64,000 nt of DNA from contig JASSKH010000015.1 in the NCBI GenBank assembly GCA_031763025.1, positions 13,260,774-13,324,773 of the forward strand, given 5' to 3'. The position numbers were made by a program, and so were the translations under genes. Numbering within the stretch: the first letter of the stretch is position 1; each line of letters begins with the position of its first letter. Under the pieces are notes generated by a model. That model saw only the letters and a program-made list of their open reading frames with translations, searched no databases and was not told where the DNA came from. Source of the DNA: Macrocystis pyrifera (lineage: Eukaryota > Sar > Phaeophyceae > Laminariales > Laminariaceae). Positions 1-64,000 of this stretch are shown here, one piece after another.

Positions 1-12
1 GCTGCCTGCTGC

Positions 13-42
<30 letters not shown>
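1..42 (+). repeat. (CTG)n microsatellite
   Basis: Trinucleotide run of CTG/CAG at the window edge. On the minus strand it could encode poly-Gln or poly-Ala and could belong to a later exon of the minus-strand gene whose first exon lies at 155-394, but no splice link can be shown. Confidence 0.8.
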
Positions 43-44
<2 letters not shown>

Positions 45-154
45 GGGCATTCCGTTTCACCCACAGGCAAGCAAACACCACCAACCGTCTGGACAAACAC
101 CCGCTGCTGCTGCTGTGGCGTTGAAACAGTAGGAAGTAGGACATTGTGTGGTCT

Positions 155-394
155 CTACCCCGCGGCAAATCGGTGGGCTACTACTTTGCTGCCACCGCCT
201 CGTCGCAGAAGCAACAATACCGACCCACCCTTCCCGCCGCTGTGCGGCTCGGGTTGAGAGACTCGAACATCTGACCTTATCCGTTTCCCTTGAGCAGACG
301 ATAATGGTGCTACCGAAAAAGCTCCCACCAGCTCCGTCATCATCATCGCGTATAGCATCAACACTGCTGCTGTGGTCAGCCGCAGTGCCACCAT
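155..394 (-). CDS. First exon of a plastid-targeted protein (presequence), product unknown
   Basis: A minus-strand ATG at 394-392 opens 79 residues. Residues about 4-20 are hydrophobic (VALRLTTAAVLMLYAMMM), followed by LVGAF-SVAPLSS and then a basic, Ser/Gly/Arg-rich stretch. This is the layout of a bipartite presequence of secondary red plastids: an ER signal peptide, a cleavage site with Phe at +1 (ASAFAP-like, here VGA/FSVAP), then a transit peptide. The mature protein is not visible, so this is probably exon 1. A GT donor (AAGG/GTGGGT on the minus strand, near 213) lies inside the open frame, so the last ~19 residues may be intronic. The remaining exons would lie below position 150, mostly outside the window. 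What is seen: the ATG, hydrophobic core and motif. What is inferred: plastid import. A non-plastid secreted protein is the alternative. Confidence 0.5.
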   Translation of the reverse strand: MVALRLTTAAVLMLYAMMMTELVGAFSVAPLSSAQGKRIRSDVRVSQPEPHSGGKGGSVLLLLRRGGGSKVVAHRFAAG

Positions 395-604
395 TCTGAA
401 GCTGGAGGGGCTTGCTGCAAAGGTCACAGAGAGAAGCACCCTGCGTGTGCACTTTCTTGTGTGCGGTCTGCAAGTAAGTGCAGCGTGCCGTACTGTGTGC
501 TGTGTGCTGCTGCATGACAGGGATTTTGATCACCGCGCGGGTTTCTACAGTTCCACGAGGAGGGAATAGTTCAAGCGGGTGTAATTGCGCTTGGACCGTA
601 CATG

Positions 605-840
605 GTTCCACCGCGTTTTCGGTTTCACCGTTTCACCCACGTTTCACGTTTTTCATGTTTCGTTTTACATTATTTGCTGTTTGATTTTAGATTTCAGTTC
701 GACGTTTGACGTAGTTTGACAGTTTGACGTTTCATGGTGCACGTTCACGGTTGCACGTTTAACGGTTCACGGTTCACGGTTTCATGCTTCACGGTTTCAT
801 GCCTCACGGTTTCACTTCCTACCTCAGGTTTTCTGTTGCT
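605..840 (+). repeat. Degenerate GTTTCACG simple repeat
   Basis: Short words of the GTTTCACG / GGTTCACGG type repeat irregularly for about 240 bp. No coding signal. Confidence 0.6.
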
Positions 841-1374
841 TGGGTACAGTCGGTCGCCCCGGTGGTCTATTAATAGTAAATAGTAGTTAGCCTCGAAATC
901 TACTATATACCTGGTATAAATCCTATTAATAGTGCTGTAAGTAGGTAGTACCTGGTAGGTAGAAGGTCAGTGTTTCGAGCCCTGCCATTTTGTGGGGTTG
1001 TTTATTTTGAACAAAATTGACTGCTGAGGGAGCGCGTGCATGCATGCATTGATTGCGCTTCGCTTAGCGTGGGTCAGGTGCAATTCATTCGACGCGGGTT
1101 GACGAGAAGAACGAAAGAAAGGGTTTTGCAATCTCTTCTCTCTCGCGATAAAAATGAAGGCACGAAGCGTAGTGGGGAGAGTGGTGAGGAGGGCTGCACG
1201 CCCATCCGTGCGGTCCTGGAGCCGGCCATAAAATCAAAAACGAGGGAGGGAGCGAAGCGGCCGAGATCCTTTTTGCCTAGCGAAAAAATCTCCTTCTTTC
1301 GTTGTAATAGCGGCGCACTAAAACTGAACTGCTGTGCCTGTCTGTTGTAGCTAAAGTCGTGTTTTTTTGCAATT
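841..1374. other. Intergenic stretch without a recognisable gene
   Basis: Contains two TATTAATA words (868-875, 924-931) and two TACCTGGTA words (about 910 and 950), both proposed excision scars, and a piece resembling the SINE-1 body near 1150-1190 (GATAAAAATGAAGGCACG). No convincing exon on either strand. Confidence 0.4.
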
Positions 1375-1482
1375 TTACGGGGGACCATAGTATATAGGAC
1401 CTACGTCACACACAAAAACCTATATATTTTCCTATTTTTGCTAACAATGCTCGGTTCTATTTACCATGGCCCCCCGTATAAT
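1375..1482 (+). mobile_element. MITE-1 copy 1
   Basis: Terminal inverted repeats TTACGGGGGACCATAG and its complement surround the family core (CACACACAAAAACC then TTTTGCTAACAAT). The right end reads CCCCGTATAATAG, slightly altered. A TATTAATA word follows directly at 1485-1492. Confidence 0.85.
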
Positions 1483-2329
1483 AGTATTAATAGTATATAT
1501 ATTAATTGCGAGAGAGAGCAGCCAGCTGTAGTATGTGACAGATTTCCTCAAACTCGGCATCATCAGATATCTACAGAAGAAGAACAAGCGCCGGGAGAGC
1601 GTAGGCCAACGAACGGTAAAATAAACGGAAATAAAAATAAAAAATCGCTCGACCTTGTCCCCCAAACGTGCACAGCAGTCCTAAAAGGGTTATCAACCGT
1701 ATCTTCTTTGATTGGCCGCCAACCAACGCATCTCTATCTTTGATTGGTAGGGGGGTTAAGTTCAAAGCCGCCCCACACATCGGGCCTCCCCATATATTTC
1801 AATATCTAGATATTTCGGGGCGGATATGTACATTCAAACATTTCCTGAGAAACGTGGTGATCTGGAAGATCTACTTGCTGTAGATTGCCAGGTGGGGTCT
1901 CTATAAGACGACGACACGGCTCTGTTACGCACGATACGCTTGCCGGGTGGGGTCTGTATTACATAATGCGGCTCTTTTGCGCACGGGTTTTCCAGCTGGG
2001 ATCCCCCGTACGATTCAATAATACGGCTTTTTTTGCACACTCCATAACGGTATTATACTACTATTAATAGTAGTTATATACTTATTCGTATAGGATCTAG
2101 ATAGATAATACGAGTAGATAGATCTTCTGTAGATCGTGATCTATCCTATAGTAAAAGTGTCCAACGTTCAACACCTTGGTTGGCCGGGCGCAGAGCACTC
2201 GCACTCCAACTAAAACAAAGCCAGACAGAGGAAGTTTACCCAGAAGCTACAACAATAGCCTTGTTGGCAAACAAGATGCAATCACCACCGTAGGAGACAG
2301 TGTTGTTGGACGCGCCAATGCTTCTTATT
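1483..2329. other. Intergenic stretch without a recognisable gene
   Basis: AT-rich, with GATC/CTAGAT-rich words at 1800-2150 and a repeated GCCGGGTGGGGTCT motif at 1890-2000. TATTAATA occurs at 2062-2069. Nothing coding can be supported. Confidence 0.35.
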
Positions 2330-2790
2330 CTGGTTGTAGTGTAGGGCGGTCAGTCAAGGGGTCAAACCGCGGTCTAGGAGACCGGTCTTTTGGGACGCGT
2401 CAAGGCCTCTGCTGGCCCAAATATACTGATTCTAATGTTGGAGGGCGGTCAGTCAAAGCGTCAATCAAACCGCGGTCTAGAGAGACCGGTCTTTTGGGAC
2501 GCGTCAAGGCCTCTGCTGGCCCAAATATACTGGTTCTAATGTAGGAGGGCGGTCAGTCAAAGCGTCAAACCGCGTCCTAGGAAACCGGTCTCTTCGGACA
2601 GGTCAAGGTCTCTTTCGGCCATAATATACCAGTTTTGAAGCAGGGAGCGGTCAGGCAAAGGGTCAAACTGCGGTCTAGGGGACCGGTTTTCAGGACGCGT
2701 CAAGATCACTTTTGGCCATAACATACCATTTTTAGAGTGGGGAGCCGTCAGAAGCGGGCAGTCAAGGGGTCAAACCGCGGTCACCTCCAG
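2330..2790 (+). repeat. Satellite C, direct array (~100-bp unit, 5 units)
   Basis: Units begin CGGTCAGTCAAGGGGTCAAA at about 2347, 2446, 2549, 2648 and 2745 (spacing 97-103 bp) and carry CCGCGGTCTAGGAGACCGGT plus GGGACGCGTCAAGG. The same sequence occurs reverse-complemented at 7705-8215, and a small piece lies at 47465-47505. Confidence 0.9.
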
Positions 2791-3337
2791 GCAGGTATTA
2801 TAGTATTAATAGCACGTTTGTTTGTATTAGGGTCGGGGGCATAGCCCATCCATCCATCGCAAAATATGGCGTGTGATAAATAATATAAATGGTCGACTAT
2901 TCGGCCGTAAAAACTCAACGCCATCTTCTGCAATAACGTCGCGGCACAATGTAAACCCTCCTGACAACCCCCCCTCATACCCTCCCCCCCCCAAAACGAG
3001 GCAAACAACAATGGGACAAAATACAAAGGCATGACACTGTGTAATAAGGCGTGCTGGAAAAGAGAAGACGAACGGTACGTACAGAGAGGGCGAGGAAACA
3101 AAGCACAAAACGACTCGACAAACGCGTTTTCAGGAAAAAATGCTCGAAACACGGGACAGATACCCATCCCCACTTTGCGATCCAGACCTTTCGCGGCAGT
3201 TATATCCCTCATCTGTATGATCTGTATGATTTAGCTCATCATGTTGCCGGGTGGGGAGCCGCATGATCTGCACTATCTAGCACATCTTGGCTGGACCTGT
3301 ACTATACAGACCTTGCACACCTATTTACGGGGAAACA
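2791..3337. other. Intergenic stretch; GATC-family fragment at 3205-3320
   Basis: A diverged copy of the dispersed GATC repeat is seen at 3205-3320 (CTGTATGATTTAGCTCATC, GCCGGGTGGGGAGCCG). The rest holds no supported gene. Confidence 0.4.
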
Positions 3338-3431
3338 CATTAATCAGGACCACATATGCGTAGTAAAAATACCGGAATATATAGTTTTTTTGTGTATACA
3401 ATGGGTCCTAATTATTATGGTCCCCCGTAAT
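3338..3431 (-). mobile_element. MITE-1 copy 2, left end degraded
   Basis: Core in reverse orientation (GTAGTAAAAATACCGGAATATA, shortened and diverged) and a good right end TATGGTCCCCCGTAATAG. The left terminal repeat is eroded to TTAATCAGGACC. Confidence 0.75.
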
Positions 3432-3697
3432 AGCGAAGTATATAGGATCTAGAATAAGGCATCTAGATATATATCAGGATCGTGATCTATCTGTCCAATA
3501 TGTGTGAAAATGTTGTGACACAGGTCGCGAACTTCTCACAACGACATTTTTTTTTCTCACGTCCCAACGAATAAAGCGGCAAAAGGATGGATACGCGCAC
3601 AACAGCATTGCCAAAAATATTGGAACCATGCCCCCTCCCTCCCCTCCTCCGTCACTTCTACGCCCTCGCAGAATCACCCTCTCAATATCGGAATCGT

Positions 3698-3731
<34 letters not shown>

Positions 3732-4049
3732 ATTCTCCCCCTCCATCCCTCATCCCACAAAGAGCAGACACGAGAACAACAAAACTCACCAAAAACGTAC
3801 GAAGAACGTACCAGATAAGGCACTGGCTGCAGAATGCACTATCAGTACCTTCACTTCAACTCCTCCACAATATTTCGACCAACACAAAAACATGTAACAC
3901 CCTCCAAATGGAGCGGGGGGGGGGGGGGGGGGATACTCACTCACACGCTGGCAAACAAAAACAGAAAAGAAGCACGAAACCTACCCCGGTGAAGAACTCA
4001 GACACTGACGCGTCCTAGGGATAGGCCAAAAAAAATAAAAAGGCTGTCG
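3432..4049. other. Low-complexity intergenic DNA with poly-C and poly-G runs
   Basis: Contains an uninterrupted C run at about 3700-3729 and a G run at about 3915-3932. Open frames across the runs are artefacts of low complexity. Confidence 0.5.
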
Positions 4050-4490
4050 TCCCTACCGAACGCCAAACGTATCAATGGGAAAACCGGGACCAACAATTCC
4101 CCTGCCCTCCCTTCCTGACGTCGACATATTCTTGGGGAAATCGGGGACGACATTAACCCCTCCCCCCCTCCCGCCCTCCTGACACCAAACATGAAGGGCA
4201 ACCGGGGCCGATTCCCCCCAATCCCGCTCTCCTAACGCCAAACATATATTTGGGAAAACCGGGGCCGATGCCCACCCCCCTCCTCCCTTCCTAACGCCCA
4301 CTTGTTCATGGGAAAATCGGGGCCAACATTATGGGGATTAAACCGGGGTCGGCACTGACCCCTCCCCCCACTCCCCAGCCGCCTTCGCCAAAAATATTCA
4401 AGCGAAAACGGGGCCGACACTTCCTCCCACCCCCCCCAACCCCCCTCCTAATGCCAACGCATCCGTGAGAAAACTGGGATCGACAGTGCC
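4050..4490 (+). repeat. Satellite A tandem repeat
   Basis: About seven ~60-bp units with the shared core AACGCCAAACAT, then GGGAAAACCGGGGCCGACA, then a C/T-rich tract. A further unit is at about 4740-4790, beyond an inserted poly(C)-tail repeat. Confidence 0.8.
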
Positions 4491-4499
4491 CCCCGCTGT

Positions 4500-4738
4500 C
4501 TATGGAAGTGATCACATCAGAAAACAAATCAATCAAATCGACAGCTGTCATCCATTGCAGGTCCGCCTCACTAGCGGTTCTTGGCAGGATTAAGCTCGCG
4601 ACTAGCTCAAAACCTCACGGCGCTTCGCGCTTGGTGCAAGCGATGTCTTGCCTGGTCGGTGAAAACCCAAGGTACTCCCTTAAGGCATTGTAGGGATGCG
4701 AGGCCCATTAGTCATACGAGCACCCCCCCCCCCCCCCC
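4500..4738 (+). mobile_element. Poly(C)-tailed repeat (L type), inside satellite A
   Basis: Diverged copy of the right part of the 840-bp repeat at 33700-34260: CTGTCTATGGAAGTG, GCGGTTCTTGGCAGGAT, CGCTTCGCGCTTGGTGCAAG, ATTGTAGGGATGCGAGG, ending at GAGCACCCCCC. Satellite A units lie on both sides. Confidence 0.7.
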
Positions 4739-5164
4739 TCCGCCATCCTAACGCCAAACATGTTCACGGGAAAACCGGGATCGACATTTAGATGAAAACA
4801 ACACAAAAGATGGTATGTCTTTGGAGTAAGAAGCACTGGTCGACTGTTCCACGAGCCTCCGGGAAAAAAGAGAAGACTTCGTATCCATCGTAACCCCTTT
4901 CGAGAGATATGAGAGATAGCGACTAAAACAATGGTTGGTAACTTTGGTGTCATCAACCGTCCGCGAGCAGCGTGGGCGCCCAGCAGTGAGTGGGGGCAGG
5001 ACCACGTTCTGCCCGTGCCGTACGACTCCTTGCTTTCAACCATTGTAACTCGGACACCAACCATTTTCATCATCTCCCAATCACGGAGTGGTCACAATGG
5101 TTGCTGAAATCGGCACTTTTTATCATAAAGTTTCCCCTATCTCAAGTCCCCAGAGGGAAAAGGC

Positions 5165-5960
5165 ACTTAAAACAAGCTGCAACAGAAACCGTTCGTCCAT
5201 CCGTGTCAGCCTGGCCGACGCAAAAAGTACCGACATACTAGGTATGATAAGTCCACCTTGAGGCGCCTAAACAAGCCGAGACATGAATCGATCATCACGT
5301 TTGCTTCAGACTGACCTCAAAACGAAAAAGGGTCCAACATCTGTCCATCATTCGACACCCACGACGAACCAGAAATTGAGTATCGTTTTGTCTCATCCGG
5401 ATCTCCTAACATAAAGACCGACATCCGTCGATCGTAAGGCACCTGAACAAGCCGAAATCAAAACCGTTCGTCCATCTGTCTCACCCCGACCTCGTACCAT
5501 TAAAGACGGACAACTGTTCATCTTAAGGCACCTGAAAAAACGAAAAATCAATCGACCGCCCATTTTGTCTTCAGCCAGGTCTCGTCGCATTCAAATACCG
5601 ACGTCTGTCCACCTTAAGGCACCAAAACAGGACAAAATATAAATCGATCATCTTTGTCTCAGCCAGATCTCACAACATCAAAGGTCGACATCTGTCCAAA
5701 CCTAAACCAAAACCATCCATACAACTGTCTCATCCAGTTCGACACTAAAAGTACCGACGTATGTCCACCCGAAGGCACCCAAGCCGAAACCAATACCGCC
5801 CACCCGTTTGTCCCAGTCGAATATCGCCTCATAAAGTACCGACATCGGTCCACCTCGAGGCATCCGAGCCAAAACCGAAACCGCTCATCCTCCCGTCCAA
5901 GCCGGATCGCGTAACATTAAAGACCGACATGTTGTCCATCTTGAGGCCATATGTTCCAGT
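5165..5960 (+). repeat. Satellite B tandem repeat (~100-bp unit)
   Basis: Roughly eight diverged units sharing ACCGACATCTGTCCACC, AAGGCACC, CCGTTCGTCCATCTGTCTCA and CTCGTAACATTAAAG. Long open frames on both strands are due to the periodicity and are not taken as genes. Confidence 0.8.
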
Positions 5961-5973
5961 GGTTCCGATACAG

Positions 5974-6172
5974 TAGTGCCCGTCCCTCTATAGTGCCCGT
6001 ATGCCCCAGCCAACAAGACTTCGTACCGGCACTATTTATAGCGGCAACCGGCACTAACTACTCCGCACACTGCCACACCATTGATAGTTAATCCCATCTG
6101 TGCCAAGCGAAGTCACCAGCACTATAGGAGGCAGCCGGCACTATAGAGGGACCACTACAGTATTCCACCTGC
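5974..6172 (+). mobile_element. MITE-3 copy 1 (AGTGCCGGT terminal repeats)
   Basis: Inverted ends GTCCCTCTATAGTGCC and GGCACTATAGAGGGAC with repeated AGTGCCGGT/ACCGGCACT words inside. Related copies lie at 8335-8655 and, in reverse, at 14365-14525. The transposon superfamily is not recognised. Confidence 0.65.
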
Positions 6173-6177
6173 CTTAC

Positions 6178-6384
6178 CTTGTCTTCTTCGCAGGTGGCTG
6201 GGACCCCCCCCTTGCATGGCGCGTGCATAACAAAATCCTTGTGGAGACATTGAAAAACGAGCACGCCACTAGGAATACCGAATTGAAATGTTGTCAACAG
6301 CCCATGGGCTTTGCTACAGTGGTCAATGTCTCTTTGTTGTACGCCCACATTGTGCAGGGGGGGGGGGGGGGGCCCCGGCCACGT
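6178..6384 (+). mobile_element. MITE-4 copy 1 (terminal repeats contain a homopolymer)
   Basis: Ends CAGGTGGCTGGGACCCCCC and GCAGGGGGG...CCCCGGCCACGTG are inverted repeats that themselves contain a C/G run. The inner arms CCTTGTGGAGACATTGAA and CAATGTCTCTTTGTTGTACG also pair. A second copy is at 45786-45990. Confidence 0.65.
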
Positions 6385-6484
6385 GTGTTGATACCTTGGT
6401 TCTCTATTTGGGAGGTCATCGTGCAGCGGAGGGGACCCCCCCATCACGACCATCGTCGTCCTCGTCCACAATCATGTCAGCGGG

Positions 6485-6905
6485 GTGGGGGGGGGGAGGG
6501 TCATGATGCGTCTGCGTTTTTGGTTTCTTTATGTTTTCCGTCTCTTTTCGGTCGCGGCAGCGACATCAGCAGCTCCACCAGCTGCAGCAGTTCCACCAGC
6601 ATCCGCACCAGCAGCCCCAACACCAGCAACCCCAGCCCTAGCAGCCCCAACAACACCAGCAGCACCACCAACAGCACTAGCAGCAGAACCAGCAACTCCA
6701 CCACTGCTTCTTGTACCACCAACCGCGGCAGAAGACTCACAGGCAACCCTTCTCCGCCCCCCGCCACCACCACCACCGCCACCACTACCACCGCCACCGC
6801 CACCAGCACCCCCAGCATGACCACCGCCACCACCACCTTTAGTTTCTTCAGTCCCCCCCCCCTCACCACCGCCTCCAACGGCGGTAGCGGTGGTGGCACC
6901 GACTC
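6485..6905 (+). repeat. Low-complexity (CAGCNNCAN)n / (CCACCG)n tract
   Basis: Cryptically repetitive triplet tract, open in several frames on both strands (Pro/Ala, Ser/Thr or Val/Leu). No splice or domain evidence supports coding. Confidence 0.6.
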
Positions 6906-6926
6906 TGCGGCGTCTTCGTTCCTGCT

Positions 6927-7170
6927 TAGGGGAGTTCCATCAATTGAGATTGGGGTAACGGGGGGGAGGGGATGGGGAAACCCCTTTCTTTGGTACGTCG
7001 CGTGTCTCATGCGAATCGTTGAATTCCCGTCGAACATATCCTGGGAAACAAGCGAGAGAAAAAAATCATGCCCAGGGGAGTTCCATTAGTCGAGATTGGG
7101 ATAACGGGGGGAAGGCGGGGGGACGGAGGGGGTAACCGTTTTTTGTTCATGTGTATCATGTGCGTAAGAG
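6927..7170 (+). repeat. ~150-bp direct duplication
   Basis: AGGGGAGTTCCAT, GAGATTGGG(G/A)TAACGGGGGG occurs at about 6930 and again at about 7077, with similar flanks (CATGCG / CATGTGCG). Confidence 0.7.
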
Positions 7171-7319
7171 CCAAGGCACACAGGTCCCACCTGAAAACAT
7201 GATGCAAAATATCGTGTAGATATTAACAATACAAACCAGGGAGATATCTGATCTATCTCATCTGTCTGATTTATCCAATGTGTAACATCATTGACCCACG
7301 CCATTCCCTGAGCGCCAGA

Positions 7320-7690
7320 GCCATGAGTCGGCAGGATATCACGACTAATACCTAATCGGTACCAGGTAGGTGGCGGTAGCCAACTGATAACCGACTATAA
7401 ATCGGTAGGTCGGCTGGCGAAGCAAAAGCTGATGGCCAGCCGGCCGACTGCGAAGCGAGCCCAATCAGCTGTCCCCGACCAAGGGGGGGCCCTCCCTCCC
7501 ACCCCCCAAAAAGTATCTGGCATTCAACAATCCTTACTACACTGTAAGCAAGTATGGAAACCCAATGAGTCGGACAGTCGGCACCTCGGGGAAATGACTG
7601 CCTATCATATTGGTCCGACTGACAAGTAGTTGGTGACTCAAGTCGTGCCGATTCACAGCTCTACCGAGCGCAACGTGTGGGTCCATTGTC
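7320..7690 (+). repeat. Dispersed repeat family 7 (GTCGGC-rich), copy 1
   Basis: Shares GAGTCGGCAGGAT, TCACGACTAATACCTAATCGG and GCCGACT-type words with copies at 15375-15480, 15590-16260 and 38300-38560. It probably represents a non-autonomous transposon of ~350 bp. Terminal repeats were not defined. Confidence 0.6.
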
Positions 7691-7704
7691 TACAAATATG
7701 CTGG

Positions 7705-8215
7705 TAGACCGCGGTTTGATTGCTCGACTGACCGCCCCCAACACAAAAGTACAGCATATTAAGATACAGGAGACCGCGATTTGACCCCTTGACTGACCGC
7801 GCCCAACACTAAAACTATACATTAAGATGCTAGGAGATCGCGGTTTGATTCCTTGACTGATCGCTCTCTACATTAAAGTTAACGAGATGCCAGGAGACCG
7901 CGGTTTGCTCCCTTGACTGACCGCTACACTGAAATTAGTATGTTAATATGCTAGGAGACAGCGATTTTACCCCGTGACTTACCGCTACCTATACCAAAAC
8001 TAGTAGATTAAGGCCAAAAGAGTCCTTGACGCGCCCAGAAAGACCGGTTTCCTAGACCGCGGTTTGACCCCTTGACTGACCCTTCCCTACACTAAATCTA
8101 GAATAAATATTTTAGGAGACCGCCGTTTGACCCCTTGACTGACCGCGCCCTATACAAAAACAACATATCACCGTCAACAGAGTTCTTCACACGTCCAAAA
8201 GACCGGTCTCCAATT
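7705..8215 (-). repeat. Satellite C, inverted array (~62-100-bp units)
   Basis: GACCGCGGTTTGACCCCTTGAC recurs about every 60-65 bp from 7708 to 8118 (shortened units), with full-length features (GACGCGCCCAGAAAGACCGG) near 8020 and 8180. Reverse complement of the array at 2330-2790. Confidence 0.9.
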
Positions 8216-8334
8216 AAGAGCATACCTATTTGAGGGGGAGCTACTGCTGTAGCTGCTACGATGGGGGGCGAGAAATCCCAACTCACCAAGACCCCAAAAA
8301 CAAGGTGTCCCCCTCCGTTTACACACCATATTCG

Positions 8335-8655
8335 GTTGTGATTATTACGCTGCCCCGTACCGCAATAGTGCCGGTCCCCCTACAGCTAGTGCCGGTATGG
8401 TATGCGCCATATTGGCAAACACTACCGGCATTATAGCGGCAACCGGCATTAATCCCTCCGCACATTACCGTTACTGTACCACACCGGTTAGTCCGAATCC
8501 CGTCTGTCTGTGTCAAGCGATTCAACAGGCACTCTATACTGCTGTACAGTGAGCAACTCGCACTGTTGCTGCTGCTGTACGAGTAGAGGGACCAGACCAC
8601 TACTTTAATAGCGGGCAACCGGCACTAGTCTACTCAACCGGCACTACAGAGGGTG
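8335..8655 (+). mobile_element. MITE-3 copy 2, with internal insertion
   Basis: AATAGTGCCGGTCCCC at the left, GGCAACCGGCATTA and GTGTCAAGCGATT inside, CCGGCACTACAGAGGG at the right. Extra DNA around 8535-8590 (TACTGCTGTACAG, GTACGAGTAGAGGGACC) makes it longer than copy 1. Confidence 0.55.
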
Positions 8656-8804
8656 CTGGCTCACCACGTGAGGAGGGGCTAGCAGCTACGGTAAGAGCAA
8701 CGCCATCCCTCCAGCGTCCCCTCAACCATATCAAACTATTCGGAATTATTGTGAGGTATTTTGGAATACCAAAGGGGTCAACATTCCCTCAGAGGTTCCT
8801 ATAA

Positions 8805-8995
8805 ATGGTAGGATGCAGTTCACCCTCCATGCGACCCGCCCAACACCTCACGCTTCGATTCGCGCTTGGTGCAAGCAAGCACTGGCCAGAGTGAATAGCC
8901 GACGTGCTCCGTCCCGACAATGTAGGGATGCGAGGGCCTATGGTCATACGACTACGGCCATGCATGGTAATGAGTACACCCCTCCCTCCCTTTCC
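8805..8995 (+). mobile_element. Poly(C)-tailed repeat, L type
   Basis: GGATGCAGTTCACCCTCCATGC, CGCGCTTGGTGCAAGC, GTAGGGATGCGAGGGCCTA, TCATACGACTACGGCCATGCA, ending GAGTACACCCC: the 3' part of the 840-bp repeat. Confidence 0.75.
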
Positions 8996-9194
8996 CCCCA
9001 CCACGGCATCGCCTTGTACTCGGTTGCCAACTTCCCTTCCGTGATGTAAAACGCTCCCCCCCCCCCCCTCCTCTCCCCCCCCTCTTGCTCTCAAATTACC
9101 TTGTTCATCCCAGAGCCTGATCTTCACCGCTCTCGCTATCGTCACCCATCATGTCTCCCTACCACGCAATCCCGAAGTGGTTGATACCCCCCCC

Positions 9195-9275
9195 CCTCCC
9201 CCCGTCTCGAAAGGGATGCGTGGTCAATGGTCAAATGACTAAAGCAAGCAACAAAAGAGTACGCCCCCCCCCCCG
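9195..9275 (+). mobile_element. Poly(C)-tailed LINE-B 3' end fragment (R type)
   Basis: CCGTCTCGAAAGGGATGCGTGG, TCAATGGTCAAATGACTAAAG, GCAAGCAACAAAAGAGTACG, then a C run. This is the terminal part of the LINE-B 3' UTR. The next LINE-B fragment starts directly after the C run. Confidence 0.75.
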
Positions 9276-10228
9276 GCCTGACAGACTCGAACCTTGACAC
9301 TAGGATTAAGAGATGTATCCTGATGAATGTGATATTAATAGTACCAAAGCTAGAATATGCAGGAGAAGTATGGGAAGGGAACGCGAAACTCGTAAAACAG
9401 TTGGAAACAGTACAAATGACAGCAGCTAAAAAAATCCCCAAGATGGTCAAGTACGACTAGTAATACAGTATTAAGAGCAGAGCTGGGAATGCACCCACTC
9501 AAGACAAATAGACATGAGAAAGTTGAATTGGCAATATAAAGTAAGGAACATGCCAAAAAAGAGGTTGCCAGTCATAGTTGATAGAGCTGTATGGGAGAAA
9601 GTAACAAAAGGGCGAGCTGGAATAATGTGGGATGGCGTAGTTGAGAAAGTATGGAAGGATATAGGGGGAAACCAAGAAGAGGCGATGTCCGCCGGGAAGT
9701 TTGGGAGGTACAAGGCAGAAGTAGAAGAAAGGATAGAAATAAGGGAAAGGCTAGCGCTAAGAAACAAGGTGGAATCGGAAAAAACACTTAGAGATACACG
9801 GGGGATTGAGCGAAGGAATAGGAATGAATGGAAACGGGGGATTGAGGGAAGGAATAGGAATGAAAACGTATTTAGCATGGCCCAATGGACTTCGCGAAAA
9901 CGCTGACTCTGCGCTTTCGTGTAGGGGACCTGGACCTGCCAGAAAGAAGAAAGAGATATACCAGTAGCCGGGAGGAGGAGGAAGTAGATGCACAGATGTG
10001 CCCGTGTGGCAAAGCAATAGAGAGTAGAACTCACATAGTAGGAGAATGTGAAATATACAAGGAGGAACGGGATGTGCTAGAAGAGATGAGGGAATAGACG
10101 AATGTTTCATGGAGGAGTTTGATACAATGAATAGCAGCGAGATAACGATAGCTATCTTAGGAGATAGATGGTGGCCACAGGAGGCCAAACAGGAAGGGGA
10201 TAAGATTAGCAAAAAATTTCTATGTAAT
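9276..10228 (+). mobile_element. LINE-B copy 1: C-terminal coding end and start of 3' UTR
   Basis: A 5'-truncated non-LTR retrotransposon. Diverged frames give KLEYAGEVWEGNAKLVKQLE, then a Lys/Glu/Arg-rich linker (9514-9900), then MCPCG, ESRTHIVGEC and YKEER near 9995-10075, which is the Cys-His zinc knuckle typical at the C-terminus of LINE ORF2 proteins. The reverse transcriptase core is absent. At least two frame breaks separate the blocks, and a 36-bp tandem duplication lies at about 9796-9865. The 5' end abuts a poly-C run. The 3' UTR stops at 10228, where LINE-A is inserted, and resumes at 13161. A second copy, reversed, is at 34905-36160. Confidence 0.8.
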
Positions 10229-10650
10229 ATATGTTGTTGTTGTTGCTTGTTGTTGTTGTTGTCTTCACATTAAATCGTCTTTTTTACCCAGCTTCATCAG
10301 TACACCCAGTGTCGTCCTGATTCCTTATCCTAATAGAGAGATACTGATTCCGTGGTCGCAGACTGTGAGACAGAGAAAGACCAAAAATAAAAAAATAATC
10401 GCAAATTCAACTGTCAAGCAAGTGAAATGTCAGCGTACCGGGAAAGAGAAACAACACAGGCAGGACCAAAATATAAGAGCAAAAAGGCAATAAAAAAAAA
10501 AAAATGAAATGAAAACAGAATACAAACGACGCAAGGACTTCAGAAAGGCTGCCAGACGGACAGCATACGTACTCAGGAAGGACAGATATCTGCTGCGCGG
10601 ACGAAGCGACACGAAAGGGAGGGAGCTACAGGCAACAGTCTATATGAGCT

Positions 10651-10755
10651 ATTACGGGGGTCTATAGTTAACAGGACCTATGGCATAGATAAAAACCTAT
10701 ATATTTAGGTATTTTTACTAACAATATTTGGTCCTGTTAACTATGGTCCCCCGTA
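10651..10755 (+). mobile_element. MITE-1 copy 3, inside LINE-A
   Basis: TA-TTACGGGGGTCTATAG left end and CCCCCGTAA-TA right end with the standard core. It interrupts the LINE-A 3' region just after the conserved ARYRFDY coding end, so it is younger than that LINE insertion. Confidence 0.9.
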
Positions 10756-10784
10756 ATAGTCGAACCGATACCTAGCCACCCGAT

Positions 10785-13150
10785 CTATCCTTTCGTTTCT
10801 GCATTCGTCGACAGCTGTATCAGTGCGGCTGCCCTTCCCCCCTCCCCCCATCCCGTTGTCGCCGTTCTTGCCGTCCTCAGCTGCGTGGCGTAGCCGGCTC
10901 CTCTGTGCCTCGTCCCTGTGCCACCTCGCCATGAAACAGTCCGCCGCGTCGACGACCCCCCGGTACCACTTCCCGCTCTTCTTAGCCGCCCTCGGCCATA
11001 ACACTGCGTTTCTACTCCGAACAGCAGAGGGGAGCTTTCCGTGGACTCCTCGGTGGCTTGGAAGACCCTGAGGTCGTCTGCTAGACATTGGGCCCAGGTC
11101 TTTTCCGGTCGGCCTGGTCCTGGGTTCTCCCCACCAGCCATCGTCCCAAACATCACCCGGCGGGTCAGCCGCTCACTGGTCGCCCGCTGTACGGCCCCCG
11201 CAAAGAGGAGGCGTCTTTTGCGGATGGTCGTCTCAACGCTCTCGCATTGTGCTTTTTTGAGGGCCTTGGCGTACGACATGAGGTGGTCAGTGCGTTGCCG
11301 GCGCTGGAAGCCAATGATCCGTAGGAGGAGATGGTGGTGTGCCGTTCGGAGTTCAGCGAAGTGCTCCTGACCAAGAGTCCACGCCACGCACCCGTACAGC
11401 AGGGTCTCTATCACCTCGGCCTTTAGCATGCACACTTTTAGAGTGAACGGGGCATCCTCCATATCATACAGTTCCCGTTTGAACCGATTGTAGCATGCCC
11501 ATGCGAGTCGGATCCGTCGTGTGATCTCTGGCATAATGTCAGCGCTTGCGACGACAAGACCGCCCAGATACAAGAACTGCGTCATCTGTCTATATCTCTG
11601 TCCCGCCGCTTCGATGACGAGTGGTGAGGTCTGGGGTGCCTGATTCGGTGTCCGCAGCAGCATGGTCTCCGTTTTCTTTTCGGATACGGTGAGGCCTGCT
11701 GCTTCGAAAACGGTCACAATGACGGTCATCATCTTCGCAAGGCCTTCCGCCGACTTAGACACAATGCCTGCATCGTCCGCGTACAGCATACCCCATACTT
11801 CCCTCCGTACGCAAGTTAGTGGGTCAACCTTCACCCCGTCCTCGCCGAGGTCCTCCTCGAGGTGAACCGAGTTCCTCAAAATATCTGGGTCTTCAATGAA
11901 GCGTACCAGCACGGCGTGTATCACAGCAGCGAAGAAGACATTGAACATAAGTGGTGACAAGACACATCCCTGCCGCAGCCCCTGAGTGACGTCGAACCAT
12001 TCTGAGTGCTCGCCGTCATCCGTAAGCACGCGGGCTCGCATGCCTTCGTGGAATTGGCGGATAACGGTTAGCATCTTCTCTGGTACGCCGAAGCGTGTGA
12101 GCACCACCCACAGCAGCTCACGGTCGACGGAGTCATATGCTTTCTGCAGGTCGATGAAGCACATGTACAGGGGGATTTTTCTAGCTCGTCCGAGTTCTTG
12201 CAGTCGGCGCACGACGAACAGCATGTCGACCGTTGATCGTGCTGAGCGAAAGCCGCACTGTTCCTCGGGAAGTATCCCTTCGGCCTCGCAGTAGTTACTG
12301 AGGCGGGACGCTTCCATTTTCAGCAAAACCTTGCCTGAATGGGCAACAAGCGAAATCCCCCGGTAATTGTTGCAATCAGAGCGATCCTTCTTTTTATGAA
12401 GGACCTTAATGATCGCATCTCTCCATTGCTGGGGGACGTTACCCGTTCTCCACACGTCGACAAGTAAGTTGTGAAAGTACCGGATGAATTCACCGGATGA
12501 ATTCGGGGTGGTCGATTTTCAGTAACTCGGCCGGAAGGGAGTCTGGTCCCACCGCTTTCCAGTTTGGCATACCCCGAATTACCGCCGTCATATCATCCAT
12601 GGTCGGTCCATCTCCAAGCGATGGTGCCAACGGCCGTTGTGGAAATAGAGCGCTGATGGTTGGGTCAAGCTTAGAAGATTTCGAGGTCAGGAGGGTGCCG
12701 AAAAACCTCGCCCACCGTTCAAGAATGCGCACCTTGCCCCTTAGTAGCGTGCCATCCTCGTCCCGGATGAACTGCTCGCTTCTCGCCTTTCGACCGTCCA
12801 ATCCCACCGTGCCCTTCAAGTGTTTCTAGAAACCCCGCTGGTCGTTGTCGGCGAGCAGTCTCTCCGTTTCAGCAAGGTACTCTTCGAAGTAGGCGTGCAA
12901 CGCTGTATCTATCGCCCTTCGCAGATTCGTGCACGCCGTCCTCAGCGTCTTCCACGCGGTTTTGTCTTTCTTGATGCGCATGACTCGACGGGTATCCTCC
13001 CTCGCATCCCATGCGAGTTGTATGGCGGCTGGGGTTTCCGCGGTCTCGCACCACCCGGGTTTGTGTGGGTGTCGTCGTGGGGGGGGTACGTCTTTCGCTA
13101 CTGCATCAAGAATAACTTCCGCAAAGGATTCAGCCATCTCGGAGATACTG
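10785..13150 (-). pseudogene. Reverse transcriptase ORF of LINE-A, broken
   Basis: Protein blocks on the minus strand: linker (MAESFAEVILDAV, 13135 down), [13 protein letters not shown] (~12540), then RT motifs [64 protein letters not shown] and the catalytic GMLYADDAG (~11790), and the C-terminal IIGFQRR...[15 protein letters not shown] region. An in-frame stop lies at about 12829. A 13-bp tandem duplication (CGGATGAATTCAC, 12480-12505) shifts the frame, and a further shift near 11000 precedes the C-terminal [16 protein letters not shown] block. The intact catalytic core over 556 codons suggests fairly recent activity of the family. Confidence 0.85.
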
Positions 13151-13160
13151 TTCGGTTGCG

Positions 13161-13310
13161 ATATGGAAACAACGTAATGAGCGCCCAATTGTTGGAGATG
13201 TCTCTATTAGGAGTAGGAACGGTGCTCCGTCTCGAAAGGGATGCGTGGTCAATGGTCGATTGGGTAAGGCAGGCAGCCAATGAGGACCCCCCCCGCCCCC
13301 CCCCCCCCTC
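13161..13310 (+). mobile_element. LINE-B copy 1, distal 3' UTR and poly-C tail
   Basis: ATATGGAAACAACGTAATGAGC, CAATTGTTGGAG, ATTAGGAGTAGGAACGGTGC, CTCGAAAGGGATGCGTGGTC, then C runs. It continues the 3' UTR that was interrupted at 10228 by LINE-A; the intact order is seen at 61620-61790. Confidence 0.8.
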
Positions 13311-13499
13311 CCCCCCCCACTACCCCCACCCTCATGCCTCATGTTAACCCACCTCGTTGATCCCATTGGCTGTTTCGTCACCATCACTCTCGCTATCGTC
13401 GTCCATCATGTCACCCGATTGCTTATCCCTCCACTCCGTCAGGGCTCTAAATTCGTTGTAGTGGGCCTCTCGGTGCTGCTTGAACTTTCGCGCTTTCTC

Positions 13500-13760
13500 C
13501 TGGAGGGCGGGGGTACGGGGTAGGGGATAGGGGACAGGGGATACGGGATAAAATCTATCAGTCTGATCGGAAATGTAAGGGACATTTATACCTATTGCGG
13601 CAGTCGGAATGTACCTTGTATTTCGATCAGACTGGTATAAGAGATGGGGGATTCGGGATAGGGGATAGGGGATAGGGGATAATTATATACCAGGTAAGGG
13701 AAAAGATATATGTGGGGTAGGGAGATATACGGGCTTGAACCTTCGCGCTTTCTCCTAGAG
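13500..13760 (+). repeat. (GGGGATA)n-like simple repeat, interrupted
   Basis: GGGGATAGGGGATACGGGATA words at 13520-13550 and 13645-13682, with two TTTCGATCAGACTG/CAGTCTGATCGGAAA inverted words between them. TACCAGGTA occurs at about 13690. Confidence 0.6.
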
Positions 13761-13865
13761 GGGGGGGCAGGGGGCATATAGGAAGGCATGACCGAAAGGG
13801 GACAGAGGAAAATAACATGAAATAAGGGACAGAGAATAGGGGACCCCGCAACCACCATCACCACC

Positions 13866-14085
<220 letters not shown>

Positions 14086-14136
14086 GGGATTATAGTCCAC
14101 ACCTCGGAGAGATAATCGATTCCCACAGTTCACGAT

Positions 14137-14400
14137 ATGTCTTTGAAGGCAGCTGTATTTGTGGTTTTGTATGTTTTAGCTCATGCTGCCGGGTGGGACC
14201 CATATAAGGCTTGCCCGATCAAAGCACGAGGTTTTCCTGGGATGGAGCTGTACTATGCAGATAGAACCTGCACAATCTTTCACAACGGCAAGCGAAGAAC
14301 TACTCACAGATCATTTACAGCAGATAGATGGATCATGATCTGTCATGAGATATACATGATGTACAATGGTAGTGGTCCCTCCATCGTGCCCATTGAGTAG
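14137..14400 (+). CDS. Possible small secreted protein, overlapping GATC-repeat DNA
   Basis: ATG-initiated frame of 87 residues. Residues 1-17 (MSLKAAVFVVLYVLAHA) resemble a signal peptide, followed by AGWDPYKACPIKARGFPG, DRTCTIF and ICHEI with three Cys. The DNA is homologous to the dispersed GATC repeat (LAHVAGWEPYD-like words recur at 19140-19200 and 19690-19760), and the 3' part runs into MITE-3. It may be a chance frame in a repeat or the remnant of a coding ancestor of that repeat. No family recognised. Confidence 0.25.
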   Translation: MSLKAAVFVVLYVLAHAAGWDPYKACPIKARGFPGMELYYADRTCTIFHNGKRRTTHRSFTADRWIMICHEIYMMYNGSGPSIVPIE

Positions 14401-14525
14401 TGCCGGCTGCCCTATATAGTGCCAGTGAAAATCGCTTGGCACAGCTGGGTTACCTATTAATAGTGTGGCTGTGTGCGGAGGGAATAGTGCCGGTACTGTT
14501 GGCTGGCGCATACCGGCACTCCAGG
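14365..14525 (-). mobile_element. MITE-3 copy 3, reversed
   Basis: GGTCCCTCCATCGTGCCC at one end, AGTAGTGCCGGC, TCGCTTGGCACAG and GTGCGGAGGGAATAGTGCCGG inside, ATACCGGCACTCC at the other. Reverse complement of the 5974-6172 arrangement. Contains TATTAATA at 14455-14462. Confidence 0.6.
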
Positions 14526-14859
14526 AAGACCAAAAGTGCATAGCATATTTTCCCCTCATCACCCCACCTTGCCCTCAGGATTTGACAAAAACAGCGGGAC
14601 TCGGTTGGACGGAATCGGGAACTACCGATGTTTTAACAAGGGATCATTTCCGACGGGATCGAGATATCACAATCTGCGCGGTATCACCTTTCGGACGGGA
14701 ACGGAATTTCAACTTTTATCGCGGGGCGATCGTCCCGAATCCAGTGAAATCCCGAGGACAGCCCTGATGTTTTCGGCCCCTCACCGCCGCACCTTGTCCT
14801 CTGTCGCTGAACTCCCCTCGGAAACGTCCGAGTCCCAGCGCGCCTGCCTCTCCCTCCTC

Positions 14860-15180
14860 AATGCGGACTCGCTAGGAAGGGCTGCGCTAACGTCTGCCAT
14901 CACCTGCGGCGCAATCAATCCCACCGTTTCACAGATCAGATGGATCACGATCTAAATAATCTGCTACCGCTTTGGCGCAATAAACCCCACCGTTTCACAG
15001 ATGAGACAGATCGCGATCTAAATCATCTCTCACGATCTACAAACATATCACCTAGACCGTTCTTCCTCAAAGCCGACCTGCTAGGAAGGGCTGCCGATCT
15101 AACGCCCGCTATCACCTGCGGCGCAATTAGTCCAACCGTTTCGCAGATTAGACGGATAGATCATCTTACAGAGACATATT
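14860..15180 (+). repeat. Tandem/dispersed triplicate (~75-100 bp)
   Basis: CTAGGAAGGGCTGC, ATCACCTGCGGCGCAAT and CCACCGTTTCACAGATCAGA recur at about 14870, 14965 and 15090. The reading frame across them is not supported as a gene. Confidence 0.6.
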
Positions 15181-15374
15181 TACTGGTCAGATCATGTTAC
15201 AACTACAACGGCAACGTTTACTGGTCGAATCACCTTGAGAATAGACCCTCGTCTGTCCCCGCTCCCCGATCGACTGCGGCCGATCTGGTGGAAAGGGCTT
15301 CCACTGGCTGGGCTCTCTGTGGCGGAAGAAGGTCCCTTCCCATCTACAAATCATGGAACGCGCGAGAGAAAGTA

Positions 15375-15480
15375 TAGTAGAGCTGTGAGTCGGCAGAATT
15401 TCACGACTAATAACTAATCGGTGGGTGCCGTTAGCCGACTATCTGACTTTAGTCGGCAAGTCGGCTAGCCATCAGCTCCT
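15375..15480 (+). repeat. Repeat family 7, copy 2 (partial)
   Basis: AGCTGTGAGTCGGCAGAATTT, CACGACTAATAACTAATCGG, GTCGGCAAGTCGGCTAGCCA, as at 7320-7690. Confidence 0.6.
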
Positions 15481-15515
15481 TCCCACCTACAAATAATGGA
15501 ACGCGCGCAAGAGAG

Positions 15516-15579
15516 AACCTATATATTTCCCTATTTTTACTAACAAAATTTGGTCCTATTTACTATGGCCCCCCGCAAT
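15516..15579 (+). mobile_element. MITE-1 copy 4, right half only
   Basis: Starts inside the core (AACCTATATATTTCCC) and runs to a good right end ACTATGGCCCCCCGCAATA. The left half is missing. Confidence 0.8.
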
Positions 15580-15589
15580 ACTAATATCT

Positions 15590-16260
15590 CATGCTGGTCG
15601 GAAAGTCGGCTAGCCATCAGCTCCTTCCCTTAAAACCATCAAACGCACGAGAGAGATAACTAATACAGCTGTCAGTCGGCAGGATTTCACGACTGACTAC
15701 CACCAGGTAAAATCGGGTAAGAGGGCCGTCAGCCCAAAAAAAAAAAATTAGCCGTCGAGTCGGCTGGTGAAGACAGCTGATGGCGAGCCGAATTGCCGAC
15801 TCAAGTCAGACGAGCGAAGCCAACTAAATCAGCTGTCAGTCGGCACCCCCCCTCCCCCCCCCCCCCCCGGGCCAGAAAAGAAAAAACATATCCGACATCC
15901 AACAATCCTTCTTAAAAGTACGTACTACTAAGGCGGAAATATATAAGGAACGTTTATACATTAATATGAAGACAAATCGGGTCTTATATTTTCGCCCAGA
16001 GTGGTGTATATGGAGACCCAGTAAGTCGGAAAGCCGGCATCTCTGGGAAACGGCTATTACGGGGGTCCATAGTAAATAGGACCTACGGTACACACAAAAA
16101 CCTACATATTTACCTATTTGTACTAGCATTATTTGGTCCTATTTACTATGGCCCCCCGTAATAACTAGTCTTCCGACTAATAATTACCCTGATACCTGGT
16201 ATGTATAGGTTACGACTTAAGTCGTGCCGACTGACTGACACCTCTCGAGAAGGCTGTCTT
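15590..16260 (+). repeat. Repeat family 7, copy 3, with MITE-1 inside
   Basis: GGAAAGTCGGCTAGCCATCAG, GTCAGTCGGCAGGATTTCACG and AGTCGGAAAGCCGGCATCTC match the other copies. MITE-1 copy 5 lies at 16055-16163 within it. TACCTGGTA occurs at about 16193. Confidence 0.55.
16055..16163 (+). mobile_element. MITE-1 copy 5
   Basis: Near-consensus: TA-TTACGGGGGTCCATAG, core CTACGGTACACACAAAAACC, right end CCCCCGTAA-TA. Confidence 0.92.
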
Positions 16261-16385
16261 TCGGAAAGTCGTCCTGCTAATCTCAAAGATGTCAGGAGAA
16301 GATGCATGCCACGCAAAAGGCAAAACGTGCGCTGTCAAGGGTGTGTGCAGGCCCCCCAGAGTTCCACGCCAAACCCCATTCATAT

Positions 16386-16494
16386 TATTACGGGGGTCTA
16401 TAGTTAACAGGACCTATGGCATACATGAAAACCTATATATTTAGGTATTGTTACTAACAATATTTGGTCCCGTTAACTATGGTCCCCCGTAATA
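16386..16494 (+). mobile_element. MITE-1 copy 6
   Basis: TA-TTACGGGGGTCTATAG, core CTATGGCATACATGAAAACC, right end GGTCCCCCGTAA-TA. Sequence is closest to copy 3, suggesting a subfamily. Confidence 0.92.
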
Positions 16495-16499
16495 GTGTA

Positions 16500-17690
16500 G
16501 TGTCAAGTCAAGGCATGTGAAGGCAAAGTTGCAGACCGCCAAAAGGGGTGATAGTGCTGTCCTCTGACATCTTTGATTGGCCACGGTAGTAATCCCCCCA
16601 TGGGAATCACCGGCCTTGCATACAGCCCGTATTGTACCTATGCTAATGGAAACGCTACGTCCATAAGTCTTCTCGGACAGATACCTGTGCTCTCGCAATC
16701 CGATCCCTGCGATGACTCCCCCGAGCCGTAGTGGTACGGAGTTGAGGGCTCGTCGATTTTTTGCCTCGTGCCTCGAAGTTTGTCGTGTTCAGCTATCGTT
16801 TGTTCATCCCAGGTGATGTGCACCTCGCTGACGGAGACGGAGAGAAGGAGGGAGTTGTAGGGGGGTGGAGGGAGGAAAAGCGGGCAGGCGGCGTTACGGA
16901 TACCAAAAAAAAAAAGTAGAATGAGGCAAAAAAACAGAAGAAATATATACCTGGTATACGATACATACAGTAAGGCAAAAAAACAGAAAAAAGTATACCT
17001 GGTGTACGATACATACAGTAATGAAAAAGTCATGCTAACGGAGGCAACGAGGGAGTTGTAGAGGGACGGAGGGAGGAGAGGAGGGCAGGCGGCGTTAGAG
17101 GGCAAACTCAGAAAAAAAGGAAGTACGTAGAATGAGGCCAAAAAAAAAAAGAAAAGAAAAACGTTACGGACAGGAACGAAGAGTCTACGCGAAACCAGAA
17201 GGAAAAAAAATGTACCAGGGTATTAATACGTACGCGGGCGAAAACAGAAGTAAATAAATGTGAAGAATAAGGCGAAAATAGAAAAACAAAAGGAATTCCT
17301 GAGTAGGAAAAACAGATAAAAGACAGAAAAAGAACCAAGAATTAGGCAAAAAGACAGAAAAAAAAAATGAGGAACGAATAAGTAGGGGGGGGGGGTGGGG
17401 CGGCGGGCGGGGAGATAAGGAAGAAAGTGAAGAAAATAAAAGAAAAAAGAGGAAGGCCCTGCAAGCGACGGCCGTAGCGGGGTAAAAAAAATAAAACTAC
17501 GAAACGGCAAAAAAGAAGAATTACGTCGGATAAACAAAAAATAGGGGGGAAAAGAAGAAGGAAAACGGAAAAAGGGAAACCGAACAAGTTAAAAAAAAAA
17601 ATGAAATTGGAAATACGAAAAGTCATACGATACGTACAAAGAAAAAGGCAAACAAGCAAACAAGCACCAAAACAGGGGCAAAATGGGGGG
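16500..17690. other. Purine-rich intergenic DNA without a gene
   Basis: A/G-rich low-complexity sequence with a ~60-bp repeated segment (AGGAGGGAGTTGTAG, GTATACCTGGTATACGATACA; copies near 16850, 16940, 16990 and 17050). Open minus-strand frames rich in Phe/Leu/Ser are compositional. Confidence 0.5.
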
Positions 17691-17696
17691 GGGGGG

Positions 17697-17812
17697 GGGT
17701 GTACTCATTTCATGCATGACCGTAGTCGTATGACCATAGACCCTGGCATCCCTACAATGCCGGGACGGAGCACGTCGGGTTTTCACCGACCAGGCAGACA
17801 TTGCTTGCAATG
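17697..17812 (-). mobile_element. Poly(C)-tailed repeat, L type, reversed
   Basis: G run, then TGTACTCATTTCATGCATGACC, GTCGTATGACCATAGACC, CATCCCTACAATGCCGGGAC, GTTTTCACCGACCAGGCAGAC: exact reverse of the L tail at 34060-34260. Confidence 0.8.
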
Positions 17813-17881
17813 GGGGGGGGGATCAGATATACTACCATGGGTACATGTACAGTGCCCTACTAAAAGGGGCAGAACAGCAGC

Positions 17882-18001
17882 TATTACGGGGGGCCATAGT
17901 AAATGCCATAGTAAATAGGACCAAATATTGCTAGTAAAAATATGGAAATATATGGGTGTTTGTGTGTACCGTAGGTCCTATTAACTATGGTCCCCCGTAA
18001 T
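17882..18001 (-). mobile_element. MITE-1 copy 7, with internal 12-bp duplication
   Basis: The left terminal repeat contains CCATAGTAAATG directly duplicated; otherwise near-consensus in reverse orientation with right end GGTCCCCCGTAA-TA. Confidence 0.9.
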
Positions 18002-18120
18002 AGCAGCACGTGCTCCACAGGTGAATAAAACGCCGGCAAAAAATATCGCCCCAGACTTGGAACTCGAGGGACCATAGACACCATCGTCTAGCCTTCATAC
18101 CTCGAAAAGATCACGATCTA

Positions 18121-19270
18121 CAGATAGATCAGATAGATCATCTACAGCTCATCACCTGCTACGATAAATTGTGCAGGATCTGTACAGCACAGATCCAACA
18201 CAGGGACGACGCCCTAGTTCATGCAAATTATACGGCTCCCACCCGGCTACATGAGCTAGACCATACAGATCAGGGGTGTATCTATCTATCTACCCTGAAA
18301 GATCTAGATCATCAATGATCTGTAGATGATCTGTCGGAGGTGTGGAAGTCTTCCTCCGGCACCTCGCGACATACCTGTACAGTTCATCGTCGTGACCACT
18401 GCGGTGTTTGGCTAACGTCTTCAGGCAGTCGTTCGCACAATTCCAAAACTCAAAACAGATGATCTGTTCCCACTCGGAAGATGGACCGGTCGGATTAAAA
18501 CAAAAGACACAAAAACCTCCCCTGTGTTTAGGGACATGACTATCGTTTCACGATACAAGCTGCCTTTGCACAGAAAGAAAATAAGCAGGAGGTATCTACG
18601 GACGAGCACACTGTACGAAACGTACATACCTATGGACTTCTTAGGCAGACGGGAATGGTGCACCCCTCGAACAGGTAGATCATGATCTATCTATCTGATC
18701 TATCTGATATATATATATATATATCTGTCTGGTGTAGATGATCTAGATCCTCACCTGCCGTTGTGAGAGGTTGTGCAGGATCTATCTATCTGTACACTAC
18801 ATATCTAACCCCAGGAAACATGCGCTAGATCATGCGAATTATACAAGTTACACCCGGCAACATGAGCTAGATCATACCTGGTACAGCATAGGGAATATAT
18901 CTGCTTTCAAAGGTCCAGATCATTGAGTGGGAATCGATCGTCTGTCCCATATGTGGAATGGTGCGAACGACTACCTGAAAACGTTGTCAGAGCACAGCAG
19001 TGGCCACCATGATGTACAGGTGTGTGGCGAGGTGCCGGAGGAAGGCTTCCACACCTCCGACAGATCATCCACAGATCATTGATGATCTAGATCTTTCAGG
19101 GCAGATAGATAGATCAGATGCATCCCTGATCTGTATGATCTAGCTCATGTAGCCGGGTGGGAGCCGTATGATCTGCATGAACTAGGGCGTCTTCCCTGGG
19201 TTGGATCTGTGCTGTACATATCCTGCACAATATATCAAACGACAGGTGATGAGCTGTAGATGATCTATCT
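18121..19270. repeat. Large inverted repeat (arms ~320 bp, spacer ~510 bp)
   Basis: Left arm about 18121-18445 and right arm about 18957-19270 are reverse complements, with diagnostic words CACCTCGCGACATACCTGTAC versus GTACAGGTGTGTGGCGAGGTG, and GGTGTGGAAGTCTTCCTCC versus GGAGGAAGGCTTCCACACC. The spacer includes another GATC-family half copy (18655-18950). It can fold into a long hairpin. A foldback element or an inverted duplication are the options. Confidence 0.8.
18655..18950 (-). repeat. GATC-rich dispersed repeat copy
   Basis: TAGATCATGATCTATCTATC, CACCTGCCGTTGTGAGAGG, TGTGCAGGATCTATCTATC and CCCGGCAACATGAGCTAG match 58025-58240 closely. The reverse form appears at 19070-19260, 19620-19850 and 40080-40255. 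Confidence 0.75.
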
Positions 19271-19619
19271 GATATATCTATAGATCGTAATTTGTTCGTA
19301 TGGTGGTTATGATTCGAAGGGTGCCAAGTTTGGGGCGATAAAATCTTGACCGGTGTTTTATGAACTTGTTGAGCACGTGCAGCTGACTGATGTCTGAGTT
19401 CCTTCAGGACTGCGCTCTCAGTGTGGGAACAAATTACTAGGAATTATTTGGAGTAAGATTTTTCCCACAGAAATGTGTTCTCGGTGCTCGTTTCCTCGGC
19501 GACAGAGCGAGTGCCAAAGATTGAACGATACTTTTCGGAAAGCTCTCGATCAGATGTTTCTGCAAACGCCCTGTTCTGCATTGGCAACCTTGCACACCTC
19601 GGACAAATCACCCACTCCT

Positions 19620-19850
19620 ACCTCATGATCTAGATCCTTCAGGGCAGATAGATAGGTAGATACATCCCTGATCTGTATGATATGTATGATCTAGCTTATG
19701 TTGCCGGGTGGAAGCCGTATGACCTGCATGATCTAGGACATGATCCCTGGGTTGGATGTGCACTATACAGATCCTGCACAGCATCTCATGACGGCAGGTT
19801 AGGAGCTAGATTATATACTAGTATCTGTGGATGATATAGCTGTAGATGAT
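19620..19850 (+). repeat. GATC-rich dispersed repeat copy
   Basis: CTGTATGATATGTATGATC, GCTTATGTTGCCGGGTGG, CCTGGGTTGGATGTGCAC, CAGATCCTGCACAGCATC. Same family as 19070-19260. Confidence 0.7.
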
Positions 19851-20134
19851 CTATCTAATCTATCTGATATTCTCGAAGCATCGAGCGCTGAAACACCATT
19901 GCACCCGCTGTGCGAAACCAAACCGCTTCACGGGTATATACAGCCTGTAGTGGTGTGCCCTTCCAACAATTTTGGGGCAAACTGCAGTCCCGTGAGCCCC
20001 TCGGTTCAACAGCATTACCCTTGTTTAGGTCGGGGTGTCCACAGACTAGAGTTGAAGACCATCCGGTTTGAGGCCCAATTATTAATAGAGACGAATTTCG
20101 ATTCGTCATGTTTTTTTTTTAGGGATAGTCCTAT

Positions 20135-20243
20135 TATTACGGGGGACCATAGTTAACAGGACCAAATCTTGTTAGTAAAAATAGGTAAATATATTGGTTT
20201 TTATGTATACCACAGGTCCTATTAACTATGGACCCTCGTAATA
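20135..20243 (-). mobile_element. MITE-1 copy 8
   Basis: TA-TTACGGGGGACCATAG, reverse core (CAAATCTTGTTAGTAAAAAT), right end GACCCTCGTAA-TA with one change. Confidence 0.92.
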
Positions 20244-20429
20244 ATAGGGCTCCAGCACCTTTGTGTGACCACGGACTCCTTGATTTGAGAGTTAACGAGA
20301 GAACAACAACAACAACAACATTGATAGAGACAAGATCAGGCAAATAGGCTCGTCACGAGATAATTACAGTACTATGGGACCGTCTTTTCAGTAGGTAAGG
20401 GCAATAGCAGTAGTAGAAGCTCTCTGTGT

Positions 20430-20815
20430 ACTGCAGTGTATGCAGCTCGTGCCACAAACTGCTGCGGCTGCCTGAAGCATTTGTTCTTTTCTCGTGCTTC
20501 GGTTCGCCTGCTCTTTCCTCAGGTTCTATTCTGAGCCTTAACGGTACTCTGTTGGTGGTATTGTTTGTTTTGCTTGTTTTTGTATGGTCTGCCACATCTT
20601 CTCGGGGGGCACGACAATTTTTTGTTTTCTTGGTTTTTTATCCGTTTTTTTTTCCCTTCAGTTCTTCCTCTCTTTCATAGAATGCGTAAGCCGGGCCTGT
20701 CGTATCCAGTACAATGACATGACTCGTATTTCTCTAGGATTGAATAATCGGCACGGACACTGGTTGTGCTGGATGTCGGCGGGTAGAAAGAACTGAAACT
20801 GTTTACTCTAAAGAA
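20430..20815 (+). mobile_element. LINE-A 3' UTR fragment
   Basis: GTGCCACAAACTGCTGCGGCTG at the start and CCTGTCGTATCCAGTACAATG, CGGCACGGACACTGGTTGTG, GCTGGATGTCGGCGGGTAG at the end match the 25980-26516 segment. Ends in an AC-rich tail. Confidence 0.7.
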
Positions 20816-21009
20816 CACACACACACCTGCCACGCGGTGGTACACTGCTACTGCTGTACGTACTGGAAAAAATGCAGACTCGGTGTGCAATCAGGCGTCG
20901 TGTCGCACATCTCCAATCCAATGGCGTTCGAACACAGCCCCTATAATATGCTGTAATCGTAATTTGTCATTTAGGTTCGTCCTGTTTCCCCTCTAAAGCT
21001 TCCAAGTCT

Positions 21010-21109
21010 TGACCCTTTTAGGACTGCAGTCCCGTTTTGGGGACAAACTACTTAGAATTTGACTGGTTTCTCCCCGCAACGGGACTGACTGCAGTACTGA
21101 AGGGGTTAA
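21010..21109 (+). mobile_element. MITE-2 copy 1 (TTAA-flanked palindrome)
   Basis: GACCCTTTTAGGACTGCAGTC ... GACTGCAGTACTGAAGGGGTTAA: ~40-bp inverted arms around a short AT-rich loop. TTAA at the right end. piggyBac-like target duplication is suggested by copies at 32239 and 57613. Confidence 0.75.
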
Positions 21110-21705
21110 GTCCCAAAACGCTTGTGTCGTATCAATTTCCAATTTTCCTGGTGTTATCTTGGTGCTTGGTGCTCTTTACTGCTAAAAAAATTAGCTAAAT
21201 AGCTGTGTTTTCGTGTACTTGATATTGCCTAATCTCACGTACTGGTATATGCTTTTTCGTACCCTTTTTTTACTCGAGTAGACCTTGGTACATCGAGTAT
21301 CCGAGTATCTCGAGTATTGAGTATAATCGATTGTTGAGCACCGAGTATCAGGTATGATACCTGGTACAACAGTACCTGGTACAGCAGCAGTACGTACCCG
21401 ATACCGAGCATCGAGTACATGCGAAAAGCAAGCATTTTTACATTTGGCACCCAACTCAAATCAGAAGTCGTCTGTCTCCCAAAAGCGTGGGTGCAGGCGT
21501 GCAGGCAGCAGCATCGAGGATCTGGACGGAACATGATTATAATATCTGGTACCACAAGCAGTAGTAGTACTGCTGCTGTACCTGGGCATTCCTCCCAACG
21601 AGTGAGTAGGGATGTGAGCTGGATGGTCTCAAGTCGCCAACTACCGCTTGTGCCTGGTATTAATAGTTGTGATCAATACCAGGGTACCTGGTATTACAGC
21701 AGTAG

Positions 21706-21814
21706 TATTACGGGGGACCATAGTAAATAGGACCCAATATCGTTAGTAAAAATAGTTAAATACATAGATTTTTATGTATACGGTTGGTCCTATTAACTAT
21801 GGACCCCCGTAATA
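21706..21814 (-). mobile_element. MITE-1 copy 9
   Basis: TA-TTACGGGGGACCATAG, reverse core, right end GACCCCCGTAA-TA. Only about 20 bp from copy 10. Confidence 0.92.
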
Positions 21815-21834
21815 GTGCTAATAGTCTGCTACGG

Positions 21835-21941
21835 CAACGGGGGACCGTATTAAATAGGACCTACGGCACAGACAAAACTCTATATATTTCGCTTTTTTTA
21901 CTAACAGTATTTGGTCCTTTTTACTATGGTCCCCCGTAAAT
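21835..21941 (+). mobile_element. MITE-1 copy 10, diverged left end
   Basis: The left end reads CAACGGGGGACCGTATTAAATAG; core and right end (GGTCCCCCGTAAATA) are typical. Confidence 0.85.
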
Positions 21942-22234
21942 ACGACAGAGTCCCTTATACAGCCGTGCGTTACTATTTTATTTAATAGTTGTGTGAGGTG
22001 ATTGTCGAAGAGAGAGGCGATGATCGGGCTGTACCAGGCATCAGGAGTATAATATGAGCTTCAGTGTGGGGCGTGGGGCGTCAACACAAGTCAGAGCAAA
22101 AAAGTCATCCCGGTCTTCGCTCAGCGAATCCAGCGTGCGCTTGCTTGCTTCCCACACACACGCAGAACGAGCGAGCATGCGTTGCCTTCTTGTTCGCTGC
22201 GCTAAGTAATAGTGATGCCTGCATCTGCCAGTAC

Positions 22235-22322
22235 CGCTGTGGTCAGCTCCAGTGCCAGGCCTTGAAGAAACATCAATCTCTGGTGGATGGTTGCATTTTG
22301 GTGAGGCTGCCGAAGAAAACAG
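22235..22322 (-). CDS. Exon 2 of an unassigned minus-strand gene
   Basis: Preceded on the minus strand by a strong acceptor (TTTTTTTGTTTTTGCAG) and followed by a GTACTG donor. Encodes 29 residues after completing the Ser codon from exon 1: CFLRQPHQNATIHQRLMFLQ then GLALELTTA, predicted helical. No family recognised. Read-through without the second donor would end at a stop within about 9 codons, so a short 63-residue protein is also possible. Confidence 0.45.
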
Positions 22323-22373
22323 CTGCAAAAACAAAAAAATGAACTATCTGACAACGAGGTGGGACATCTTCAC

Positions 22374-22447
22374 CTCCTCTTGCGCCCGAAATTTTGGGGT
22401 GATCCCTCAGCAGGAGGCCCCTTTCCCTCGTCTGGTTCCTCGCTCAT
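22374..22447 (-). CDS. Exon 1 of an unassigned minus-strand gene
   Basis: ATG at 22447-22445, protein start MSEEPDEGKGPPAEGSPQNF then GRKR, donor AGGAG/GTGAAG leaving phase 2, which fits exon 2 exactly (intron of 51 bp, 22323-22373). Acidic and Pro/Gly-rich, so probably a disordered N-terminus. The start lies about 140 bp from an inverted CCAAT/CRE-like element, as expected for a promoter-proximal first exon. Confidence 0.45.
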
Positions 22448-22587
22448 GGTTCGCCGTGTGTTCACAACCGAGTCTTGCTTCTTCAAACAGAAACCAGCAC
22501 TACTGGACAAAACACGGCAACAACAGGAGTCGTGTTTTCGTGCATAGCTTCCCACATAAACAACGCCGTTCGTCTTATTGAACTCCT

Positions 22588-22628
22588 TGACGTCATCAGC
22601 CAATGGGAATCCTAGTCAATCCCATTGG
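22588..22628. promoter_or_regulatory. Candidate bidirectional promoter: CRE-like site and inverted CCAAT boxes
   Basis: TGACGTCA palindrome at 22588-22595, then CCAATGGGA (22600-22608) and its inverse TCCCATTGG (22620-22628). It lies between the minus-strand exon starting at 22447 and a plus-strand purine-rich leader ending at an ATG at 22758. Known role of such boxes: NF-Y and bZIP binding. Bidirectional use is inferred. Confidence 0.45.
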
Positions 22629-22757
22629 TTGAGTTGTAAAATAAAGTGCAGTTTTTTTTGCGCTACAGAGTGGGCCGCTCGAGGAGAGGGAGAGCTAGGC
22701 GGACGAACGAGAGAGAGAGGGAGAAGCAGGCAGAGCGAGCAGCGTCTCGTCTTGGAG

Positions 22758-22781
22758 ATGTCTACTTCTTCAGCTGGAAAG
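22758..22781 (+). CDS. Candidate plus-strand first exon, product unknown
   Basis: ATG after a purine-rich leader, encoding MSTSSAGK and then a possible donor AAAG/GTTTGC. A pyrimidine-rich acceptor ending ATATCCAG lies at 22878, and downstream frames are open (QRRLVVCTRGSW or SADLLYALVAPG), but no choice can be proved and no family is recognised. Confidence 0.25.
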
Positions 22782-23811
22782 GTTTGCTTTACAACAAACT
22801 AATTATTTGTTCAGTTTTTCATTTGTTTACCATGTTGTAAACCACAGCACCTCCCTTCCTCTGTTTCGTGTATATCCAGCAGCGCCGACTTGTTGTATGC
22901 ACTCGTGGCTCCTGGCTCGAGGTCATTACCGCTGTCTTGCGATTTCTTCGCGCTGCTGGCCCACTATGCTCCCGGGGGCTTTGGCCACGGCGTGGCAATA
23001 TCCTCCAGAGTTCGAGCGCACAGCAGTGATTCATGGCAGCCATCATCTCGCAATCTTAAGCTATTACACTATAATACTATTAATACCACTCTGTTATAGG
23101 TGCATGTGCACCCGAGAACTTTCGCAGCAGGTACGACGTAAGATGTGTAAATGCCAGGTAAGCAAGTGGTACATCACCCCGACGTGAAACGTTTACAGCG
23201 GGGTATATAGAAAATGTGGACGAATTTCCAAGCTCACGTTTTCGACAACGCAGAGAGCGCAAGCGCCTAGCAATTCGTTTATTATGTGCTGATCTCGACA
23301 GCAGCAGTACGAGATGTTTGCAACAAAGACCCTGCCTGCCCCGCTTGTATTGGAGAAAATCAGCTCGGAAATGCATCCCAGCATGGGGTGTGCTATCTTG
23401 CATGCTAATAGCTACTGACTGGTACAGGTATATACCTGCTGGTCAAAACACGCGTAGCAAACAGGACAACTAATACTGGTATTAATAGTATTAATAGTAT
23501 TATTATTAATAGTAACACAAACACTTCGGACGAATGTCATGCTGTAAGTGATGATTATATCTGCGGTACGAGTATCTACAATAGCTGATTTCTTGCCAAC
23601 AGGGAGAGTAGACGCCGAGCGGTGCGCGGTGCAGTCTATGGAAATATCTCGACGAGAACTTTGTACTCGTCACGAAAACAACAACTCGTAACAACGAAAC
23701 GATCTTGGTCGTGCGTGCGTATATATATGTATGTTGTACCAGGTATATTTTATAAATTTTGAAATACGTCAGCTGGTATATTGTGTTATTCACTTTAGAT
23801 CTTCTTTTCTA

Positions 23812-23940
23812 TCCGTCGACATCCAGCACAGAACTTGTATCTCTCTAGGATTGAAGAATCGGCACGGACACTGGTTGTGCTGGATGTCGACGGGTACATA
23901 GAAAGAACGGTTTAATGTGAAGAAAACAACAACAACAGCC
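23812..23940 (+). mobile_element. LINE-A terminal fragment with (CAA)n tail
   Basis: CCGTCGACATCCAGCACAG ... GTGCTGGATGTCGACGGG form a ~19-bp inverted repeat. Contains GGATTGAAGAATCGGCACGG and ends GGTTTAATGTGAAG-AAAACAACAACAACAG, the same end and tail as LINE-A copy 1. Confidence 0.75.
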
Positions 23941-23984
23941 ACACCTCACAGTAGTAAAAAAGTAAGATGCACTACGAAGTATAC

Positions 23985-24260
23985 TTGTACGACAACCTAA
24001 TACCCCGGTGGAAGATCAGTTTTGTGGGTTGGAATCTCACCGAGTGCATACTCGTACGTACGTACGAAAGGACTTTTTCCTTCATAAACATCGATGAACG
24101 GCGAGCGCGAGAAGAGAGCGTCGACGAGCAGTGGAAATTCTGAACCCTCCCTGGTGTCAATTATGAATGGGCGATAGAAATGAAGGCACGTACGCGTAGC
24201 GGGGGGGAGAAGGGACCACACCTGTGACCACGACTTGTGTAGAAGATTGAACGGAGGAAA
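23985..24260 (+). mobile_element. tRNA-derived SINE-1, copy 1
   Basis: GTGGGTTGGAATCTCACCGAG (degenerate B box), GGACTTTTTCCTTCATA, GTCGACGAGCAGTGG, GAAGGCACG, GACCACACCTGTGACC: collinear with the reversed copy at 51058-51352, whose tRNA-like head is better preserved. Confidence 0.65.
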
Positions 24261-24572
24261 TCTGGGGTTTGTGGAGAGGTATTGACTCGTTGGCTTGCGT
24301 GCACAGAGGGGATGGGCAAGAGGTTCATAGAGGTGATGACGGGTGCAGTTAGTTCAACTAAGACAGGCTGGCAAGGGTTGACATAGTGAGGAAGACCATC
24401 TACCGTAGTACTCTACTCGTAGGGGTGTACGAGCAAGGGTTTGATATCCGTTAGGAGGTCGGCGAGTGGAAAGAAGAATCGCTCAGGGTAAAAACCTCCT
24501 ATATTGAAGAAAGAGTGGTGATTAAAAAAAACTATAAATATATTGTAGAAACAACCGGAGCGCTGTGCAAGC

Positions 24573-25915
24573 GCACAGAGGAATTGTCTCGAAGTCGGCT
24601 GAAGGGCTCGCGAAAAAATTATGACGACAGTCATCGTGACTGCTGCCTTCGAAACAGCAGGCCTCGCGGTATCGGAAAAGAAGACGGAGACAACGCTTCT
24701 CCGAACACCAGACCGGACAACCATCGCCCCACCGCTCGTCATCACAGCAGCAGGCCAGAGGTATAAACAGACGGCCCAGTTCTTATACCTAGGCCGCATT
24801 ATCCACGAAAACGCTGACCTCTCGCTCGAAATCGACTGACGGATTCGTCTCATGAGGGCATGTGCCTCAAAGGGTTCGGCCCGGAGTTGTACAGCAGTAT
24901 GAAGGCGGCCCCGCTTAGCCTGAAAGTCCGAATGCTGAAGGCCAAGGTGATTGAGACGCTGCTGTGCGGGTGTGTGATGTGGATCCTCAGAGCGGAACAC
25001 TTTGCCAAGCTTCGGACGGCTCACCACCAAGTCCTCTTGCGAGTCATTGGCTTCCAGCGCCGACTTTGCGATGACCACGCCACCCTCTCGTACGCGAAGG
25101 CCCTCAAGATGACATGTTGCGAGAGCATCGAAACGACCATCCGTAAACGGCGGCTGTTTTTTTTTTCGCGGGGGGCATGGCACGGCAAAGCAAGGAGCGA
25201 TTACCCAGTCGGGCAATGTTCGGGACGATGGCTGGCGGGGAGAACCCGAGACCTGGCGGACGGTTTAAGAGTTGGCATAGATGCATAGTCGAAGACCATA
25301 GGGAGTTCCGAGCCACCGAAGGGTCAACGGAACACTCCCCCTTGGTGTTAGGAGTTGAGACCGCGCTGTGGTCCACTGCAGCCAAAAAGGTCGGAAAGTG
25401 GTACCGGGGGGTCCTTGAACCAGCCGAACGGTTCATGGTGAGGTGGCACGAGGATGAGGCACAGCTCAGTAGACAGCGCCGGGAATCCGCCGTAGGTGGC
25501 AGGTGCCCCAGGGAATGGGGGGAGGCAAGGGAATGGGGGGAGGGGGGGCATCAAGAGAGGTGGAAGGAAACCTAGCCAAGGGAATGGGGGGAAGGGGGGC
25601 AACAGGCGGAGTAGAAGGGAAACCGCAGTGGAGGAAAGTAGGAAGGAGATGGCAGACAGGGTAGCAAGGCACCAGGCCGACTAGTAAGTAGAACACGCCT
25701 ATCTATGCTACTGGTGCCGCCAGCTGATTCAAACGTGGTCTTCCTTCGCCTTCTTTTTTGTTTTTGGTGCTTGATCCTCCGTGATTTTCATTTTCTTAGT
25801 CTATCTATCTTGCTTTTTGTCCTTACGAAAGGAGTCGTGTGGCGTGGGTGGATGACGAGCCTGCTTTGCTTGTTTCGTGTTGTCTGACGCATCCTCTCCG
25901 GGGGTGGGGGGCATA
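24573..25915 (+). mobile_element. LINE-A copy 2, 5'-truncated in the RT domain
   Basis: Starts just after the YADD position with [10 protein letters not shown]-like codons, then [67 protein letters not shown]. At least three frame breaks (near 24610, 24838 and 25180) make it dead. Downstream is a G-rich segment with repeated GGGAATGGGGGGA, then 3' UTR. Useful for defining the C-terminal frame that is shifted in copy 1. Confidence 0.85.
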
Positions 25916-26516
25916 GTTGACGAACGCAGGACGGAGACGGTAGACAGGGTAGCAAGGTACCAGAGCGCCTAGTAGGGAGAACCTGGCTATCTATGCTACT
26001 CGTACCACAAACTGCTGCGACTACCTGGAGGGTGTTTTGTTCTTTGACTTGATTGTTATTTCCCTTGGTTGTTAGTCTAAGACTTACTCTGTCTAGCAAG
26101 TATGTATTAATAGTATAACCATTTCTTTAGCTCGTTCTTTTTTAGGTGCCTGCCACACATCTCCTGAGGGAGGCATGGCATATTTTTCTTTTATCTTTCC
26201 TTTTCCTTTTCTCTTTGGTTTGTTTCTTTGCTCTCTGTTTTTTGTTTTTGTTTTTGTTTTCTCTTGTTGTCTCTAATTTAGAGCATGTGTTTGCCGTGCC
26301 TGTCGTATCCAGCATCATGACATAACATTGCGTTGTCCGCTCTGCTTACGGCATACCAGGTACGTAACAATGTACAGCAGTAGTGTAGCATCTCTACGTC
26401 GTAGTTTTGTCACCACAGAGCTTGCATCTCTAGGATTGAAGATTCGGCACGAACACTGGTTGTGTTGGATGTCGACCGGTAGAAAGAACGGTTTAATGTC
26501 AAGAACACACGCACAC
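25916..26516 (+). mobile_element. LINE-A copy 3, 3' UTR only
   Basis: Begins GACGGTAGACAGGGTAGCAAG, repeating 25645-25700, so a second truncated LINE-A end abuts copy 2. Ends with CACAGAGCTTGCATCTCTAGG, GAACACTGGTTGTGTTGG and GGTTTAATGTCAAGAACACAC. Confidence 0.7.
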
Positions 26517-27275
26517 CTCTGGATATGCCACAAAAACTTGTTGTTCTTTTTCTTTTCCAATTTTGGATCACATGGTTTCAGAGACCCCACTGCTGTTGTC
26601 CCCCTACCCCCCTCCCCCGTCTCTAAAACCAAGCGATCCAAAAGCGGAAAAAAATCGTACCAGGTATATACTGTATATTTTTTTCATGTTTTTTCTCGCG
26701 AATCGTCGTCGGTTGACATCATCCCTCCTGTTTGTGTTCAACATTCTGATACGTCGGGAAAAGAAGAGAAAAAAAAATGTCCCAGGTGCCGCTGGTGACT
26801 CTGAACTAAAGCTTACATACCGGTACCATCGTGTATGATATCATACCTGGTTGTACGAGTATCCAACATCGAAATCGTACGAGTATCGACTACTGGCTGC
26901 TGCTGTACGTACTGCTGTACGTACGTACTGCTGTTGTTTTTTGTTTTGTTTTTCGTTGTCGTAGTAGCGAACTCGATTATCGTTCGGTCTCCAACACTAC
27001 AACAGTACAGCAGTAGGTGGGTGCCCTGTTGGAGAAAGTTGTCTCGGAACTGCGTCTCAGGGGCTGCGTTATATTTGCATTCCAAAACACGCAGGATGGA
27101 TAACACACGAGCCGAAACAGAAGTCGTACTGGCGAAAGAAACACGCATGGTCGGACGAATTTCCAAGCTCGTGTTCGCGACAACCGGGAGATTGCAGACG
27201 CCGAGCTATCCGTCTATCTCGTCTACTTGTCTACTCTGCTTGCTTCATTGCAACAATGTACAGTATTAGTATTAA
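26517..27275. other. Intergenic stretch without a supported gene
   Basis: Rich in short palindromic words: TACCAGGTA near 26660, TACTGCTGTACGTAC near 26905-26935, TACAGCAGTA near 27004. No exon can be supported. Confidence 0.4.
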
Positions 27276-27385
27276 TATTACGGGGGACCATAGTAAACAG
27301 GACCAAAAATTGTCAGTAAAAATAGGTAAATATATAGTTTTTTTATGTATACCATAGGTCCTATTAACTATAGACCCCCGCAATA
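27276..27385 (-). mobile_element. MITE-1 copy 11
   Basis: TA-TTACGGGGGACCATAG, reverse core, right end AGACCCCCGCAA-TA. A TATTAATA word overlaps its left flank. Confidence 0.9.
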
Positions 27386-27404
27386 GTATCTCTGCTGTCT
27401 CTGT

Positions 27405-27512
27405 GTCGTTTCTTGACCACAGAGCTTTTGGCTCCCTAGGAGCTAAGAATCGGCACGAACACTGGTTGTTCTCGATGTCGACGGGTAGAAAGAACGGTTT
27501 TTGATGTGAAGA
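27405..27512 (+). mobile_element. LINE-A terminal fragment
   Basis: TTGACCACAGAGCTTTTGGC, CGGCACGAACACTGGTTGTTC, GATGTCGACGGGTAGAAAG, TTTGATGTGAAG: the ~90-bp terminal module. Confidence 0.65.
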
Positions 27513-27617
27513 ATTCACGCACGCACGGAAATATCACGACAAGATCGTTGCAGCGAGAGACCAGAGAGGGGGTCGTGTGCGTGCTTTCGTGCGTGCCCTT
27601 CTTGTTTCGAGTAGACT

Positions 27618-27842
27618 CGACTCCGTCTGCTCTCTGCTCTCTCAAACAGCAAATTGGTCTCTCGGCTGTGTGTTTTTTCTTTCTTATTTCGGGACTCTGT
27701 CTGCTCTCTGCTCTCTCAAACAGCAAATTGGTCTCACGGCGGTGTGTTTTTTCTTGCTTATTTCGGGACTCTGTCTGCTCTCTGCTCTCTCAAACAGCAA
27801 ATTGGTCTCACGGCGGTGTGTTTTTTCTTGCTTATTTCGGGG
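27618..27842 (+). repeat. 75-bp tandem repeat, three units
   Basis: Units start GACTC(C/T)GTCTGCTCTCTGC at 27618, 27693 and 27768; units 2 and 3 are almost identical. As 75 is a multiple of three, all plus frames stay open (for example CSLLSQTANWSHGGVFFLAY). Coding is possible but unsupported. Confidence 0.85.
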
Positions 27843-27849
27843 GGTAGTT

Positions 27850-29570
27850 GCGTTCTATCTCTTAGTTGCCTAATACATGGGTACGGCACCGACAGCAGTA
27901 CTTCTGTTAATAGATGGTTTATGCTTGTTTTGTACCGACATAGAACTACTCATACAATATATAACTGATTACTTAGATCTCACTCTCTGAGCGTGCTCGG
28001 TTGGTACATCCCTGGCCTCTCAGAGCTCCCACTTGGAAATCGCCTCCTTTTATTACTTGCCGGACCTTTCCAGCGGGTCTTTGTTTTCTCCTTTTCTCTT
28101 CGTACTTTCAGTCCTTCTTTCCTTTTTTCTTCTTTCGTTTCGTGTGCGTGCGTGTACTCCGAGCACGGTTCCGCGGGCGAACCCGGCACTGTCGCGGGTG
28201 TCAGCGGGTGCTGGCAGGTAGAGGGAGAGTTGAAAGGAGCGCGGTCGCCGCTTTCGTGCCTAGGCGTCGCGTGTGCCTCGAGACACGAGGGATGCATCAA
28301 TAGGCTCTGTCTGACGTCCATTTGTGATTTTGATAGAGCACGTACGACTATTTAAGGGTCGTTCGGGACTGTAATATAATATTCAAGCGGTGCTTATTTT
28401 TGCGACCGGGCTGAAATCACAAGAGGGAGGTACCCCGTCTGAGCACCAACATTGTCGAGCTGGCGAACGAGGTCCACGGTGAGCACCGGTCTTCACGCGA
28501 GGCGGGCGACGGGGCTCACTGTGGAAGAGAGGGAGGAAAGCTTGACCCGGACCGAATCGGTGGCGAGATGGTCGCGAGAGGGGCGGGCGGCGTACGAGAC
28601 TGAGAGAGAAGCTCTGCTGTTTGATTTTTTCTTTTTTTTCATTTTTTCTTTTTGACTGGTGTAAGGTGTTCCAATCAGGTAGTAAATTATTATACGAAAG
28701 GGGACGGGGATTTTTTTTTTCTTCCAGAAATTTTCGGTATCATTTTCATTGTTTTTGCTGTGTTGCTGTGCCGTGGGGTGCTTTATCTTTCGTACATACG
28801 AGTACAGACAGAGCATATCTAAGGAAGAAAATAATTACCCTACCTGGGGTATGTACGTACGTACGACATGTGAGCGAGTGTAGCGGAAACCCGCCCGCCC
28901 GCGACGCGAAGCGTATGTGACGTCCGAGCTGTTTTCTCCTGAAGCATGGCGGCGGGACTCTTGGCATTATCAAGTTGCCAGTTGGCAACTACAGGGGTCA
29001 TGAAAAAAAAACAAAACAATCATGGACCTCTGTCCGCTTCGCATAATTTGATATAATTTTCCTTCCTGAGCGAGCGTAGCGGGCGGCGTAGGCCGCCCGC
29101 GGAGCGAAGCGCCTTGTAATATAATACCTACCTGGTACAGTATGACCAGGCTGTTGACCTGTCACATACATGCCAGGTACGAGCAGCAGGTATATTGTAT
29201 TGCCTTCACATTAAACCAGGGATGGCTGTTACCGGTAACAGATAACTACCGGTAACTGATGCAGGAGGTTAGTAGATCTAAAGTATGATGAATTTTTTGG
29301 CGTCCCCGGTCTCTTACAACAGAAAATCAAAGAATGATAGGAAATGGAAACCCGGCCAAAATACCGTAAAATGAACGAAAAGTGAGCGCTCACGGCACAT
29401 AGCACGGCAGCAGCACGTTCCAGGAACATGTGCTTGCTTTTGTTTTGGCGCATCACATGCGAATCGTCACGCCTTTATTTCTTACCCCGGGGATGATAAG
29501 AATCATCCCCGGTTTTGAGGTAGTTACCGGTAAGTAGTTGAAAAACTGAATCCGCGTGATTACGGGAAAG
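27850..29570. other. Intergenic stretch, locally CpG-rich, no confirmed gene
   Basis: 28180-28300 and 28440-28620 are richer in CG and have coding-like composition. The best exon-like piece is 28424-28480 (REVPRLSTNIVELANEVH before a GTGAGC donor), but its acceptor is weak. GCGAAGCG-type words recur near 28910 and 29060-29110. Confidence 0.3.
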
Positions 29571-29690
29571 TATTACGGGGGACCATAGTAAATAGGACCT
29601 ACGGTACACACAAAAAACTACCTGGTATATATTTACCTATTTTTACTCACAATATTTGGTCCTATTTATGTACTATGGCCCCCCGTAATA
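29571..29690 (+). mobile_element. MITE-1 copy 12, with two TA-site scars
   Basis: Standard ends. Two extra segments relative to consensus: TACCTGGTA at 29619-29627 in place of a core TA, and TATGTA at 29667-29672 in place of a TA in the right terminal repeat. Confidence 0.92.
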
Positions 29691-29734
29691 GTAGGTTCTG
29701 GTCAAGGCAACTGCCATCCCTGCATTAAACCGTT

Positions 29735-29930
29735 TTTTCTACCAATTTGGGCGTAAATGTAAGGATCGCTTGGTATTCGTATTAGTGTGTCTATGTTACT
29801 TATATTTCCGTCCACAGTGGTACATCAGTACGCCTACCGCACGACCTGTGGTGTCCATGTGTCCGTCCTGATTCCTTATCCTGGAGAGATACTAATTCCG
29901 TGGTCACGGGCTGAGACAGAGAAAAACCGA
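29735..29930 (-). mobile_element. LINE-A terminal fragment, reversed
   Basis: Collinear with the minus-strand LINE-A end at 10262-10400: GTCCGTCCTGATTCCTTATCC, GAGATACTAATTCCGTGGTC, GAGACAGAGAAAAACC. Confidence 0.55.
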
Positions 29931-30221
29931 ACTAAAGATGATCGCAAATTAATGGGTAAAAATAAATAAAAGGAATAGTCGCAAATGAATGAGTAAAGCA
30001 AGTGAATTGCCGACGTACCGGGCGGGTGCAACTACTGCTGCTGTTGTACCAGATCGATTTTAGAGTGGAACACTAGGCCCTACACCCTTTTGACAGCGCA
30101 CGTTTTGCCTTGCATAGCGTGTCTCCTGACTCCCGACACACATGTTTGTGTGTGATACCATCATGACCAGTTCTTGTTTCCCCTCTCTTTTCTCCCGCTA
30201 CATACCCTGTGTTCAATCCTC

Positions 30222-30369
30222 AGCCGCCGCGCAGACGGAGCGACGACCCGAGGGGGGACGAGTTTTCTAAAGACCTGGCCAGCGTGTTTTTCTGCTGGGC
30301 TTGCGCTCTGGGCGTGGCCCACTCTCTCGGCGTTGACGCGGCCGCAACCCTCGCTATGGGCATCCAGGC
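30222..30369 (+). CDS. Candidate exon, possibly of a MazG-like helical protein
   Basis: Pyrimidine-rich acceptor ending AATCCTCAG, then RRSDDPRGDEFSKDLASVFF / CWACALGVAHSLGVDAAATL / AMGIQ, and a GC-type donor CAG/GCAAGG. The DLAxVFF...LGVDAAATLA pattern recalls the helix before the conserved GVD of MazG-type NTP pyrophosphohydrolases, but the key acidic residue of the usual ELxDV motif is not present, so the assignment is weak. No flanking exons found. A degenerate copy of its 3' half lies at 30686-30770. Confidence 0.3.
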
Positions 30370-30685
30370 AAGGAAGACAGCAGTACATTAGTATGTTCGA
30401 CAGCATTATTAATAGTATATTTCATATTGATAGTAGCGTATTTTATTTCGTATTGAAAGATTCGGTATTTCGTTTTTGCCCGAATCCAAAAAAAAAAATA
30501 ATTACCTCGATTTCCAGTACGATCCCCACGTTTACATTGTCTGCTTTTGCTTCATATACCCCAGTAAAACTGTTTTTTTTTTATTTTTATTTCGAAAAAG
30601 TGCCGAGCTGTCGATGTACAATTAGTATCGATATATTTCGCAATGTCGATACACGAGACACACCGAACGTTTGCTTTTGACAGTT

Positions 30686-30770
30686 TGGCCCCACTCTCTT
30701 GGCGTCGACGCGGCCGCAACTCTCGCCCAGGGACATCCTTCAGGCAAGAAGACACCACCAGTAGGTACAG
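30686..30770 (+). pseudogene. Degenerate echo of the 30222-30369 exon
   Basis: GGCCCCACTCTCTTGGCGTCG, ACGCGGCCGCAACTCTCGCC, CATCCTTCAGGCAAGAAGACA parallels the 3' half of the exon, including the CAGGCAAG junction, about 390 bp downstream. Confidence 0.6.
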
Positions 30771-30864
30771 CGGCGGGTACCCTGGGTTGAGACAGCAATG
30801 TCACAGCAGTTGATGCCCGGACTTGAAGAGAGAGGGCACGCTACTTCTGGACATTTGTACAGCA

Positions 30865-30957
30865 GTCCGTCTGACTGCAGTCCCCCTTTTTTGGGGACAA
30901 ACTGCTCATAAAATTTGACTGCATTGTCCCCAAAACGGGCTTGGCCCCTTTAACCCC
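30865..30957 (+). mobile_element. MITE-2 copy 2
   Basis: GACTGCAGTCCCCCTTTTTT, GGGGACAAACTGCTC, then TTGTCCCCAAAACGGGC ... CCTTTAACC. Confidence 0.65.
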
Positions 30958-31108
30958 TTTAGTACCGCAGTCAGTCCCGATTCGGGGACAAACCAGTCTA
31001 ATTCCAAGTCATTTGTCCCCAAAACGGGACTGCGGTACTAACAAACTAGTCTAATTCCAAGTGATTTATCCCCAAAACGGGACTGCAGTCCTAACTAAAA
31101 GGGTTGAG
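30958..31108 (+). mobile_element. MITE-2 copy 3, tandem double
   Basis: CCTTTAGTACCGCAGTC at the left, then two successive right arms (TTGTCCCCAAAACGGGACTG and TTATCCCCAAAACGGGACTG), as if one copy inserted into or recombined with another. Confidence 0.65.
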
Positions 31109-31346
31109 TAGTTTGTCCTGAAAGGTTGAAGAAAGGCCGTGCACCACCCTAAGGCAGAAAGAAGCGTGAGGGCCGCTTCGTCTTCAGATCAATGTTTTAC
31201 GGCTCCTTAAGGCTCCTTCAGGCTCCTTAAGGCTCCTTACATTGACCGCCAGAGTGGTGCTGTATCTCCCGCTGCTGTGGATACAGGACAGAACGCTCTT
31301 TTTTAGAGAGGCGTTTTCGGGCTGTATATACCGTACCACACGTCTC

Positions 31347-31460
31347 TTAACCCTTTTGTTATCCCTTTTAGTACTGCAGTCCCGTTCTGGGAACGTACCA
31401 TTCTAATTACAAGTAGTTTGTCACCTAAACGGAACTGCAGTCCTGCTGCTGAAAAAAGGT
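31347..31460 (+). mobile_element. MITE-2 copy 4
   Basis: TTAACCCTTTTGTTATCCCTT leading to AGTACTGCAGTCCCGTTCTGG; right arm diverged (TTGTCACCTAAACGGAACTG). Confidence 0.65.
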
Positions 31461-31486
31461 ACCCAGTATTACTGTATTCATGCTAT

Positions 31487-31594
31487 TATTTCGGGGGACC
31501 AGAGTATATAGGACCTACGGTTTACACAAAAACCTATATATTTACCTATTTTTACTAACAATATTTGGTCCTATTTACTATGGTGCCCCGTAAT
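31487..31594 (+). mobile_element. MITE-1 copy 13
   Basis: TA-TTTCGGGGGACCAGAG left end, standard core, right end GGTGCCCCGTAA-TA. Confidence 0.9.
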
Positions 31595-32238
31595 AATAGT
31601 GTTCGATATCGGCATTGAAAGTTTCGCGGTGTCTCCAGAATAAATGGCTGAACTGGCTTAACTTTCGATGTTATTTATCGAAATATCGCAATTTCGGTGT
31701 ACCAGGTAGTTGAAATATCGACGTCAGTGCATGATATAGTGTGATGAGATTATACCGAACCGGCTATCGTATGGTTGTATTTATTTTATTTTGTAAATAT
31801 GTAATGTGACAATAGCTTCTACTGTACGTGCCAAAGAATGCTCGCCAGCTTCCCTAAACATTCGGGGACCGTTCGTAGCATATATAGCTGTCCTCGAAGC
31901 AAATCTATCCATGGCATGAATCGCGGCAATGGAGTTATCACGTGAACGTTACGAACAAACAGCACAAAAAACAGGCGAACACAAATGGCCCTGTTTCGTA
32001 TGGAACGGCACTGCCTGCCTGCCCACCAAAGGGCTTGCGAGAAAATCTTACCTAGGGACTGGCTCGGGTTCTTGTTCTTATTATCACCGCGCGTTACGTT
32101 CAGGCTCTTAATGTGGTACGCTCAAGTTCTTGTTATCATTCTGGCCTGGTGTGTCCTACACCTACCCTAATTTCGACGCAACAAAAATGATTTTCTTGCG
32201 CTGGTACGTTTCGTGCAAAAAGTCGAGCCAGACGCTTC

Positions 32239-32335
32239 TTAATCCCTTTAGTACTGCAGTCCCGTTTTGGGGACAAATGACTTGGAATTGGAGTGGTTTG
32301 TCCCCAAATCGGGACTGCAGTACTAAAGGGGTTAA
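32239..32335 (+). mobile_element. MITE-2 copy 5, best-preserved
   Basis: TTAA-TCCCTTTAGTACTGCAG ... CTGCAGTACTAAAGGGG-TTAA: near-perfect palindromic arms with TTAA on both sides, the basis for calling a TTAA target duplication. Confidence 0.85.
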
Positions 32336-32339
32336 CTCC

Positions 32340-33235
32340 CCCCCGTTTCTTGAGAACTATGACAATGGGAACGCGAAGTTTTGAGAAATTTCTTGGAAAA
32401 CATTGCTTTCTTGAAACAGCTGAAGATTTTCTCGTACCGCCGCTGTGGGAAAAAAAAGGGAAAACTATTTGTTTTTTTCTCTCTTCTTTTTTTCTCAAAC
32501 GGCTGCAGACGGCGCAATCGGTTTTTTCTCGTTGCAAATTGTCAACACGCTGATTTAAATCAGCCCGTGCGACGATAGACCTTCGATCTCGACACAGACT
32601 CAGCCCATGGCCAACCCGCTTGGTGTCGGACAAGGCCAACGAGTGTAAATGACGGCGATCGAAGATATCAGGTGGATCCATGATCTAGGGGGCGAGAGCT
32701 TGCCTGCGGCGTCCTACGCTCTTCTTCCAGACCTGAGAAAAAACATTTTTTTGCCATTCGGACGGATCGTGAAATTTGTCATCTGTTTTGTGCACACCAG
32801 CGGCCACTTGTTTTTTTTATCATACGTCTAGCCAGCGCTCGCCACGTATCACCGACCTTTATGTGAACCAGGTGAACCTAGGATGGATCGCAGCCCCTAA
32901 CGAGCGCATCCTGTTCGCAATTCATGACGCAGTCGCTGGTTTTGTCGATCGATGTCTGTCGAGGACTCGGAATCTCGCCGCTTTGAACTAAACTTTCGCC
33001 TGAGTTTCTATGAAGAAGCCGATATTTGTCCCAACATCTACCCCGGAATTGTTTTCTTCGGGGTTTTTTCCCGAAATTTCGGAATTTTTCGTTTTGAAGA
33101 ATCGCGCTCATAGCAAGCTTGTCCTGAAAAATTGACGCGGGTATCTTTGAAACCCCCAAAAAACACAAAATATGGAAACTTTTTTTTCATTGGCTTAGGT
33201 CTAAGTCGGTGTTTTTCACTCAGATCGGAATAGTA
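32340..33235. other. Upstream part of the DUF1295 locus, 5' exon not found
   Basis: The first exon(s) of the gene at 33565-42521 should lie here or further left. Open stretches such as WIHDLGGESLPAASYALLPD (~32670-32735) and VNLGWIAAPNERILFAIHDA (~32877-32940) look exon-like but do not fit the family N-terminus. Confidence 0.3.
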
Positions 33236-33239
33236 CTGC

Positions 33240-33263
33240 AACGACCCCCCCGCCCTCCCTTCG

Positions 33264-33300
<37 letters not shown>

Positions 33301-33560
33301 GCTTTGAAAACATGCCTCAACTCCCCCCCCCCCCCAGATTGTAACCTGTCTCGAACCCCCCCCCCTCCCACTAAAATAGAAGCATGTCTTGCCCCCCCCC
33401 CCCTCCCCCCCCTCCCCGCTTGTTAGTAACATGCCTCGACTCCCCCCTCCCCCCTCTTGCCATGATCAAAAGTGTCTCGACCCCCCCCCTCTCTCCCCTC
33501 TCCGCTTGTTAAAAGCATGCCTCGACCCCCCCCCTCCCCCCTCGTCAAAAAAACGCCTCG
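33240..33560 (+). repeat. C/T-rich minisatellite ending at a splice acceptor
   Basis: About six units of AAAACATGCCTCGACCCCCC followed by a variable C/T tract. The last unit continues as AAAACGCCTCGACAG, whose AG is the acceptor of the DUF1295 exon at 33565. Confidence 0.8.
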
Positions 33561-33564
33561 ACAG

Positions 33565-42521
<8,957 letters not shown>

Positions 42522-42829
42522 GTGAGCCGGAACGGAGAAAGGCCTCGCCCGTCGCCGTTTTAGGAAACCGCATCCCGAAATATCAGTGTTCTACTGGGTT
42601 CCCACTCGGACTCTTTTGTTTTTTGTTCGTCCGGCGGATTGGTTAACGTAAAAGTTAAGATCACACTTTCCAACATTTGATTATGTTTTCCACCTGAATG
42701 CCCGAAGAGATCAAGTGGAATATATATATCGAAACAGTCCTTGCATTTCCCGCCAGAGTGGTGTTAACAGTATGCAGCTTGCGGTGTATTACGGCACTAT
42801 GCGCCACCACCTCCTACGCTCCCTTCCTC

Positions 42830-42978
42830 CCCCCCCCCGCCCTCCTCCCCCCCCCCTACCCCCCCCCTCCCTCCCTCACTACCCCCTCCCCCCCTTTGTC
42901 CCCCTCCCTACCCTCCATCCCTCCGTCCCTCCCCCCCACACACCCCCCCCCTCCCCCCCCCCCCCCCCCTCCCTCCCT

Positions 42979-43013
<35 letters not shown>

Positions 43014-43085
43014 CCCCTCCCCCGCCCCCCTCCCTTCCACCACCCTCCGCCCGCCTCGTCCCCCCCCCCCCCCCCCCCCCCCTTT
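42830..43085 (+). repeat. C/T-rich low-complexity tract
   Basis: Several long C runs separated by T and A. Pro-rich frames here are compositional. Confidence 0.85.
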
Positions 43086-43214
43086 GCGTGTGCATATTTC
43101 CGGGCTATCTATGTATAATATCAGGCGGCTATCCTTATCCTGATCAGTACCCCCACCCTCGAGCATGGGGCCGATAAAAAATACGGGTCGCTAGCGGCCT
43201 ATCAGGACTACAAA

Positions 43215-43850
43215 AGAAGAGCGCCCTCTCTGTTCTTTCGGCTGTGGTGATTGGTGATTAGTCAAACATTTGGCGGTGGTGATTGGTCATTGGTAGTCGG
43301 TGGGATGTGGTGATTGGTGACTGGTCAACGTCTGGCTGTGGTGATCGATGATTAGTCAACCTGTTGGCTGTGATGACTGAGAATGCAAATCGAGTCGCTG
43401 GCGGCGCTACCGGGAGTGCAAGAGTTGAGCACCCTCCCCTTTTTTTCGGCTGTGGTGATTGGTGAATGGTCAACGTTTAGCAGTGGGGATTGGTGATTGG
43501 TCAACGCTTGGCGGTGGTGATGGATGGTTGGTCGTGGGTCGAGTGTGTCATCAATTATTGGCCAACTTTTGACTGTGATAGTTGGCAAACTTGAGGAGTA
43601 TCTACAAGAGACCAATATTCTTTCTGTCGGCTGTAGTGGTTGGTGATTGGTCGACGTTTGGCGGTGGTGATTGATGATTGGTCTATGATGGGCTGCGATG
43701 ATTGATGATTTATCGTCTCTCCGCTGTGGCAATTCGCCAGCTTCCGGCTCTGTCGATTGGTCGTTATGTTTTGTTGATTGTTGATTGGTCGTATTTCGGC
43801 TTTGTTGCATAGTGATGTTGAGGCTGTGGTGATTGACGATCGGGAATGCC
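43215..43850 (+). repeat. TGGTGATTGGTCAACG minisatellite
   Basis: Degenerate units containing GTGGTGATTGGTGATTGGTC and CAACGTTTGGCGGTGG, spaced ~45-60 bp. Confidence 0.8.
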
Positions 43851-44785
43851 AACGCTTCGACTATGAACACACTACTGCAAACGTTTTCCAGTCTATTCCC
43901 AAGCTCTTGTCCACCCCCTAGACGTAGGCACAGTTCTAAAGGTGGCTTGACTGCGGTCATTTTCTGTCACATACTCAAGCGGTTTTCCGCGGTTGATTAT
44001 GAAACGTTTTTTCACTGAAAACATGTATACCACTCTAATGTCGAGTAGTTTTCCACATGGACGTAGATGCGGCTCTATTAGGAAGTTGGCCTGCAAACAT
44101 CGTTCAGTCTGATTCCAAGTAGTTCCCGCCCTACGCGTGTGGTAATATGACACTGTACGGTACAACACGTGTGATGAGAGAACCCCCCCCTCTCGGACAA
44201 ATTTCCCTCCCGATTTTCCACGGCAATGGAGAGAGACTGCGAACGCCGAGCGATGCGTCTTGAATGGAAAAGTTATCGGCGAGAGAGATTTTTCCAAAGC
44301 CACCGTTTTTATTCCGAGTGCCCCCCTTTAGTTTTGGAAAAAAACAACCGTCTCGGAAAAATCGTCCCAGGGGGTGTGTTATCTTATCGCCCTGTGTGTT
44401 ATACTATCACCCTGTGTAATCTTATCACCCTGTGTGTTATCTTATCGCACGTGTTACTACAGGATAGTAGGGGGTTTTTACCGTAATCTATTTTCGGGGG
44501 GGGGTTAGTACTCAGATACCCACGATGGACGCAACCGATCATATTGTTTACACGCCCTGTTTTGCTTTTGATTACTATGCCCCCCCGTATTGATCTGATT
44601 TCAAACAGTTTTACCCCTACACGCAGTGTTCCTTTTGCCCCTGCACGTGGGCGTCGTTCGAACTGGGGTTTCGCTGCAGGCATTATCCAGTCTCATTGCA
44701 AGTAGTTTTCCACCCCTTAAGCGTGGGTGCGGTTAGTTTGTAACTGCGTTAGCTGCTAAGAAAGTTGAAGAAGTGAGGCGCGCTC
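43851..44785. other. Intergenic stretch without a recognisable gene
   Basis: Contains a short AATCTTATCACCCTGTGT repeat near 44390-44450. The missing C-terminal exon of the DUF1295 gene could lie in 42522-48000 but was not recognised. Confidence 0.3.
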
Positions 44786-44789
44786 GGTT

Positions 44790-45495
44790 TGATTCCGTTC
44801 GGTTCGGTTCGGTTCGGTTCGGTTTTGTTGGATTCGGTTCGCTTCGCTTCGGTTCAATTCCGTGTGATTCGGTTGGGTTAGGCTCCGTTGGGTTAGTTTT
44901 TTTCCCTTTAATTATGTTCCACCTTCTTTGGTTCAGTTTTGTCCGGTTCGGTTCGGCCAGGATGGGGTTCGGCTTGGCTCTGTTCGGTCCGGTTCCTTTC
45001 GGCTCCATTCGATTCGGTTGGTTCGGTTCGGTCCCCTTCCGTCCGGTTCGGCTGGGCTTCGCTCGGCTGGGTCTGGTTCCGTCGTATGTTTTCGGTTTTG
45101 TTCTGTTCGTTCCGGCTCTGTTGGGTTAATCCCGGATCGGTTTGGTGCGCTTCGGCCACGTTTGGTTGGACTCCGCTCGGCTCCAATCGGTGCGGTTCGG
45201 CTCGTCTCGGCTTGGTTCGGCTCCGGTCGGTTCGTCGGTTCGGCTTGGTTCGACTCCGTTCGGTCCGGCTCGGTCCGATTCGGTTCGTCTCGTCTCAATG
45301 GGGCTCGGTTCGGTTCGGTTCGATTGGTTTGTGTCGGGTCGGTTGGGATCCGTTCGGTTGGGTTCGACTCCGTTTGGTTCGATTCGGTTCGGATCGCATC
45401 GGTTCGAATCTGTTTTAGACGGTTCGATCCGGCTCGTTTCGGCTCGAATCCGTTTGGTTCGGTTCGACTCGATTCGGTTCGGTTCGTTCGATTGA
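44790..45495 (+). repeat. (GGTTC)n pentamer satellite
   Basis: About 700 bp of decayed GGTTC units. Five is coprime to three, so every frame cycles through the pentamer and both strands remain open for long stretches (FGSVR on plus, EPNRT on minus). Not a gene. Confidence 0.93.
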
Positions 45496-45679
45496 CATTC
45501 TTGGGGAGGAGCAAGAATACCAGGGAGGAGGTGGAAGGGGAAGGTCGGTGGAACTCCGGAGTTGCTTAGCTTATGTTTGCATCGGGTGCCGGGCAGCAAG
45601 TATGTCCGTTGACGCTCTAAGTAGATTCGGCCCGTCAAGACATCTTTAGACTTGACATACTAGTTTTAGTGTGATATTT

Positions 45680-46070
45680 CCTTGATAGATGCCCGTCAAG
45701 GGTTTGACGGCTTCCCGTCAAGTGTTTGACGGCTGTCCGTCAAGGTTTTGACGGATGTCCGTCAAGTGTTTGACGGCTGTCCCTCCGGTGCTCTGGACCC
45801 CCCCCCCCCCCCCCCCCCTGCGTAATGCGGGCGTAGAAATTTCCTTGTGGAGTGGAGGCACTGAACAATGTAGTAGACCTCACGAGGTGTCGACAGTCTA
45901 TTGGTGCGCTACATTGTTCAATGCCTCCACACGAATTTCTGTACGCTCACATTGTGCAGGGGGGCGGCGGGTCCGGGCCACCTGTACCGTCAAGCTCTTT
46001 GGCATTTGTCCGTCAAGGCTTTGACGGCTTCTCGTCAAGGTGTTGACGGCTGTCCGTCAAGAGTGTCCTC
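45680..46070 (+). repeat. 24-bp minisatellite split by MITE-4
   Basis: TTTGACGGCTGTCCGTCAAG units at 45690-45780 and 46000-46070. Confidence 0.88.
45786..45990 (+). mobile_element. MITE-4 copy 2, inside the 24-bp minisatellite
   Basis: GCTCTGGACCCCCC left, GTGCAGGGGGGCGG...GGGTCCGGGCCACC right, inner arms AATTTCCTTGTGGAGTGGAGG and GCCTCCACACGAATTTC pair. Matches 6178-6384. Confidence 0.7.
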
Positions 46071-46629
46071 AACCAACAGATTTTGCCGCGGGGGGGGGTG
46101 CGTCTTGGGGGCGGGTGCGGCCATCGATAGCTTGCGTCAGGGTGACCGTATGTCTCCGATAAGTGGCAGTCCCGAGCTGCCATAGGGGAAAGGTACTACA
46201 GAAAAAACTTGTTCGTTTTATTTTTGTTTTATTTTCCGTGTTTTTTCTTTCTTTCTCGTCTCTGGCGTTACTTTCGTGTTGCGCTTTACATGTGTCTTGG
46301 GTATATTTGTCTTTTACTTTTTCTTTCCGTTTTTGTATTATTTTCTGGCGTCTGGTTACCGTTTCTTTTCTGTTACCAGGTAGTTGTTTTCTGTCTGTAT
46401 TCATTAGTACATGTGTGTACATTTTTGGTCGTGTGTACTGCACGACGAAGACGCACTCACATACAGACTATCGTACGCGCGAACGTAAACTAAAAACGCG
46501 GCACAACATGCTGTTCAAAAACGAAAAACAAGACAAAATCACGAGCAGCAAAAAATTAATCACGTACACGAGCGTAGCCTAGCAACGGCAACCAGCGAAG
46601 CGGCTCAGAGGGAGGAGTACCGTTTTCAA

Positions 46630-47300
46630 CTCTCCATATATCCGTTGTTGAACGGTGTGTGGGGGGGGGGGGGGGTATCCGTTGGAGGGGGATGTGTACC
46701 TGTTGGGAAGGGGGGGGTATCGGTTGCGGGTGGTGTGTATCCGTTGGTTGTGTGTAGGGGGTGGGCGGGGTATATATCCGTCGGGTAGGTGTGTGTATCC
46801 TTTGGTGGGCAGGGAGTGATGGCATTGGCGGGTGGTATCATCCATCCTACCTGAAGAACCAAAACAGAACTGAGATATAACACCCGTTGGGCAAGGTTGA
46901 GAGGGGGGGGGGGGGAGAGGCGGGGGTGGGGAGAGGCGGGGGTGCACTCGACATCATGCATGGTCGTAGTCGCATGGAGGGGCGGCATTTGCTCCGTGTC
47001 GTCTGCACCGAATGTCTGAAGGAAATCCCGATTGCAACATCCAAGTAGCCGTCGAGGGTCGGGGGGGGGGGGGGGGAGGAAGGGAGGGGGGGAACTTGCT
47101 CGGTGTCGTTTACGCTGCTGGTCTATCGGACGACGTGCTGATTCCACCGCCGGATGTAGCTGTTGACCAAGAGAGGGGTTGGGGGGGGGAGTGGAGTGGG
47201 GGAGGACATTTGCCCGATGTTTTCTGATGCGAGGGTGTAAAGGCGATGAGGGAAGGGGGGGGTGGGTGGGCTAACCCCGCGTTTGGTAGGAGGTGGAAGG
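46630..47300 (+). repeat. G-rich minisatellites with an L-tail fragment
   Basis: GGTGTGTATCCGTTGG units at 46640-46810; G runs to 47300. A reversed L-type tail (GTGCACTCGACATCATGCATG) is at 46945-46995. Confidence 0.6.
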
Positions 47301-48974
47301 GGACGGAAGGGGGGCTGCTTGATACGTGTCCTCTGCGCTAAGGAGTGTATATCCCACAGGCGTGTTTGATCAGTTGGATGAGTCGAGACGAAAAAAAAAA
47401 AAGGAAATTAATTTTCGGCGGGTTGGGCATAACGGGCGCATTTTACCGGTTCTACAGTAGTGGAGGGGCGCGGCCAGTCAGAAGACCGTCAAACCGCGGT
47501 CTCTTGTTCTAGCCTCTTTTTGCTCTTGGTGAGTTTTGCGAAAATTGGACGCGGTTGGAACATGGACGGCCAGAAAATGCAAACGCACATGTATGCACGT
47601 TGTCGTTGCTTGAAGGGTTGTGTACGCACCTCAAACAGGCCGTGATGCTGACCATCTATCATCTATCATCTATCAGATGCTAATGATTGGGAAGGGGGGG
47701 GTGGTTCGAAAGGCTGGAGGGGAGGGAATTTTTAGAGGGGTGGGGGGGGGGTTACGTTTTCAAGTACCCCTTTGTATGAAGCCACATAGTAGGCCACGGA
47801 CAGAGTGTCGTCGGGCGTTGCATGGGCTGTTGGCAAGGATGCGCGTTTTTTGGAAAGGAGGTGAAGACGGAACACGTCTGTCAGAGAGTAGACCAGTCAG
47901 CGGGGGAGCGGGGGTGGGGACGGGGGGGCGGAATCAAGGGTGGATGGGGCTTGCGTGTCCTCCGCGACGTTGTCAGCGGGATATATCGGGAACGCATCAA
48001 TATATACTGCACATGCGCATGCTCGCATCGTGTCTATTACCTGGTACATGATAATCAATGAAAATATCACTTTTTTGGCTCGATAAGAACTACCGTCCAA
48101 CCCGTGGCGCAGTCAAGGGACATCCGGAAATTATGCCCGGGTTTCCTACGTGTGTGGATATGGGTAATTTTGATCGCGGGTATGTAGGATATTGACTGCT
48201 CACCTGATTTTGCTGCTGCGAACATCGCCCACAGCGACCAACTATACAGCAACACAAACAAGTGATATGCAGTATGCCAACAAGAAAAATCAGCTCTAAT
48301 AACGTAATCTGAGCAAGCCTTACAACCTCATTGCGAAAACAACCTTGAGCATGGCCTATTCGGTACCGGTAGGATTAAGTGCAGCACTCGCTCGCTGCCA
48401 ATGGACATCATTTCTTAATCGTCACTACTATGGTAACTGTATGTACGAGGTGCTGACGTTACTGTATACATATATATATATATATAATCCTATTGGGACG
48501 GACCAAGGTTTAGAGACGGCGCAAAACGCGACAAGTATTATAAGTAAGTGCGGTCTCATCAACGTTCTGAGCAACAGCGTGCGACAACAACACTATTTCA
48601 TGGAAGGACGATGATGCTGCGCACGCGTCGCGTACAGCAGCTCCTTCCGTATGCACTTTTGGGAAACAACAACGTACCTGGTCCAGTATAGTACAAACAG
48701 CGCAGGGTGCCCAGGGTGAGGCACGCTACGTATAATACGATTATAATGGTACAGTTAATAGAGGCCAAATCGGCTGGAGGACCCTCCTGCACCAAAAAAG
48801 CTACTGCTGTGATACAGCAGTATAGATTTCCCGCTGTGCGTAAGAGAGAAGGCTACTATTAATACTACAGTTAGTAGTAGTCATCCTCTTCAGGGATGTG
48901 GGGTTGGAGTTAGATATATATGTCCATGCTTCTGGACAGTGGCCTGAAGGCCACACCTTCCGCGGGGTACTTAC
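47300..48974. other. Intergenic stretch without a supported gene
   Basis: Satellite C fragment at 47465-47505 (GTCAAACCGCGGTCTC). A hydrophobic minus-strand stretch at about 48204-48262 (LFVLLYSWSLWAMFAAAKS before CAG/GTGAGC) is exon-like but lacks a good acceptor. Confidence 0.35.
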
Positions 48975-49089
48975 TATTACAGGTGACCACACTAAACAGG
49001 ACCTACCAGGTATAGTGCACTCAAAAACCTATATATTTACCTATTTTTACTACTAAAATCTGGGCTTTTTACTACGGTCCCCCGTAATA
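48975..49089 (+). mobile_element. MITE-1 copy 19, carrying a TACCAGGTA scar
   Basis: Diverged left end TA-TTACAGGTGACCACAC, right end CGGTCCCCCGTAA-TA. A TA near the start of the core is replaced by TACCAGGTA (49004-49012). Confidence 0.88.
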
Positions 49090-49461
49090 CAAGTTTTTAC
49101 CTGTACAGTACATACATCCCCTTACCCCACCCAGCAGCCCGCGCTGCTTCTCGTGTGACCGATGCTTTGCTGTTGTAATATCTTCATTTGTTTTCCGACA
49201 CTTTGTCCGTGATAAATCCCATTCGATGGCAGCAAAGTGGCCGCGAAACAGCAGCCCGATGTTGATATCATACGTTGCAGGTGCAACAATATTTTATTTG
49301 GGTAAGGGTGGTTGTACTACTGTAGTGCGTATTCAAGTAAGTATACGCAGGGGAGGATGATCGGTTGGATGGGATTGGTGGTAATCGAGGAATTTGTGTC
49401 AGCTTGTTCAGTCTGAGTGATGCCCTGCACATACTTTGTTGGAGGGCAAATCAACTATTAT

Positions 49462-49573
49462 TATCACGGGGGACCATAGTAAATAGGACCCACGGTACAC
49501 CCAAAAACCTATATATTTACCTTTTTTAGTAACAATATTTTGGTCCTATTTACTATGTATGGTCCCCCGTAAC
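49462..49573 (+). mobile_element. MITE-1 copy 20, carrying a TATGTA scar
   Basis: TA-TCACGGGGGACCATAG left end. The right terminal repeat reads ACTATGTATGGTCCC where the family has ACTATGGTCCC (49554-49559). Confidence 0.9.
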
Positions 49574-51050
49574 AGCAGCAGGCAGGTGTGGGTGGGTTGC
49601 GAAAGCGAAAAAAGAAATGTGAGCCTTTTTTGTGCTTTGCAACGTACACATGCTAAAACTACACTACTACCTGTTACGTGTGAATTGTACTGGTATATCA
49701 TCATTAGTACTACTACTGGTGTACCTGGTATGTACTGCTGTCGTACGAGTACCACCATGCTTCTGGTTCTTCTATGTAATAATACCAGGTCGTCGTTGTA
49801 GTCGCCATACTGCTGTAATCGAGTCCGTCCGTGCTCACAGGATAGGCTCCAATAAAACTCTGGAACAAGCGGGATCATTGAGCGGAAGGAAAAAAAAAAA
49901 CAAACCACAAAGAACACACATGCATACCGCAACTACTACATACTACTGCTACAGTTAGTACGCAGAATATGGGTACCATACATATACCGGTATGTACGAA
50001 TGAAATTAGGAAACCCGGTGATCGGTGACTCGCCCTGTGGACATGTACTCATTACGCATGTATGTATGTACTCGTACATAAAATACAATATAATAACCAA
50101 GAGGGTCAACAGGACAAACCGTGCCAGTACATTTTATGACATACCAGCACGTTCGGCATACAGATAGATATATCTAGATATATCTGGATGTGTGGTCTTC
50201 ACGCGGAAAACGGGCGTTTTATTTCGGTTCCATATATGGATCTTTCTGGATACCGCTGGATATATATATCCATCCGTTGGTGCCTTGTTGTTCCGTTTCG
50301 AGCATTTTTAGGCGTTTCATTCTGTTTCTACGAGAGATCGAAAGATCGTTAGCTTCACGCAGTACGAAAGATCGTTAGCCGTACAAGCAGTAGTACGACA
50401 GACGAAAGATCGTGCTCTGTCTGCTTCCCCGACCAACGGTATTCGGCGCCCGACATTCCCTCAGAGAAGTGGCGAGAGAAAGAGACAGCTGGTGGTGGCT
50501 GAGTTGCTGGGTGTCATAGGTGGCATAGCAGCAACAACAGCGGATGGAATAGATTTGATGCAAGACTAACTATTATACGAATATCTGGTACACGTATACC
50601 ATACACAGGTGAGCACATTGGACTCGTGTACCTCTTTTTACATCACATACCAGGCACATGACGAAGACTTCATTCCTTTTTTTTTTGGTGATTGGTGAAC
50701 ATATGTACACCAGAACCAGGTACGAGCCCCTACAAACTCCTCGCAGTTGACCCCTGCTCCTCAGAGGTGTTGTGTGGTTCGTGGTGGTGGTGTGCTGTGT
50801 GCTGTGTGCATTGCGGTTTGGGGGGTGCGTGGATGATACGTGGGTACTATTAATAGGCAGTATCTATCTGGTGTATGATACAGGCATGAGATGTACCCAT
50901 AGTGATCAATGGTATGCGATTGGTTGTTCCGTCGATCGCTTATTTTGACCATCCTGTTTCCTGCGGATACTCCTATTAATAGTGCAGAAGCTCTGCTCGT
51001 ACGTACTACAGTATTTTTTTTATTTTTTTATTTATTTTTCATTATCACTT
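49574..51050. other. Intergenic stretch without a supported gene
   Basis: Scars: TACCTGGTA near 49720, TATTAATA near 50846 and 50971. GAAAGATCGTTAGC is repeated near 50340 and 50365. No exon supported. Confidence 0.35.
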
Positions 51051-51057
51051 TTACTTT

Positions 51058-51352
51058 CCAGCCCAACTCGTAGGAGGTTTTACCCTCGGCGATCTTCTGG
51101 ACAAGCCGTGGTCACAGGTGTCGTCCCTTCTCCCCCCCGGTATACGCGCCTTTATTTTTTGTCGCGCATAGGGTTCAGCATTCCCACTGCTCGTCGATTT
51201 TCATCGAATGTAGCTAACTCACGCTCTCGCGCTTTCCGCTTATCAATTTTATATGCAAGAAAAAGTCCCTACGAGTATGCACTCGGTGAGACTTGAACCC
51301 ACGAAATTGATCTTGATAGGCACGCGGACCACCTACCAAGCCACCGGGGACG
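51058..51352 (-). mobile_element. tRNA-derived SINE-1, copy 2
   Basis: Minus strand begins GTCCCCGGTGGCTTGGTAGG (A box TGGCTTGGTAGG) and has the B box GGGTTCAAGTCTC at about 51302-51290, the spacing of a tRNA gene (head 51352-51283). The body continues to TCACAGGTGTCGTCCC and beyond, collinear with 23985-24260. Confidence 0.75.
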
Positions 51353-51544
51353 TACTCATATGATGTACCTGGCATACGTACTCGTACTTCTATATATTGA
51401 AGATCTGTCTGCATTATGTGAGCCTGATTTTTATTTTGCGGCTTAAAATCTGGCGATGTTATAACAACACAACAAACAGAAACGACAACAGCGACAACTT
51501 CGTGCAGTACTTGAAAAATATACCAGGTATAAACTGTTCTCAAC

Positions 51545-51866
51545 ATTTAACTATCTTCACCCTTCTTTTCTCTCTCCCTCTTAGTCTTTATTCAGATCCT
51601 GGGTCACACAGCAGGCTCTCCTTCCCCCCTCCCAACTACGGTTCGAGCCTTCACCTTTCCCGCGAAAAGACTTCAGCCATTGCTTCCCTCGTCGACTCGC
51701 GTCGAAATACGCCTACCCGCGCTACGCGCTCTCAGCAGTTGATTCCATTTTTATTTTCGGATATAAAACGTCTCGCCACGGTGGGATTTGCACTCACTCA
51801 CGGAAAATCAACTTTAGCAGCACTCGAGGGTACCACTGAACCACCGGGGCGACCGCGTGGAGTGTT
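51545..51866 (-). mobile_element. tRNA-derived SINE-2
   Basis: Minus strand begins GGTCGCCCCGGTGGTTCAGTGG (A box) with a weaker B box (GTGCAAATCCCAC) about 50 bp on, then a body with GAGAGCGCGTAGCGCGGGTAGG. Confidence 0.6.
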
Positions 51867-52421
51867 TATGTAAAAACAATAATGACAACGACAAGAGCAA
51901 GGATTATCGTCGATCAGTTCCAGGGTAGACCGAGAGATACCCTGTTAGGGGCAGCGATCCCATGTATCTCGGTGGTTTTATTTGCTATTACACAGCAGCA
52001 ACATATGTCGCCTCCTGCAAAAAAATAAACAACTACAATTCACGATGCCTCAAGTGCCAGGTATCTAATTATCTATATGCGGTACAGCCGATTGGAAAAC
52101 CACCACTAGGAAAGCCAGCATGCGGTTCATAGGGTATTACAACACTGCTATATTAGTATTAATACTATCATCAATCTTGACATCCGACAATCTGTAACGT
52201 AGCTTCAACGTTGATCGCTCATGAGCACCCCGAAATAAGAAAAATAGGGAAACAAGAGGGTGCGTAAGCAAAAAAAATTGAACTCCCTTCTGCGCCGATT
52301 TCCGGCCTGAGCACTATCTACCCCGTTCGTTGTGCTTGCTATTTGGAAGCCGTTACACTTAAAAAAAAATAGTAAATTCAGCTAAAGAATCCTACGGACC
52401 TCTTTACTGCTTCTTGCTTAT

Positions 52422-52695
52422 AGGTTTCCTCATAAAAATATCGGCGTTCGGAGAAAGGACGATTAGGGTCACAAGAAGACCGCGATGGGAGCAGCACCTT
52501 CACCGAGGTTAAGGTTTCCTCGAAAAGTCATTGGCGCCCGGAGCAAGGGTGATCAGACCAGGAAGAAATCTGCGATGGGAGCGAAGACTAAAGCACCAAT
52601 CCTAAGGTTTCCTCAAACAAATATCGGCGTTCAGCGCAAGGGGGATAGTAAAACTATCGAGAAGACCGCGATTGGAGCGACGGTCACACAGGCAT
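52422..52695 (+). repeat. Three ~90-bp tandem units, in frame with a coding start
   Basis: AGGTTTCCTC...ATCGGCGTTC...GACCGCGATGGGAGC starts at 52422, 52512 and 52605 (spacings 90 and 93, both multiples of three). Units 2 and 3 encode a basic repeat of the RFP..IG..RKGD...K(T/S)A.GA type in the frame beginning at ATG 52485. Confidence 0.7.
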
Positions 52696-53229
52696 CGTCG
52701 TCGACTCGCAGGACTTCGCACCGGTTGCACTCTCTATCCTTGGTACCGCCGCCGCCGCCGCCGCCGCAATCGCTGCCGCTGCTGAAGGTTCTACCACTGC
52801 TGCCTCCAACGCGGGTGCTCCCACTGCTGCTGCCGCTGCTGCTGCTGCTAGGGCTGTTCCCGACGGGCCAATGCCTTCCCCCCTCTCTTGAGAGGGGGCG
52901 AGAAGGCGCCCCCACAGCGACAACAACAAAAAATGACCGAAATCAAACCGGAGGTGGTGCGGTCGTTGTTATTGCCCCGGCGGTCGAAAGAAAACCGATT
53001 TGGGGCCCTCCCTCCCGACATCCCTGATGTAGTCGCGGCTGCGGAAGGCGCCCCCCTCTCTTCACGGACACAACAAACGCACAAAAAGGAGGAGGGGAAG
53101 GCGAAAAGCAGCACCAGCACCAGCGCCAGCGAAGATGGAGGGATTTTTCCCCCTGCAGGGGATGGTCATGAATTGTCCCCTGGTGCGGAAGAGGACGGTG
53201 TGATGAACGAGGAGAAGGGGAAGGATGTC

Positions 53230-53264
<35 letters not shown>

Positions 53265-56200
53265 GGAGGAGGAGGAGGGGGTGGAAGAGGAGGGGGGGCA
53301 GGAAAATGAGGAGGAGAAGGCGGAAGAGGGGGGAGGAGAGCCGGCGAAAACCGCCACCGTGCATAAAAAGGAAGTATGGGGACGCTCGCGCAATATATAT
53401 TCTAGCCAGTTTGGTGAATCTCGGGTGTTGTTTGAGTCGCGAGTATGGGTAGAAGGAGAGTGGCCCGAGTTTTTCGGTTCGTCAGGCGGGGAAGGGGTGC
53501 GAGGGGATGCGGGGCAGGCCGACTTGGAGATGCAGGCACTGACAAGGGCGACCCAAGGGGAGGAGGAGGAAAAAGGGAGGAGGCTGGTGGGAGAGAGAGA
53601 GAAGGAGGAGCGGGAGGAGGAGAGGGAACAGGGAGAGGAGGTGGGGGAGGAAGGGGGGGCGGGCGGGGACGGGGGGGAAGAGGAGGAGGAAGTACAGGGG
53701 GGAGGGAAGGAGAAGGGCGAGGCGGAGGAAGAGGAAGAGACGGAGGAGGAGGGACGAAAGGGAGCGGAAGAGGTAGTTCGGGAAGAAGAGGAGGGGGGAA
53801 TTGGGGGAGGCGAGGCAAAGGGGGGTGAGGAGGAGGAGGAGGAGGAGGGGCTGGAAGGGGTGAAGGAGGTAGTTCAGGAGATGGTTCAAGACGAGGGGGG
53901 GAGCGTGATGGTAGGTGAGGAGATTCAAGAGGCGACGGAGGAGGAGAAGGGACTGGAGGCGGGGGTAGAACAAAAAGAAGGGGGAGAAAATTTACAGCAG
54001 GAGGAAGGGGAGGAAGGCAAGAGGAATGCTGCAGACGCTAAAGACGGCGAAGAGGAGGGCACGGAGATCGGCCAAGACGCGGTAGAACCAGGTCAAGACG
54101 CGGTAGAACCAGACCAAGCCGCGGTCCTCCTAGCCGAGGAGGTGGGTTTTCCGGGGCCAACGGTCGATCCAACCCTCGCGACGAACAAACAAGAACACTT
54201 ATCGACGGAACCACAGGCGTACAGCGGGAATCAGCGGGACGCGAACGAGTTCGGCCTAACCTTTTCAACAGAGGACGGGGTTGTGGGTCAGTCCGACAAC
54301 GCATCCACTTGGTTAGACCAAGACGAGAGCAACAGGCCGGACTTGTTGGAGGCGGAGATCTCGCTAGAAACAGACGCGCCTATCCAAGCGTTTCAAGATG
54401 AGTACGTGCTGATGCAAACGTCCCAAGACTACCGGCGGGCCAAATCTACAGAAGAAGCTCCAGCCGAGTCTGTACAAGAGGACTCGCTGGTCAAAGTTAT
54501 ACAAGAGGATGCGCCGGTCCAAGCATCAGAAGAGGGTGCTCCAGCGCAAGCATCGCAAGAGGGCTCGCCGCCCCAAGTTTCACTAGAGAATGCGCCGGCC
54601 CAAGCATCACAAGAAACGCCAGAAAAGACGACAGAAGAAGCATCACCGGGTCCGGGCTTGAGCCCGGGTTCATCGGGGGAGTCCGCAAGCGCAGGTGGTG
54701 ATGGTGGCGGCGGCGACTCAACGCTCGACCCGAACTTCGAGCGGTTAGGACGCCCGAGGATGCAACCGCTTGTCGGCGAAAACCTCGATGATGACGACGA
54801 TGAGTCCAGCGTTGATGAACCGATGGAGGTGGGCGATCCCCTCCCCTTTCTGACCACCGACCCGGCCGTCGTCCAGTCGACCCTCGAACCCCCTGTCGAG
54901 CCCGAACTAGTCCCAGGATCGGTCTCAGGATCGACCCCAAGTTCGGTCTCAGGGTCGACCCCCGTTTCGGTCTCAGCATCAGTCTCAAGATTGGTCCCAC
55001 GACCGGTCGCAGAATCGGTCCCAGAATCAGTCTCAACAGCGCTCGTTCAGCCTGGCGTCGAACCTGTCCCCCCGTTGGCTATCGAACCTTTGCTACAGCC
55101 GATCGCTGAGCCACCGCTACCGCTGTCACTGCGGCCGAAGCTGCCCCCGATCACGCTGCAGCATAGCTCCTGCGGTGCGATTTCTGCTTGGGCCCCTCCT
55201 CGCGTCACCCCCGCCATCGTGCTTCAGGTAAGGGTGGGTCCAAACATAGCTGTGCTTGATTACCCTCGTTCTGTTTATGTTTTTTTTTCTATGTTCTGTT
55301 GCTTCGGTTAGGTCCCGAAAGAGCTCATAGTGGGGCGTTGCGAGACACAGACACAGGGAAATATGCCTTACATCGGTGCTGCTGGTCCAAACGCACATCC
55401 TGATCCATGTTGCTTGCGTTTTATCCTTACGTCCGGATTGACTCGCCGGAGTAGCGAGTTCAGAAGTGCAAGAAGTTTTTTATCCTCAAGACAATTTTTA
55501 CTTGCCCCCGCCCCCCGATTCCCGATACCCGAAACCCCTGTCAGAGGCGTTTCCCCCTTTTACAACTGCACTCGCACTCTTGGGAGAATACAATTTGACC
55601 GTTTTTTTCAGTGGCTAAAGGACTGAATGTTGCCTAGACCCGAGCACACAGGGATATCCGTGCCGGTTAGACCAGTATCACACACTTCTGTACTATTGGC
55701 CATGTGCCCTAATACGGGGGACCATAGTAAATAGGACCAAATATCGTCTGTAAAAATAGGGAAATGTATAGTTTATTGTGTGTACCGTAGGTCCTATTTA
55801 CTACGGTCCCCCGTAATGGTGTTTGTTCAAATATAAAAAATGATTGCAGTATTGATTTTCTGACAGACGGACGGACGGACACGTTTGGACGTTCGCTTAT
55901 AGACAACCCTGGGTAAAACTTCGGGAAATTCTATAGCGATTTTCACTTACTTCTGGGTTGGATCGCCGGGGTTGCGAGTATAGAACTGCGAGAGGTAACG
56001 GGGGCCTCAAGATATAAATGCACTTGCCCCCCATACATGGAAAAAAAAACGTATCGAGCGCCAAAATGCAGGTTTCTCTATTGTGAGTAGGAACGGTGCT
56101 CCGTATGGAAGGAGATGCGTGTTCAACGGTCAATCCACCAAGACAAGCAACAAATGAGTACGCCCCCCCCCCCCCCCCTACTGCCGAAATCCGAAACGCC

Positions 56201-59200
56201 TACCACACGTGTTCCGGTTATATATAAGCATGGTATGGACCGTGATTTCCTTGTCTATCGATGCTTTATTTTTTTCTCTCCTACAATTTTTCTGGTTTAG
56301 TGTTTGGTCTGCTTTTTCGTATCTAGCACGACAGGCTTTGCAACGACTAATCTGCTTGTTTTGCGATCTGCGATCTCTGCCTCGGTTTGTTCCCACAGAG
56401 AGAGCTTGTACCGGTGTCTCTTTAGGCCGATGAATGGTCACGGACACTGGGTGTGCTAGGCGTCGACGGGTAGTAAGGACGGTTCTATGTGCAGAACGCG
56501 CACGATAAGGTCTCCTCTATCTACATATAGCGGCACGGACACTGGGTGTGCCGGATGTAGATGGGTAGAAAACACCGGTCACTATGCAGATCACACACTA
56601 TATTATTTCCCCTGTCTACCTATATATTGGGTCAAAACATTTGAACGAATGCGCACGCAGTAAAATAGCACGCCATAATATCTTCACTTTTTATTTGCTA
56701 CGAATATTACGAGTAGATTTACCATCCAAGCCAACCATGTTTGGTGTGTGTCAATCATTAAAAAAATGACGGAAGAAACAGCATTGAAGACGCTTACATA
56801 AAATAGCGATATCCCAGACCTATTGTATCAATCGCCTTCAGACGGTGAAGAGCACACACGCTATCTCGCTTGGAAGAACATTATGTCCTCTTGATGGAGA
56901 AAAATCCGTACTCTCGAGGAAATACGAGGGCCGTTTGGGGACTAAATTGCACCAGAATTTTTTACGTTTCCGGAAAAAGTGGTTTACTGCACTCCGTGGT
57001 AACTTCAATTTTACTCACAATCGCTGCCAGGTGGACTATATTCTACCCGAACAGTCGTTATATTCCCACACGGTCCATATATTACGTAGCACATCATAAT
57101 ATTACGGGGGACCATAGTTAATAGGACCTATGTTATACATAAAAACCAATACATTTACTTATTTTTACAAACAATATTTGGTCCTATTAACTATGGTCCC
57201 CCGTGTAATAGCTTCAATTTCGCTCGTACCAATTTCGAATACGAATACCCAAACGAACCTTACACTTTCGGAAAAAATGACATCGCACACTCTCCACAAC
57301 AGCCTAACTTTTGCTGCCCGATCGCTGACAGGTTGTGAGCAAGGACTTCATCCCGCTGGAAGAAAACTTCATCCTCTTGATGGAGAAAAACTCCGTCTTC
57401 TCGAGGGAGAACCTGCTCCTCCTCTGCCTCGACTCCCAGTCGGTGTCGGCGTTCGAAAAACTGGGTATCCCCTGCGCCAGGGTAACCGGCGTGAACGGAC
57501 ACCAACCAATATACAGGATGCGGGTAAAGGTACGGCTACTGTAGATATATACCTTTTCTTTCGGCGTGCTTGAGATAGGGGTACTGTGTTTTTTTTTTTT
57601 GCTGGGGCTTTCTTAACCCCTCTAGAGCTGCACTCCCGTTTTGGGGACAAATCAGTCAGATTCTAAGCAGTTTGACCCCCCCAAAACGGAACTGCAGTAC
57701 AAAAAGGGTTAACCGAGGAAGTCTTCCCAATATCGTCGAGACACCATTATTGCGGAGGACCATAGTAATAGGACCTACGGTAAACTCGAAAACCTATATC
57801 TTCCCCTAATTTTACTAATAATATTTGGTCCTATTTACTATAGTCCCCCGTAATAGTGTTTTTTCATGTTATCCATTGTACACCTAGAGCCGTCGGGATG
57901 AACTTTTTTTTTCTCGAAAGGTGGGTGCTTTGAGTGAGGTGCTCCTATACTACGATGTGTAGCCAGGAGCCCTAGAACAAAGCAGGCGCATCCACCCCTT
58001 TCGCGGCTTGTGTCTAGTAACGAACAATATAACACCTCGAACAGATAGATCATGATCTATCTATCTGATCTATCTGTCTGTCTATGTACTGTAGATGATC
58101 TAGTTCCTCACCTGCCGTTGTGAGAGGTTGTGCAGGATCTATCTATCTGTACAGTACAGATCCACCCCAGGAAACATGTGTTTATAGATGGATCATGCAG
58201 ATTTCCCAAGGGTCCTACCTGGCAACATGAACTAGATCCTACAGATCATATAGATCACAGATCCTACATATCATACAGATCATACAGTTCATACAGATCA
58301 TACAGATCATATAGATCATGCAGATCATACAGATCATGCAGATCATACAGATCATGCAAATCATACAGATCATACAGATAATCTCTGCCCTGAAAGATCT
58401 AGACCGTTCATAGGTGAAAATCGATGACCTTTCCAAGGTGTGAACAATTTGTAGACACGGCCAGCCTGTCACAGAGCTTCACAGGTCGGCGCTTTTGTCA
58501 AGACCCTGCTCTCACGCGGCACAGCACGCATAGTCAGTCCCCCTCGAGGGATCCCGCTATGAGAGAAAACGGAATGCGAGGCACCTCAATCTTCTGCCGG
58601 CGCCATGTTCCCCCACTACTGACTGCAAGGGGCCGACACCCACTCTGACAAGAGGCGTCGGCACCGTATAACCTATATCAGGGACCTCCACTCCCGAATA
58701 CTGACACTGGCGTCCGTTAAAAGTGGCAGCCTACTGTACCCTGGTCCCACGCCGGCCTGACCCCACCGGAACGCGAGCCCTCCAAACTGAACATGGGGTA
58801 AAAAGTAAGCCGCCGGCAGGACCTGCTAAGCGCCCCCGGTCCCACGCAGTTTTATCCGCCAAAGGCAGTAGCGTTAACTGCAACTCTAGAACTGTGCCGG
58901 TACTTGCAACCCAGACGATTACGATTCGCGCTTCGCGCTCTCGTTCTCCAGCGGCTCCTGCGGAGGGCTGATTATGTTCTTTGCGCCACTAGGTGGGAGC
59001 AGGGTGCCGAATGGGATCAGATCTGAGTGAGATCAGGGTGAGGGGGTGTGGGTTGTTCTTTTCTACCCGAATAATGGATGTGGGGGTCTTTTGAGGTTGG
59101 TCCGGCTATGCGTTTCACCATAAAACACTATCTATGAAACACTTAATACACTGAAAACAGCGTGCGGGTTGCAATTACTGCCGCAGTCCCCCACAATCGC

Positions 59201-62200
59201 AATTAGGCGCGCCCTCCGCCAGAGTCGGGCTTTCCACTATTAATAGTACTGGAGAAACGCCACAGCGAGGACGGGAACGAAATCTAAGATGCAGTAGTAT
59301 GCTTTGTGTTTGACCTGTGTGTGTGTTTGTGTGTGTTTTTTTTTAGCGCCCCGGAGAGCGAGAGGAAACCCCTGTCCACACTTATTTCTCAAGTTTTCGA
59401 CCTGTGGTTTTCTTCCCGCAGGCTCGTCTCTCGAAATAGTTTGCGCCCCGGCGAGTTGTTGTTTTTGTTGTTGTTTTGGTGTAGGTTTAAGCAGAGCGGC
59501 GAGTACGCCGACTACAACAAAAAGTCGCCGGCTGCATACTGTAGTAGTCGGCCAGAAGTAAACGAGTTGCTGTTCCTCCTCTTCCGTCTCGGTGTTCGAA
59601 AAACGGAGCACCCTCTGCGTTAGGATAACCGCAGTTAACGGACACACACCACCCGATATACAGCATGCGGTTTAATGCACCCGCTGGTTTGGTTTGTTTC
59701 TTGTGCTTTAGAGAGCTCAGCTGTCGAACTTGGAGTGGTCTTGACGACAATCCCCGATCGAACTCTAACTAATGTAGTAGCAGTAGGTGCTAGAGTAGTA
59801 GCAGTGGGTGCCACCTGTAGTACTAGTACAACACGGGCTGGATTTCACATTATGAGGATTGGCGCTGACATTGCTCGACATTGGCATTGGCATGAGCTTA
59901 CGTTCATCCTGGCATCCTGGCTGTAGCACGCTGGCGTCGTTGATTGATTCTGACATTGTTGACAATGAAAGTACCATTGTTTCATATGTTCCCTCTCACA
60001 ATGTTCCAGCTCAAATATTGATCCTTCCCAACGAATAGAAAAAACAAGAAAGCTCGACAGGAAATCGAACCAAGAAGCTATCGATGTTTTTATTGCTGTT
60101 GCGTTTGCGCTCCGACAGTATGTAGCATGAGCTTCAACACTGACGACTCATAAACATTCATGAACATTATCCGAAAGAAGAAAACTAGGGGAAACAACAA
60201 CAAAAAGCAAACATATTGGCCTGCAGTAGACTGTTGGAATACAATAGCCTATTGCACGGCAGTAGCTTCAACGTTGATCACTCATGAACATTCGTAAACG
60301 CTACCCGAAAGAAGAAAACCTAGGGAAACAATTACAAGAAGCAAACCTATTGAGCTATACAGTAGACTGTCGGACTACAGTAGCTTTAACATTGATCACT
60401 CACAAACATTCCCCGAAAGAAGAAAACCAAGAAAACACATATGTGCGAATTCTTACTCCTTTCTGTACCAACTTCCTGCTTGACCTCTGTCTACTTCAAA
60501 TGCTGTCATTGCTCCTTCATTCTCATTACATTATCCTCTATCCTGTACTCCTATTACGAGGGACCATAGCAAATCGGTCCTGCGGTACACACAAAAACCT
60601 ATATGTTTCCCTATTTTCACTAACAATATGTGGTCATATTTACTACGGTCCCCCGTAATAGGTGCTGGGTTGTCTGCTGGAGAACGGGTATGACGTTCTT
60701 CTGTCCGATAGTGATGCGATCTGGCTCAAAGACCCGATGGAGGACATGAAGATGCACGGATTCGACAGGTAACGTGGTGCGGTACTGGAGCAAATATCTT
60801 CAATCTGTGTGAAAATCGTGCGTGAGTTAAGATAGCGTATTAACTACAGCAGTCTCCACCACCACCACCACCGCCGCCGCCACCAGCAACAAAAACAACA
60901 CCATCACCACCGTCACCACGACCATGACGACCATGACGACCACCACCACCACCACCACCACCACCAGTAACACCGCCAGTAACACCGCCACAAACCGCCA
61001 CAGACCGCCACCACCATCAGTAACACCAACGTCAAGACCACCCCCCCCCCCCCCCCCCCCTATGTTATATACCTGGTATATATATATATATATTGGTTGG
61101 GTTGGCGTCGGTTGGCGACGACGCTGTAAAACACGCTTCTCACTGCGTTAGCTAGACAGCCAGGGTACCTTTTTATTTTATTTATTTTTTGGCGGTTACC
61201 ACGGCTGGCGGTCGAGCTAGATCATTTTTGTGACCTTTACTCCGCACAAGGGGGATGATCGTGTCACGTAGTGTGTATAAGGTGAGGAACCCACGAGGCA
61301 GTTACATAGTGAACCCATTGCTGTCTCTGGAAGTGGCCACACTAGAAAATAAATCAATTCATTGATGCTGTCATCCATATGCAAGAAAACCCGCCTCTAA
61401 AGCGGTTCTTAGTAGGATGCAGCTCACCCTTCATGCGACTCGCCCGCCCAACACCTCACAGCGCTTCGCACTTGGTGCAAGCAACGTCTGCCTGGTCGGT
61501 GAATACTCTACGTGCTCCGTCCCGGCATAATAGGGATGCGAGGGTCTATGGTCATACGACTACGGTCATGCATGATAACGAGTACACCCTCCCCACACAA
61601 TAGGCGGCCAAACTGGATGGGGATAAGGTTAGCAAACAAATTATGTGTAATACATGGAAACAGCGTAATGAGCGCCCAATTGTTGGAGGTGTCTCTATTA
61701 GGAGTACGAACAGTGCTCCGTCTCGAAAGGGATGCGTGGTCAATGGTCAAATGACTATGGCAAGCAACAAATGAGTACGCCCCCCCCCCCCCCCCCCCCC
61801 CCCCGACTAATGAGTACAACCCCCCCCCTGACCACGCTCCGTCTCGAAAGGGGTATGTGGTCAGTGATCGAATGACTAAGGCAAGCCACCAACGAGTATC
61901 CCCCCCGACCACCACCACCAACCACCATCACCCACCACCACTACCACCACCAATATCACCATTACCACCACCACAAGCATCACCATCAACACCAACACCA
62001 ACACCAATATTCCAACCACCGCAACCCCCTCTCCCCTCTCCCCTCCCCCCCCGCCCACCAGAGTATTACCATTCTCATGAAAGAATGACAAAACACGCCA
62101 AAAAAACCCCCTCTTCCCTCTATACCAGGCACGACATGATGATGTCGAGGGGAAGCTTTCCGGAGAGACTGGCAAAAAAATGGGGAGTCACCATGTGCAT

Positions 62201-62314
62201 GGGATTCGCGTTTTTCCGCAGCGGGACTGAGGGGATGAAGGAGTTCCAACACATGTTACAAGCTATTATACGGGAAACGGGGGACGATCAGGTAAACTAG
62301 CTTCTGAGCGGGAG

Positions 62315-62345
<31 letters not shown>

Positions 62346-63181
62346 TTTTTTCACATTCAATGTAGCCGATATGTGTTCTTTCCCCCTCGTTGGCATCAAG
62401 CGCACCCAGTGTCCGTACTGGTCCTTCATCCTAGAGAGATACAAACAGAAAGAATGTACACACATACCGTTTTTTCTACCCCTCCAAATCTTGCGAACAC
62501 CCAGGTGTACGTGCTGTGTTTCTACATGTAAGGATTACCCTGGGCTGGGTAATCGATCGGCCTTTTACCCCTATAGCCCAGCAGGTAATACCTTCACATT
62601 TGGCGTCGATGGCAGGACACGGGTTCGAATCTCACTTCGAACGTTTTTTTTTTTTCATAGAAGCGCTTGCGCGTGCGTCCCTGAACACATACATCTCCCC
62701 GTTTCCCCAGGTATTAAAACGACTCGGGTTAGGTCTGCGTACGGCCGTATAAGGCACCGATGCCCCCAAATATCCCGCCGTTCAGACGGGGGGGGAGAGC
62801 GTTACAAGGATTGACCCTCTGGGCTGGGTAATCGATCAATCTTTTACCCCCCATGAGCTCAGTAGGTAATAACTTCACAGTTCCATTCGAGTTGGTGACG
62901 GCGTCCGGTGTAGCGAATTGTATACCAGCTCTGCCGTCACAAACTGCCAGACAGAGAACAAAATGCTCGCGATCCTGTGCAACGGTAGAGATTGCAATTA
63001 GGGATTTCAGTTAGAGGCTGCAATTAGGGATTGCAATTAGGGGTTGCAATTAGGGGATGTCAATAAGGCGTTTCAATCAGGGGTCTCAATGAGGGGTTTC
63101 GTTGAGAGTGGTTGCACTTTTCAGGCCGAACGTTTGTCGCCGACCGAGCTCCTCTACCATCGCATCAACCACGACGGCTGA
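52485..63181 (+). CDS. PF03407-type nucleotide-diphospho-sugar transferase with long acidic stalk
   Basis: Supported exons are stalk (52933 or earlier to 55227), 57332-57529, 60662-60768 and 62129-62291; possible later exons are 62711-62743 and 63125-63181 (TGA). All supported junctions agree in phase. The catalytic part reads DFIPLEEN...NLLLLCLDSQSVSAFEKLG, ...IYRMRVK-VLGCLLENGYDVL, LSDSDAIWLKDP (the DxD metal/sugar-nucleotide site), SRGSFPERLAKKWGVTMCMG, FAFFRSGT and GDDQ, the ordered signature of PF03407. Upstream, a frame from ATG 52485 gives basic repeats, a Pro run and a Leu-rich segment that could be a type II signal anchor. It is one frame off the stalk frame, and a C6 run near 52878-52883 is a plausible site for an assembly indel. 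Expected role: Golgi-lumen glycosyltransferase making wall or secreted glycans. Donor and acceptor sugars unknown. Confidence 0.8.
52933..55227 (+). CDS. Glycosyltransferase gene: acidic stalk exon
   Basis: 765 codons from ATG 52933, ending at donor CTTCAG/GTAAGG in phase 0. Residues ~80-380 are Glu/Gly-rich, residues ~400-560 mixed acidic with short QEDAPVQAS / QEGSPPQVS repeats (54480-54640), then SGSTPSSVSGSTPVSVS repeats (54910-55050). The last ~40 residues (LPPITLQHSS...PRVTPAIVLQ) lead directly into the catalytic fold. It was tested against an alternative 84-bp intron (55228-55311, acceptor CTTCGGTTAG) into 55312-55626. That also stays in frame but gives no recognisable domain, so it may be an alternative 3' end. 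Confidence 0.7.
55710..55817 (-). mobile_element. MITE-1 copy 21
   Basis: TA-ATACGGGGGACCATAG, reverse core, right end CGGTCCCCCGTAA-T. In glycosyltransferase intron 55228-57331. Confidence 0.9.
56080..56180 (+). mobile_element. LINE-B 3' tail (R type)
   Basis: GTGAGTAGGAACGGTGCTCC, GGAGATGCGTGTTCAACGG, ACAAGCAACAAATGAGTACG, then a C run. Confidence 0.75.
56395..56580 (+). mobile_element. LINE-A terminal module, two partial copies
   Basis: CACGGACACTGGGTGTGCTAGG, CGTCGACGGGTAGTAAGGACG at 56440-56480, and GGCACGGACACTGGGTGTGCC, GATGTAGATGGGTAGAAA at 56531-56572. Confidence 0.6.
56845..57030 (+). pseudogene. Degenerate upstream echo of the 57332-57529 exon
   Basis: CTTGGAAGAACATTATGTCC, TCTTGATGGAGAAAAATCCG and TACTCTCGAGG parallel the exon (LEEHYVLLMEKN against LEENFILLMEKN). 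Only the first part of the exon is matched, and intron-like flank words (TCGCTGCCAGGTGG) follow out of order. Lies before MITE-1 copy 22. Confidence 0.65.
57100..57210 (+). mobile_element. MITE-1 copy 22
   Basis: TA-TTACGGGGGACCATAG, core CTATGTTATACATAAAAACC, right end GGTCCCCCGTGTAA-TA with a 2-bp addition. About 120 bp upstream of the glycosyltransferase exon at 57332. Confidence 0.92.
57332..57529 (+). CDS. Glycosyltransferase gene: first catalytic exon
   Basis: Acceptor ATCGCTGACAG, 198 nt, phase 0 at both ends, donor TAAAG/GTACGG. VVSKDFIPLEENFILLMEKN ... LLLLCLDSQSVSAFEKLGIP ... QPIYRMRVK. Partial degenerate copies of this exon lie upstream (56845-57030) and downstream (59545-59680). 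Confidence 0.85.
57613..57712 (+). mobile_element. MITE-2 copy 7
   Basis: TTAA-CCCCTCTAGAGCTGCAC ... GAACTGCAGTACAAAAAGGG-TTAA. TTAA on both sides. Confidence 0.8.
57748..57855 (+). mobile_element. MITE-1 copy 23
   Basis: TA-TTGCGGAGGACCATAG, diverged core, right end AGTCCCCCGTAA-TA. Confidence 0.9.
58025..58240 (-). repeat. GATC-rich dispersed repeat copy
   Basis: Nearly identical to 18655-18870: CTCGAACAGATAGATCATG, CACCTGCCGTTGTGAGAGG, TGTGCAGGATCTATCTATC, CCCCAGGAAACATG. Confidence 0.75.
58241..58395 (+). repeat. (ATCATACAG)n minisatellite
   Basis: About 15 copies of a 9-10-bp unit following the GATC repeat. Confidence 0.9.
58396..59540. other. Intronic stretch of the glycosyltransferase gene
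   Basis: Lies in intron 57530-60661. Some G+C-rich exon-like DNA at 58450-58970, without splice or domain support. TATTAATA near 59234. Confidence 0.35.
59545..59680 (+). pseudogene. Degenerate downstream echo of the 57332-57529 exon
   Basis: GAGTTGCTGTTCCTCCTCTTCC, CGGTGTTCGAAAAACGGAGC, ACCGCAGTTAACGGACACAC, ATATACAGCATGCGG follow the second half of the exon in order, up to its donor region, but the reading frame is broken. About 2.1 kb downstream. Confidence 0.7.
60552..60660 (+). mobile_element. MITE-1 copy 24, at a splice acceptor
   Basis: TA-TTACGAGGGACCATAG, core CTGCGGTACACACAAAAACC, right end GGTCCCCCGTAA-TA. The next base, G 60661, completes the acceptor AG of the glycosyltransferase DxD exon. 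Confidence 0.93.
60662..60768 (+). CDS. Glycosyltransferase gene: DxD exon, acceptor at a MITE-1 edge
   Basis: 107 nt, VLGCLLENGYDVLLSDSDAI-WLKDPMEDMKMHGFD plus two bases, donor GACAG/GTAACG (phase 2). The acceptor AG is 60660-60661: A from the TA duplication of MITE-1 copy 24 and G from host DNA. The ~30 bases upstream, including the pyrimidine-rich part, are MITE sequence. Confidence 0.9.
60855..61060 (+). repeat. (CCA)n triplets and poly(C)
   Basis: CCACCACCA and AGTAACACCGCC units, then a C run leading into the 840-bp repeat. Confidence 0.85.
61072..61605 (+). mobile_element. Poly(C)-bounded dispersed repeat (840-bp family), copy 2
   Basis: Collinear with 33715-34250, from TTGGGTTGGCGTCGGTTGG to CATGATAACGAGTACACCC. 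In glycosyltransferase intron 60769-62128. Confidence 0.85.
61606..61790 (+). mobile_element. LINE-B 3' UTR with poly-C tail, uninterrupted
   Basis: GGCGGCCAAACTGGATGGGGA, TAAGGTTAGCAAACAAATTA, ATACATGGAAACAGCGTAATG, then the R tail and a long C run. Shows the order that LINE-A disrupts at 10228/13161. A second R-tail piece is at 61845-61900. Confidence 0.8.
61905..62015 (+). repeat. (CCA)n triplet repeat
   Basis: CACCA/CACCAT triplets following the poly(C)-tailed repeats. Confidence 0.85.
62129..62291 (+). CDS. Glycosyltransferase gene: SRGSFP...GDDQ exon
   Basis: Acceptor CTCTATACCAG, 163 nt. Completes Arg, then HDMMMSRGSFPERLAKKWGV, TMCMGFAFFRSGT, MLQAIIRETGDDQ, donor ATCAG/GTAAAC (phase 0). 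The DDQ is the conserved end of the PF03407 core. Confidence 0.9.
62310..62450 (-). mobile_element. (GT)n repeat and reversed LINE-A terminal fragment
   Basis: GT dinucleotides at 62315-62341, then TTCACATTCAATG, CACCCAGTGTCCGTACTGG, CCTAGAGAGATACAAAC: the reverse of the LINE-A terminal module with an AC-type tail. Confidence 0.6.
62545..62650 (+). mobile_element. tRNA-related SINE-3, copy 1
   Basis: TAGCCCAGCAGGTAATACC (A box) and GGGTTCGAATCTC (perfect B box, about 62621-62633) at tRNA-like spacing, followed by a T run. No full cloverleaf was derived, so a SINE or tRNA relic is preferred to a tRNA gene. Confidence 0.6.
62711..62743 (+). CDS. Possible glycosyltransferase microexon
   Basis: Acceptor GTTTCCCCAG, VLKRLGLGLRTA, donor GCC/GTATAA. 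Resembles the residues that follow DDQ in the family (LxRLGL), but the usual Asn is absent. May join 63125-63181. Confidence 0.35.
62815..62935 (+). mobile_element. tRNA-related SINE-3, copy 2, lacking the B box
   Basis: CTGGGCTGGGTAATCGATCA, ATGAGCTCAGTAGGTAATAAC repeats the 62530-62590 start, then diverges before the B box. Confidence 0.5.
62993..63105 (+). repeat. ~16-bp minisatellite (TTGCAATTAGGGA)n
   Basis: Five to six units of GCAATTAGGGATT type ending just before the possible acceptor at 63124. Confidence 0.8.
63125..63181 (+). CDS. Possible glycosyltransferase terminal exon
   Basis: Acceptor TTGCACTTTTCAG, AERLSPTELLYHRINHDG then TGA, in phase with 62711-62743. No family signature, so uncertain. 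Confidence 0.3.
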   Translation, partial: AERLSPTELLYHRINHDG

Positions 63182-63502
63182 GGAAGCTGTTCTACCCGTC
63201 TGTGCAGTAAGCAGCATCGCTAAAATCCGATAGACACACCACCAGGAATATTTCTTCAACGCTTGTTCGTTAGACACCTTGAACCCATGGGGATTCTGAT
63301 TGTGGGTCCGGCTTCTTAGCTCTTACATGTTTTTTTTCTCAATATCGGTTTTGCTCTTTTGGAGTTGCTCAAGCGAGAGGGGACCTCAAGGCGCTAGATT
63401 CCGACGCGTGCTGCGATAGATATGACGCATGTTTTGCCTTTATGAGGCATTTTTCGCCTTATGTGGCAATATTTCTGGCTGACGGGGGAGGGATCTCTTT
63501 GA

Positions 63503-63606
63503 TCCTTTTAACACTGCAGTCCCGTTTGGGGGGAAAAACTACTTCAAATTTGACTGGTTTGTCCACGAAATGGGACTGCACTCCTAACAGTCTCACAAGG
63601 GTTAGA
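63503..63606 (+). mobile_element. MITE-2 copy 8
   Basis: TCCTTTTAACACTGCAGTCCCG ... GGGACTGCACTCCTAAC, then AAGGGTTA. Confidence 0.7.
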
Positions 63607-63797
63607 ACCCAGCATCGTTGGAACCCACTAGCGCTTGAAAAATATTGTTCGTGATGTACCTGTTGTAGGTGTAGAGCTCTTGACATGAGGTGCTACCCCT
63701 ACTTAAGTATAAGGTCAAGGCCTCAGGAAAATCAGGTGCTGTCCCTAAAAGGCAAACACGCGTTTTCCCCTATGATATAATGGCACGGGTCATGACC

Positions 63798-63935
63798 CCA
63801 ACGACACCCGCGGGTCGGGTCAGGACTTGTCGAAATATCACGAGTTGGGTCGGGTCGGGTCGGGTCGGGTCTCCCGTACCCGACCCGACCCGACCTGACC
63901 CGCGAGGTTTGATCCGATCTGTGAACAGCACTGCT
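63798..63935. mobile_element. CGGGT-repeat foldback element, copy 2
   Basis: ACACCCGCGGGTCGGGTCAGG, AATATCACGAGTTGGG, (TCGGG)n, (CCCGA)n, CCGCGAGGTTTGATCCG, CTGTGAACAGCACTGCTATG. Confidence 0.75.
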
Positions 63936-64000
63936 ATGTATCCGTATCGTAGCACGGGTCTCGCGATGAAAACGTACCGGGCACGAAAAACAGGTGCGGG

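Follow-up and report, generated by a model that had tools for sequence, protein, structure and literature searches.

Two short words recur throughout a stretch of giant kelp DNA, and the question they raise is whether they are scars left behind by transposons that target TA. We consider it very likely that both are excision footprints of cut-and-paste elements inserting at TA, and that MITE-1 is the family that left one of them, TATTAATA; the core reading of the original prediction, that the words are scars of TA-targeting transposons, is borne out by counts, homologous sites, and target preference.

Both Words Are Enriched in the Window and in a Separate Sample

In the 64,000-nt window (that is, the whole stretch analyzed here, from Macrocystis pyrifera contig JASSKH010000015.1), TATTAATA is present in 23 exact copies, compared with a mean of 0.91 (sd 0.94, largest 4) in 100 dinucleotide-preserving shuffles; about twenty had been counted by eye, and the positions listed were accurate to within 4 bases. 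Because TACCTGGTA and TACCAGGTA are mutually reverse complements, they were counted as one word, TACCWGGTA, which has 22 copies in the window (shuffle mean 0.53, largest 2) and is, as anticipated, about as frequent as TATTAATA. Both words are palindromic or nearly so. The enrichment is not local to the window: in a separate 200-kb sample (20 segments of 10 kb each, drawn from 18 contigs), TATTAATA is found 57 times and its reversed word 4 times, and TACCWGGTA 46 times and its reversed word once. The count against chance that had been proposed as a check therefore places both words far above what composition predicts, by window shuffles and by reversed words in the sample. In the window and sample together (264 kb), 75 of 80 copies of TATTAATA lie outside MITE-1 copies. 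The sequence flanking the words is otherwise unrelated between sites. The sites in the window are collected in Table 1.

Table 1. MITE-1 copies with insertions, and word occurrences, in the window
Feature	Position	Strand	Basis
MITE-1 copy with two TA-x-TA insertions	29571..29691	+	alignment of copies
TACCTGGTA replacing family TA	29619..29627		clean 7-nt insertion
TATGTA replacing family TA	29667..29672		clean 4-nt insertion
MITE-1 copy containing TATTAATA	39649..39764	+	alignment of copies
TATTAATA replacing family TA	39741..39748		clean 6-nt insertion
Diverged MITE-1 copy containing TACCAGGTA	48975..49089	+	alignment of copies
TACCAGGTA replacing family TA	49004..49012		diverged surroundings; aligner split insertion
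MITE-1 copy with TATGTA	49462..49574	+	alignment of copies
TATGTA, ambiguous (equals tandem duplication of TATG in CTATGG)	49554..49559		alignment of copies
TATTAATA	868..875		word count
TATTAATA	924..931		word count
TATTAATA adjoining right end of MITE-1 copy	1485..1492		word count and copy alignment
TATTAATA	2062..2069		word count
TATTAATA	2804..2811		word count
TATTAATA	9333..9340		word count
TATTAATA	14455..14462		word count
TATTAATA	17221..17228		word count
TATTAATA	20080..20087		word count
TATTAATA	21658..21665		word count
TATTAATA	23078..23085		word count
Three clustered TATTAATA, starts 23480, 23489, 23504	23480..23511		word count
TATTAATA	26105..26112		word count
TATTAATA, final TA is target duplication of MITE-1 copy	27270..27277		word count and alignment
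TATTAATA	30407..30414		word count
TATTAATA	48857..48864		word count
TATTAATA	50848..50855		word count
TATTAATA	50974..50981		word count
TATTAATA	52157..52164		word count
TATTAATA	59238..59245		word count
TACCWGGTA	908..916		word count
TACCWGGTA	949..957		word count
TACCWGGTA	7360..7368		word count
TACCWGGTA	13688..13696		word count
TACCWGGTA	16193..16201		word count
TACCWGGTA	16948..16956		word count
TACCWGGTA	18875..18883		word count
TACCWGGTA	21358..21366		word count
TACCWGGTA	21373..21381		word count
TACCWGGTA	21685..21693		word count
TACCWGGTA	23737..23745		word count
TACCWGGTA; TA here in one related repeat copy	26354..26362		word count and copy alignment
TACCWGGTA	26658..26666		word count
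TACCWGGTA	29129..29137		word count
TACCWGGTA	31700..31708		word count
TACCWGGTA	46374..46382		word count
TACCWGGTA	48038..48046		word count
TACCWGGTA	49722..49730		word count
TACCWGGTA	51521..51529		word count
TACCWGGTA	61070..61078		word count

Insertions at a Single TA inside MITE-1

MITE-1 is a TTAC-ended element of ∼105 bp with the form TTACGGGG...CCCCGTAA, whose terminal inverted repeats have up to 26 matching bases counted inward from the TA. Its target site duplication is TA (of the ends scored, 39 of 50 on the left and 45 of 52 on the right have TA at the outer edge), and viral contigs contain no exact match to the pattern of its ends. At one inner TA of the element, 439 genomic copies carry insertions of 1–14 nt, compared with 41 copies at a non-TA control point with the same MITE-1 letters; insertion is thus TA specific. 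Among the 100 insertions listed of these 439, 74 have the TA-x-TA form (48 are not tandem duplications and 26 are equal to one) and 26 do not; TATTAATA accounts for 6, TACAGTA for 9, TACTGTA for 7, TACGTA for 15, and TACCWGGTA for 1 plus two compounds. TACCWGGTA also cleanly replaces TA at window position 29619 and at L002:2762. A full MITE-1 is nested at the corresponding TA of another MITE-1 (L027:5836-5944), and for TATTAATA the empty, full, and scarred forms are all present at this one homologous TA.

Five cases in which a word replaces a family TA within MITE-1 had been put forward, all at correct coordinates. Three of them (29619, 29667, and 39741) turn TA cleanly into TA-x-TA. The word at 49004 is present in a diverged neighborhood. 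The change at 49554, TATGTA in the context CTATGG, may be a tandem duplication: it is identical to duplicating TATG and was excluded on that ground. It should be noted that the automatic classifier overlooked 39741, 49004, and L002:2824 owing to gap placement, and that the words are visible in the copy alignment, at L002:2824 with extra bases. In comparisons of repeat copies, 28 of 210 non-tandem insertions have the TA-x-TA form, and other dinucleotides contribute 1–10 each. This tally excludes events resting solely on the deletion-bearing copy behind seven apparent TAAATA insertions, all of which came from that copy and were rejected.

Target Preference and Sites in a Second Kelp Genus

Sites of TATTAATA and MITE-1 have T, A, and C in common at positions −3, −2, and −1 before the TA, with a residual difference between the two sets of flanks at −1 (p 0.003); TACCWGGTA sites lack this preference for TAC before TA. 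This shared target preference links TATTAATA to the TTAC-ended MITE-1 family, in support of the proposal that the word is the trace of this element.

When a bull-kelp contig is compared with its giant-kelp counterpart, TATTAATA, TACTGTA, and TATTATA each lie opposite an empty TA, as do the compound scar TATTATTAATAATA and two MITE-1 copies. The site orthologous to TATTAATA at L002:1019 is TA; TACCAGGTA at L002:3589 lies opposite TA only when one extra base difference is allowed and was left unscored by the script. In this orthologous pair, a two-way comparison without an outgroup, every clean short scar is on the bull-kelp side. No site polymorphic for full element and scar was found in the sequences compared. 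The original prediction had proposed a search of homologous loci for empty TA, full element, and scar, and all three were found across MITE-1 copies and the two kelp genera.

The Search for a Donor of TACCWGGTA

Among the matches listed from ∼347 kb, TA-flanked inverted-repeat elements starting with CCWGG, CAG, or CGA yielded no convincing recurrent family. One TACCAGGGATATAATTA element, at L020:2261-2732, is bounded by TA and has ends beginning CCAGGG, as a donor of TACCWGGTA would, but it is extremely improbable that the word is its trace: the TA preceding CC there is an artifact forced by the search word, and in the fetched loci the ends of this element are CAGGGATATAATTAG with direct repeats of ∼8 bp. 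Among the 12 distinct loci for which a right end was listed, these repeats match, by eye, at 8 of 8 positions in L033, L034, and L049, at 7 of 8 in L039, L043, and L045, and at fewer in the remaining 6. Elements of the hAT type have 8-bp target duplications and ends starting with CAGGG or similar, and the L020 element and its relatives fit both features; unlike the donors sought here, hAT-type elements do not duplicate TA and so did not give rise to the TA-x-TA words. Accordingly, the CCAGGGATATAATTA-ended element was ruled out as donor by its hAT-like duplications of ∼8 bp.

Alternative Explanations

Small tandem duplications, produced by replication slippage in TA-rich places without any transposon, would explain TATGTA at CTATGG, which duplicates TATG in 13 of the 100 listed MITE-1 insertions as well as at window position 49554, and the script's rule scores 40 of the 100 as tandem. 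As an account of the words, however, slippage is very unlikely, given that at the MITE-1 site none of TATTAATA, TACCWGGTA, TACWGTA, and TACGTA simply repeats the adjacent bases, that the non-TA control acquired less than a tenth of the insertions seen at the TA, and that TATTAATA has a MITE-1-like target preference. That the words are binding or splicing sites under selection could account for their strong enrichment and (near-)palindromy; against this, they occur as insertions in MITE-1 copies and at sites that read TA in the other kelp genus, amid unrelated flanks, and we give the idea almost no credence.

The departure of an element is itself not visible to any test used here, and TA-x-TA words might instead mark failed or partial insertions at TA. 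Full elements do, however, occupy a corresponding TA, and published excision products of TA elements, as far as the excerpts consulted extend, share the form of the kelp words (PMC3878927, PMC7827188, PMC1925063); failed insertion has, in our judgment, only a slim chance of being correct.

Probable Excision Footprints and Their Precedents

Under the excision-footprint explanation, an element would insert at TA and duplicate it, and on departure both TA copies and a few bases of its ends would remain, so that an empty TA becomes TA-x-TA. A full element would then once have been present at every scar. For TATTAATA, either fill-in of 2-nt overhangs (TT + AA) or base pairing between 3-nt TTA overhangs through their terminal TA would leave TTAA between the two TAs, although this overhang chemistry is inferred. 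A point against the explanation is that footprints of 4 and 5 nt exceed the usual 2–3 nt. TACWGTA, TATTATA, and TACGTA may stem from TA-targeting families other than MITE-1 or from different outcomes of repair, and TACCWGGTA may come from a family not found in the DNA scanned. As to the class of transposase presumed to lie behind the scars, the TA target and footprint form hint that MITE-1 is a putative Tc1/mariner-type member.

Excision is normally invisible in a single genome because survivors can be counted and departures cannot. Most likely, the words are scars that persist after elements jump out, so that insertions since lost can still be read in the DNA. We see an even chance of a broader picture, in which departures of TA transposons are archived across whole kelp genomes: several families would each have their own word and target preference, footprints would outnumber remaining elements, compound scars would stack at re-used TAs, and kelp genera would differ at orthologous sites. 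If so, the words could be read as family-labeled traces of insertions now gone, among them the insertions of a CCWGG family unseen intact. Departures become countable here by counting a word that target preference connects with a donor family and that faces empty sites in the sister genus. This would allow sequence-based estimates of excision-to-insertion ratios and of vanished families, supply simple indel markers for kelps, and reveal how a brown alga repairs transposon-made breaks.

Among the matches listed from the open-licence library searched, none dealt with footprints of excision in brown algae and none contained TATTAATA; PMC9587614, in the portion available, concerns another transposon lineage. 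A Triticeae beta-amylase intron contains five putative Stowaway MITE footprints, with 2–4 bp and 1–2 bp of the ends left behind (PMC1925063, in part). As proposed for the kelp words, these are traces of past departures by MITEs flanked by TA, and an old footprint may have a later insertion next to it; they differ in occupying one intron, whereas the two kelp words occur by the dozen per 200 kb and one of them is linked to its family via target preference. According to the accessible part of PMC3878927, the Tc1/mariner elements Sleeping Beauty and Frog Prince leave TA-C(A/T)G-TA and Hsmar1 leaves TA-T(T/A)A-TA. All three share the TA target and the change from empty TA to TA-x-TA; kelp TACWGTA has exactly the Sleeping Beauty/Frog Prince form and TATWATA the Hsmar1 form, while TATTAATA and TACCWGGTA, with 4 and 5 nt respectively between their TAs, exceed the footprints given there in length.

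Excess of TA-bounded words

Across the window (G000:C195:13260774-13324773), TATTAATA, in which TTAA stands between two TAs, occurs 23 times against a mean of 0.91 and a maximum of 4 in 100 shuffles, and TACCWGGTA (W = A or T) 22 times against a mean of 0.53 and a maximum of 2, bearing out the original prediction that both words exceed what composition gives; the flanks of these copies appear mutually unrelated. In a 200-kb giant-kelp sample (L011-L030), made up of twenty 10-kb stretches that together represent 18 contigs, TATTAATA was found 57 times and its letters reversed 4 times (second- and third-order expectations, 1.5 and 4.6), TACCWGGTA 46 times versus 1 (1.7 and 1.6), and TACWGTA 71 times versus 27. 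Other words of the form TA-x-TA, i.e., two TAs flanking a short insert x, were also high in this sample (TACAGCAGTA, 20 versus 0; TACGATA, 62 versus 20; TATCATA, 63 versus 28) and may be footprints of further families; TACCATA was not in excess there (20 versus 40). Extrapolated from the sample rate, not counted, the genome would hold ∼150,000 TATTAATA. In the whole assembly (537,376,219 bases, 223 contigs), a 25-base end pattern of MITE-1, the ∼105-bp TTAC...GTAA-ended family with a TA target duplication, has 18,116 + 17,952 exact matches, against 0 for its reversed control.

One TA empty, full, and scarred

Alignment of MITE-1 copies makes visible the previously noted replacement of a family TA by TA-x-TA (see table). 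Genome-wide, insertions of 1-14 bases interrupt the MITE-1 site ACTA/TGG in 439 copies (236 + 203), compared with 23 + 18 when the same letters are opened at a non-TA point. TATTAATA, TACCWGGTA, and TACWGTA are in none of these 41 control inserts and TATGTA is in one; by eye, the control inserts are chiefly short repeats of neighboring bases or TGGTC elsewhere in the element. Among the 100 matches listed of the 439, 74 are TA-x-TA (48 non-tandem, 26 tandem) and 26 are not (14 tandem, 12 non-tandem). The 48 comprise TACGTA (15), TACAGTA (9), TACTGTA (7), TATTAATA (6), TACAGGCAGTA and TATATA (2 each), TACCTGGTA, TACCAGTA, TACCTGGTACCAGGTA, and TACCAGGTACCTGCTA (1 each), and three others. Eleven of the 15 TACGTA are a single MITE-1 variant on small contigs (C6, C44, C49, C54, C55, C63, C77, C116, C117, C154, C188), which might reflect a single region that the assembly duplicates or leaves unplaced; TATGTA (13 of the 100 listed) was left out of the evidence because it equals a TATG duplication at this site. 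A complete MITE-1 also sits inside an older copy, at that copy's ACTA/TGG site, with TA on both sides, and one TA is therefore observed empty, full, and scarred.

When repeats in the fetched DNA were compared copy against copy (insertions of 3-14 nt, dropping tandem ones and those from one deletion-bearing copy), TA-x-TA accounted for 28 of 210 retained insertions, some of these 28 not scar-like (e.g., a TA microsatellite), and each other dinucleotide for 1-10. Separately, TATTAATA lies right at the right-hand target TA of three copies of MITE-1, as though each of these TAs had served twice.

Empty sites across genera

The MITE-1 end pattern was also found on two contigs from MAGs that bear the name g3_MAG. 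The GTDB bacterial MAG contigs JALZWC010000131.1 and JALZWD010000061.1 (L001, L002) look like kelp/bacterial chimeras. The g3_MAG name is used in a study of bull-kelp (Nereocystis luetkeana) blades, whose text gives 39.0 to 49.8% kelp DNA in whole-tissue assemblies (PMC9238374); together with the sequence, this suggests that L001:1 to ∼1250 and L002:1 to ∼3667 are bull-kelp DNA fused to bacterial DNA.

With L002:541-3700 as query, the best collinear giant-kelp match was G000:C218:14460961-14463621 (L051; 84% over the longest piece). The alignment (2,994 columns, 88% identity) holds 39 length differences of at least 3, 38 of them not flagged as tandem; 6 of the 38 are TA-x-TA (next dinucleotide, 4). 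Four are short, clean bull-kelp scars facing TA in giant kelp; the fifth is a piece of a MITE-1 insertion, and the sixth lies on the giant-kelp side, in a region rich in repeats. With two MITE-1 copies likewise opposite TA, the empty TA anticipated at homologous loci is present. The 14-nt scar TATTATTAATAATA would be TATTAATA inserted centrally into TATTATAATA, so that two events coincide at a single position. In this two-genus comparison without an outgroup, no clean short scars were found on the giant-kelp side.

Coordinates of probable scars and elements
Feature	Position	Remark
TA-x-TA in MITE-1	window 29619, 29667, 39741, 49004, 49554; L002:2762	
TACCAGGTA plus extra bases in MITE-1	L002:2824	
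TACGATA in MITE-1	L010	one insertion, copy alignment
Nested MITE-1	L027:5836-5944	
TATTAATA at MITE-1 target TA	window 27270; L002:2520; L007 ∼861	
TACTGTA	L002:702	TA in L051
TATTAATA	L002:1019	within ATAC-TA-GTAAT; TA in L051
TATTATTAATAATA	L002:3248	TA in L051
TATTATA	L002:3479	TA in L051
TACCAGGTA	L002:3589	opposite TA only with one extra base difference allowed; unscored by script
MITE-1 copies	L002:424-535, 2415-2521	missing from L051, TA in place
Two MITE-1 copies	L002:2677-2897	missing from L051, alignment not clean
Second MITE	window 30951-32334; L002:2946-3050	ends like TTAACCCTTTTAG...CTAAAAGGGTTAA, inner CTGCAGTCCCGTTTTGGGGAC
hAT-like family	L020:2261-2732; L031-L050	non-autonomous; ends CAGGGATATAATTAG, ∼8-bp direct repeats
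Retroelement	window 10785-12518 (-)	reverse transcriptase open frame, PF00078, E 6e-33

Origin of the words

Pooled across both sides, the bases ahead of TA favor T, A, and C at -3, -2, and -1 at MITE-1 insertion sites (n = 42;.48,.54,.61) and at TATTAATA sites (n = 80;.53,.46,.53), against.29,.29, and.21 at all TA sites; a difference between the two remains at -1 (p 0.003). At -1, TACWGTA sites show a leaning toward C as well (.39), and TACCWGGTA sites (n = 68) favor A or G, differing strongly from MITE-1 (chi2 75). TATTAATA therefore has the insertion habit of MITE-1, the family to which it had been predicted to belong, and TACCWGGTA is something else's.

Tc1/mariner cuts are described as leaving 2-3-nt 3' overhangs that stay between two TAs after end joining (PMC7827188, PMC3878927), TACWGTA being the product of Sleeping Beauty and Frog Prince (PMC3878927). 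Ends beginning TTA would naturally give both TTAA and TWA, the latter as in Hsmar1, and both forms are observed in kelp. Target and footprint form suggest that the elements are Tc1/mariner members. To yield TACCWGGTA, element ends would have to start with CC, with 5 nt retained or 3 + 2 nt joined; the fetched kelp DNA contains this word 68 times, along with the related TACCGGTA (16), TACCAGGGTA or TACCCTGGTA (9), and TACCATGGTA (3). Scans of ∼347 kb gave no convincing donor family with CC-starting ends; the best-looking candidate was rejected as hAT-like.

The nearest precedent found for historical TA footprints is that of Stowaway in one grass intron (PMC1925063). Compared with it, what looks new is the scale of the pattern, here in a brown alga, along with the tie of a word to one family via target preference, the greater length of the TTAA and CCWGG forms, and the empty sites across genera.

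The second MITE, apparently with a TTAA target, is missing at L002:2946-3050 from the giant-kelp ortholog. The search word of the hAT-like family, TACCAGGGATATAATTA, has 31 exact matches genome-wide.
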